A stretch of DNA of 64,000 nt from Paratrimastix pyriformis. Lineage: Eukaryota; Preaxostyla; Paratrimastigidae. Every line of letters begins with the position of its first letter. The first letter of the stretch is position 1. Below the pieces are notes generated by a model, which was given only the letters and a program-made list of their open reading frames with translations, was not told the origin of the DNA and did not search any database. The stretch is from assembly GCA_027972325.1 (NCBI GenBank), contig JAPMOS010000086.1:12501-76500 (forward strand). The letters run 5' to 3'. Made by a program: the position numbers and the translations under genes. This document shows, in pieces, positions 1-64,000 of the stretch.

Positions 1-789
1 GCATTTATCGAGTCGCCCGTTTTGTCGACCCGGGGATATAAGATACAGTATGCTTTGAGTCTGTTTGGTCAAGTTGACGGGATTCCGCACACTTTTATTG
101 GATGGCCTCGAGTTCGGCCATGCTGCGCGGGCGTGGATCGTTTTAATGCTGTTTTCCAATGCAGACTCTGGGTGTATTTCAGTGGTGAAGCGAGGCAGTC
201 GATTTGAGGGCACCCTCGGTCGGACAGAGGCAGATGAGGCACGTTGTTCTCTCAGGAAGGCCTCTCACAACCCACACAAGAAACGGACCTGGATCAATCA
301 TAGGCTCATCTGCGTGAGGAAGTTCTTCGAAAGAGCCGCGACTCCCAGTATCGTCTGCTTCATCGTCGTCCTCCTCCTCCTCCTCCATCCCCACCCCTAG
401 TACAGAAATATTGGATGAATATGCCGGTGCAGAATCCAACAAACCTGAACAGTCAGCCAATCCCCTCGATCTAACAGACCATCTCATGTCGTGTCGTCAC
501 TCATGTCATCCTTTGTCTTTTCTAGCACCAACCTCAATGACTTTTCCATCAGCCAAATTACCCTCAGCGCCCTCAACGATCAACTGTCCAAGCCTGGGAT
601 CAATTTTGGCGTGACTGATCATTGATCCGACTTTGTTGAAACGATCGGCACTCGTCCCATCCCACAACGCGAAGAAGGCCGGGGTCCCTCCCACCCGTCG
701 ACCCCGTCCCATCGTGTCTGTGTCTCTGTGCTCTCTCAAACCAGAACTGTGAATCTATTCAACGTCTTGGGCAAATCAGGCGATCTGAC
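1..789. other. No confident gene at left edge
   Basis: I see no recognisable domain here. The best candidate is a minus-strand reading frame at 506-739 (77 codons, ends KVIEVGARKDKG) that looks more protein-like than its neighbours, with an acidic run (GMEEEEEDDDEADD) in another minus frame at about 340-400. They could be exons of one gene, but no splice pair or homology supports this. Confidence 0.2.
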
Positions 790-814
790 GGGGGGGGGGG
801 GGGGGGGGGGGGGG
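790..814. repeat. Poly-G run, 25 nt
   Basis: An uninterrupted run of 25 G. Similar C runs at 13971, 31527 and 42129 lie in introns or spacers, so long G/C homopolymers are common in this genome. Confidence 0.95.
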
Positions 815-892
815 CAAGGATCCCAAAGGAACACATTTAAAGGTGCTTCACCAAAGAAATGTTGGATTCACGGGGCCAGGGGACGAGACGCC

Positions 893-2040
893 GAGGACAG
901 GGACGGGCGACCAGGGCGGGCGACCAGGGGCAGGGCGACCAGGGGACCAGGGGACGGACGACCAGGGGACGGACGACCAGGGGACGGACGACCAGGGGAC
1001 GGAGCGACCAGGGGACGAGCGACCAGGTGCGGAGCGTCCAGGTGACGGGGACCAGGGGCGGGAGCGCCAGGGGCGAACGACGCCAGAGCGCAGGGACGGG
1101 CGACAGGCGACCAGGGGAGGAGCACCAGGGGCGGAACGACCAGGACAGGAGCGCCAGGGGACGGGCGACGGACTACCAGGGGACGGGGCGACGGAGCACC
1201 AGGGGACGGGGAAGCACAGGGGCGGGGCGACGGGGTGCCAGGGACGGGGTAGGGACGCCCAGGGACGGGACGCCAGGGACGGACGCCCAGGGCGGGGTGA
1301 CCAGGGGCGGGGTGACCAGGGGCGGAGTGACCAGGGGCGGGGTGACCAGGGGCGGGAGTGACCAGGGCGGGGCACCAGGGGACGGGGCGACCAGGGGACG
1401 GGCGAGGGCGACCGGGACGGGCGACCAGGGGCGGGCGACCGGGGAGGAGCGAGCAGGGGCGGGGCGACGGAGCGACCAGGTGACGGGCGACCAGGGGCGG
1501 GGCGACCAGGGGCGGGAGCGACCAGGGGACGAGCGACCAGGGGCGGGGCACGGAGCGACCAGGGCGGGGCGCGGAGCACCAGGGGACGGGCGCCCAGGGG
1601 ACGGACGCCAGGGGCGGGGTGACCGGGGACGGGGCGACCGGGGGCGACCGGGGACGGGCGACCAGGGACGGGAACGGAGCACCAGGGGAGGAGCGACCGG
1701 GGGCGGAGCACCGGGGACGGGCGACCAGGGGCAAGCACCAGGGGCGAGCGACCAGGTGACGGAGCGACCAGGGCGGGGCACCAGGGGCGGATCCCGGGGC
1801 GGGCGCGGAGCGACCAGGCGGACGACCGGGGACGGGGCGACCAGGGGCGGACTCCCGGGGCGGACGACAGGCGACCAGGGCGGAGCACCAGGTGGCGGGG
1901 CGACCGGGGACGGGCGACCAGGGGCGGGCGACCGGACGCTCGCCCGAGCTCGAGTGGCCGGGGACGGGCACCTTGGACGGGGCAGCCAGGGGCCGACGAC
2001 CGGGGACGGCGGCCAGACCAGGGGCGGAGCTCCTGCACCG
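893..2040. repeat. GC-rich 12-bp minisatellite (GACCAGGGGNGG-like)
   Basis: About 1.1 kb of degenerate tandem units built on GACCAGGGG plus ACG/CGG variants. The unit length is close to a multiple of three and lacks A/T-rich stop codons, so long open frames appear on both strands by accident. The array directly precedes the LINE coding region. It could be a 5' monomer array of that element or an unrelated minisatellite; the sequence alone does not decide. Confidence 0.85.
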
Positions 2041-2160
2041 TGGACGGAGCGCCGGGGCGGGCACCAGGCCAGGCGGGGCCCCGGTGGGGGTCGCCCCATC
2101 GAACGCGGTCGGCCAGGAGCCGAAGACGCAGGTGCGAACCCCCCTCGGACAGGCCCCGAC

Positions 2161-2928
2161 ATGATTTGGGTGGGGGCTGCCCTCCAGCCTCACCCCGATT
2201 TGGTGGGGCTGCGAATCCTGCGCTCACCTCGAGCTGGTGGCCGCGGCGGGCGAAGAGCTCCGGCAACGCGTCGTACATTGCGTCGCGGGAGCGTGGGGGC
2301 CCTAAGTCAAAACCATCGACAACGAGGCGCCCGCGTGGTGCTCAGGAAGATCAGGATGGGCAGGCAACAGCAGGCCACTGGCAAAAGGCTCGCCCCCAGC
2401 TTGCCCACCAGCCCCCAGCCAGTGGCATGGCACCCCAGCAGCACCGCAAGGCCGGGCCGACGGGAGAGCACCGGGGCGGTCGCCACAGGGAATGGGTCCG
2501 CCCAGACCGCAGCGCCGGCCCCCGTCATCGTTTACACCAACCCCCGGCAGTTGCGCCGCCGACCACGACGCCATCGCCCCGCAGCGGCTGCCGACCCCGT
2601 GATCGTCTACGCCAATCCCCGCGCCCCGCGGCACGCCGTCCCCCCGGCGCCATCACTCCGCAACAGTGGGAGCCCCCTCGTCGTATACGCCCCCAGCATC
2701 CGGCAGCGCCTCGAGGACAGCGGCGGGCGCCCCTCCCCTTCGTCACACTGGCCGTCGGGGCCAACAAGGGCCAACCCCAACCGGCATACTTTCAGCCTCA
2801 GCCCCAGCCCAGGGGCGGTGGAGGCCGCGCCTTTCGGGGCTAACCGCCCCGACAATCGGGAGGCCGGGGTCCCCCCCATGAGGGCCGCCACAACCAGGAC
2901 CCCGCTGGAGGCAGCGGAAGGGGCGTGA
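2161..2928 (+). CDS. ORF1-like protein of the LINE
   Basis: Open frame from an ATG at 2161 (the frame is open back to 859 through the minisatellite). It encodes about 255 residues rich in Arg, Pro and Ala. Three similar segments, PVIVYTNPRQLRRR, PVIVYANPRAPRH and PLVVYAPSIRQR, occur in order, so the protein contains an internal repeat of about 20-40 residues. I recognise no domain. Its basic character and position before the nuclease/RT frames fit an RNA-binding ORF1 of a LINE, but that is inference. Its stop TGA overlaps a GTG that opens the next frame. Confidence 0.4.
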   Translation: MIWVGAALQPHPDLVGLRILRSPRAGGRGGRRAPATRRTLRRGSVGALSQNHRQRGARVVLRKIRMGRQQQATGKRLAPSLPTSPQPVAWHPSSTARPGRRESTGAVATGNGSAQTAAPAPVIVYTNPRQLRRRPRRHRPAAAADPVIVYANPRAPRHAVPPAPSLRNSGSPLVVYAPSIRQRLEDSGGRPSPSSHWPSGPTRANPNRHTFSLSPSPGAVEAAPFGANRPDNREAGVPPMRAATTRTPLEAAEGA

Positions 2929-3752
2929 TCGAAAGTTCTCCGGCTTTCCCTCCTGCCCCGGGCGAGCCCCGCTTGTCTCCTGGCCTGTTCTCCCCTCCGC
3001 CGCAGGACCCACCACCCAACCCCCATTTAGCACTGGCGGGGTCGGGGCCCCTGGCGCCGGAGAGCCATGCCCCTATCCCCCCCGGCGACCCGGCCGCGGC
3101 CCGCGAGGACGACGATGCCCCGAGTGACGAGGCCCTCCAGCCCCGAGAGGCCGACGACCCGCGCGTCTGGGAAAGAGGCCCCTTCGTCTACATTCTGGTC
3201 GGGGCCCACGGACGGAGCTACGTGGGCGCTACCACAGACCCAACGCGGCGCCTCGCCCAACACAACGGGGCTCGACCGGGGGGGGCCCGGGCCACCCGAC
3301 AGAATCGCCCCTGGCGCCTGGTGGGACTGGCGGCCGGCCTCGCCTGCTGGCACGAGGCCATCGAGCTGGAGGCCGCTGTGAGGAACCCCGCAGCCGGCCA
3401 TGGGCAGCCGACATTCACCGGGAGCTCTCGGCCACTGGCAGCCTCGAGGTTCTCCGACAACTCGCACCGAGACGGGGAGCCCGCGCCTACCGCCACGACA
3501 TCCGGGGGCCGCTGGACTGAGCTCACGCAGGGGACCCGAACCGCCCCGAGGACCCGCGCCGACAAGGAGGAGGCCCAGGCGCGCTTCATCTGGGTGATGG
3601 CCGCGACCGACCCTGACGAGGCATCCGCCCGGCTGGAGGCAGGCCTGCGGCCGGAGGGGAGCCACCGTGTGAAGGGCCACACCAGGGGAAAGGCCACCCC
3701 ACCCCGCCGCCCCAACGGGAGATCGCTCTCCGCCAGGTCAAGGAGGCCATGA
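2925..3752 (+). CDS. SLX1-like GIY-YIG endonuclease frame of the LINE
   Basis: A 275-residue frame. Residues about 87-154 (3183-3386) form a GIY-YIG nuclease: FVYILVG (GIY strand), SYVGATTDPTRRLAQHNG (YIG strand with the conserved Arg and the QHN motif), a GGARATRQNRPWRLV segment typical of SLX1, and a downstream Glu (ELEAAV) at the place of the metal-binding Glu. The N-terminal part is Pro-rich. Known retroelement GIY-YIG domains belong to Penelope-like elements, not to LINE-type RTs. The stop at 3750-3752 overlaps an ATG (ATGA) that starts the RT frame. Frame entry at 2925 is a GTG, so real initiation here is uncertain; the domain may be translated as part of a longer product. Confidence 0.75.
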   Translation: MIESSPAFPPAPGEPRLSPGLFSPPPQDPPPNPHLALAGSGPLAPESHAPIPPGDPAAAREDDDAPSDEALQPREADDPRVWERGPFVYILVGAHGRSYVGATTDPTRRLAQHNGARPGGARATRQNRPWRLVGLAAGLACWHEAIELEAAVRNPAAGHGQPTFTGSSRPLAASRFSDNSHRDGEPAPTATTSGGRWTELTQGTRTAPRTRADKEEAQARFIWVMAATDPDEASARLEAGLRPEGSHRVKGHTRGKATPPRRPNGRSLSARSRRP

Positions 3753-6215
3753 CCCGGGACGGACTCAGCGTGCGCCGGCCCAGAGGCGACGCACCCGCCC
3801 TCTGGCGCGCGTGGGACAAGCTCCGCAAGGGGCGGGACGAGTCCCGCCGCGCAGCCGCCGCCTCGCAACTCCACCTTTTCTTCACCGACCGACGTCGACT
3901 CCACCGCCTCCTCCTGGCCCCGACACGGTGCACCTGCCCGATCGCCCCGGCGGAACTGCGGCGCCACCATCTGGCAGAGGCGGCGGCGACCCCACCACCC
4001 AGCACCAACCCAATCTGGCCGGAGCTGGCCCCACCTCCCCCGCTCGCCGAGACCTCCACCCCGGCCGAGCAGCCCTTCTCGGCCACCGAAATCGCCGAGG
4101 CCATCCACAACGCCGACCCCCACTCAGCCCCGGCGCCAGCCGACGCGGCCACGATCCGGGACATAAGACGACTGCTGGACGAAGGCGAGGAGCTGCGTGC
4201 CCGGGACGGCCCCCCCTCCCCGTTCATGGCCGCCCTGCTCCACCTCTTCAACATGTGCCTGGCCGAAGGAACAGTCCCGCGCAGCTGGGCCCGGGCCGTG
4301 GCCGTCCTCATCCACAAGAAGGGGGAAGCCGCCGGAGGAGATCCGGAGCTGGCGCCATGTGGTCCTCACGGCCCAACTCTCGCGAATCTACGGAGCCCTG
4401 CTCTCGCGCCGCCTCGAGGACTTCCTGCTCAGGGCCGGCCGGATCAGTGGGGCACAGGCGGGTTTCATCCGGGGCCAGGAGAGCCACTTCTCCGTGCTCC
4501 GCTTGCAGGCCTGGATCACCAGGGCCCGCCGTGAGCGCCCCCCTTTCGCGGGCGTACTTTTTCTCGATATCACCAATGCTTTCGGGACCCTGGGGCGGGA
4601 CGCCCTGGAGGGCAGTCTCCGGTGGGGTGGGGTCCCACCGACACTGCGGCGCGCCATCATGGGCACTTACCGCGACATTGAGATGTGCCTGCCCTTTGAA
4701 GGAGAAGCCGGCGCCCCCATCCCGCTGGGCCGTGGCACTCGGCAGGGGACCCCTTGAGTCCAACTGTCTTCATTCTCGCGCTGGAGCCGCTACTACATGC
4801 GCTCTCCCGGATCGATGGCCTCCTCGTTTTGGCATTTGCCGATGACCTAGCCATGGCCGCGCGCGACAAGGAGGCCCTGACCCGAGCCTTGCGAGTGATC
4901 GCGGAGTTCGGGGCCTGGTCGGGCCTTCACCTGAACCTCCCCAAGTGCGCCGCCCTGGTGGCCAGCCAGGGCCGCCAGTGCCCACCTGCGGACGTGGACA
5001 TCTGCGCGCCGGCCGGCCGGATCCCCCACTGGCCCTGGGCGGGACGTTCCGTTACCTTGGGGTCGAGGTGGGCTGGGAGCTGGACTCGACGCCGGCGCTG
5101 GAGGCCGCCCGGATCGAATTCGAAGCTCGCCTCACCGCCATCGGCACATCCCACCTCCCCCCGCTGGCCAAGATCGATACGCTGGCCTCCCTTGCCTTGC
5201 CCGTCCTGCAGCATGTCCTCGCTGTCTGCCCCGCCCCCAAGCTGGATGGCTGGGGTCCAACGGAGCATCCGGGACTCGTGCAACAACTGGCTATTGAACC
5301 CCCGAGAGATGGCGCCCACCCGGAAACGCTGGTGCCTGCCGGGCATGCCGGAGCTCCTGCTCTTCACTCCTGCCGCGCATGGGGCTGGGGGCCCCCGCTT
5401 GGACCGGCTCGAGGAGACCCTCAAACTCGGACTGATCGGCCGGATCCTGATACCACCGACCGACCCCGCGGCTCGCGAGCACTGGGCCGCGGCAGCAGTC
5501 CCCTGGCAGAGGAGTTCCGGCACCGAGAGCACCACGGGGACACGAGGCACCGGCCAACAACTGGGACCTGTGGACCTGGGTGGCCTGGTACGAAGACCGA
5601 CGGAAGATCCGCATCGGTCGCATAGCTGGACGATGGGCGGTCCAGCAGCGGACCATCCGGGCATCCAAGCTCTTTTCCCGAAAGGCACCGGAGCGCCACC
5701 CGGCCCTCAACAAGCTGACGGAGCTCCAGACGTACCTCTGCTGGCTGAGCACGGTCCCGCGAAATGCGGCGCTCCTCTTCACGGACGGATCGTTCCAACA
5801 AGGACAGGGCGGCGGCGCCGCGGCAGTGCTCATGACCCGAGACCGGACGACCGCGGCCGCCGTGCGCCTCCCACAGGCGCGGGGAACGGCGACGCGGAGC
5901 TAGCCGCGCTGGAGCTCGCCGCGGCCACCATCAAGTCCGCCCGGGCCGACGGGCGCCTCCTCCCACACCAGCCGGTGGCCATCTGTGCGGACAGCCAGTA
6001 TGCCCTGGGCGCTGCGGCGGGGTGGACGCGAATCCAGTTTGCGCACGCGCGGGTGCTGGCCCTCCGGGAGGCCCTCCAAGTGGCCAAGCCTGTGGTCCTC
6101 CGCTACGTCCCGGCGCACGTGGACCGGATCCCGGGGCCCTGGTGATCCCCTCCATCCCTGGCAACCAGCTGGCCGACCGCCTGGCTGAGGCGGCGCGCCT
6201 CGGGGACCACCAGAC
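3749..6215 (+). pseudogene. LINE reverse transcriptase and RNase H, frame-shifted
   Basis: Reading starts at an ATG that overlaps the previous stop. RT landmarks in order: FMAALLHLFNMCLAEGTVPRSW with HKKG (motifs 0-1, about 4225-4325), AQAGFIRG (4458), VLFLDITNAFGTL (4555), RGTRQGTP then LSPTVFILALEPLL (4733-4795), AFADDLAM (4832-4855) and FRYLGVEVG (5046-5075). RNase H follows: LLFTDGSF (about 5770), AELAALELAAA, ICADSQYAL (about 5980), YVPAHVD and GNQLADRLAEAA (about 6160), giving the D-E-D-D set. Coding jumps between frames at about 4350, 4755, 5020, 5260, 5580, 5890 and 6140. All catalytic residues remain, so decay is recent or the indels are artefacts. Confidence 0.8.
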
Positions 6216-6305
6216 AGAGGGGGCATCCAGGCCACATTCCCAACACAAGAGCTTTGCGGCCCAATCGGCCCCGCCCAGTGGCCCTCAGGCCCAGCCGAGT
6301 CCCCA

Positions 6306-7232
6306 TTGCCCTTCTCGCACAAATTCCTCACACGCTCACTGCTCACGACCCTGGCAAGGCTGGCCCACGAGGAGGAGGAGGCACGCGACTGGCTGGCGTG
6401 TCCGTACGCCTACCACCCACTTGAACCCATCTCGGCCCGGGTCAGCAACACCTGGTGGACCAGGCGCGGCGAGCCACTCTCCACGGTGCGCAAGCTGTGT
6501 GCAGCCAAGTGCCAGGCCTTCTGGGGGGTCAATCAGGTCAAGGCCCGGCTCGGGGGGGGCCGGGGATCCGCGCTCTGTCCATTCGGGTGCGGGACCGTGG
6601 AGACCCAGAGCCACCTCCTGGGGGGCTGCCGCCACTTCCGGCTATTCTATGTGAAGCGCCATGACCAGGTGCTCCGGGCCTTGGCCAGGGCCCTCACGGC
6701 CGCCGGCCTGAAGGTGGTCGTCCACGACTCGGCAGCCAACGCACGCAAGGCAACCCAGATCCCGGAGGAGCTCCAGGCGCGAATCCCGGCCCACCTGCGC
6801 CACCTCCGACCCGACCTGCTGGTGTGCCCCGGCGAGGGAGGGCCGGAGACCCCCACTGTCATCGAGCTGGCCGTCACCACTGCCGTGCGGGACGAGGACC
6901 TGGCAAAAGCGCGGGACGGGAAGCTCGCCCAGTATCGGGGCTACTGCCAGGCGGCGGGGTTCGACAACCGAGCCCTTCTCTTCGGGGCCACCGGGTGCAT
7001 CCCGGGACAGTCGGTTCGGGACCTCCTCCAGCTCGTCCCTGGCACTGAACACAAGACGCTCTGCGAGGCCCTGCGGAGGATCAGCGGGGACTTGACGCGG
7101 AGCATACTGGCACTGTTCCTCATGCGCGACAGTGACCGCAGGGACCGAGCCAGCACCCAGATCCACCGCCCGGCCGCAGCCCCAAGTGGATTTCTCCATC
7201 CCCCCCTACGACACCTTCACGGGTCGCCCTGA
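6306..7232 (+). CDS. C-terminal zinc motif and restriction-like endonuclease of the LINE
   Basis: An open 308-residue frame. Residues 91-108 are CPFGCGTVETQSHLLGGC (CX3CX7HX4C), followed by RHDQV, as in the C-terminal zinc domain of R2/NeSL/CRE-type LINEs. Residues 168-210 carry RPDLLV, then VIELAVTT, then KLAQYRGY. This is the PD-(D/E)XK-type restriction-like endonuclease (RLE) of R2-like elements, in the same order relative to the zinc motif. Together with the GIY-YIG domain this makes two nucleases in one element. The frame is intact to its stop and is followed by the 3' segment. Confidence 0.75.
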   Translation: MPFSHKFLTRSLLTTLARLAHEEEEARDWLACPYAYHPLEPISARVSNTWWTRRGEPLSTVRKLCAAKCQAFWGVNQVKARLGGGRGSALCPFGCGTVETQSHLLGGCRHFRLFYVKRHDQVLRALARALTAAGLKVVVHDSAANARKATQIPEELQARIPAHLRHLRPDLLVCPGEGGPETPTVIELAVTTAVRDEDLAKARDGKLAQYRGYCQAAGFDNRALLFGATGCIPGQSVRDLLQLVPGTEHKTLCEALRRISGDLTRSILALFLMRDSDRRDRASTQIHRPAAAPSGFLHPPLRHLHGSP

Positions 7233-7542
<310 letters not shown>

Positions 7543-7595
7543 GGGGTTATCTTCGCATTCAAAATCGCCATTTGAGTGCGCTCTTTCTGCAAGGA

Positions 7596-8303
7596 ATGAG
7601 CCCTTCAAACGATACCTCCGGCTCTCTCCATTGGCTTCGAAAAGCCATCAAGAAGCACGACAATGGTCTCGCTCGTCGTGTTCGCCACCACTATGAGAAA
7701 GATGCCGATGATCTTCGTTCCGACATCTGCTGTTTGGTCAATTTCATTGCTGAAACAGCTCCGAAGGAATTCGTTGTGAAATTGTCACGGATTTTTGAGA
7801 TGCTTTCACCGTCCACGATCAAAGAGATCGATTGCTACACAGCATTCAATTCCGACCCACATTACCGCTCGCTCAGAGATTCGAAATCGGAATCGGAATC
7901 CACTCCTTTGAATCCTCAGAAAACATCTCCGCAGCCTCCAGCATCAAAAAAAGCATCCAGCCCGCCACCATCAGATCATGTCACCACTCCGACTCAGAAG
8001 ACGGAGTCGGTGAAGAGCCCACCAAAGAGCCCACCAAAGCGCCCACCACCACCGCCACCACCACCGCCCAAACATTCCGCTCCACGTGAAGATGGCAAGC
8101 ACCACCCACCACCACAAACGTTCGCGCCGGCCCCCCTTGTGCCCCCGCCACCGTTTCCGTATGGACCAGTCGCCCTACACGCCGTCCCCGTGCAGTTCGC
8201 ATGCGCGCCATTCGAATTTGCTTCCGTGGAGCCGTTTGAGTATGAGGACTCTGGCCCACCGCAGCCGAGAGCACGCCGCCGCCGCCACCGTCGCCGGGGG
8301 TAG
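7596..8303 (+). CDS. Hypothetical proline-rich protein
   Basis: ATG at 7596, 235 residues. The N-terminal half (about residues 1-100) is a globular-looking helical region with LRKAIKKHDNGLARRVRHHY and CCLVNFIAETAPKEFVVKLS. The C-terminal half is low complexity: SPPKSPPKRPPPPPPPPP, then a Pro/His/Phe-rich stretch and a final Arg-rich RARRRRHRRRG. I recognise no family. The gene lies between the LINE and a truncated copy of it; the second insertion starts within about 20 bp of this stop codon. It could be a terminal exon, since the frame is open upstream into the (TG)n tract. Confidence 0.45.
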   Translation: MSPSNDTSGSLHWLRKAIKKHDNGLARRVRHHYEKDADDLRSDICCLVNFIAETAPKEFVVKLSRIFEMLSPSTIKEIDCYTAFNSDPHYRSLRDSKSESESTPLNPQKTSPQPPASKKASSPPPSDHVTTPTQKTESVKSPPKSPPKRPPPPPPPPPKHSAPREDGKHHPPPQTFAPAPLVPPPPFPYGPVALHAVPVQFACAPFEFASVEPFEYEDSGPPQPRARRRRHRRRG

Positions 8304-8319
8304 ACGACGGGGCGGCACT

Positions 8320-8471
8320 TCCCCCCCTACGATATTCACGGGTCGCCCTGATCCGCGCAGGGTGGGGACGAGCCACGACAGCGCGATAGGAGGAGGGCGC
8401 CGCTAGTAAAATAGTGCGCGCTTTCCTCTTAGCACTGTATACCCAACAGGCTCAAAGATCATCATCATCAT

Positions 8472-8546
<75 letters not shown>
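8320..8546 (+). mobile_element. 5'-truncated second copy of the LINE
   Basis: About 150 bp nearly identical to 7198-7352 (CGGGTCGCCCTGATCCGCGC, the GCGCGATAGGAGGA block, GCACTGTATACCCAACAGGC) followed by (TCA)n and (TG)n at 8474-8546. Severe 5' truncation is normal for LINE insertion. This copy fixes the 3' end of the family. Confidence 0.85.
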
Positions 8547-8547
<1 letters not shown>

Positions 8548-8831
8548 GGGCCGAAGCCCGCGGGAAACATAGACCCCGGTCCGCCCTCCTCGCGAGACGA
8601 GCTCGCAAGAAGGAGCGCCCCAGGAGACCCATGGGTCGGCTCGCGCCCCCCAATCGGGGCAGTCACCGCCATGGCCCACCCACGGGTAGGGGCGAAAGAG
8701 GCAAGCGTGTTCCCCCCACCTTAACGACACGCAGATTTGCAAAGAAGACATGCGAATCTGTTGGGGGGATCCTCTCGAACCGACACAAGGGCGCATACCC
8801 ATTCACGCATTGATCCCCTCGCCCGTTCCAT
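8547..8831. other. Spacer, no confident gene
   Basis: No gene is supported. On the minus strand this stretch is the expected place for further exons of the glycoprotein gene at 9019-13874, but I could not join a frame convincingly. Confidence 0.4.
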
Positions 8832-9018
8832 GCACAGACCACTCACGAGAATCTCGGAATCGACACCACATGAGCGCAGACCCATTTCACCCATCGCTCT
8901 CCCCTCGCCAGTCAGTCCATTCGGCACAGACCACTCACGAGAATCTCGGAATCGACACAAGAGCGCATCCCAATTCACACATTGCTCCCTCGCCCGTTCG
9001 GCACAGACCACTCACGAG

Positions 9019-9031
<13 letters not shown>
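8832..9031 (-). repeat. Triplicated exon end and splice donor
   Basis: Three copies of GCACAGACCACTCACGAGAA and about 15 more bases start at 8832, 8923 and 9001. On the minus strand each reads as the end of the glycoprotein exon (...ILVSG) followed by a GTCTGTG donor. Only the 9001 copy is in frame with the long upstream exon; the other two are decoy donors. Confidence 0.7.
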
Positions 9032-13874
<4,843 letters not shown>

Positions 13875-14235
13875 CCTATCACCACCTGGATGAAGTGCAG
13901 GGAGTGGTTGGCGCCAATTTGCCGGCGCCGGCATTTTTTAACAATACGGACACTCTCCTTATCTAAATCGCCCCCCCCCCCCCCCCCCCCGCGCTTGACC
14001 GGATTTGGGAGCGAAAGCGTCTTTTGTGTTGGTACTGAGCGTCCCGGGGCGATTAAAATGGGACACGACAGTCGATGGGGTGGGAGATAATGGAGACAAC
14101 TGGGAGAAGGGGATGGAGAGAGGGCGTCGATACATGACGAGAATCAAAAGAAAAGAGATGAGATCGTGGGAAGACCCCATGGGGTAAGATCCACTCAACC
14201 CGCCGTTTTTTTCGAACTGTTTGTTGTTGTTGTTG
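13875..14235. other. Intergenic, with a 20-nt poly-C at 13971-13990
   Basis: Short spacer between the start of the glycoprotein gene and the stop of the SLC35F6-like gene, both on the minus strand. No coding signal. The glycoprotein promoter should lie in this stretch, but I see no clear motif. Confidence 0.5.
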
Positions 14236-18214
<3,979 letters not shown>

Positions 18215-18331
18215 TCTGGGGCACACAAAAAAATGGATCAGAAGGGCCTCGAACAAAGAGGGAACCCAAACCACAGGATTGGTCTGCTCAGCCGGGGACG
18301 AAGAACCACTTCGAACAGCACACACAACACA
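18215..18331. promoter_or_regulatory. Putative bidirectional promoter
   Basis: Only 117 bp separate the start codons of the SLC35F6-like gene (minus) and the E2 gene (plus). No TATA box stands out. A shared promoter is inferred from the head-to-head spacing only. Confidence 0.4.
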
Positions 18332-19119
18332 ATGGCCGCACCTCGTCGCATCCAGAAGGTCAGCTTCCGATCACTTTGTCTTTTTTTGTTTGTATTTATA
18401 TCTCTATTTTTTTCTCCTTTTTCTCGCGTGATTTCCGACCATTTTTTCGTTCCTAGGAGCTCATGGACTACCAAGCCCATCCCCAGGCCTCCATTGCCTC
18501 TTTGACCCCTCGTGCCGATGATATCTACAAGTGGGATATTGTCATGAACGGCCCTGTCTGTTTGTTTCCTCCTGCTGTCTTCACGTTGGGTTGACACTTG
18601 ATTCGGGCAGGCTGGCACCCCCTATGCTGGTGGCCGTTTCCGTCTCCTGGTTCAGTTCCCTCCCAACTATCCGTTTGAGGCTCCCAAGGTTTGTCAAGCC
18701 GTCGTCCTTTTCTGATTGCATTGTTGTCGCTTCATTTTTCCCGATAGGTTTCTTTCGCGCATCCTGTCTATCATATGAATGTGGAGAAGGATGGTTCCCA
18801 TGTGTGCTTGAACTCTCTCCTTCCCGGCACCTGGCGGCCAACCGTGAAGATGACCACCGGTCTGGGATCACCCGCCCAGCTAAGTGTCTTCGGCCTCTCA
18901 TCATCCTCCTTGGCTTTCTCCATAGTCGTCGACGAACTTGCTGCTCTTCTCGCCAACCCGAACCCCGGTCTGTCTCCCGAGCTCCAGTCCAACTTTATCA
19001 TATGTGTTTTTTCGTCCTCAGACCACGCTGTCGTTGCCGAATACGCCGCTCTTTTCAACACCGACCGCGTTGCCTATGACCGCGCTGCCCGGGAGTGCAC
19101 CCAGCATCATGCACATTAA
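18332..19119 (+). CDS. E2 ubiquitin-conjugating enzyme (UBC fold)
   Basis: Six exons: 18332-18358, 18457-18555, 18611-18688, 18748-18859, 18926-18967 and 19022-19119, all with GT-AG introns of 54-98 bp. The spliced protein is about 151 residues, normal for an E2. MAAPRRIQK then ELMDYQ is the N-terminal helix. GTPYAGGRFRLLVQFPPNYP and FEAPKVSFAHPVYHMN are the core sheet. HVCLNSL holds the active-site Cys, WRPTVKMTTVVDELAALLAN is the next helix, and DRVAYDRAARECT the last. The usual HPN motif reads HMN; its Asn, which stabilises the transition state, is kept. Expected activity is ubiquitin or ubiquitin-like transfer from E1 to substrates. Donors are GTCAGC, GTCTGT, GTTTGT, GTCTGG and GTCTGT. 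Confidence 0.9.
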
Positions 19120-19329
19120 GGCAATTTTCATTCTGCACATTCTCTCTCAATTCTGTCTCCTTTCCTCCTTCTCATTTGTTGTCTTATCCTGCTATAAATG
19201 AGCCAATCTCCCAACCCTGCTTGTTCGCGGTCACAAGAGTTTGGGTTGTGCACCAGGGGGGACTGTCCCAAAATTTATATGGTTTGCCGCAATTCCTTGC
19301 CCCACCCCCAAGACCTTTTCCCATTTTAG

Positions 19330-21564
19330 TCGGGTGTAACTCTTTGCGACCTTCCAGCGAACATCGTGAGCTTGGTCATTGATTGTGCGCTGCCTGCTGA
19401 CAGAATGCGCCTTTATTGCCTGCTCCTCTCACTGGATCGTTGTGTTCGCACTCGCATCCGCGGCATCTTGCTCCATATAGACTTTCCGGCGGCCACCTCC
19501 CTTCCTGAGATCGAAGGATCTTACGAAGCATTTCCGGCATTGCCTTCTGATCTTCCGGCGCCGCTAGTGCCGGTGCAGTCGGTGGCTGCACTCGTGGGTC
19601 CCTGTCATCACCTACATTCGCTTCATCTTGGCGTCGAATTGACGGGCTGTCCTCGGGAGGATGCTGGTTGGGTGGATGTCGCCTTTCCTGCCGGGGCATC
19701 AGCCACCCTCCGCTCGTTAACGGTCGACTGCACCCTGGGAATGAGCCGCTGTGCCCTCACTTGGATCTTGGAGCGAGTGGCTCCCTCCCTGGAGGAGCTT
19801 ACCGCCACCCTGGTTGACTCCGCCTGGCTCTGCGAGTCCCTGGGCCACCTGCCGCACCTTCAGCGGCTGACCCTCCGCGGGTGCCCCGTGGACTGCTGCC
19901 GGCTGGTTCCCTGCGCGGCCGGCCTGGTGGCTCTCACCCTGGGGTACTTCTGGAACACCCTGACCACCCTCAACGGGCTACTACCCCACTTGGGCGCCCT
20001 CGAAGGGCTCCGCCTCGTCGATGATGAGACCCAGCCTTACGCCCCACGCCCCGACACGATCCTTGACCTCGGCTTGCTGCCCCGTCCCGACAAGCTGCGA
20101 ACTCTGGTGATTCCGGAACTGCGTCCGCTGTACCTCCGGGTGTTGGGGCCCGGGGCCCGGGGCCTGACCAGGGTCGACTCCCCCCCGGAGCTCGTTGCCG
20201 ACAACCTCGCGACTTTGGTCGAGGTGACGATGCGCAATCACGATTCCACTGCCCCTGAGCCGGACATCGTCAATCGGATGCCCCGCCTGCGTTCGCTGAC
20301 CAAGTTCCACGGCTTGCCTGGCCCTGGCCTGCTCGACCACATGGTTCTGTTGGATGTCAGCCTGCCCCCGGGGAAGCCGATGGTGCTACCGCCGGGGGGA
20401 TGTCCGCATCTGCGTGAACTGCATGCCCGGGTGACGGGGGTCATGGAACCGCGGATGGCCCTTGTCGACCTGACCGCCCTGGAGGTAGCCGACATCAGCA
20501 TGATCACGATGGACGTGCTGGTGGTGCGTCGGTGTCCGGCCCTGCGTCGGCTGGGCAACTTCTCCGCCCGGCACTTGGATTCCGACGACGGGGGGCCTTT
20601 GGGGCGGCTGACCTCACTCCAGTTCGCCCCGCAGGCCCGGGCGTCATTCGCCTTTGCGGGCCTGATGGAGATCTTCCGCCGGACCCCCAACTTGGTCGAG
20701 CTGGCCGGGCTGGTGGTGGCTACCACCCCGGAGAAGCTTGCCGCCCTCTGGGCCGCCCTGCCCCGCCTGTCCGCGGTCTCACTGCGCACCTGCACCCCCT
20801 GGTACACGGACTTCCCCGCCCCGCCCTCGCTCCGCCGGTTGACCCTGTCCGTGGCCCCGCCCGAGGTGGCCGACCCCAGCCTGGCGCCCATCTCGGGGCA
20901 CGTCACCGTGTCCGGCGAGGGTCTCGAAGCGGCCGTCGTGTCGGACTGTGTCACCTGCACGGTGGTCAAGGCCCCCCGCCTGCAGGCGCTCTGTGTCTGG
21001 GGGCTCGAGTTGGCCAGTGTCACCCTGGACACGCCCGGCCTGCGCCGGCTGACACTGCCCCTGGTTGTGTCCTTCCGTGGGCTGCGTGAGAAGACCCCCT
21101 TGGCGGCCCTGCACACCCTGTCCCTGCGTGATTGCCGACTTGACCCCGAGCGCCTTGCCGAGTTTCTTCGTCAGCCCCTGATCGCCCGCCTGCATCGGCT
21201 CATTCTCGAGATCCGGCACCCACTGGCCGTGGCCCGTGGCCTGGTGGCGATCCCCCCGGCCACAGTCTCCCTCGATGTCGAAGTGGACATCTCGGCCCAT
21301 TCGCGGCCCAAATTCCCCGCCCTGCCCAACTTGCGCACCCTGACCGTCTGGGGCCACTCCGACCTGGTAGTGTATGGGACCGGGGCACCAGCCCTCGAGT
21401 GTGTCCGCTTCCTGAATGGCCCCAAGGGATGTTCCCTGCGGGTTCCCCGGACGACCCCCCGTTTCACGCGAGTGGTCGGTGGGACGTTTGACGAGAGCCC
21501 TGCCCGCAGGCTCCAGGAGCGGTGTCCATTGATCCAGACCCCAACTCTTCCTGTCGAAAGGTGA
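19330..21564 (+). CDS. F-box/LRR-like protein (first exon not located)
   Basis: Open frame from a likely acceptor (CCATTTTAG at 19321-19329) to a stop at 21562-21564, about 745 residues. DLPANIVSLVIDCALPADRM...LLSLDRCVRTRI matches the F-box-like start of the two related proteins in this window (LPRELLLAVIDAAPF...LTHGIRTAI). The rest is irregular leucine-rich repeats (LHSLHLGVEL, LQRLTLRGC, LRTLVIPEL, LHTLSLRDC). Such proteins are usually substrate adaptors of SCF ubiquitin ligases. An ATG at 19197 (in TATAAATGAGCC) could be the start, but I found no in-phase splice to it. A mirror fragment of residues about 330-480 lies at 37020-37440. Confidence 0.65.
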   Translation, partial: SGVTLCDLPANIVSLVIDCALPADRMRLYCLLLSLDRCVRTRIRGILLHIDFPAATSLPEIEGSYEAFPALPSDLPAPLVPVQSVAALVGPCHHLHSLHLGVELTGCPREDAGWVDVAFPAGASATLRSLTVDCTLGMSRCALTWILERVAPSLEELTATLVDSAWLCESLGHLPHLQRLTLRGCPVDCCRLVPCAAGLVALTLGYFWNTLTTLNGLLPHLGALEGLRLVDDETQPYAPRPDTILDLGLLPRPDKLRTLVIPELRPLYLRVLGPGARGLTRVDSPPELVADNLATLVEVTMRNHDSTAPEPDIVNRMPRLRSLTKFHGLPGPGLLDHMVLLDVSLPPGKPMVLPPGGCPHLRELHARVTGVMEPRMALVDLTALEVADISMITMDVLVVRRCPALRRLGNFSARHLDSDDGGPLGRLTSLQFAPQARASFAFAGLMEIFRRTPNLVELAGLVVATTPEKLAALWAALPRLSAVSLRTCTPWYTDFPAPPSLRRLTLSVAPPEVADPSLAPISGHVTVSGEGLEAAVVSDCVTCTVVKAPRLQALCVWGLELASVTLDTPGLRRLTLPLVVSFRGLREKTPLAALHTLSLRDCRLDPERLAEFLRQPLIARLHRLILEIRHPLAVARGLVAIPPATVSLDVEVDISAHSRPKFPALPNLRTLTVWGHSDLVVYGTGAPALECVRFLNGPKGCSLRVPRTTPRFTRVVGGTFDESPARRLQERCPLIQTPTLPVER

Positions 21565-21836
21565 CTGACGCCGGGGTTGCATGCCCGAGAATTTTGGGGT
21601 TCTCTGTAGTGTTGTCGGTTTCTGCAAGTTGTCGGTTTGCAAAACACGCTGTTTGATGCCATGTTTTCCCTTTAGTTGAAATGGAACAAGAAGAAAGCGA
21701 AAACCTTGAGTAAGATTTCAATGCACGTCGCGGGAAGGTAACGGGGTGTTGACCCGTGGAAGAGAACCAAAAACCGGAGAGAAAACTGAACCCGACCGCA
21801 TCGCGTCCTAGGCGATGTGGCCGGGGGTGTGGTCCG

Positions 21837-23048
21837 ATGACGGCGAAAAATGACGATGTCGTGGTTCGAGGGCTGAGCGGCAGTTCTCAACTTTTCATTC
21901 AAGCGAGCAACGGCGCGAATGTCACCTTTGGCTTCGATCCCCCAATTCGCGCAGCCGAACTCAAGGAATTTATCCTCCATAACCTCGTCCCGAAGTGCCC
22001 CTCCCGTGGACGAGTCCTCGGACTTCTCCGGCTGCACGATTGTAGTCGGTACTCACTTGAAGAAGTATGCGCAGATCCAGCCCAATTTCGCGGATATGTC
22101 CTGCAGCTCATTCTTGAGCACGAGGAGCTGAGATTGGTTGACTTTTGCGCCAAAGTTGAAGAACTCCGCATTCGCCTCACAGCCGAAAGACCGTTGTCGC
22201 TTGGGACTTTGCAGGAAATCGTGTCGAGTTGCCGCATTCGCTGGACTTGGGCCTCCAACGCGATTGAAGGAAGCACGTACACATTGGCCGAAACTTCGGA
22301 CGCTTTGCTCTCCGAGATCGCAGTGCCTAGCAAACTGGGGTTTGTTCGCAACTATCCGGTATCTTGTGTTCCGATCCCCTTTTCGCATAGGGAATTTTTC
22401 GTCAACGCGATCGACCACGCAGCTGCAATCACTGCCCTGTTTCCGTTCGTACAGTCCCGTGGCCTGAGTTGTGATGACATTCGTTCACTCCATGGGATTC
22501 TGATGAAGCGTTCTTTCGAGCCTGACATCACTCCGGGTGCCTATCGGACCGTTGCGATTCGAGTCACAGGAACAAGATTTCAATTTCCTGAGGCTCTGGA
22601 AGTTCCCTCGCTCATGGACGAGTTCGCCGGGTGGTTGAATGCCCCGATTGAACCAAACAACAACGCAGGCGCTATTATCGAACGCGCGGCACTGGCGCAC
22701 TTGCGTTTTGTCACAATTCACCCCTTTTCGGATGGCAACGGACGGTCTCCTCCTTTCCCCATGTCTGCTGATTGATCTCTTCTTCCTGCCGCCATCAGAA
22801 TGGCCCGGCTCCTTCTCAATCTTGTTCTGATGCAAAACGGGCTTCTGCCCATTATCATTGAGCCTACCGTTCGGCCCGTGTACATGGCGGCAATCCAAGA
22901 CTACCAGCGCCAGAAGGACCGGCCCCCGCATGCGACGAAGGGCGAGGCCTTTATTCGCCTCGTTGCCGAGCTCGTTTACGAGCGGCTCCGGAACCACCTC
23001 GAAGGCGGTCCCGAGGTTCTGCCAGAGGGGGCCGCCGCAGGGGGGTGA
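21837..23048 (+). CDS. Fic-domain AMPylase (FICD/HYPE-like)
   Basis: Two exons, 21837-22744 and 22799-23048, with a 54-bp intron (GTCTCC...CAG); about 385 residues. The intron splits the catalytic motif: HPFSDGNGR is completed by MARLLLN, giving the full HPFx(D/E)GNGRxxR signature with its His. SNAIEGS about 110 residues earlier matches the inhibitory helix (S/T)xxxE(G/N), so this is a self-inhibited Fic protein that should transfer AMP from ATP to protein hydroxyls and may also remove it. The N-terminal region (about 150 residues, QLFIQASNGANVTFGFDPPI) is not recognised. The ATG at 21837 was chosen over an in-frame GTG at 21756. It converges on the F-box/LRR gene at 23419. The mirrored copy at 35618-36851 is broken. 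Confidence 0.9.
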
Positions 23049-23418
23049 AGCCTCTCTGTGTTGTTCCGACAGCGCGATCTTCCGGGGGAACAGTGAGTGT
23101 CTTCTTGCGTGGCCTCTTCCCCCCTTTTCTTGCGCCTCGAATGGAAACAATAGAACGGCGTAGAACCAGACCGCCCCCACCCTGCCCAACCCGAGAAGGA
23201 CGGCCGAGGCACTGGATGACATCGTCAATGTATTTCGAACAGCACACACACAGCACACATACACAACACACAACACACCACAACACACCACACGCACACA
23301 CACAACACACCACAACACACGCACACGCACACACAACACACGCACACATGAACACTCGAGGCGGACAGGATGCCAACGCACAAACAGACATCCGGGGATC
23401 GGCTTCCGGCCGAAGATT
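23049..23418. other. CA-rich spacer between convergent genes
   Basis: Intergenic between the Fic stop and the F-box/LRR stop. 23240-23350 is an irregular ACACAC / CAACACAC simple repeat. Mirrored at 35281-35617 in arm B, where the repeat is shorter. Confidence 0.7.
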
Positions 23419-25869
23419 TCACTCGCCAAGTTGTTTATCGGACAGGAAGGCGTCTGGGAATCGCCCATTGAGCTGCTCCCACCAGGGGTCGTACACACCC
23501 GAGATGCAGTTGATGGGAGGTTCGGACTCTCCCTCGCCCTCGCCCTGCCCGACCAGTTCGAACCGCTTCAGGTCCGAGTCCAACGGGGCACTGAGCTCCT
23601 CCAGATGCGGGCAGTCGAGCACCAGCGAGCGCAGCTTCACCGCATCTTTGTCGTCAGATGCCGTGTGGATGGTGAGATGGCTGAGGCGCGGGCAGGCCAG
23701 CACCATGTCAGCCGAGGGGATCCCGTACAACGTGAGGCTGACCAGCCGGGGCAGTCGACCCAGGGCGGCAGCCACCTCGGGCCAGGCCTCCGGATACAGC
23801 CGCTTGCTCGACAGGGAGACGCACTGCAGATGGCTCCCGTGCCGGGTCAGGATGGCCAGCAGACTGGCTGTCAGGACGGCCAGCAGACTGGAGGGCATCG
23901 GCTCCCACGAAGCCCACCTGGAGAGACGCTCAAGGCACAGGCTGCGGAGGGGCGGGTCGGTCCCCTCGGCCAGCGCAAATGAGGATGCGCCTTGTGCGGG
24001 GACCAACAGCGCGACAAGGGCCGGACAGGCGAGGGTCAGCTGCACCCGAGGAGGCACCTCCAGCCGGAGTGCCCGGAGCCCTGGTGCCTCCACTCGCAGC
24101 TCGGCGGGTCCTTGTGGCCCCTCGAAACTGACCCGCCCGTCCAACGCCTCGAGCTGCTCCGGGAGCCGCAGCACAACAGCGGGCGAGTCGGTGGTCGACG
24201 GAAAGTGCAAGTCGATCGACTGCAGGGTCGTCAGCGAGGGGCACCCGGCGAAGATCTGGGTGAGCACCGCCTGGGAGGCCGTCAAATCGGACATGAAAAA
24301 GGACAGCTGGGCCGGCACAGATAGCACCAGCTGGGACAAGTAACGCATCCGGGGCGCTCTGGTCCCCACCTGGGCCAGCCAGGCCGGGCCCAGGCGAAGC
24401 CAGTGGCCACTCACATCCACCAGCTCGGGCATGGAAGCGATGCGGTCCAGGTTCTGCCCATTAAGAGACGTCAGGGAGCGCAGATGGGGACAGTCCATGA
24501 CAAGCTCGTAGGGATTTGAATCACCAGCATAGGGGAGAGACAGATTCTCGAGGGCGGGGCAGGCCAGGGTCAGCGTGCAAGAACCGGAAAGGGAGAAATC
24601 GAGTTCCAGCTTGCGGAGAGTGCGACTGCTCACAGCACACGCGTGCTCTTTCGGGTCTGATATGCCGCGGAGGGAGAGGCACTCCAGCTGATTCTCCAGC
24701 AAGCCGGGCGGCAGGGCGGCAAGAACGGTCGACAGCGGGCAATCCCCAACGTGCGACAGGGCCAACTCGAGGCAGGTCAGGTGGGTCAGTCCACCCAGCG
24801 GCGCGGCCAGGAAGCCCCTATCAGGGGAGGGGCCCGTTAAGGAGGAGAGCGAGAGTGACCGCAGGGTGTCCCGGTAGGCTGTGATCACCGGGGTGGAGAG
24901 GTTCACCGATGCGTCTGAGCTTGAGGCGAGGGACTCAAGGCGGCAGAGACCCGCCTCGTCCAGGCAATCGATGTGATCGTGTGTGCGAAACTGGGTCAGA
25001 TGTTGGGCAACGGGCCGCAGGCGGTCGGCAGTGTCCCAGCCCCCGACCTCGAGTCGCTCCAAGGAGTGGAGTCGAGAAACGAGAGATCCCGGACTGTTGC
25101 CATCCAGGTACACATCAGGGATGATGAGTTCCTTGAGGGTGCCCGAGAGGGGCGCGAGGACCATGAAATCCAGTCCAAGGCGAGAAATCTGCACGTCTTG
25201 GGTGAGGTGCAGCACGCGAAGCTTGGGGCAGAAGGTGGCCAGGGCTTGGAACATCCCCACCTCGAGCGGCCTGGCCTCCAAAAAGTGGAACTCCTCGAGC
25301 CCGGGCAGATAAAACAGAATCCGCCAGATGGCGGGCCAAAAGGTGCCCGCGCCGGGGATCTTCAGATAGGCCAGCTGGGTGTGGTCCTCAAAGGCCTCGT
25401 CCACCCAGCATCGTTCATCCTCATCCTCATCATCGACCAGAGGGAGGCCACACCCGACGACGGAGGGGTGGTGCCGGTTGTGCGGGGGCAGGGTCAATCG
25501 GACGAGGCCCTTGCAGGGGCCCACGATGGCCGCCAGGGCATCGGCGGGCAGGCAGGGCGCCAGGCAGTACTCGTCTTCACTGTTGAACCGGTCGTACTCG
25601 TGGTTGTCGAGGAGGGGTTCGGGGCCCATGAAGGACAGCTCCCGTGGAGCGCCCCGAATGGCCGTGCGGATGCCGTGGGTCAGGCCGATCAGCTGACAGT
25701 AGACCTGCAGCTGGAAGGGGGCCGCATCAATGACGGCCAGCAACAACTCGCGGGGCAACTGTCCCAGCGGGAGGATGGACCGCTTTTGCCTTCTCCTCTT
25801 TCCCATCACCAACGAACAAGACCATTTCAATGCTGTTGATACCGGTGCCGGATTCAAAGAGGTGGGCAT
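23419..25869 (-). CDS. F-box/LRR protein, arm A copy
   Basis: ATG at 25869, 816 residues. Residues after about 30 read LPLGQLPRELLLAVIDAAPF...LIGLTHGIRTAIRG, an F-box-like helix set, followed by about 20 irregular leucine-rich repeats (LVRLTLPPH, LEEFHFLEA, LRVLHLTQ, LKELIIPDV, LERLEVGG, LRSLSLSSL, LECLSLRG, LVSLTLYG) and an acidic GEGEGESE segment near the end. Likely role: substrate-recognition subunit of an SCF ubiquitin ligase (family inference). It is nearly identical to 32815-35280. The 45-bp intron seen there is replaced here by an in-frame segment (MGKRRRQK) created by a 21-nt local inversion, so this copy reads through without splicing. Confidence 0.75.
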   Translation of the reverse strand: MPTSLNPAPVSTALKWSCSLVMGKRRRQKRSILPLGQLPRELLLAVIDAAPFQLQVYCQLIGLTHGIRTAIRGAPRELSFMGPEPLLDNHEYDRFNSEDEYCLAPCLPADALAAIVGPCKGLVRLTLPPHNRHHPSVVGCGLPLVDDEDEDERCWVDEAFEDHTQLAYLKIPGAGTFWPAIWRILFYLPGLEEFHFLEARPLEVGMFQALATFCPKLRVLHLTQDVQISRLGLDFMVLAPLSGTLKELIIPDVYLDGNSPGSLVSRLHSLERLEVGGWDTADRLRPVAQHLTQFRTHDHIDCLDEAGLCRLESLASSSDASVNLSTPVITAYRDTLRSLSLSSLTGPSPDRGFLAAPLGGLTHLTCLELALSHVGDCPLSTVLAALPPGLLENQLECLSLRGISDPKEHACAVSSRTLRKLELDFSLSGSCTLTLACPALENLSLPYAGDSNPYELVMDCPHLRSLTSLNGQNLDRIASMPELVDVSGHWLRLGPAWLAQVGTRAPRMRYLSQLVLSVPAQLSFFMSDLTASQAVLTQIFAGCPSLTTLQSIDLHFPSTTDSPAVVLRLPEQLEALDGRVSFEGPQGPAELRVEAPGLRALRLEVPPRVQLTLACPALVALLVPAQGASSFALAEGTDPPLRSLCLERLSRWASWEPMPSSLLAVLTASLLAILTRHGSHLQCVSLSSKRLYPEAWPEVAAALGRLPRLVSLTLYGIPSADMVLACPRLSHLTIHTASDDKDAVKLRSLVLDCPHLEELSAPLDSDLKRFELVGQGEGEGESEPPINCISGVYDPWWEQLNGRFPDAFLSDKQLGE

Positions 25870-26580
25870 CTTCCCGCTGCACCGCGGCGCTGGTTCAAAA
25901 GAGATGGTCAAAGGAGTGGCACAACAATGGAGGGGAAACCTTTCCGGGTTCGCTGTTGTTGCCACTTTTCCTGCGCTCGGGCTGTGCCGGGGACGAGAGG
26001 GCAACCGCCGGAGGAAAAAAAGCGCTCGAAAGCAGCAAGATGGTTGCTCGCGAAAAGAAGTCGTGATTTTTTAATCTGACACGCACAATGAAACCCCCGT
26101 CATGCCGCCCGGGCCGGCGGCAAAATGATCGTGCCTCACGGGTGATCAGGCGGTGCATTTCGCAGGCACCAGGGATCCGACGGAAGGGCAGGGAGGGACG
26201 CCATGACAGATACAAGTTGGGACGCCTCGCAAGTGCTGCCGCCACCCCACCACCGCTGACCGATGAGGCGGGCTCCCACCTCCGCAGGATTAGGTGTTCT
26301 GTGCCAAGCGCAGGTCTGCTCGATCCGAAATATATTGGTCCGCACATCAGCCGTTTATATTGATCAATTCGCATCTCACCAGCGCAGGGGTGCACCGTTG
26401 GCACCACGCCGTCGGCATTCCAGAGCTCTCCCGGGGTGCTGAGCAGGGGCGGGCTGCGCACCAAACGAGAAAACCGCCATGGCAGCAGATCGGAAACCCC
26501 AAAAATGAGCGAAACGAGAGCAGGATGGGGGGCGGCACGCGTGGACAGGGGGCACGGACCCAAAGCAGCAGCAGCGGACC
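25870..26580. other. Spacer between F-box/LRR and kinase genes (arm A)
   Basis: No gene is seen. The two flanking genes lie in tandem on the minus strand, so this should hold the F-box/LRR promoter and the kinase 3' flank. It is conserved with 32115-32814 of arm B; a few indels separate the two. Confidence 0.5.
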
Positions 26581-27473
26581 TCACCCGTCCACCACCCACC
26601 TGCGCAGGCAGCCCTTGAGCGCCTCGTAATCTGCCACCAGGGCAGCCTCCTGACACTCCGCATACCCGTCCGGGAACGGGCCCCGCTGCCAGTACCCCAG
26701 GATCTCGAACGCGTTGCCGCAGTCCGTGCAGCAGGGCGGGTGGCAGTGTGGCCGGCCGATCCGCACGGTGAAAATCAGGTTGACCAGGGCCGACAGGTCG
26801 TCTGCCGTCGTGTACACGAACCGCGAGGGGCCCCCGTGATGCCTCCGTGTATACCACTGCAGAAGATCCAGGCTGGCGTAGGTCAGGTCGGCCGTCACGC
26901 GCTTGGGAACCAAGTCGAGCTCCAAAGACAGGCCGAAGTCGATGATGTAGAGTTGGCCCGAGGCGGAGACCATGAAGTTGTACGAGCGCACGTCGACCAG
27001 GGCCCAGCCGGCCCGGTGCAGGGCATGCATCCGGTCCACGGCATCCAGGGCGTGCTCTGGGGGTGTGGTGGCGTGGGGGTGTGGCGGCGTGGGGGGTGGC
27101 GTAAAGTGGCGTGGGGGGTGGCGTGGGGGATGGCGCGTTGTGCGCACGTGTGTGTGTGTGTGTGTGGGGGGGGGGGGGGGGCTGACTACCAATGATGATG
27201 ATGATGATCTGGATGATGATGACGCACGATTGGCGATGATTGGAACGGACGCTGTGACCAGGCGACGAATTGGAGCAGCCGCGGGTGAGGAACATGATGA
27301 GGATGATGATGATGATTGGACGCGATGATGATGATGATGATCGGATGATGATGATGATGATGACTGGATGATGATGATGATGATGATGATGATTGGATGA
27401 TGATGATGATGATTGGATGATGATGGTGATTGGATGATGATGATTGGATGATGATGATGATGATGATGATGAT

Positions 27474-27533
<60 letters not shown>

Positions 27534-27807
27534 TGTAGAGATGATGATGACTGGATGATGATCATATTGATGATGATCATTGGAACGGACGCTGGGACCA
27601 GGCGACAAGTGGGAGCAGCCGCGGGGCGAGGAACATGCGCCGGCCGCCATCGAGGGCATCGTCGTGCAGCAGCCGCAGGAAGCCTGCGGGGTATGCCGAT
27701 GGGCCGTACATCCGATGGAGATCTTGGTAGACGCGCAGCTCGGGCGACAAAAACTTCAGCGATCGGGGCTCCGACTGGAGAGGTGGTGCAGGGATGATGA
27801 TGATGAT

Positions 27808-27863
<56 letters not shown>

Positions 27864-29347
27864 TGACTGGATGCTGATGATGATGCCTGGATGGTGATGG
27901 TGATTGGGTGATGATGATTGGATGATGGTCAGTCTGCGCTGATGATGTTGATGCTGATCACATGTGCTTGCGTGTCAGTGTGGAGCGTGGACAGTGGGAC
28001 AGACCTTCACGACCAGTTCCGCTCCGCCCGGGCCTTCCTCCGCGTACAGCTGGACGATGGCGTGGCTCGTCTGGGGGTCATTCAGACGAGGGGGGAAAGG
28101 GAGTGGCGGAGTTCAACCAGACATGCACTCCCGCCAACGTCGCAGACACGCACACGCACGAAAAACACAGACACACAGGCGACCGTCCATGCCATGTCAC
28201 GACATATCGGCGCACGCAGACACAGACACAGACACAGACACACACGTCCTCTCCCCCACCTCGGCACTCCAGACGCCGATCCAGGACAGGTATACCACTG
28301 CAGCAGGTCAGAAAGCACGCACCGCTCCCATCCGGAACTACAGACGCCGATCCGAGACAGGTACCGGCCGGGCAGGTATACCCTGCCCAGGGGGTCCCCC
28401 GGCAGGGTGACCGGGGCCTGGATGCCGGCCTGCTCCGGGGTCATATTCCACAACCGGAGCAGCAGGTCACCGGACCGAGAATCGTCAAGCAGGTACAGGG
28501 AGCTGGTCATGTGGGTGATGCGCCCCGGTTCCAGCCGGGCTATAAAGGCCCAGTGCCATTGGCAGAGGCCCATCACGTAGCAGTAGCGCCGACGACCACG
28601 AGCCTCGAGCAGCAGCCGGAGTCCGCAGCGAACCGCCACCACGGCCGCCTCCGTCGGGTAGTATGTGTCGCACCGGCGCACGGCAATCAGGAGCAGGACG
28701 TTGTCGGGGCGCGGGTCGCTGGACGCAGGGCAGCAGGAAGCCGCAGCCACCGCGTCGGGCGGTGAGGTGCCGATGACGGGGCCGGGTGGTGGTGTTGATG
28801 GTGATGTTGTCGGAGGGGAGTCAGCCACCGGAGGGCTGGGATTTGGTGACGACATCACCGGGGTACCAGCGACATCGCTGGCCGTGTCCGGACTGGTGGC
28901 TGGTCCCCGGGCGGTTGAGACTACCACCAGATCGGCCTCCGCCTCCCCGCCAGCTGGGTGGCTACCGCCCCGGCCGAGGAGGCAGTGCCGGGTTGGGTCC
29001 CATCGGGCCACGAGGTCAGCAAGGGCCGCCAGGGCGGCTGACTGGCGGCTGGCTGCCGACACGGGTGATATTGTTGCGGTGGCTGCCGCCTCGGGTGGTA
29101 GCGGCGCGGTGGCTGCCGCCTCGGGTGATAGCCTCGCAGTGGTTGCCGCCTCGGGTGGTAGCGGCGCAGTGGCTGCCGCCTCGGGTGATATTGTTGCAGT
29201 GTCTGTCGCCTCGGGTGATAGCCTCGCAGCGGCGAAGGCCCACAGGCATGCGGCCAGCTTCGATCCGGCATCGGGGAGTACCGCCAGACAGCGCGTCCGG
29301 GAGGCGTCGTGCAGAGGAAGACGAGAAATGCGCAGGTCCCGGGCTTC
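26581..29347 (-). CDS. Divergent protein kinase (5' end not located)
   Basis: At least four minus-strand exons. The first recognisable one (29347 to about 28290) starts after ACTATAG, reads EARDLRISRLPLHDASRT, passes through an Ala/Pro/Glu repeat (29043-29235) and continues ALAALADLVARWDP...YCYVMGLCQWHWAFIARLEP. The next (about 28068-28005) ends AEEGPGGAELVVK, the likely ATP-binding Lys, at a GTCTGT donor. The third (about 27790-27590) has SLKFLSPELRVYQDLHRMYG. The last (about 27070-26581) has VDVRSYNFMVS (catalytic Asp and Asn; the HRD His is Leu), IIDFGLSLE (DFG) and TADDLSALVNLIF. All catalytic residues except the HRD His remain, so activity is plausible. The N-terminal extension is not recognised. 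Arm B keeps only the last 90 codons. Confidence 0.6.
27050..27535. repeat. GGGGTGTGGCG, poly-G and GATGATTG arrays in the last kinase intron
   Basis: A GTGGCGTGGGGG-type repeat (27055-27165), a poly-G run of about 15 (27166-27181) and (ATG)n with GATTGGATG units (27190-27535). A further (ATG)n lies at 27797-27860 in the preceding intron. Confidence 0.9.
29043..29235 (-). repeat. 30-bp coding minisatellite, six units
   Basis: Six 30-bp units around GGCTGCCGCCTCGGGTGATA, alternating two subtypes (GTGATA and GTGGTAGCGG). In the kinase frame they encode a 10-residue Ala/Pro/Glu-rich repeat (AAPLPPEAAA, ARLSPEAATT). Arm B has one contracted unit at about 31700-31750. Confidence 0.8.
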
Positions 29348-29502
29348 CTATAGTCATGCAGAGGAGGGATGTGGGTGGACGATGGGAAGACGAGAAGTGC
29401 CCCGAGGAAGGATGTGGGATGGATCATCAGGTCATTCAAATGTGGGCAGCATTGGATCGGCGGGGTCCGTGTTGCCAGTATGAATGCCGTGCTGTGCGGT
29501 GT

Positions 29503-29938
<436 letters not shown>

Positions 29939-29940
<2 letters not shown>

Positions 29941-30979
29941 ATTGGGGAGTGCGGCAGACCCGAATCATTTGGCGCACCTGCTCCTCGGATGGGACGGGGA
30001 CACACCAGTCCGGTCGCTCGGCCTCCTCCGCCAGCTGCTCGCCTTTGGGTGGCTGTTGCCCCGGCTGCCCTTCTTTGGGTGGCTGTGTCCCTGGCTGTTC
30101 CTCTGTAAGAGGCTGTGGCCCCGGCTGTTCCTCTGTGAGTGGCTGTGGCCCCGGCTGCCCTTCTTTGGGTGGCTGTTGCCCCGGCTGTTCCTCTGTGGGT
30201 GGCTGTGGCCCCGGCTGTTCCTCTGTGAGTGGCTGTGGCCCCGGCTGTTCCTCTGTGAGTGGCTGTGGCCCCGGCTGTTCCTGGGTGTGCTGCTGCTGCA
30301 CGGCGACTCCCTCATCGGGTTGCAGTTGCTGTGGCTGTTGCCCCATCTCGGGCATTTGTGGCTGTTGCCCCATCTCGGGTTCTTGTGGCTGTTGCCCCAT
30401 CTCGGGCATTTGTGGCTGTTGCCCCATCTCGGGTTCTTGTGGCTGTTGCCCCATCTCGGGCATTTGTGGCTGTTGCCCCATCTCGGGCATTTGTGGCTGT
30501 TGCCCCATCTCGGGTTCTTGTGGCTGTTGCCCCATCTCGGGCATTTGTGGCTGTTGCCCCTTCTCGGGTTCTTGCGGCTGCGGCTTCTGCACGGTCGGAA
30601 GGCATCCCACGTGGGAGCAGCAGTCAGACACAACACTTTCGACTTGGAGTGTGGGAACTACCCCCGAAAAATATCATGTCGGCAAGTGTGGGCACCAAGG
30701 TTGATCCTGACCTGGGTCATTGCCGGTCTGTTGGATTTGCTGCCTTGGAAACGCGCCCCAGAATTTCGCGGCCAGTTGTTTCCAGTCCGGCCTCGTGCGA
30801 TCTTCGTGCCCAATCATGTACTCCTCTGTCACCGTCTTGTTAGCGGCAGCTGCCTGACCACTGTTTGCATCACATGTCTTGTTCGCTGTGAAGAGCGATG
30901 TGGGAAGTGGCTCAGGTGGGAGCAGGCACAGACGCGTCCCGATGGCCACCATCTCTTCCACTCTGTCTGGTTGCTGCAT
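29939..30979 (-). CDS. Q/P-repeat protein with SANT-like segment
   Basis: Two minus-strand exons are proposed. The first (about 30979-30713) reads [20 protein letters not shown] then [15 protein letters not shown], with the Trp and helix spacing of a SANT/Myb-type unit, and ends at CCAG before a GTCAGG donor. The second (about 30590-29939) is nearly all repeat: eight or so copies of a 9-residue unit (GQQPQMPEM / GQQPQEPEM) and then about nine copies of a 10-residue unit ([10 protein letters not shown]). It ends [20 protein letters not shown]. The RPDW motif is shared by both ends. The gene lies between the arms of the inverted duplication. Function is not known; a nuclear role is only a guess. 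Confidence 0.45.
30030..30590 (-). repeat. 27-bp and 30-bp coding minisatellites
   Basis: 30030-30290: 30-bp units (GGCTGTGGCCCCGGCTGTTC and variants). 30335-30585: 27-bp units (GGCTGTTGCCCCATCTCGGG plus CATTTGT or TTCTTGT). Unit lengths are multiples of three, so the frame is kept in the Q/P protein. Confidence 0.9.
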
Positions 30980-30999
30980 AGGAGAAAATGCCGGGCGAG

Positions 31000-31524
31000 C
31001 ACGAAGAGAGAATTGCGGGATGCTAAGACAGAGGCAACCCCGAGGCAATGCCGATGCCCCTCCTACCGTGGCCTCTCTCCCAACAGGGACTGCAGACGCG
31101 CCTGCAACGACCTGCGCCCGCCTTTCGTGATGCGACCAGATAAATTTCGTGGAGGAGAGGAGAACTTCTAGGACAGAGCTGTCATCGGGACGCGGTTGTG
31201 ACTGTTTCCGCATGACCGCTCAACAAGACTTCATGCAATATGATGGAATGCGAGCTGAGCTCATGTCACCCTGAAAGCTGATGCTCGCCACAGGTGGTGG
31301 CGATGGCCGATCCCCACCCCGCCAACGCTGCGAGGAGGTGGCCCCGTTGATCCTGGGACGGGAAAATGTCCGCGCGACGATTAGGCGGCTGTCTGCGGCG
31401 TCTCGAGCGGTTTGTTGCAAGTGGACAGGTCAGGAGCACCGGCCCACCTGGATGCCACTACTTTTATATCCTGGCTCGCACCGCGGCACAACGGGCAACA
31501 TCCACCCCCAAATGCATCGGGTCT

Positions 31525-31558
<34 letters not shown>

Positions 31559-31654
31559 ACCACCACCACCACCACCAACACCATCCACTTCCCCGGTCCA
31601 TGGATTGACAGACGCGCCCACTAATTGGCACACTTCGGCCGACTTCCTTTCCAG
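31000..31654. other. Spacer with poly-C 31527-31558
   Basis: No supported gene. The C run of about 32 bases is followed by (CAC)n. Open frames here only read the C run as polyproline. Confidence 0.5.
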
Positions 31655-32114
31655 CTGCCGGTTGGAGGCTGGCCGCATGCCTGCGTCATTTTCCCGCTGT
31701 GAGGCTATCACCCGAGGCGGCCACTGCACCCGAGGCGGCAGCCAGCCGGCAGCCAGCCATCCTCGTCCCCCGATGATGGACCAAGCGACACTGTCTTCGG
31801 CCGGGGCAGGAGCCACATTCGCCCATCTGGTGGACCTGCTGCTGCAGTGGGCTACATGGCGGCATCGCGGGCGGCTCGTGGACACGGCGGCAGACGACCT
31901 GTTGGCTCTGGTCAACCTGATCTTCACCGTGCGGGTCGGCCGGCCGCACTGCCACCCGCCCTGCTGCACGGACTGCGGCAACGCGTTCGAGATCCTGGGG
32001 TACTGGCAGCGGGGCCCGTTCCCGGACGGGTATGCGGAGTGCCAGGAGGCTGCCCTGGTGGCAGATTACGAGGCGCTCAAGGGCTGCCTGCGCAGGTGGG
32101 TGGTGGACGGGTGA
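31655..32114 (+). pseudogene. Kinase remnant in arm B
   Basis: 31655-31760 matches the region around the 30-bp repeat of the intact kinase gene. From about 31835 to the stop at 32112-32114 it matches the last kinase exon (LLQWATWRHRG, TAADDLLALVNLIFTVRVGR, CLRRWVVDG). Everything in between, including the ATP-binding Lys, catalytic loop and DFG, is absent. The remnant cannot be a kinase. The C-terminal 90 codons are still open and nearly identical to arm A. Confidence 0.75.
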
Positions 32115-32814
32115 GGTCCGCTGCTGCTGCTTTGGGCCCGTGCCCCCTGTCCCCGCGTGCCGCCCCCCATCCTGCTCTCGTTTCGCTCATTTTTGGGGTT
32201 TCCGATCTGCTGCCATGGCGGTTTTCTCGTTTGGTGCGCAGCCCTGCTCAGCACCCCGGGAGAGCTCTGGAATGCCGACGGCGTGGTGCCAACGGTGCAC
32301 CCCTGCGCTGGTGAGATGCGAAATGATCAATAAAAACAACGGCTGATGTGCGGGCCAATATATTTCGGATCGAGCAGACCTGGCACAGAGAACACCTAAA
32401 GTTGTGGAGGTGGGAGCCTCATCGGTCAGCGGTGGTGGGGTGGCGGCAGCACTTGCGAGGCGTCCCAGCCTGAATCTGTCATGACGTCCCTCCCTGCCCT
32501 TCCGTCGGATCCCTGGTGCTTGCGAAATGCACCGCCTGATCACCCGTGAGGCACGATCATTCTTCCACCGCCCGGGCGGCATGATGGGGGTTTCATTGTG
32601 CGTGTCAGATTAAAAAATCACGACTTCTTTTCGCGAGCAACCATCTTGCTGCTTTCGAGCGCTTTTTTTCCTCCGGCGGTTGCCCTCTCGTCCCCGGCAC
32701 AGCCCGAGCGCAGGAAAAGTGGCAACAACAGCGAACCCGGAAAGGTTTCCCCTCCATTGTTGTGCCACTCCTTTGACCATCTCTTTTGAACCAGCGCCGC
32801 GGTGCAGCGGGAAG
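32115..32814. other. Spacer upstream of F-box/LRR gene (arm B)
   Basis: Mirrors 25870-26580. No gene seen. It should contain the promoter of the plus-strand F-box/LRR gene. Its near identity to arm A shows that the duplication included regulatory DNA. Confidence 0.5.
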
Positions 32815-35280
32815 ATGCCCACCTCTTTGAATCCGGCACCGGTATCAACAGCATTGAAATGGTCTTGTTCGTTGGTGAGTGGGTGTTCGTTATCCTTCTC
32901 CTCTTTCCCATCACAACAGAAGCAGTCCACCCTCCCGCTGGGACAGTTGCCCCGCGAGTTGTTGCTGGCCGTCATTGATGCGGCCCCCTTCCAGCTGCAG
33001 GCCTACTGCCAGCTGATCGGCCTGACCCACGGCATCCGCACGGCCATCCGGGGCGCTCCACGGGAGCTGTCCTTCATGGGCCCCAAACCCCTCCTCGACA
33101 ACCACGAGTACGACCGGTTCAACAGTGAAGACGAATACTGCCTGGCGCCCTGCCTGCCTGCCGATGCCCTGGCGGCCATTGTGGGCCCCTGCAAGGGCCT
33201 CGTCCGATTGACCCTGCCACCACACAACCGGCACCACCCCTCTGTCCTCGGGTGTGGCCTCCCTCTGGTCGAGGATGAGGATGAGGATGAACGCTGCTGG
33301 GTGGACGAGGCCTTTGAGGACCACACCCAGCTGGCCTATCTGAAGATCCCCGGCGCGGGCACCTTTTGGCCCGCCATCTGGCGGATTCTGTTTTATCTGC
33401 CCGGGCTCGAGGAGTTCCACTTTTTGGAGGCCAGGCCGCTCGAGGTGGGGATGTTCCAAGCCCTGGCCACCTTCTGCCCCAAGCTTCGCGTGCTCCGCCT
33501 CACCCAAGACGTGCAGATTTCTCGTCTTGGGCTGGATTTCATGGTCCTCGCGGCCCTCTCGGGCACCCTCAAGGAACTCATCATCCCTGATGTGTACCTG
33601 GATGGCAACAGTCCGGGATCTCTCGTTTCTCGACTCCACTCCTTGGAGCGACTCGAGGTCGGGGGCTGGGACACGGTCGACCGCCTGCGACCCGTTGCCC
33701 AACATCTGACCCAGTTTCGCACTCACGATCAAATCGATTGCCTGGACGAGGCGGGTCTCTGCCGCCTTGAGTCCCTCGCCTCAAGCTCAGACGCATCGGT
33801 GAACCTCTCCACCCCGGTGATCACAGCCTACCGGGACACCCTGCGGTCACTCTCGCTCTCCTCCTTAACGGGCCCCTCCCCTGATAGGGGCTTCCTGGCC
33901 GCGCCGCTGGGTGGACTGACCCACCTGACCTGCCTCGAGTTGGACCTGCCGCGCGTCGAGGATTGCTCGCTGTCGACCGTTCTTGCCGCCCTGCCGCCCG
34001 GCTTGCTGGAGAATCAGCTGGAGTGCCTCTCCCTCCGCGGCATATCAGACCCGAAAGAGCACGCGTGTGCTGTGAGCAGTCGCACTCTCCGCAAGATGGA
34101 ACTCGATTTCTCCCTTCCCGGTTCTTGCACGCTGACCCTGGCCTGCCCCGCCCTCGAGAATCTGGCTCTCCCTTTTGGTGATTCAAATCCCTACGAGCTT
34201 GTCATGGACTGTCCCCATCTGCGCTTCCTGACGTCTCTTAATGGGCAGAACCTGGACCGCATCGCTCCCATGCCCGAGCTGGTGTCCGTGAGTGGCCACT
34301 GGCTACGCCTGGACCCGGCCTGGCTGGCCCAGCTGGGGACCAGAGCGCCCCGGATGCGCCACCTGTCCCAGCTGGTGCTCTCTGTGCTGCCCCAGCTGTC
34401 CTTTTTCATGTCCGATTTGACGGCCTCCCAGGCGGTGCTCACCCAAATCTTCGCCGGGTGCCCCTCGCTGACGACCTTGCAGTCGATCGACTTGCACTTT
34501 CCGTCGACCACCGACTCGCCCGCTGTTGTGCTGCGGCTCCCGGAGCAGCTCGAGGCGTGGGACGGGCGGGTCAGTTTCGAGGGGCCACAGGGACCCGCCG
34601 AGCTGCGGTTGGAGGCACCAGGGCTCCGGGTGCTCCGTCTGGAGGTGCCTCCCCAGGTGCAGCTGACCCTCGCCTGTCCGACCCTTGTCGCGCTGTTGGT
34701 CCCCGCACAAGGCGCATCCTCATTTGCGCTGGCCGAGGGGACCGACCCGCCCCTCCGCAGCCTGTGCCTTGAGTGCCCCCCCATGTGGGCTACGTGGGAG
34801 CCGATGCCCTCCAGTCTGCTGGCCGTCCTGACAGCCAGTCTGCTGGCCATCCTGACCCGGCACGGGAGCCATCTGCAGTGCGTCTCCCTGTCGAGCAAGC
34901 GGCTGTCTCCGGAGGTCTGGCCCGAGGTGGCTGCCGCCCTGGGTCGACTGCCCCGGCTGGTCAGCCTCACGTTGTACGGGATCCCCTCGGCTGACATGGT
35001 GCTGGCCTGTCCGCGCCTCAGCCATCTCACCATCCACACGGCATCTGACAAAGATGCGGTGAAGCTGCGCTCGCTGGTGCTCGACTGCCCGCATCTGGAG
35101 GAGCTCAGTGCCCCGTTGGACTCGGACCTGAAGCGGTTCGAACTGGTCGGGCAGGGCGAGGGCGAGGGAGAGTCCGAACCTCCCATCAACTGCATCTCGG
35201 GTGTGTACGACCCCTGGTGGGAGCAGCTCAATGGGCGATTCCCAGACGCCTTCCTGTCCGATAAACAACTTGGCGAGTGA
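32815..35280 (+). CDS. F-box/LRR protein, arm B copy
   Basis: ATG at 32815 (an upstream TTG-initiated extension was rejected). A 45-bp intron, 32875-32919 (GTGAGT...ACAACAG), is likely; it is in frame, so a retained intron would add 15 residues. Spliced product about 806 residues. The sequence has the same F-box-like start (LPRELLLAVIDAAPF) and leucine-rich repeats as 23419-25869, with scattered substitutions (for example LELDLPRVEDCSLS versus LELALSHVGDCPLS), so the copies have begun to diverge while both stay open. The GTGAGT donor is the only canonical one among the introns I placed. Expected role as for arm A. Confidence 0.75.
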   Translation: MPTSLNPAPVSTALKWSCSLVSGCSLSFSSFPSQQKQSTLPLGQLPRELLLAVIDAAPFQLQAYCQLIGLTHGIRTAIRGAPRELSFMGPKPLLDNHEYDRFNSEDEYCLAPCLPADALAAIVGPCKGLVRLTLPPHNRHHPSVLGCGLPLVEDEDEDERCWVDEAFEDHTQLAYLKIPGAGTFWPAIWRILFYLPGLEEFHFLEARPLEVGMFQALATFCPKLRVLRLTQDVQISRLGLDFMVLAALSGTLKELIIPDVYLDGNSPGSLVSRLHSLERLEVGGWDTVDRLRPVAQHLTQFRTHDQIDCLDEAGLCRLESLASSSDASVNLSTPVITAYRDTLRSLSLSSLTGPSPDRGFLAAPLGGLTHLTCLELDLPRVEDCSLSTVLAALPPGLLENQLECLSLRGISDPKEHACAVSSRTLRKMELDFSLPGSCTLTLACPALENLALPFGDSNPYELVMDCPHLRFLTSLNGQNLDRIAPMPELVSVSGHWLRLDPAWLAQLGTRAPRMRHLSQLVLSVLPQLSFFMSDLTASQAVLTQIFAGCPSLTTLQSIDLHFPSTTDSPAVVLRLPEQLEAWDGRVSFEGPQGPAELRLEAPGLRVLRLEVPPQVQLTLACPTLVALLVPAQGASSFALAEGTDPPLRSLCLECPPMWATWEPMPSSLLAVLTASLLAILTRHGSHLQCVSLSSKRLSPEVWPEVAAALGRLPRLVSLTLYGIPSADMVLACPRLSHLTIHTASDKDAVKLRSLVLDCPHLEELSAPLDSDLKRFELVGQGEGEGESEPPINCISGVYDPWWEQLNGRFPDAFLSDKQLGE

Positions 35281-35617
35281 AATCTTCGGCCGGAAGCCGA
35301 TCCCCGGATGTCTGTTTGTGCGTTGGCATCCTGTCCGCCTCGAGTGTTCATGTGTGCGTGTGTTGTGTGTGCGTGTGGTGTGTTGTGGTGTGTTGTGTGT
35401 TGTGTATGTGTGCTGTGTGTGTGCTGTTCGAAATACATTGACGATGTCATCCAGTGCCTCGGCCGTCCTTCTCGGGTTGGGCAGGGTGGGGGCGGTCTGG
35501 TTCTACGCCGTTCTATTGTTTCCATTCGAGGCGCAAGAAAAAGGGGGAAGAGGCCACGCAAGAAGACACTCACTGTTCCCCCGGAAGATCGCGCTGTCGG
35601 AACAACACAGAGAGGCT
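35281..35617. other. Spacer between convergent genes (arm B)
   Basis: Mirror of 23049-23418 with a shorter GTGTGT/GTTGTGTG repeat (about 35350-35425). Confidence 0.7.
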
Positions 35618-36851
35618 TCACCCCCGGCCTGCGGCGGCCCCCTCTGGCAGAACCTCGGGACCGCCTTCGAGGTGGTTCCGGAGCCGCTCGTAAACGAGCT
35701 CGGCAACGAGGCGAATAAAGGCCTCGCCCTTCGTCGCATGTGGCTGGTCCCCAGGGGGCTGGTGCCCAGGGTCCTTATGGCGCTGGTAGTCTTGGATTGC
35801 CGCCATGTACACGGGCCGAATGGTAGGCTCAATGATAATGGGCAGAAGCCCGTTTTGCATCAGAACAAGATTGAGAAGGAGCCGGGCCATTCTGATGGCG
35901 GCAGGAAGAAGAGATCAATCAGCAGAAATGGGGAAACGAGGAGACCGTCCGTTGCCATCCGAGAAGGGGTGAATTGTGACAAAACGCAAGTGCGCCAGTG
36001 CCGCACGTTCGATAATAGCGCCTGCGTTGTTGTTTGGTTCAATCGGGGCATTCAACCACCTGGCGAACTCGTCCATGAGCGAGGGAACTTCCAGAGCCTC
36101 AGGAAATTGAAATCTGGTTCCTGTGACTCGAATCGCAACGGTCCGATAAGCACCCGGTGTGATGTCAGGCTCGAAAGAACGCTTCATCAGAATCCCATGG
36201 AGTGAACGAATGTCATCACAACTCAGGCCACGGGACTGTACGAACGGAAACAGGGCAGTGATTGCAGCTGCGTGGTCGATCGCGTTGACGAAAAATTCCC
36301 TATGCGGAAAGGGGATCGGAACAAGAGAACAGATCGTTGTGAACAAACCCCAGTTTGCTAGGAGCTGCGATCTCGGAGAGCAAAGCGTCCGAAGTTTCGG
36401 CCAATGTGTACGTGCTTCCTTCAATCGCGTTGGAGGCCCAAGTCCAGCGAATGCGGCAACTCGACACGATTTCCTGCAAAGTCCCAAGCGACAACGGTCT
36501 TTCGGCTGTGAGGCGAATGCGGAGTTCTTCAACTTTGGCGCAAAAGTCAACCAATCTCAGCTCCTCGTGCTCAAGAATGAGCTGCAGGACATATCCGCGA
36601 AATTGGGCTGGATCTGCGCATACTTCTTCAAGTGAGTACCGACTACAATCGTGCAGCCGGAGAAGTCCGAGGACTCGTCCACGGGAGGGGCACTTCGGGA
36701 CGAGGTTATGGAGGATAAATTCCTTGAGTTCGGCTGCGCGAATTGGGGGATCGAAGCCAAAGGTGACATTCGCGCCGTTGCTCGCTTGAATGAAAAGTTG
36801 AGAACTGCCGCTCAGCCCTCGAACCACGACATCGTCATTTTTCGCCGTCAT
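35618..36851 (-). pseudogene. Fic-domain copy broken by a frameshift
   Basis: ATG at 36851, matching the intact gene at 21837-23048. The inhibitory motif SNAIEGS and the catalytic HPFSDGNGR...MARLLLN remain, and the 54-bp intron is conserved. Near 36310-36345 the sequence is 2 bp shorter than in arm A after several nearby substitutions, so the frame shifts after SKLGFVHND and stops soon after. Exon 2 also carries an in-frame gain (KDPGHQPPGDQPHATKG versus KDRPPHATKG). Unless an unseen splice avoids the shift, only arm A makes a full Fic protein. Confidence 0.75.
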
Positions 36852-37019
36852 CGGACCACACCCCCGGCCACATCGTCTAGGTCTCAATAAATTGAACGCG
36901 AGGCGGTCGGGGTCTTTCTCAGTTTTCTCTCCGGTTTTTGATCCTATTCCACGGGCCAACACCTGTCTCGTTACCTTTCCGCGACGTGCATTGGAGTCTG
37001 ACTCAAGGTTGGCCTGTCT

Positions 37020-38330
37020 CAGGATCTGCGTCGGCCAGGCGGGGCAGGGTGGCCCAGAGGGCGGCAAGCTTCTCCGGGGTGGTAGCCACCACCAGCCCCG
37101 CCAGCTCGACCAAGTTGGGGGTCTGGCGGAAGATCTCCATCAGGCCCGCAAAGGCGAATGACGCCCGGGCCTGCGGGCGAACTGGAGTGAGGTCAGCCGC
37201 CCCAAAGGCCCCCCGTCGGAATCCAAGTGCCGAGCGGAGAAGTTGCCCAGCCGACGCAGGGCCGGACACCGGCGCACCACCAGCACGTCCATCCTGATCA
37301 TGCTGATATCGGCCACCTCCAGGGCGGGCAGGTCGACAAGAGCCATCCGGGGTTCCATGACCCCCGTCACCCGGGCATGCAGTTCACGCAGATGCGGACA
37401 TCCCCCCGGCGAAAGCAACATCGGCTTTCCCGGGGGCAGGCTGGTAAGGTCCAGCGCGACCAGGGCCGGCCAGGCGAGGGTCAGTCGCATCTGGGGAGGG
37501 ACATCCAGACGGAGCACACGGAGCCCGCCTCCACCCGCAGCTCAGCGGGCCCTTCTGGCCCCTCGATGGTGACCCGGACCTTGGTGCCGGAAACCAGAGG
37601 GACCTCGTTTCTCAACTCCACTCCTTGGAACGACTCGAAGTGAGGAGCGGCGCGGCCATGGCCGAACGCCTGCGGCCCCTCACCCCGCATCTGACCCATC
37701 TCACCACAAACGAGTGGTGGAGATTGAGGGCTTGGAAGAGGCGGGGTTTTGCCGGCTGGAGTCACTCGCTTCAGGCGGAAAGTGCTTCGCCCCGGTGATG
37801 ACCGCCTGCCGGGACACCCTGCGGTCGCTGTCGCTCTTCACCAGGGAGGACATCGCCCCCGGCCAGGGCCTGCTGGCCGCGCCTTGGGTCCTCCAAGTTC
37901 GTCAGAGACCCACTCCAATATGGACGGATCCGATGACGGCCAGTCTGATGGCCGTCCTGACCCGGCACGGGAGCCATCTGCAGCGCGTCTCCCTGTCCAC
38001 CGCGTGTCTCTCTCTGTCGGAGGCCTGGCCCGTGGTGGCTGTCGCCCTGGGTCGGCTGCCCCGGCGGTCAGCCTCGAGGTGGCAGGTTGAGGAGGTGGCA
38101 GGTTGAAGCTGCGCTCGCTGGTGCTCGACTGCCCGCAGCTGGAGGAGCTCGATGCCCCGTTCGACTCAGACCTGGAGCGGTTCGAGCTGATCGTGAAACG
38201 GCGAAGCTCACGTCAGCTGCATTTCGGGTGTTCAAGACCCCTGGTGGGAGCGGCTCCAGGGTCCCCAACGCCTCCCTGTCCGCCGGACCATGCAGGTGAT
38301 TTTCTCCGACCTTGACATTCTTCGCGGTCT
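37020..38330. pseudogene. Patchwork of F-box/LRR gene fragments
   Basis: 37020-37440 (minus) matches the middle of the 19330-21564 protein (ASFAFAGLMEIFRQTPNLVE, LPPGKPMLLSPGGCPHLREL). At 37440-37560 it is fused to a piece of the other family (LDVPPQMRLTLAWPALVALD). From about 37600 to 38330 plus-strand pieces match the 32815-35280 protein (EAGFCRLESLASGG, CRDTLRSLSLF, LRSLVLDCPQLEELDAPFDS). Frames change often. It marks the outer end of arm B and looks like a dead, recombined LRR locus. Confidence 0.7.
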
Positions 38331-38695
38331 TCCTCGGGGAGATCCGTGCGAATTTCCTCCAGCCCTCTCTGCATCTTCCCCTTTGCGCCAGCAGACCATC
38401 TTCCAAAAGTGACCCAAAACGCAAGTGGGCCAATATACCTTGTCAAGACTGCAATTTATTTTGATTGGGGCATTGGGACCGAAACTCACATGGCCGAGGA
38501 ACTTCTCAAGGAAAATGCGATTTTGTTCCGGTGACCCCGCCATCGGGATGCTCCCATCTAAGGTCGTGCCGTCAAGGCACCGAATCAGAAATCACAGGAA
38601 ATTGGGCTCCAGTTGACCGCCCTCACCCCGAGTTCTTACCGCTGTCCTTCCCAATTTCTTGTCGAGGCCTCGCGACACGCTGGAGTCGAGGAGGG

Positions 38696-40050
38696 ATGAT
38701 GTGGCGACCCTCTTTCCTCTTTCTAGCCTTGATTTTCAGTGGTGCCTTAAGCTTGTCGGGTGAAGTTGACCTTTCCAAAGTCATCTGCATCTCATCTCAG
38801 AACAACTGGGGGGCTTCTTTGGTTTTCCCGTATCCGGGGGAATCCACTTGGGAGCTTGTAATGACCCCCCAATTGTCTTCGGAGATTTCTTTTTCTGTCC
38901 AAGTTGCTGTCGACCGCCGAATCAATTCCACGCTGGGCTGGGTGCCAACCTCAGTGTCCTTCAAAATGATCCTGCAGCCCTCGGATGAGCATAGCCCGGT
39001 CAAGGAGTTTTCATTCCTCAAGGAAGAGATCTCTTCCGAGAGTGAGTACCGGTCTGCATCGCGCACGCTTCCGCTGAACCACATCATCCGCGACATAACA
39101 CCCAGGTTGCGCATGGAGGTGGTCGCTCCCACTGGGCCCGAGGACCTTTGCATGGCATTCTATTGGAGCCAACTTGGGGCCGTGTCCCGCTATCAGGCCA
39201 TCTTCGCCGGGGTTCTGATGGTGGCGCTGTTTGTGGTTATCGCCCTGGAGATAGTCCACCGGGCCTTGCTGGCCCTGGTTGCTGCCTTCCTGGGGTTTGT
39301 TATGGTCTGCTGCTCCGGGGTGTGGAAGGTGTCTCGTTCTCCCAGGGGACTACCCGCCGCACCTTGGCACTCGGCCTGACACAAATATTTTTCTGCACCT
39401 TCTGGCTGTATAGCTCTGGGCGTTCAACAAACGGCCCGACTTGGAGAAATTCGTCTCGTGGATCGACGAGGGCACCATTGGGCTGCTCCTGTCAATGATG
39501 CTGGTTTGTCGACAGGACCCCATGTGTTACTCACCCCTCTTCAAATTTATCTCCTGGCCTCCCCCCCCCCCCCCCCCCCCTGGCGGTATAGATTGTAAAC
39601 GTCTTCTCCACCACCGGTCCGGCTCCCGCTCCCGCTCCCTTCCCTTCGTGACATCAAGACGGGCGCGGCCCCATCCACTTGCTCATCCAATCCACCCAGG
39701 CTCCCATCTCACATCAAAAAACCCCACCCGTATCCCCCCCCCTCCCCACCCCAAGGCGTCTTCGAGGCACTGGCCTACCAAATGCTGCGCCTCTTCAAAG
39801 CCCACCGGTTCCTTTTATTCACCTCGCTTTCGGTCCTGACGGCCCTGCTGTCTGCCTTCTTGGACAATGTCACGACCGTGCTACTGATTGGGCCCGTCAC
39901 CCTCGAGGTGGCCAACATCCTCCGGGTGGACCCGATCCCCTTCCTGTTGGCCATCACGTTCTTCTCCACTTTCGGTCTGTGTCAGCGTCATCATCCCGTC
40001 ATCATCATCATCATCCACGATCATCGTCATCATCATCATCATCATCATCC

Positions 40051-40085
<35 letters not shown>

Positions 40086-40086
40086 G

Positions 40087-40128
<42 letters not shown>

Positions 40129-40169
40129 ATCATCCAATCATCCATCATCATCCAATCATCCAATCATCC

Positions 40170-40217
<48 letters not shown>

Positions 40218-42015
40218 ATCACCATCATCATCCAATCACCATCATCCAATCATCATCATACAATCATCATCATCCAAGCCAATCATCACCACCATCACCG
40301 CATCGTCGTCGTCATCATCATTGCCGCCGCCGCCACCACCACCCAGGCGGTACGGCCACCATGATTAGCGACCCGCCCCACCTGATCATCGGCCTCATAT
40401 TACCACACACACCCCTCCCCCTGCCAGGCGGCACGGCCACCATGATCGGCGACCCACCCAACCTGATCATCAGCCTCATATTACCACACACACCCCTGCC
40501 CCTGCCTCCCCACTGCCAGGCGGCACGGCCACCATGATCGGCGACCCACCCAACCTGATCGTCGGCAACGTGCTCGGCCTGCCCTTCCTCGACTTCATCG
40601 TCAACCTGGGTCCCTGCGTGGTCCTCGTCTGCGTGGCCAGCGTCTTCTACCTGCGGCTGGTATTCCGGAAGGACATTGTGTGGAACCCACCCCGGGAGAC
40701 AGCCACCAGCCTGGAGATGTTGGCCATGGGGGGCTCGCCCATGCCCTTCTCCGAGATGCCGACCCCGGCCCGCCTGGCGGCGCCCCTGCTCCGGTCCCTG
40801 GGGGGTTCAACCCCCGTGTCACCCTCGCTCACCCCGCCTGCACCCCCAGGGGCTTCCCTCGGGGTAAGCACCACCCCCACCCCGGACCCCTCCCGCCCGG
40901 CCACCCCCGTCTCCACGGCATCCAGCGGGGGCCCCTTCCTGCCAACCCTTCCGCCTCCCACACGGCCTGTCGACGGACTGCCCTTGGCGTGTGAGGCCGT
41001 GGCTGCCCCACCAGCACTCAGCCCCGAGTCAACGTCTCCACCCGCCACCGCCACCGCCACCTCCACCACCACCACCACCGCCACCGACACCGCCACCGCC
41101 ACCGCCACCGACACCACCACAATCCCCACCACCACCGACGCGACACAACCTGCAGCGCAACTCGGCCTGCGGTTGACCACCGCCGGGGCGTCCGTGCTGA
41201 AAGATGCCATCCTGGAAGCCCATCACGCCCAGCACGAGGCCAAGACCGTGGTGCCCCACAAGGGTCACGGCATCACCAACCTGCGAGTGCTTGTCGAGGC
41301 GGGCTGTGTTCTTGGGTTGGCAATTGTGTTCTTCTTTCTGGAGCCGTATACCAAGCTGTCCACCACCTGGATTGCCATGATTGCGGCCGGGCTGCTGCTG
41401 ATGCTGACATCGCGCAAGGAGCATGATTTTGAACATGCCATCATGAAGGTCCGGCTGTGGGTGATGCTGGTCATCATCATTCATCATCATTCATCATCAT
41501 CATTCATCGTCATCATCATCCAATCATCATCATCATCCGGTCATCATCCAATCATCATCCAATCGTCATCAACCAGTCATCATCAATCAGTCATCATCAA
41601 CCAGTCATCATCAACCAGTCATCATCAACCAGTCATCATCATCCAATCATCATCATCATCCAATCATCAGCATCATCCAATCATCATCATCATCATCACC
41701 ATTGACCCCGTCCCCATCCCCCCACCCCTGTTTCACATCCATCCCCCCAGGTTGAATGGCCAACCATTGTCTTCTTCTGCGGCCTGTTCATCCTGGTGGA
41801 GGAAGTCGCTGAGATGGGACTGTTGCGGGTCATTGCACAGGCCCTGGTCTGGGTCATTAAGCAGGTTCCAGACACGGGCCGCCTTGCCGTGGCCGTGGTG
41901 GTCATCCTCTGGGTGTCCGGCATTCTCAGTGCCTTTGTGGGTCTGTTAGTGTGCCTCTGTGTGTTGATATTGATGATGTTGATGATGTTGATGTTGATGT
42001 TGATGTTGTTGATGT

Positions 42016-42077
<62 letters not shown>

Positions 42078-42127
42078 GGGTGATGATGATGATGAATGAC
42101 GATGATCTCATCCTTTCTCGTCCGACG

Positions 42128-42158
<31 letters not shown>

Positions 42159-42462
42159 AGATAACATCCCCTACACGGCAGCCATGCTCCCCGTCATCAT
42201 CGAGATCGCCCACGACGAAACCCTCCACCTGCCCCTCCGGCCCCTGGTCTGGAGTCTCTCACTGGGCGCCTGTCTGGGCGGCATTGGCACCCTGATCGGC
42301 GCCTCGGCCAACATTGTCGTGGCCTCGATGGCCCAGCGGGTCGGCCACAAGATCACCTTTGTGCACTTCTTCAAGATTGGCTTTCCGCTGATGCTGCTCG
42401 ACCTGGGCATCTGCACGCTGTATGTGCTGGCCGTGTACTGCTGGTGGGGCCTGGGGGTCTAA
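38696..42462 (+). CDS. OCA2/P-protein-like ion transporter
   Basis: Seven exons: 38696-39304, 39414-39503, 39592-39616 (25 nt), 39756-39974, 40520-41448, 41751-41940 and 42161-42462; about 787 residues. A signal-anchor-like MMWRPSFLFLALIFSGAL precedes a lumenal domain of about 150 residues. The membrane part follows human OCA2 closely: RPDLEKFVSWIDEGTIGLLL, VFSTTG, LLSAFLDNVTTVLLIGPVTL, GGTATMIGDPPNLI, VEWPTIVFFCGLFILVEEVA, VSGILSAFVDNIPYTAAMLP and GACLGGIGTLIGASANIVVA. The two DN(V/I) re-entrant motifs and the GDPPN and GASAN motifs mark the ion-transporter superfamily. OCA2 affects melanosome pH; here the role is probably anion or proton-linked transport in an internal membrane. A Thr/Pro/Ala-rich loop lies between the halves. 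Five introns hold CAT/ATG arrays or poly-C. Confidence 0.88.
39985..40310. repeat. CAT array in OCA2-like intron 4
   Basis: (CAT)n with CAATCATC interruptions starts about 15 bp after the GTCTGT donor. Confidence 0.95.
40343..40560 (+). repeat. Triplicated splice acceptor with exon 5 start
   Basis: Three tandem copies, about 80-90 bp apart, of the CCAG acceptor followed by GCGGCACGGCCACCATGATC, which encodes GGTATMIGDPPNLI. The third copy (from 40520) continues into the exon. The first two run after about 45 exon bases into CAGCCTCATATTACCACACA and then the next acceptor. The first is slightly decayed (ATMISDPPHLI). Confidence 0.9.
41463..42158. repeat. CAT/ATG arrays and 30-nt poly-C in OCA2-like introns 5 and 6
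   Basis: 41463-41700: CATCAT with AACCAGTCATCATC units. 41967-42085: (GATGTT)n then (GAT)n. 42129-42158: poly-C directly before the AG of the acceptor at 42160, so it serves as the polypyrimidine tract. A similar C run (39561-39580) precedes the acceptor of the 25-nt exon. Confidence 0.9.
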
Positions 42463-42815
42463 CCACCCACCTGGTGGTTCGAACAACTTTGGGGGTTCGA
42501 GCCACTTGATGGACAACCACCTGGGGTTCTAACCACTGGAGGTTCCTATGACCTGATGGCACTTTCCACCTGGGGGTACTTATGACCTGGGGTTCTATCC
42601 ACCTGGGATTCTAACCACCTGGGGGCTCTCCCTGGGGTTCTAACCACCCAGGTCTACCTACTTTGCGTCTAACCACCTGGGGTTCTTATGCCTGATGGCA
42701 CTATCCACCTGGGGTTCTTATGACTTGGGGTTCTAACCACCTGGGGGTTCTACCCGTCTAACCACCTGGGGTTCTATCCACCTGGGGGTTCTACCTACCT
42801 GGGGGTTGCCTGTTA
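42463..42815. repeat. TCTAACCACCTGGGGGT tandem repeat
   Basis: About 350 bp of degenerate units built from ACCACCTGGGGGTTCTA and TATGACCTGGGG directly after the OCA2-like stop codon. It must form the transcript 3' end or its flank. Confidence 0.9.
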
Positions 42816-43680
42816 ACAATCTGACTTCCCACTCACCCGTGTCTCCATCTCCTCTCCCCCTCCTCTCCCCCCTCTTCCAAGCGGTATTCTCTCTCCGTGT
42901 TGTTTTAATCCGCCCGGCGCCCCCTTTTTGATAATCTGACCCATGACAATGGCCGGGTCATGATAATCACCTCTCCTTCCCTCCCTCCATTCCCTCCTAA
43001 TCATTTTGGCCTCTCTCCTCCCCCGCCGCGAATCACATCTCCGGGAACGGAACATCGGTTTTGGGTCTGGCCAAGGATCGGATCTCGTGGGCTGCTGGGT
43101 GGGGCCGGGTGGATGGGAGATCTGGGCCCATTTTTTAAAACGTGGCAGAAGGGACACCGACAAAGTGAATTTCAATGGGCGCCAGCGCGGTCATAACACC
43201 ACGTTTCTGGGTTCGGGGCAGAGGATCGTTCCGTGTCTGTCCTTCTGCCTGCAGTTGTGTGCTGTATGCTCAAGGTCCTTGTCTCCCTGTCCTTGTCTGT
43301 GCTGTCTGTCTGTGTCTGTGCTGTCTGTCCTTGTCTGTCCTTGTCTGTCCTTGTCTGTCCTTGTCTGTCCTTGTCTGTCCTTGTCTGTCCTTGTCTGTCT
43401 GCGCTGTCTGTGCTGTCTGTGGCTCTGAAAACAATGTAATTGATGATTGGACACATTGTCGGTCCTAAAATCCAGATTCAAGTCTCGGCACTGTATTTCG
43501 GCGGGTCTGTAAAACCACCAATGATGGTCGGAATGACAAGGACACAAATACCGGGAGGGGAGGACGACATGGAGGAGGCGGGCTGCTTAATGTGGGGCGA
43601 GCCTCTGTTCGGCCATGGGCGAGGGCAGCCAAGTGCCACCCCCCGGGAACACGCGGCTGGGACAGGGGGCTGTATGTGGG
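42816..43680. other. Intergenic, with a CTTGTCTGTC repeat
   Basis: No supported gene. 43318-43410 is a perfect (CTTGTCTGTC)n block with flanking GCTGTCTGT units. Confidence 0.6.
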
Positions 43681-43687
43681 GCAATAT

Positions 43688-43689
43688 TC

Positions 43690-43749
<60 letters not shown>

Positions 43750-43890
43750 CATCATCATCCAGTCATCATCATCATCATCATCATCATCCAATCATCATCC
43801 AATCATCATCCAATCATCATCCAATCATCATCATCATCATCATCATCATCCAGTCAGCATCATCATCATCCACTATCATCATCATCATCC

Positions 43891-43934
<44 letters not shown>

Positions 43935-43935
43935 A
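43688..43935. repeat. CAA then CAT arrays
   Basis: (CAA)n at 43690-43747 changes into (CAT)n with CAATCAT interruptions. It lies just past the stop codon of the minus-strand gene at 43940. Confidence 0.95.
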
Positions 43936-43939
43936 GCCG

Positions 43940-44654
43940 TCACTGGGGAGGAGGCGCTGGTGACGTCAGTGGAGGAAATCTCCCGGGGCGGAACGAAGTA
44001 GTGGTAGTAACGCATGGGGTAGTAACGCATGGGGTCGTAACACATGGGGTAGTAAGCATGGGGTAGTAGACCGTGGGGTAGTAACCCATGGGGTCGGGAG
44101 CCATGGGGTAGTAACGCATGGGGTCTGGCCCCATGGGGTATGGCCCCATCATCGAGTATGGCTTCATGGGGTATGGCCCCATCGGATCGTATGGCCCCAT
44201 CATCGGGTCTGGCCCCATGGGGTATGGCCCCATTATCGAGTATGGCCCCATCATCGAGTATGGCCCCATCATCGAGTATGGCCCCATCATCGGGTATGGC
44301 CCCATCGGATCGTATGGCCCCATCGGAGAGGGGATGGGTACGGGCGGGAAGGACGCGACAATCACCGGGGTGTGCCCCACGGCCGGGAGGCGCATTTCCT
44401 GTGAGCAGCCGGGAGGCACGGGCGCGACTGTGCCTTGCGCAACGACGCCAGGAAGAGAGCCTTCTTGGGCACTGCCCATTTGCGGGATCGGGGATGGGGC
44501 AGCGATGCGGGCCGGGACTGGAGATGAAGAGACGGTCGGGGCTGGGGAGGTGGAGGTGGATGGGGACAGTGAAGGCGGCGTGTGTTGGGCGAGGGCCTGG
44601 CGGGACTGTTCGGTCTGGGACTGCAAAGAGAGCGGGGAAAAGGATGATGATGAT

Positions 44655-44726
<72 letters not shown>

Positions 44727-45334
44727 GTGATGATGGTGATGATGATCGGATGATGATGATGATGGTGATGATGGTGATGATGATCGGATGATGATTGGAT
44801 GATGATGATGATGATTGGATGATGAAGACGATGTCGGTTCCCCCCATCGACATCCCCCATCGACATCATCATCATCATCGCCATCATCGCCATCACAGGG
44901 GTGATGTTGATGGGGGTGGGGTGGGGTGGGGTGGGGGGGGGGGGGGGGGGGATATTGACGAGAGGGTGTATGAAACCGGACCGCCATCGACTGGGACCGC
45001 AGGCCCAGGATTTCCAGCGGGCAGATGACCACGAAGAGCCGCTTGAGGCGGTGCAGTTCACACAGGAATCTGAGTGGGTGGGGGTTGGCGGGCCCCACAT
45101 CCTGCTGGAATTTGTCCAGCGCCTGGTCGACGAGGTCCCAGGGGGCAGTGGCCTGGCGTGCGCGGGGGGGGGGGAAGAGGATGAGGAGGGCTGGAATTTG
45201 TCCAGCGCCTGGTCGACGAGGAGGTCCCAGGGTGCAGCGACCTGGCGTGCGCGGGGGAAGCAAAAACGTCATGTTGGGCGGGCATTGGCATCAACATCAA
45301 CATCATCCAATCAACATCAACATCAACATCATCC

Positions 45335-45367
<33 letters not shown>

Positions 45368-45402
45368 ATCATCATCATCATCCACTATCATCATCATCCA
45401 CT

Positions 45403-45434
<32 letters not shown>

Positions 45435-46390
45435 ATCGGAGGGCAGGGGGCGATAGGAGGGTGTTGCAAAATCATGTTGGGCGGGCATTGGGAAGGGAAG
45501 AAGAGGACGGGGAGGAGGGCAGGGAGGACGAGAGGAGGGGTGTTGCAATGCAAACCTGGTCGTCGGGGGGTATCGCGCGTGTGCGTGGGGAGTGGAAGGG
45601 AAGGCAGGGAGGACGAGAGGAGGGGTCTTGCAATGCAAACCTGGTCGTCGGGGGGCAGCATGATCCCCGCGAAGGCGATCGGGGCCAGCAAGGCCTCAGT
45701 CGACATCCCCGCTGGGTCGGGGTGCCGCTCATGGACGATCCCCGCCACGTCCCGCTCGAGCTGGCGCAGCGTTGTGGGAAAATCACTCGCCCCCGGTGCG
45801 ACCTCACATACGATATATGCTGCGCCGTTTCGCTCGTCGTGGTGGATGGAATCCTGGTGGATGGAACCCTGGTGGATGGAACCCTGGTGGATGGAACCCT
45901 GGTTGATGGAACCCTGGTTGATGGAACCCTGGTGGATGGAACCCTGGTGGACGTTGATGGAACCCTGGTTGATGGAACCCTGGTTGATGGAATCCTGGTT
46001 GATGGAACCCTGGTTGATGGAATCGTGGTCTCCCGTCGGCTCGGGCATCGAGGAGGCGAGGAAGTGGTACTGGAGGATCCCAGTGTTCTCAAAGCCCAGA
46101 AAACGGGGCCCTGTGGGTGGACGAGACATATAAAGTCTGGGAGCAGCTACCGGGGACGATGAGCAAAACGGAGGGCAACCCAAACAGACAAGTTGAACTC
46201 GGCGTTCATCATTGGCGTCAAAATAGGTGGGCGAGAGCAGGGCGCAACAACTTTCGAGATCGTGGGAATGCCAAGAGAACTCGTAGAGTGGGTCCACAGG
46301 AAGGCAGGACCCAAACACGCGGACGAAGTCGTTCCGCATGATCGCAAGAACAGCAGTCACGTAAAGGTATGCTTCATCACGGGTCGTGGA
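43940..46390 (-). CDS. Unknown protein with coding tandem repeats
   Basis: Several minus-strand exons. The first seen (from about 46390, after CACCCCTTAG) reads DEAYLYVTAVLAIMRNDFVR then VFGSCLPVDPLYEFSW and runs open to about 45656 through a 5-residue repeat (QGSIN/QGSIH) and LRQLERDVAGIVHERHPDPA, ending MLPPDDQ at a GTTTGC donor. A second (about 45155-44970) has WDLVDQALDKFQQDVGPANP, then HPLRFLCELHRLKRLF. The last (about 44625-43940) starts SQTEQSRQALAQHTPPSLSP and ends with a Met/Gly/Pro/Tyr repeat (MGPYSM) and SPAPPPQ. I do not recognise a family. Two junctions are duplicated (45532/45619 and 45109/45190). Confidence 0.5.
44010..44335 (-). repeat. ATGGGGTATGGCCCCATC coding repeat
   Basis: 15-21 bp units, encoding MGPYP/MGPYSM on the minus strand, then units of GGGTAGTAACGCAT near 44010-44110 (encoding TTPCV or YYPM). 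All keep the reading frame. Confidence 0.85.
44645..45432. repeat. ATG, poly-G and CAT arrays in introns
   Basis: 44645-44830 (ATG)n with GATCGG/GATTGG breaks; 44932-44951 poly-G; 45290-45432 (CATCAA)n then (CAT)n. Confidence 0.9.
45105..45660 (-). repeat. Duplicated acceptor (45109/45190) and duplicated donor (45532/45619)
   Basis: CTGGAATTTGTCCAGCGCCT plus GGTCGACGAGG...CCTGGCGTGCGCGGG occurs at about 45109-45167 and 45190-45253; on the minus strand each is an acceptor with the exon start WDLVDQALDKFQ. GGGAGGACGAGAGGAGGGGT...AAACCTGGTCGTCGGGGGG occurs at about 45522-45570 and 45608-45656; each is the exon end PPDDQ with its GTTTGC donor. Confidence 0.8.
45838..46025 (-). repeat. 15-bp coding minisatellite (TGGAACCCTGGTTGA)
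   Basis: About twelve 15-bp units with TGGTTGA/TGGTGGA and AACC/ATCC variants and one 9-bp break. They encode QGSIN or QGSIH on the minus strand, in frame with both flanks. Confidence 0.9.
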
Positions 46391-48042
46391 GGCTAAGGGG
46401 TGGGGAAGGGGGCGCGAGATGGAGATCCTTCAAAAAAACAAAGTGTAGACATTGGGACTGTTCCTCCTCTAACTGGCGAATTTTCATTTCGATCAAGAGT
46501 ATCCGAGATTCTAGAGGGTCATGGGCCGGACGCGCTAAGAAAAAAAAAGGAAAGGGGGAAAGGGAGAACGTTATTCCGTTAACCGACGAATTCGGGTTTC
46601 GAGCGAGAGCATTCGAGATTCCAGATTCTTCTGAAACATAAGGATCGATCGAGTTCAAAAGGAATGGCGGCAAGCAAACCGAAAAATCTTTTTCCGATGA
46701 TAATCGTGTTGGCCCGGGGAATGGGATCACAAACCGGAAGAGAAACTTCGTTCAGGTCGGGGCCCACTGCGTCCACGTTGATGCAGGCACACCAGGCTCC
46801 TGTGTCGGCACATTGCCTCTCCAGTAGGTAAGATTCCAGATGACACCACTGGCATTGTCGTCGAAGAATCCGAAATACAGCAGTTTCCCGTTGCCTGCTG
46901 CCCGTGGGCCGGCTTTTTCCCCGTTGTGCCTGCCTGGCCTCCAGCCATCGAGGGCGTGCTGGACGTCTTCCCGTCCGTCATCACGCCCCGCCCCCGCCCC
47001 CGGCCGGGAAAAAGCTCGGGGAAACGATGCACGAATTGGACCATCCCAATGCTTTCGCCAAGTAACGTCGGGCCGGTCGGTCGGGTGTGGAGTTCGGCCA
47101 TTGCTGGACGGACGGGACTGCCGGATTGCGAAAAAAACCATTCTGCAATTTACGGTGTGGGGTTAAGCACCCGATCAGGGGAGGGTGGTGGGTCCGAAAG
47201 AGTCCTCCCACCATCTCGAAGTCCTCCTCCTTTTCGGTTCGAACCTGGGGTGGAGGGCAGTCGGGGACGGGCCAAATCAGGACCTGCTGGCTCTGGGTGG
47301 CCTGACCCACCTGTCCCGCCTCGAGCCTGTCCTTACATTCATTTGGGAACGCTGGGCACTCAGTCTCGTATGAGTGCAGCCTCGTAGGAGGCGCACTTGA
47401 AAATCACAGTCGAGAAATTTCACGAAAACCCGGTTTTTGCTCCCATTTCCCAACCCCAATCATCTCATCGTTGCACAACAACCCCGCCTCATCACCAGCC
47501 GCTCCCTCTCCTCCATCGTTGGGCCCATGGCGTTGTAGTCCCCCTGGCGTTGGAGTCCCGCTTGGTCAGTGTGCGTTGGCCTTCCTTGCCTACGCGCACG
47601 ATCAATTCCAGCAGCAGGAGCCTTGCCTGCCCGACCCTCGAACTGCTGGCTCGCTCTCCCGTTGTATTCGGAGGTCCCGAAGGACGGATGCCCCCTGCCA
47701 CAGCTCAGCCCTTCACGCGCCACCCCTTGCTTTTCCCGGGGTCAGAAAAAAAACGATCGTTTCACGCCCATATTCGACCGACCGAGGTCAGCACGAGCAA
47801 AAAAAATGCGGTACACCCCGGGGGAAAGCAGACTCGACCTGGGGATGGAGCCGCAATGGCGCACCCCCCAAGATCGCCTCCCAAAGAGCGGAATGGCCTT
47901 GCTTTGGGCGGCTCGAGGGAGCCTGGGCCACGCCACTGCCGCAACGTGATGCGACTCGGGAGTGAGGCGGGTTCGGGGGGCAGGTCTTGTGGGGAGTGGA
48001 AACAGCAAGAGCCGAGGGGGGAGCGACACAGGAACGACTTTT
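46391..48042. other. No confident gene; coiled-coil and LRR-like scraps
   Basis: On the minus strand two similar heptad segments, LESRILLIEMKIRQLEEE (about 46460-46515) and LESRMLSLETRIRRLTE (about 46575-46630), may be upstream exons of the gene at 43940-46390. On the plus strand LLALGGLTHLSRLEP (about 47285-47330) resembles the F-box/LRR family of this window and is probably a fragment. 47460-47720 (minus) holds an open frame ending NAMGPTMEERERLVMRRG, which could be a small gene, but nothing confirms it. Confidence 0.3.
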
Positions 48043-48336
48043 TCATTCCTCATCGTCCTCGTCCTCCTTTTTTGGGGCGTCTGTCGCCGTGGGGGCGGCG
48101 GCGTCCTCGCCAGACGCTGTTGGCCGAGGTGGGATGGGTGCCCCCAGGGTCCGGAGCACGCGCCGGGCCCGTTTGATCTTCAGCTCGTCTGTCGGGGTCA
48201 GCTTGTCATCGGCAGGTGCCGGGGCCGCGGGCGCGGCAGGGGCTGGTGCCGGGGATGTCTCCGCTACTGCTGCTCCCGCTCCTGTGGCGGGCGAGGAATC
48301 TGTTGGGGCCGCCGAGGCAGGCGCCTCGGGCTGAAA

Positions 48337-48381
<45 letters not shown>

Positions 48382-48817
48382 GTCAGCTGAGAGGAGGAGG
48401 ACGGTGGACAGACTTCTTGTGGTTGGGTGATCACTTTCTGGTGAGACGGAAGGTCGTGCTTTGTGGAAAGGAAAGGAAAGAAAATGATAACAGACAGTGG
48501 CATCTTGAATGGCGCGATCACGGGCCGCACCCTGCAGGCCCTTCATGTATTTTCGAAGGATCTTAAAGTAGGCCTTTGGAACGAGCTTATCGTCGTACAA
48601 CTTTTCCAGCAAGTATGCTTGCTTCACTTTGTTAAACTTCCAGCTCGCTCGATCTTTGTACCACGTCCTATTGGAAGAAAAGAGTGCCACAGCCGTCCCG
48701 CCGATTGAAAAGGTCATATTATGGTGAAACGGACCAGAGATACGAGAGAGCCGCATCATCGTTTCGGGAAGTCGGTTTTTTCCCCTTGTTTGGCTTCCTT
48801 TCGCTTTTCTTCACCAT
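48043..48817 (-). CDS. WKF-domain protein (C7orf50-like)
   Basis: Three exons: 48817-48735, 48667-48496 and 48330-48043; introns start GTCCGT and GTCTGT; 180 residues. Exon 1 encodes a basic start (MVKKSERKPNKGKK) and DDAALSYLW. Exon 2 encodes the WKF domain: DRASWKFNKVKQAYLLEKLY, VPKAYFKILRKYMKGLQGAA and RDRAIQDA. This fits the short WKF proteins such as human C7orf50, linked to nucleoli and ribosome biogenesis. Exon 3 is Ala/Pro-rich, then has TPTDELKIKRARRVLRTLGA, and ends acidic (KKEDEDDEE). Intron 2 contains a GTT/CAA array (48339-48380) next to its acceptor. It is divergent from the gene starting near 49079. Confidence 0.85.
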
Positions 48818-49078
48818 TGCACCCAGAGCCCTGTCGGAACCCACCACCGCCGGAAACAGGGCACATCGAGGTTTCCATTCGGGACGCACACAAACCCTTC
48901 GCTTCGGCGACAAAAAACAAGGAGAAGGCAAGACCGAGCTTCAATCGGTCAAGAAATCAGATACATCACCGTTCCTTGAGAACTGGGAAGGCAGGAATGA
49001 AAGCCGCGGGGACCGAAACGATGCTATTTGTATAAGGTGCTGCGGGAATATCGAGCGAGAACGCACATTGAAAAGTGA

Positions 49079-49808
49079 ATGCGATCATTTTCGGTCTTCA
49101 GCTGGGATTCAGGTCGGTTCCTCGTTGGAATTTTCAATACTCATCAAGTGGCTGGAGATTCGCGCAAGAAGGCAGCGAAGAGAGCGAGATTCTCGCCGCA
49201 GAAGAGGGAAACCAGCGAGTGGTCGTTTGAATCTCGCTCGAATAACCCGCTCGACCCGGGTTACCGTGACCTTTGGATTGCGATGAAGGAACTGCGTTCC
49301 CTATTCGCTCAGATCACAGGGGCGCAGCTGCGTTGCGAGGGCCCTCCGGATGCAAGCGGAATCTCTCCGCCGCTTGCTTTCCGGGCTCTCCTCCAACAGG
49401 TTTGCCCCGAAAATACATCTTCAAAGACAGCCATCGGATTCATCCTTCTCCTGCGTTTCCCCTTGCTTGTTGTTCTGCGTTGGTCGGGTTTAGGCTGCGA
49501 TCTCTTTGATCAGAGTGTTTCGCCATGTTCGAGTGTTCCTGGGTGCTGATCCTTCCCGCTCTATCTCTCCGGAGTGGGTGTCCCAGCTTGGTCTGCAAGC
49601 TTGGCGTCTTCCCGAGCGCGCCATTCACCTTTGTTTCGGGTTTCTCTTCCATGATGCTGACTTGTTTTGCCCTCCAGGTTTTACGGTATCCCCGGTTGCT
49701 ATTCCCGATTTGATTACTGGGCTGCATCAAAGCCTCAAGAGGTTCGCCCTTCGTTGGGTTGCCTTCCACCATCCACACTTCATCCTTATAGCTTTGAGGA
49801 ACCCATGA
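49079..49808 (+). CDS. Unknown small helical protein
   Basis: Two or three plus-strand exons. The frame at about 49150-49398 reads DSRKKAAKRARFSPQKRE (basic, nuclear-signal-like), DPGYRDLWIAMKELRSLFAQ and ALLQQ. A GTTTGC...TTTAG intron (about 49400-49493) joins it in phase to AAISLIRVFRHVRVFLGADP, then PEWVSQLGLQAWRLPERA, with a stop at 49808. I recognise no family. The start is uncertain: an ATG at 49080 and an intron ending near 49149 is one possibility. The stop overlaps an ATG at 49805, the earliest candidate start of the polyketide synthase, so the two models compete at this point. Confidence 0.4.
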
Positions 49809-52800
49809 TTCGGATTGCGTTGATTGTTCTCCCCAACACGGAGTCTCTCTTTTTTATTTGCCGCGAATGGCGCCTGCTGTGGGACTTTGAGAGTCTCTCC
49901 ATTCACCCCTTATTTAGTCTGTGTTTTCTTCCACGCCTCTCGAACCATCACCAAACGACTTGCAACTTGCCCAAACAATCGCCCTCATCTCACTTCGTCC
50001 CACCATCTCCCTGCTTTCCACGACAGTTTTGACTTCGAGTGCATCTGGGAATGATGTCAGCGCACATCAGGCCCTGCTGAGCTCCAGTGCCGCGCTTTTT
50101 GCCCCCGGCACTGCTCTCCCTCCGTCTCCTCTCTCCCACGCGAACCCTGCGTCGGATATGAAGCTCCTTTGCGAGGCGCGTGATGCCCTTCCGGGATCTC
50201 CCTTCACGCCCGCCGCTCAGGTTGCCTCGATCCTGGCGCTCCTCCCATTGACTCGCTCGACGATGCTCCTGTTCCGTGGCCCACAGGAGTTGGTGAGCTT
50301 TGAGGCGACCCCATTGCCCCCTGACGCAGGTTTGCCTCCCCGGTTCTCCTTTTTGCTGGTGGCTTATCCTCCTCCTTTCCAGATATTCCCCTTGCGACGA
50401 CCATCCAACACCCTGCCTTTATTCCTCTGGCGGCGCCCACTCTGTCCCAACTCGTGGCTGTCTCCCGTGCCTTGTTTGCCATCCTTGAGCGTGCCCTGGC
50501 CGCTGCGCCAGGCTCTCCCGCGCTTGATCTGGCCGCCCTTGGTGCCTATTGTGCCGCGACCATCCAGGGTGCCACGGCTTCCTGGGCCCGCTTGACGCTG
50601 GTCTGTTTGTGAATGAGATGGGATGTCTCTCCCCCCACACGCGGCTGCGCTCTGGGTCAGTGTGACTCATGATGTTGGGTTCTGCTTCATTCGACGTCTC
50701 GCAGATGGTGACCTCCGTGCGTCAAGCCGCCGATCTGCTGACCCGTTTCTGCGCCGACCCGCAGGCCATGATCGACAGCACATCCACTGCCGATCCGATT
50801 TACTTCTCTCCGAGCTGCAGCACCTCTGTGCTTCCCAAAAACGCAAAGATGTGCTGGATGTTCTCCGGCCAGTGCTCCGCCACGGCCACCATGGGCCTGA
50901 CCCTGTTCCGGGTTTCGCCTGTCTACCGTCAGGCCGTCCAGGATTGCGCCAATGCGGCCGCGCCCTTCTGGCCCCCATCGAAGCGTGGGCGCAACTTGTA
51001 CGAGATCATGTGGCCCACCCCCGACGAGCAGGACGTCAACCCGTATGTGTCCTGGGGCTTTGAGGTGGACTACAGCCTGTTCTGCTTCGAGTACGCCATG
51101 GCCCGGTTCTGGCAGTCCTTGGGGGTCTGTCCGATGTTCCCCTGCTATCAACAAGACCGCATCCATCGCCCGGCATCCATCCCGCCCGCCCCTGGCATGC
51201 ATGATTTCTCATCTTTGTTTTTGCTCTTCTTTGACAGCTCAACCCCGAGGTCATGATTGGCCATCGGCTTGGCGACTACGTTTCCTCGGTTCTTTCGGGC
51301 ATCCTGACCCTGTCCGATTGCTTCCATCTGCTCATCGTCCGCGACCACATGCACGAGCAATCCCGGCCCGGCACCATCTCCATGATCTTCACCAATGCCG
51401 ATAAGGCCGTCGCAGCCATCCGCGAGTTGCACCTGGAGGACTCCATCTCGTTGGCCGATGTGGATGGGCCCGGGTTGGTTGCCCTGGCCGGCCACTCTCG
51501 GGAGGACGTCGAAAAGGTGGCCCGTCACATTGGCGTCCGGTTCAAGCACCGCGGCACCCTGGCCTTCAACTCTCCCTGCATCACCCCGGAGCTTCTCGAC
51601 GAGTTTGAGAAGTTCTCCGCCAGTGGTGCTGTCCACTATGGGGTCCCCTCCATGAAGGTCGGCAACCCCATGACCGGCCAGGTGATCTTGCCCGGCGACC
51701 GTTCCATGTCAGACGGGCACTTCTGGCGGGTGCACCTGCGCGAGCCCAACCAGTTCTACCCCTGCCTGGCTCAGGCTCAGAAGGTCCGTTCACGTTCTGC
51801 CCGCAAATGTGCTCTCGCCCACCGTGGGCTCCTCGGGCTCATCCATTCGTTTGCTTCTTCTTGCACTTGTTAGCACGACTGCTCGATCTTCCTCGAGGTC
51901 GGGCCTCACCCCGGCCTGCTCGGGCTGGGTCTCCACTGCCCCGGCAGCGAGCAGTACCGTTGGATTGCCTCCTGCGACGACGGGTTCTCCGAGTGGGACG
52001 GCGCCATGAACGCCATCGGCAACATGTCCGTCGAGTTGCCCCCGGGCGCCCTGCAGCTCCCCGGCTGCGAGAAGGCCGCCATGTCGGGCGCCCGGGCCCG
52101 GCTGGGCCCCCTGGCCGATGAGCTGAGCCGCGTCATGACCCCGATTCTGGGCGCGACCCCCGTTGCCGCACCGGTGGTCGAGGGTCCCAATGCCGAGACC
52201 GTCCTGCCCCTGCTGACGGAGATGATGCGCGAACTGCTGCACCTGGACGAGTCCGCCCCGCTGGACCCCGAGAAGCCCATGTCTGACCTGGGCCTCACCT
52301 CGATGCTTGCCCTGCGCCTGAAGGAGCGCCTGTCCCGGCGCTTCCACATTGCCAACGTCCCGGCCACGCTGGCCTTTGAGTATCCGACCCTGTCGGCCCT
52401 GTGCCAGTACGTTTGCCAGGCCGCCCTCGGCCAGTCCGTGTCGGCAGGTTCCGCCGCCCCGGGCCACAACAAGCAGTCCGTGGAGGCCGTGACCTCGCAG
52501 CTGGTGGTGATGCTGCAGGAGCTGCTGCACATTGACCCCAAGGTGCAGCTGGACCTGCACCAGCCCATGTCCGAGATGGGTCTGACCTCGATGCTCGGCC
52601 TGCGCCTGAAGGAGCGCCTGCAGCGCCACTTCCACATTGCCAACGTGCCCTCCACGGTGGCCTTCGAGTTCCCCACGATCTCCTCGCTGGCCCAGTTCAT
52701 TGCCTCGGGCGGGTCGACCGACGTCCGCCCGATCTGCACCTCGGCTGGTGCCACGGGCCCCGCCCAGGCCAGCCACTCGGTGGCCATCATTGGCATCGGG

Positions 52801-55800
52801 TGCCGGTTCCCCTGCGGTTCGGTCGACCCCGAGACCTACTGGCAGTACCTGGCCTCGGGCCGCGACGCGGTGGTGCCCATTCCGCCGTCCCGCTTCGAGA
52901 CTGCCCCCTGGTACGACAAGGAGGTGGGCAAGCCGGGCATGATCTGCTGCGCCTCGGCTGGGCTGCTCGATGATGTGGACCAGTTCGACGCGGGCTACTT
53001 CGGGATTGCCCCCAAGGAGGCCAACGACATGGACCCCCAGCAGCGCCTGCTCCTGGAGTGCTGCGTGGAGGCCCTCGAGTCGGCCAACCTGCCCATCCAC
53101 AACGTGATGGGGACCAAGACCGGTTGCTTCGTGGGCCAGTGCTTCCACGACTACGAGAACCTGGCCCAGGCCATGCACCTCGACACCGAGGAGGGCCACG
53201 TCTTCTCGGGCACCAACACGGCCGCCACCTCGGGCCGCATTTCGTACACCTTTGGCCTGATGGGTCCCACCATGACCGTCAACACGGCCTGCTCGGCTTC
53301 GCTCCTCTCGTCCCACCTGGCCTGCACTGCCCTGCGCAACAACGAGTGCGACCTGGCCATGGCCTGCGGTGTCAACATGGTGCTGGACCGCCAGACCATC
53401 GGCACCCTGTGCATGATGAAGATGATGTCCCCCGACGAGCGCTGCAAGACCTTCGACGCCTCGGCCAACGGATACGTCCGCGGCGAGGGCTGCGGCGTTC
53501 TGCTGCTGAAGACCCTCGACAAGGCCTTCGCCGATGGCGACCACATCTTCGCCGTCATCCGCGGGTCGGCCGTGAACCACGGCGGCCGGTCCAACGGCCT
53601 GACGGCCCCTTCACCGGTTGCCCAGGAGGCCCTGCTGCGCGCGGCCCTGCGCGACGGCGGTGTCGGGCCCGACCAGATCGACTGGGTGGAGTGCCACGGC
53701 ACGGGCACGGCCCTCGGCGATCCCATTGAAGTCTCGGCCATCGCCAAAGTCTACAGCAACGGCCACCGCACGCTGCCGCTGCATCTGACCTCGGTCAAGT
53801 CCAGCATTGGCCACCTCGAGTCCGCCGCGGGCATGGCGGGCCTCATTCGGATTGTCACCTCGATGATGCACGACGGGATCACACCCGGTCTCCACCTGAA
53901 GACCCTCAACCCGCTGCTGCCCCGGCTCGAGGACATCCCCGCCCAGGTGGTCACCTCGATGGTCCCCTGGCCCCACCGCGCCGACCGGGTGCGGATGGCG
54001 GGCGTCAGCTCGTTCGGCTTCTCCGGCTCCAATGGCCACGTCATTGTCGAGGAAGCCCCCGACCTGCCCGTCTCGGTCCTGCCCGGGGACCTGTCCCCGC
54101 CCGCCCAGGCCCTCTTCCTGTCGGCCAAGTCGACCGGCGCCCTGAAGGAGCTGGCCGGCAAGTACCTGACCTTCGCCGAGGCACACGGCAAGCAGTCCGG
54201 CCTCCTGGGCGACCTGACCTACACGGCCGCCGTGGGCCGGACCCACTACCAGGGCCCCCGCGCGGCTCTGGTGGCGGCCAACGAGCAGCAGCTCTGCGAG
54301 AAGCTCGCCGCCCTGCGCGACTCGGAGGCCCCCCTGGACCACGTCCCCGAGAAGAAGGGTCGTCTGGCCTTTGTCTTCACCGGCCAAGGGAGCCAGTACC
54401 CCGGCATGGGTCGCGGCCTGTACGATGCCAGCCCCGTCTTCCGGGCCATCGTCGACCGGTGTGATGTCCTCTTGGCCGGCCTGCTCGCGGGCGGCCACTC
54501 CATTCGCGACGTCATGTGGGGCCCCAAGTCCGCCGAGCTGCTCGAGCAGACCCAGTACGCTCAGGTGGCCCTGTTTGTGCTCGAGTACGCCCTGGTCAAG
54601 CTGTGGCGCTCGGTGGGTGTCGAGCCCGACATTGTCCTCGGCCACTCCCTGGGCGAGATCGTGGCCGCCTGCGTGGCCGGCGTGATGAGCCTCGAGCAGG
54701 GCATTCGGTTCGTCGCCCGTCGCGCCGCCCTGATGCAGCGCGCCCCGGCCGAGCCTGAGGCCAGCCCCCGCCACCCTGTCATGGTGGCCCTGGCCGGCGT
54801 GCCCGCCGCCGAGGTGGAAGCCCTGGTTGCGGCCAACACGGAGGGTGTTTGCCTGGCCGCCATCAACGGGCCCGCCCAGGTGGTGGTCAGCGGCCCCCGC
54901 GCAGCCGTCGAGACTCTGGTTGCTGCGGCCTCGGCCAAGCACGAGGGTGTCAAGCAGACCCGCCTCCGGGTCTCGCACGCCTTCCACTCGTCCATGATGG
55001 ACCCCGTTCTGGATGAGTTCGAAGCCATCGCCAAGGAGGTCGAGTGGTCGCCCCTGCCCGCGGCCAACGTCAAGGTCATCAGCAACCTGACGGGCGCCAT
55101 TTCGACCCTGCCCTCCACCCCCGAGACCTTCATGGAGGGCGCCCCGTGCTGCTCGGCCCGCTACTGGCGCCGCCACCTCCGCTCGACGGTCCAGTTCTAC
55201 CGCGGCGTCGAGGCCATGCTGGGCGCCAACGCCACCACCGCGATCGAGGTGGGCCCCAGCCCCGTCCTGCTCGGGATGGCCGCCCAGTGCGGCATGTCGG
55301 CGGACACCGTGCTCTCCGTCCCGTCGATGCGCCGCCCGGCCAAGGGCGAGGAGCCCGCCAACAAGGAGTGGGCCCTCTTCCTGGAGGCTGTGGGCAAGGT
55401 TTACCTCAACCGTCAGCTCGTTGGGCTCAAGTTCGACGGCCTCTACCGTCAGCAGCCCCGCCGGAAGCTTCTCGGCCTGCCCACTTATGCCTTCCAGCGT
55501 CGTCGCCACTGGCTGGAACCCAGCAAGCGCCAGGCTGCCCTGGGCGCCTCCGCCTCTGCCAGTGCCCTGCTGCACCCGCTGCTCGGGCGGGTGGTGGCCG
55601 ACGTCCCCTCGAAGTCGCTGACCGTCTTCCGCGCTCTCGTCGAGACGGCCGGGGCCCTCGAGTGGCTCAAGGACCACTACGTCCTCGGCGTGCAGATCAT
55701 CCCCGCCGCGGCCTTTGTCGACCTGCTCCTGTCCTTTGCCCGCCACACGGCCGGCCCGACCACCAGCGGGGTCTTCTCGATGCCCGAGTACACCGTCATG

Positions 55801-58800
55801 AACCCATTCCTGATGGGCACCGAGCCGGGCCTGCGTCCCTCGCGCACCATCGAGTCGATTGTCACCCGCCCCGACCCAGAGGCACCCCAGTTCGGCCTCG
55901 AGCTGATCTCGGCCCCGGCCTACAACTCGGTCCAGTGGGTGCGCCACGGCACCGCCACGGTGCAGCTGCAGCCCGCCGAGCCGGTCTACGGCGATGCGAC
56001 CCTGCTGGACATTGAGGCCCTGAAGCCGTCCATGAAGCAGGTGCCCGACTGCGGCTGGCTCTACCAGATGATCCGCTGGACGGGCCTCCAGCTGGGCCCG
56101 GCCTTCCAGGGCATCCAGGAGTTCTACTACAACGAGCAGCAATGCCTGGGCCACGTGGTGCTGCCCGCCTCGGAGCACGCCCGCGCCGCCCAGTTCCTGA
56201 TGCACCCCTCGATGATCGACGCCTGCTTCCAGGTCGGCTTTGCGGCCACCTGGATGCGCGACCTGGCCGCGGGCCGCATCAAGGAGAACGCCGGTGAGGA
56301 CTGCCTGATGCTGCCCCTGACCTTTGTCGACGTCAAGCTGCACTACGAGCCGGCCCTCTTCCAGGCCGTCCACTCGGTGTGGGTCCACTCGGACATGGAG
56401 TTCCGCGAGGAGGAGGGCTTTGTCCGGATGCGCGTCCGGGTGTACGACGAGTCCCGGCAGCACATGCTCCTCGAGGTGGGCGAGCTCAACGCCCGCCGGA
56501 CCAACCGGGCCAACTTCATGCACTCGGTCGACCTGATGAAGGCCCAGGAGCTCGAGGGCAAGGAGGCCGTTGCCGAGGCTGCTGGCCCCGCCGAGGAGCC
56601 CGCCGCCGGTGCCGCCGCCGAGGCCCCCCACTGCGCCGCCTACATCACCGAGTGGAAGCCCGCCCCGCTGGCCGCCGCCCAGCCGGCCGTCTCGGTGGCT
56701 GCCTTTGTCCCTGCCCCTGAGGTGTCGGCCTTCACTGGCCGCGCCGGCCTGGCTGCCGTTTTCTCCGCGGCCGAGGCCAACCCCGAGGCCCTGCTCCGCG
56801 GGATGGCCCCCCTGCCCGCCGTGGTCGTCTTTGTGGCCGATGCCAAGGTGACCGATCCCCTGCCCCAGTTGCTGGCCCTGCTGCGGCTCGCCCAGTGCCT
56901 GCTGCACTTCCAGTCGAACACCCCCCGGCTTGTCCTGGTCACCCGCGACGCCCAGCCCGGCGGCCAGAACACCGGCTGCGTGGCAGGGGCCGCCCTGCTG
57001 GGCCTGCTGCGCACCGTGGCCCTGGAGCACCCTGAGCTCCACTGCGTGGCTGTCGATCTGCCCGCCGCCCCGACGGCCTGCCCCACGGTCGCCGAGTGGG
57101 ATCGCATGCTCGCCGAGTTCGTGGCTCCCTCGGCCGGCCTGGAGTTCGTCTACCGTGGTGCCGACCGGCTGACCCCGCGTCTGAAGGCCGTGGCCGTCCC
57201 TGCGGACGCTGCCCTCCCCACGGGCGGCGCCTACTTGGTGACGGGCGGCCTGGGCGGTGTGGGCATGGCCATTGCCCGCTGGCTGGCCGAGACCCGCCAC
57301 GCTGCCCGCATTGTGCTGCTCGACCGCGCCCGTGACACTCCGCTGCCCGCAGCCGTCGAGGAGCTCCGCAAGACCGGCACTGTCGTCGAGACGGCCTTCG
57401 TGGACATGACCAACCGTGAGGCTGTTGCTGGCTTCTTCAAGTCCCTGGCCGGCACCACCCTGGACGGGGTGTACCACTGCTCCGGTCTGACCCGCGATGC
57501 CCCCGTGACCGAACAGACCGCCGAGGGCCACTGGGTCCCCGTCTGGACCCCGAAGGCCGCGGCCGCCCAGTGGATGGAAGAATCCCTGGCCGCCATGTCG
57601 CCCGCCCCTACTAACTGCCCTGATGGGCCTGGCACAGGCTCGCCGCGCCGCGGGCCTGCCCGCCCTGGCCGTCTGCTTCGGTCCCTTCGCCGACGTTGGG
57701 ATGGTGGCCGCCGATCGCGCCCGGGTGGAGCCGCATCTCATCCGCCAGGGCATGATCCCCTTCGCCGCCCAGGAGGCCATCCACATGCTGGGTGCCCTGC
57801 TGGCCATGCCCGCCACCGAGCTGCCCCCTGTGGTGCTCCTTGCGACCATGGACTGGGGCCGGTACATCGCCACCATTGGCGCCAACGTGCCCCACATTGC
57901 GGCTGTTGCCCCCGTCCAGCGCGCCCCCAAGCGCAAGGCCGCCGCCGCTGGGAAGCCCGCCGCCGCCAAGATGACCCGCTCCAGCCTGCAACAGCAGGTG
58001 GTGGCCCTGGCCCGGGATGTGCTGGGCCTCGAGGGCGAGGTTGCCATGGAGTCCCCCCTGAAGGACCTCGGCATGGACTCGCTGCTGGCCCTGGACATCC
58101 GCGCCCGGCTCAACAAGACCTTCGGGCTGGCCGTCCCTGCGACCTTCCTGTTCGACTTTGCCAACCTGCGCGCCATCACGGGCGAGCTGGCCAACCGGCT
58201 CAAGGTCGACGAGAGCGCCTCCGAAGCTCCCGCCGACGAAATGGATGCCCTGATCGCCAAGAGCGCCGCCCCGGCTGCTGCCCCCAAGAAGCCCGCCGCG
58301 GCCTCCAAGCCGGCCCCCGTCGCCGCCCCGACTGCCACCAGTCGCCAGGCCGACCCCAAGAACACGGTGGCCATCATTGGCATGTCCTGCCGCTATCCTG
58401 GGCACGCCAACTGCCCCGAGGAGCTCTGGGAGCTGCTGGTCTCGGGCCGCGACGCCATCTCGACGGTTCCCGAGTGCCGCCGTGGCATTCCGGACCTCGA
58501 CTCGGTTTATGATCCTCGCCCCGGCACCCCCGGCAAGGTCGGTTCTCGCTCGTTTCTTGGCCTCCCTCCCCTCTTGACACCTTGTTTGTGTTGTTGTGTT
58601 GCCCATCACCTTGCTGCTCATCACTCATCGCCTCTCTTCTGCCTTCCTTTTTCTTTTTTTGCCTCTGATCCAGGTCTACGTCCGTGAGGCCGGTTTCCTG
58701 GACCGGGTGGACCAGTTCGATGCGCCCTTCTTTGGCATTGCCCCCATTGAGGCCGCCACCATGGACCCCTCGCAGCGCTTCTGGCTGGAGGTCTCCTGGG

Positions 58801-61800
58801 AGGCCCTCGAGCGCGCCAACATTGTGCCCGAGTCCCTGAACGGCTCCAAGACGGGCGTGTACACGGGTGTCTGCCTGCAGGATTACATGCACCTGGCCGT
58901 GGACATGGGCACCTGGCTGGAGAACGGCTACCTGAGCACGGGCACCAACGGTGATGTGGTCGCCGGCCGGCTGTCGTACACCCTGGGCCTGAAGGGCCCC
59001 ACCATGGCCGTCAACACGGCCTGCTCGTCCTCGCTGGTGGCCATGCACCTGGCCTGCCAGTCGCTGATCTCGGGCGAGACCAACATGTGCATCGCCGGCG
59101 GTGTCAACATGCTGCTTCACCCGAACATGTTCGGCGCCTTCGGCCAGATGCGGATGCTCTCGCCCGACGCTCGCTGCAAGACCTTCGACGCCTCGGCCAA
59201 CGGCTACTCGCGTGGCGAGGGTTGCGGCTCTCTGGTCCTGGAGCGCCTCGACAAGGCCCTGGAGGAGGGTCGCCCCATTGTGGCCCTCGTCCGCGGCACG
59301 GCCCTGAACCAGGACGGCCGCTCCAACGGGCTGACGGCCCCCAACGGCCCCTCGCAGGAGGCCGTCATCAAGACGGCCCTGGAGCGGGCCCACCTGACCC
59401 CCGATGACATTGACCTGATCGAGGTCCACGGCACGGGTACCTCCCTCGGCGACCCCATCGAGGTGGGCGCCATCTGCAACGTGTTCACCTCGGCCAAGCG
59501 TCACGGGCCCCTGAAGCTCACTGCCATCAAGTCCGTCATTGGCCACACGGAGGGCGCCGCCGGCGTGGCGGGCGTGATCAAGGTGGCCCTGGCCCTGCAG
59601 CACGAGGCTGTCCCGGCCATCCTGCACCTGAAGAAGCTCAACCCGCTGCTGCCCCCGCTGGACCCGATCCCCGCCCAGGCCATCACCGAGCTGACCCCCT
59701 GGCCCCGGCGCGCCGGCATGCCCCGTGTCGGCGGCGTCTCGTCCTTCGGCTTCTCGGGCACCAACGGCCACGTTCTTATCGAGGAGGCCCCCATCCTGCC
59801 CCCGACCCCCGTCTCGGGCAGCCTCGAGGTCCCCGCCCACGGGCTCTTCCTCTCGGCCAAGACCCCGGCCTCCCTCAAGGAGATGACCGCCCAGTACGCC
59901 AAGTTCATTGCGGCCCAGCCTGCCCAGGCTCTGGGCGACATCTGCTACACGGCCGCCAACTGCCGGTCGCACTTCCCCAAGTCGGCCCGCGTGGCGGTCG
60001 TGGCCGGCACCAGCGCCGAGATGTGCCTGAAGCTGGGCGAGGCCCAGATTGAGGACTTCGCCTCCGATGGCCGCTCTCCCGTGGTGGCCTTCATGTTCAC
60101 CGGCCAGGGGAGCCAGTACCCCGGCATGGGTCGCGGCCTGTACGATGCCAGCCCCGTCTTCCGGGCCGTCGTCGACCGGTGCGACTCCCTTCTGGATGGC
60201 CAGCTCGAGGGCGGCCACTCCATTCGCGACGTCATGTGGGGCGAGCACGCTGCCGAGCTGCTCGAGCAGACCCAGTACGCTCAGGTGGCCCTGTTTGTGC
60301 TCGAGTACGCCCTGGTCAAGCTGTGGCGCTCGGTGGGTGTCGAGCCCGACATTGTCCTCGGTCACTCCCTGGGCGAGATCGTGGCCGCCTGCGTGGCCGG
60401 CGTCGTGACCCTCGACCAGGCCCTGTCCTTTGTCGTGCGCCGCGCCGCCCTGATGCAGCGCGCCCCGGCAGAGGCCGCCGAGAGCCCCCGCGCTCCGGTC
60501 ATGGTGGCTGTCAGCGGCGCTCCGGTTGCTGAAATGGAGCGCCTCGTCGCTGGCACTGATGCCTGCCTGGCTGCCATCAATGGGCCCGCCCAGGTGGTGG
60601 TCAGCGGCCCCCGCGAGGCCGTCGAGAAGGTCGTGGCTCAGGCCACCTCCGCCCACGCCAGCCTCAAGCAGACCCGGCTCCGCGTCTCGCACGCCTTCCA
60701 CTCGGCCATGATGGAGCCCATCCTGGACGAGTTCCAGGAGGCCGCCGAGGAGGTCGATTGGCAGCCCCTGCCCGCGGCCAACATCAAGGTGATCAGCAAC
60801 GTCACCGGTGCCGTGGCGGTCATGCCCACGGAGCCCGCCCAGGTGGCCGATGGGTGCCCTTGCTGCACCCCGGCCTACTGGCGCCGCCATCTGCGCTCCC
60901 CCGTTCAGTTCGCCCGGTCCGTCGAGGCCATGCTGGGCGCCAACGCCACCACCGTGATCGAGGTGGGCCCCAGCCCGGTCCTGCTCGGGATGGCCGCCCA
61001 GTGCGGCATGTCGGCGGACACCGTGCTCTCGGTCCCCTCGATGCGCCGCCCGACCAAGGGCGAGGAGCCCGCCAACAAGGAGTGGGCCCTCTTCCTGGAG
61101 GCCTTCGGCAAGCTCTACGTCAGCCGGCAGACGCTGCCCCTGAAGTTCGATGGCCTCTACCGCCAGCAGCCACGGCGCACCATCACCGGGCTGCCCACTT
61201 ATGCCTTCCAGCGTCGTCGTCACTGGATGGAGCCCAGCAAGCGGGTGGCCGCCGCCGAGGGCCCCGCCGCCGGTGCCCTGCTGCACCCGCTGCTCGGCCG
61301 GGTGGTTGCCGACATTCCCTCGAAGTCGCTGACCGTCTTCCGCGGGCTCGTCCAGGCCCGGGGGGCCCTCGAGTGGCTCAAGGACCACATCGTCATGGGC
61401 AACATTATCGTCCCGGCCGCCGCCTTCATGGACGTCCTGCTGGGGGCCTGCCGCTGGCTGTCGACCCGCAGCACGTCGGGCTCCCGCTACGAGGTCAGCG
61501 AGTTCACCGTGCTCAACCCGTTTGTGCTGCCCAACGAGCGCACCGCGGCCGCCCTGAATGTCCTCGTCACGGGCAGCCCCGCCGACGAGGAGCTGAACGT
61601 GGAGTGCGCCACCTCGGTGCCGACCCATCCCGAGAGCCCCGTCCAGTCGCACCTCTCGGCCGTGGTGACCCGCCAGGGCCCCGCGGCCCCCGTCGAGCCC
61701 CTGCCCGTCGAGGAGTACACCCGCGACTGGGCCCCCGTTGACCTGGAGGCCTTCTACGCCAACCTGCGCGCGGTGGGTCTCGAGCTGGGCCCCTTCTTCC

Positions 61801-64000
61801 GCTCGATCCAGTCCCTGCAGACCCAGGGCGTCGACTCGATTGGTCGCATCCAGCTGCCGGCCACCTCCGAGACTGCCGCTCCCTACGCCATCCACCCGGC
61901 CTTCCTGGACTCGTGCATGCAGGTTGGCCTGGCGGCCGTCTACTCGCGGCTCGGCGACACCGACCCGGCCGATCCCAGCCTCATCATGCCCATTGGGGCC
62001 ACTGGCCTGCGCGCCTTCACCGATTCCATCGATCCGGCCGGCCAGTACTGGTCCCTGGTTCGCCTGCTGCACGCCGAGAACATCGAGGACCTCATCCGGC
62101 TCCACGTGCGCGTCTACGACGAGACCGCCACCCAGCTGCTCCTGGAGATTGACGAGCTCCAGGTGCGTCGCACCCGGCGCAGCGCCCTGATGCGCTCCCT
62201 CGAGGCCCAGACGGGCGCCGCCAAGAAGCCCGCCGGCAAGTCGCTCGAGGAGATGGTCTACCGGTCGGCCTGGGAGTCGGCCTCGGCCCTTCCGGCCCAG
62301 TTCCTGCGCACCTCTCCGGCCGCCGCGCTGCCCACGTCCCAGATCCCGTCCCTGGATTGGTACCCCGGCAGCCTGGCCGCCTGCCCGGCCGCCCTGTCAC
62401 CCTTGGTCAACCGCGTCTCGGCCCACTACGCCTGGGTGGCCCTGACCGAACTCATGGGTCGCGTGCCTGCCGTGGGCACTCTGCTCACCGCGGCCCAGCT
62501 GTGCAAGCTGCCCCATGGCGCCCAGCCCCACTGGCTCCGGCTGCTGCCCCGGCTGGCCGACATGGCCGCCGAGGAGGGCCTGCTCACCGCCACCTCCGCT
62601 GGCTGGCTGGTGACCGAGGCCGCCACGGCCGTGACCCGGGACGTTGCCCACCGCGTGGATGAGGCCGCCACGGCCGAGCTCGGCCCCCTCTGCGTCGAGC
62701 TGGCCATTGCCTCGCGGTGCGGCCAGAACCTGGCGGACATTGTCCGCGAGACCTGCAACCCGCTGGCCCTCCTCTTCCCCGAGGACGAGACCATGCTCTC
62801 GGCCAACGCCGTCTACCGCGACACGGCCGCGGCCAAGTACCTCAACGGGCTTGTGGCCAAGATGGCCCTGTCCATTGTCCAGCGGCGCACGCCCGGCCGT
62901 CGGGTGCGCATCCTGGAGATCGGCGCCGGCACGGGTGGCACCACCAGCGCCGTCCTGCCGACCCTGGCCACCCTGCCGGACTTCTTCGATGCCGTCTCGT
63001 ATCACTTCTCGGACATCTCGGGCGTCTTCTTCCCGCCCGCCAAGCAGCGCTTCGCCGAGTACCTGCCGGCCATGACTTTCGCCACCCTCAACATCGAGAA
63101 GGACCCCCTGGCCCAGGGCTACGCCCCGCATGACTTCGACCTGGTCATTGCGGCCAACGTGCTGCACGCCACCGAGGACATGACCCGGACCATGTCCCAC
63201 ATTCGCGAGCTGCTCTCCCCCGAGGGTGCCGCGCTGATCCTCGAGCAGACCGTCATCAACGCCTGGGTCGACATCACCTTCGGCTGCCTCAAGGGCTGGT
63301 GGGCCTTCACCGACACGGCCCTCCGCCCCGCCCACCCGCTGCTGACCCGCGAGAAGTGGGGCGAGATGCTGGCCCAGGCCGGCTACGTGGAGTGCCACTG
63401 CCTGCCCTCGCTCGCCGACACCCACGAGATCGGCCAGGCAGTCGTCGTGGCCCGTGCCGGCCCTGTGGACTTCCCCGCCCACTGCGCTGCCCGACTGACC
63501 AAGATGGGCTTCCCCGCCCCCGCCGGCCCTGCCGCGGCGGCCCTGCCCACTTGCCTCCTGCTCGCCGATCGCACTGTGGCCCCGCGCCTCGTCTCGGCGC
63601 TGTCGGGCCGCTTCCGCTGCCTGGTGGTCGAGCAGGCCACCGAAGGCGACGCCGTCAAGGTGGGCCCGGATCACTTCCGGGTGCCCGCCGGCAAGCCTGC
63701 CGCCTGGGAGCGCCTCTTCGCCGAGCTGATCGACAAGTCTGCTCTGACCCAGCTGCAGACCGTCTTCCACTGCTGGGCGCTGGACGCCACGGAGCTGCCC
63801 ACCGCCGGGGTCTCCATGACTGACGTGACCGCGCCCCTTTGCCAGGGCCTCATCGCCCTGGTCCAGCAGGTCGTCCGCGCCGCAGGGACCCGCGCCCTGC
63901 CCCGCATGGTGCTCGTGACCCGCGGCGCCCAGGGAGCCGGCGCCTGCTCCGTCTCGGGGCTCGTCGCCGCCCCGCTGTTCGGCATGGCCAAGGCCGTCGA
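49805..64000 (+). CDS. Modular type I polyketide synthase (continues past window)
   Basis: Iterative- or modular-type PKS. N-terminal part (about 49960-50599, one intron) is helical with HPAFIPLAAPTLSQL and ALGAYCAA, faintly like a starter-unit acyltransferase. Then a degenerate AT (50702-51990; introns 51125-51237 and 51784-51873), ACP1 (about 52200-52420) and ACP2 (52490-52710), both with LTS serine; KS1 (52780-54060; NTACSAS, HGTGT, SIGHLE); AT1 (54360-55330; GHSLGE, HAFHS, so malonyl type); DH1 (55560-56490; HYVLGVQIIP, DACFQ); KR1 (about 56640-57860; TGGLGGVG but catalytic Ser/Tyr stretch missing and frame changed near 57605); ACP3 (57980-58205; GMDSL); KS2 (58360-59800; intron 58538-58673); AT2 (60080-61040; HAFHS); DH2 (61270-62190; HIVMGNIIVP, DSCMQ); C-methyltransferase (62440-63440; EIGAGTGG); start of KR2. 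The frame is open from 58674 to the edge. The true start codon is not certain. Confidence 0.88.

Follow-up and report, generated by a model that had tools for sequence, protein, structure and literature searches.

The window, a 64,000-nucleotide stretch of a Paratrimastix pyriformis contig (JAPMOS010000086.1), carries on its plus strand a frame-broken copy of a LINE with both a GIY-YIG and an RLE nuclease, delimited at 2092–7352 by homology with other copies. The domains follow in the order GIY-YIG, LINE-type reverse transcriptase (RT), RNase H, CCHC and R2-type RLE (3183–7231), and the copy is not intact, as the GIY, RT, RNase H and RLE each lie in different frames. The first-pass annotation had described this domain set from the sequence, and all of its members were found at or near the places it gave. 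Its span of 2925–7232 for the element encloses the domains, but the 5' start lies earlier (at about 2092–2110) and the 3' limit lies at 7352. One other copy (L034) was alignable from 2092/2110 and seven others only from 2477–2981 onwards, with BLAST pieces of up to 150 bases excluded from copy alignments and counts. The sequence at 2355–2928 (plus strand) reads as a probable Pro-rich N-terminus of the ORF and holds three VxVYxNP-like repeats, and we would guess that the first ATG lies near 2355. The 3' part of this stretch runs unbroken into the GIY domain within a 1278 aa frame of copy L040. At the other end, the segment at 7233–7352, which had been noted as conserved, is a 3' UTR common to the copies that terminates in GGCTCAAAGATCATCA, and it is followed by a (TG)n microsatellite at 7353–7539 (detected by TRF) that constitutes the integration target and 3' flank.

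The GIY-YIG domain (3183–3389, plus strand) matched Pfam PF01541 with an E of 1.5e-10, above the curated cut-off, and its nearest solved relatives were SLX1 chains in the PDB (6seh, E 8e-11), in agreement with its earlier labelling as SLX1-like. Y, Y, R and E are the residues that matter in GIY-YIG domains, and they were kept in 4/4 families in the alignment. SLX1 has these residues in common with the domain described here, which unlike SLX1 is fused to an RT and an RLE. A structure predicted for the window GIY from its single sequence had a pLDDT of 38.6, too low to be of use. Between the L052 and L056 families, dN/dS was 0.26 for GIY vs 0.27 for the RT, and between L037 and L050 it was 0.14 vs 0.08. 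The GIY domains of L052 and L053 differed by 10 synonymous and 0 replacement changes, while GIY dN/dS was 0.36 for L051 vs L052 and 0.61 both for L052 vs L055, the latter being frameshifted, and for L051 vs L037, a highly diverged pair. Silent changes predominated in GIY, as they did in the RT, and purifying selection on the GIY domain is clearly indicated.

The RT (4341–4960, plus strand; DITNAF at 4566, FADD at 4835) is frameshifted in the window and spread over two frames, which matched RVT_1 below the cut-off at 4341–4751 (E 3e-5) and above it at 4745–4960 (E 3.6e-12); a less broken copy, L035, gave an E of 4.9e-23. The RNase H domain (5763–6195, plus strand, with an approximate end) was likewise weak in the window (E 0.035) and strong in L035 (E 3.2e-11). 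The main solved relatives of the RT were R2 and L1 ORF2, with R2 proteins the best (E 8.5e-28 using L035). The RTs of the four GIY families formed one clade (support 98/98) and, in the best trees, which were built without Dualen, NeSL, CRE or Penelope references, fell with RLE LINEs (support 84/85), although a grouping with APE LINEs was not rejected (p-AU 0.183). A second RT tree was built minus three long-branch rows. The RT resembles R2 and L1 chains and groups among LINEs, in a tree without a PLE reference. With its LINE-type RT, fixed 3' end and 5' truncation at dispersed sites, the element is a non-LTR retrotransposon (LINE).

These trees bear on the idea that the element is of Dualen/RandI type, with APE replaced by GIY-YIG, a claim about descent that is compatible with any mechanism and that we regard as doubtful. 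Dualen combines APE with RLE, and RNase H has been reported for Dualen/RandI (PMC4640811). Dualen/RandI and the present element are both LINEs with RNase H and two nucleases, one of them an RLE; the partner of the RLE is GIY-YIG here and APE there. While the AU test leaves room for a position near APE LINEs, as such descent would allow, the RTs fall with RLE LINEs in the best trees (no Dualen sequence included), and no Pfam match to an APE domain was obtained at E ≤ 1 in P0001, P0002, P0008 and P0009.

A CCHC zinc motif (C-x3-C-x7-H-x4-C; 6576–6629, plus strand), read from the sequence, precedes the RLE core RPD ... E ... K-x3-Y (6807–6935, plus strand), and according to profile matches the RLE domain continues to about 7231. 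The first C, the H and the last C of the CCHC motif were invariant across three families; in the RLE, PD and K..Y were invariant in 3/3 families and the acidic place was occupied by E, E and D. No Pfam or NCBIfam model reported the RLE. A C-terminal profile of the three families matched the R2 protein 8gh6 with an E of 1.2e-5 over the whole chain and of 0.0024 over the stretch, and a profile of the same region, compared by hhalign with the C-terminal parts of three further RLE LINE proteins, gave a probability of 97%. By the criterion of a C-terminal CCHC and PD..(D/E)..K endonuclease, the element would be placed among the RLE LINEs. Both nucleases retain their motif residues, GIY in 4/4 families and RLE in 3/3.

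Of 20 fetched copies, counting the window's own, nine extend 5' past the GIY domain and every one of them carries it, whereas the remaining 11 begin 3' of it. The 5' edges of the 19 copies other than the window's ranged from 2110 to 6509, with the 3' end shared. In 4/9 GIY-bearing window-family copies (L035, L036, L038 and L047) the GIY match was split or of lowered identity, and the domain is therefore frame-broken there. In two diverged families from this genome, a single open frame, 1712 aa long in one and 1519 aa in the other, encodes all five domains from GIY to RLE, and in a fourth family, of which just a piece was fetched, GIY and RT share one frame. Overall, all five domains were found in three of four diverged families and GIY with RT in the fourth, and the domain set is one unit in these families. 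It had been proposed that both nucleases belong to one element, and the 9/9 copies and the two single open frames bear this out. The reading of the GIY-YIG at 2925–3752 as an unrelated neighbour, for which the separate frames of GIY and RT in the window might be cited, is already refuted by the identical order at different loci in the copies that reach GIY and by the open frames that contain both; copies with the same RT and 3' end and no upstream GIY, which had been named as evidence for a neighbour, just start 3' of the domain. In the shrimp ASDE, GIY-YIG and a non-LTR RT were at one time assembled as a pair, but the two parts are non-contiguous according to its authors (PMC3849965). An artefact of joined pieces of that type was excluded here, as several families have genomic copies in which the parts form one continuous stretch.

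In the L052-type lineage, GIY was kept at 18/31 loci, one of them via a weak match only. Among the 13 loci without a GIY match, three were joined to a leader at the truncation point, C462 adjoins a leader in opposite orientation, and the other nine begin at query residue 156 or later. A candidate for a GIY-less sister family (C333:239395) was rejected; its LINE part is joined to a leader at the expected place of GIY.

A (TG)≥5 run directly followed 28/30 exact 3' ends. A (TG/CA)≥8 run was found ≤15 nt from the LINE 5' edge in 10/19 copies and upstream of a leader in 7/19, compared with 2 runs of this kind across 55.4 kb of window background. The window's family is inserted in (TG)n microsatellites and not in 28S rDNA, the insertion site that serves as a criterion for the R2 clade. 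Microsatellite targets are already known for RLE LINEs (PMC4640811), and thus this feature is not new here. The leaders may be tRNA-like, a label given solely from box A and box B strings. ARAGORN found no tRNA in the L039 leader, the first 88 nt of which folded no better than shuffles (36/200 folded at least as well), and 0/13 Rfam matches in the leaders of L039, L037 and L033 reached the family gathering score.

Protein searches, each of which scored the 8000 best candidates, returned at least nine related RT proteins (P0003–P0007 and P0012–P0015), in which GIY had no Pfam match at E ≤ 1; relatives of P0011 and P0010 were not found in viral contigs in two scans. Like R2/NeSL/Utopia-type RLE LINEs, the element has an R2-related RT, a C-terminal CCHC and RLE, and repeat-targeted insertion; unlike them, it has an N-terminal SLX1-like GIY-YIG and an RNase H between RT and RLE, and the window family targets (TG)n and not rDNA or U2. 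P0004, in which RNase H precedes the RT and an RLE motif is present, lay next to the GIY clade in the tree, and our guess is that it is a Utopia. Among Penelope-like elements, the GIY is N-terminal in Naiad/Chlamys, and canonical members of the group are not known to carry an RLE. Penelope-like elements resemble the present LINE in having a GIY-YIG nuclease and an RT in one ORF, but their canonical GIY is C-terminal of a telomerase-like RT (PMC11167929), whereas the RT here is LINE-type. The oomycete Utopia is also an RLE LINE that acquired RNase H (PMC4640811), although its RNase H lies upstream of the RT and it has no GIY-YIG. No LINE with GIY-YIG and RLE appeared among the best-ranked literature matches, with Repbase Reports and preprints outside the coverage, and the earlier statement that no described LINE clade pairs the two agrees with the matches listed. 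The LINE lineage has the architecture N-[Pro-rich]-GIY-YIG(SLX1-like)-RT-RNase H-CCHC-RLE-C in a single protein, and no description of this lineage was found.

The explanation that we consider best as a whole, and slightly favour, is an RLE LINE whose single protein combines a target-specific nickase with a resolvase that is structure-specific. The R2-type CCHC-RLE would recognise and nick the microsatellite, the RT would prime cDNA on the nicked target (TPRT) and RNase H would remove the RNA; the cDNA end would then pair with the upstream repeat to give a branched (4-way or flap) intermediate, at which the SLX1-like GIY domain would cleave the second strand. SLX1, to which the GIY domain is nearest, is named in the PDB as a structure-specific endonuclease, and the cellular enzymes of this type cut branched DNA. 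A division of the first- and second-strand cuts between two nucleases is plausible. More tentatively, and with somewhat less than even confidence, we suggest that a LINE clade captured a cellular-type Holliday/flap resolvase, with RLE for the first strand and GIY-YIG for the second as separately switchable active sites. The RLE of R2 is taken to make both cuts, so a second nuclease would not be needed, which argues against such split labour. Also weighing against the favoured explanation are the unrejected APE grouping of the RT, the L052-type loci without a GIY match, the window-family copies with a broken GIY frame, the two GIY dN/dS values of 0.61, the low pLDDT of the predicted window GIY and the pattern of a compensated frameshift in L051. 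In its favour, the second-strand cut by R2 is poor on the TPRT product and good on an open 4-way junction (PMC6895275).

Alternatively, GIY may nick the first strand, a role that has been suggested in Penelope-like elements, with the RLE mainly binding the target or cutting the second strand. DNA cleavage is lost when the GIY of a Penelope-like element is mutated (PMC11167929) and the GIY motif residues are kept here, but so are those of the RLE in 3/3 families, the nearest relative of the GIY is SLX1, and (TG)n specificity suits RLE LINEs, most of which insert into repeated sequences, rRNA genes and microsatellites among them (PMC4640811); we consider this reading unlikely. It is also improbable that GIY is a repair or recombination accessory, trimming flaps or branched by-products once insertion has taken place and making no second-strand cut. 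An accessory could be lost, yet 18/31 L052-type loci and 9/9 far-reaching window-family copies retain the domain; the SLX1-like type of the domain and the residence of the copies within microsatellites, which can form branched structures, would be in keeping with it.

Under the favoured division of labour between RLE and GIY, an SLX1-like nuclease beside an RLE would make the two cuts separable through single active-site changes. Second-strand cutting by LINEs is a long-standing gap; for R2, a 4-way junction is the preferred substrate of the second cut (PMC6895275), and one LINE protein with two unrelated DNA nucleases, one like a DNA-repair enzyme, offers a route into this question. Such an element would further demonstrate that nucleases recruited by LINEs include a third type besides APE and RLE, and that retroelement GIY-YIG extends beyond Penelope-like elements.

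Two smaller features were observed. The frame of L051 is open, yet about ten residues inside its RNase H differ from its sister L054, as a compensated frameshift would give. In the window, a second LINE 3' end (8322–8465, plus strand; 87–89% identical) is followed by (TG)n and forms part of a neighbouring unit.

The LINE copy in the window, delimited by homology with other copies, occupies about 2092–7352 on the + strand, and the domains that the first-pass annotation had read in it (GIY-YIG, RT, RNase H, zinc motif and RLE, in that order) were found at 3183–6935. The GIY-YIG domain lies at 3183–3389 (Pfam E 1.5e-10), the RT at 4341–4960, split over two frames (Pfam), the RNase H starting near 5763 (a weak match in the window, E 3.2e-11 for copy L035), a CCHC motif at 6576–6629 and the PD..E..K core of the RLE at 6807–6935, all on the + strand. 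Downstream of the RLE follow the 3' end of the LINE (120 bases, +) and, directly after it, a (TG)n run of 187 bases. A GC-rich minisatellite of about 15-base units (841–2080) stands at the 5' side and probably lies outside the element, judging from the other sequence found there in copy L034. Because the frames of the window copy are broken, continuity of the domains was sought in other copies.

The window lies on contig C481 of a genome of 56 Mb in 495 contigs, probably eukaryotic to judge by its LINEs and other repeats. This genome was searched with the 3' part of the LINE, which gave at least 43 matches (40 of 68 candidates scored), and 20 copies, including the window's own, were fetched with their 5' sides. 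The GIY-YIG domain was present in all nine copies with homology extending upstream of its position, and the other 11 all begin past it, at 4104 or beyond; copies marking the domain as an unrelated neighbour were looked for among these 20 and none was seen. GIY-YIG and RT share a frame of 820 aa in L037 and of 1278 aa in L040, and an 1141 aa frame in L035 holds the RT, RNase H and start of the RLE. The GIY match was split or lower in identity in four of the nine copies (L035, L036, L038 and L047) despite 98–99% DNA identity, so the domain is frame-broken in these.

Six-frame searches of the genome reached diverged relatives, two of which have all five parts (GIY-YIG, RT, RNase H, CCHC and RLE motif) within a single open frame: L051 (contig C484; 1712 aa, running off the 5' end of the fetched stretch, 1744 aa by genome search) and L052 (C179; 1519 aa). 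Both nucleases are kept together outside the window family, too. In a third relative, L056 (C476), GIY-YIG and RT share a 667 aa frame that is still open where the 2 kb stretch ends on either side. Pfam supported the GIY-YIG (E 7.2e-11) and RT of L051, and in L052 found RT and RNase H, with GIY-YIG slightly below the curated cut-off (21.4 vs 22.6 bits). The RNase H of L051 was not reported by Pfam and was assigned by alignment with L052; L051 and its sister L054 differ by about ten residues within it, as a compensated frameshift would give. A LINE with both GIY-YIG and RLE is real and not an artefact.

A search with the L052 protein (33 of 3012 candidates scored, rows assembled into loci) gave at least 31 loci of the L052-type lineage, 18 with a 5' GIY match (one of them, on C325, weak and under the cut-off) and 13 without. 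At the GIY-less locus C333:239395 the LINE part starts directly behind the GIY position, joined to a leader sequence; the leader is likewise within 13 bases at C49 and C31, stands in the opposite orientation at C462, and nine other GIY-less loci start at query residue 156 or later. Truncation explains three of the 13 and probably accounts for more, but GIY-less members may exist within the lineage.

The alignment of all four families (the window's, L051, L052 and L056) shows no change in the two Tyr, the Arg and the Glu that we take as the active site of GIY-YIG. Between L052 and L053 the GIY part carries 10 synonymous and no replacement changes, and its dN/dS was 0.26 for L052–L056 (RT 0.27), 0.14 for L037–L050 (RT 0.08), 0.36 for L051–L052, and 0.61 both for L052–L055, in which L055 is frameshifted, and for L051–L037, at high divergence. 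These values indicate that the GIY part evolves largely by silent substitutions and is under selection. The RLE was not reported by any Pfam or NCBIfam model. A C-terminal profile of three families matched the PDB entry of R2 protein 8gh6 (E 1.2e-5 over the whole chain, 0.0024 for its best segment). It also matched, at 97% probability, the C-terminal parts of three further RLE LINE proteins, which themselves match R2 at E 3.9e-32; PD and K-x3-Y are invariant in all three families profiled, which have E, E and D at the acidic position. By these sequence features both nucleases look alive. The solved relatives of the GIY-YIG domain were SLX1 proteins first (E 8e-11 for the window, 1.1e-10 for L051), then UPF0213 proteins; a survey of the superfamily describes Slx1 types without a C-terminal Asn and places Penelope types in a separate cluster (PMC1564403).

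Two RT trees, with 17 and 14 rows, compared the four GIY families with RLE LINEs, APE LINEs and L1. The GIY families formed one clade (support 98/97 and 98/98), which joined the RLE proteins P0012 and P0004 (90/87 and 84/85) and stood apart from the APE LINEs as well as L1. The wider placement of the clade is not firm: forcing it to group with L1 and the APE rows cost 4.2 log units and was not rejected (p-AU 0.183). In the Repbase classification, RLE and APE are the nucleases listed for canonical non-LTR elements, and GIY-YIG is listed for Penelope-like elements (PMC5753468). Dualen combines APE and RLE (PMC4640811), whereas here GIY-YIG is paired with RLE. A shrimp GIY-YIG plus LINE RT was once assembled and later found non-contiguous by its own authors (PMC3849965). 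Among the best-ranked matches in the open-access papers searched, a scope that left out Repbase Reports, most subscription journals and preprints, we found no recognisable description of GIY-YIG in an RLE LINE, in line with the initial remark that no such clade was known. The element is a new LINE variant, with a nuclease pairing not found described in this literature.

Exact LINE 3' ends numbered 30, in 25 of 30 loci cut out (five had none); (TG)≥5 lay within 14 bases after 28 of the 30, and the remaining two were in TG-rich imperfect repeats. On the 5' side (19 copies, window left out), a (TG/CA)≥8 run lay within 15 nt of the LINE edge in 10, just upstream of a leader of about 345–374 nt in six and upstream of a shortened leader in L048; L034 and L043 had none within 450 nt. 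The 55.4 kb of the window behind 8600 contain two such runs. By these flanks, the window family inserts into (TG)n. (GAT)n follows L052 and (AGC)n precedes L051 (one copy each), which hints that different families use different microsatellites.

RLE LINEs, from work on R2, nick one strand and then prime cDNA, and R2 second-strand cleavage is best on an open 4-way junction, resembling a Holliday junction resolvase (PMC6895275). In the present element, the RLE would make the first nick and the SLX1-like domain would take over the junction-dependent second cut. Within a TG array, the cDNA end or displaced strands could anneal to any of the repeat units; branched intermediates are to be expected from this, and a built-in branch nuclease would suit these. 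Such a division of strands, as the first-pass annotation proposed, is the likeliest of several readings, with about an even chance of being right.

The 363-nt leader occurs in L032, L033, L037, L039, L042, L045, L048 (shortened) and L059, with 41 matches in the genome; it starts directly after (TG)n and contains a box A-like string TGGCTCAGTGG and a box B-like string GTTCAATCC. Its constant end ..GGGCTTACTTTCG is joined to differing internal points of GIY LINEs in two lineages: at 2477 (plus about 14 additional bases), 4104, 5156 and 6324 (four copies) in the window family, and in the L052 type at residue 98 and no more than 13 bases from residues 170 and 829. One leader joined at several LINE positions suggests that the RT jumps between templates, and the joins look like jumps onto a small RNA from which SINE-like elements arise; the form with junction 6324 has spread. 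Since the open L052 frame, too, has a leader copy some 1.1 kb upstream (C179:32800), the leader could alternatively represent the 5' end of the LINE itself.

Behind the LINE's (TG)n, a unit at 7540–8465 with a proline- and arginine-rich 235 aa ORF ends in an 87–89% copy of the LINE 3' end followed by (TG)n. The genome holds at least 44 matches to its body at 67–100% identity (40 of 47 candidates scored), and the body also lies shortly behind LINE copies at C338 and C495; the unit is perhaps a non-autonomous partner. At L057 (C410:151000–152300) a GIY-YIG ORF of 254 aa stands alone; its GC content is 36% (window 62%), it is distinct from the LINE's domain, and it may derive from an endogenous virus-like element. 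Equal or almost equal GIY-YIG scores recurred at more than 30 further places, most with frames up to 254 aa; of all these, L057 was the one read. L041 carries at 1–4283 (LINE-strand orientation), just upstream of a truncated GIY LINE copy, a separate 1426 aa open LINE frame with a long C-terminal part and a long branch in the RT tree; stretches of RT, RNase H-like and CCHC-like sequence were recognised in it by eye. Elsewhere in the window, the frames at 22488–26070 recur inverted at 32614–36202, a duplication several kb long with a Fic-domain frame (21753–22772) beside it, and two open frames of great length at 51874–63998 belong to a modular type I polyketide synthase (KS, AT, DH, KR, methyltransferase and carrier domains).
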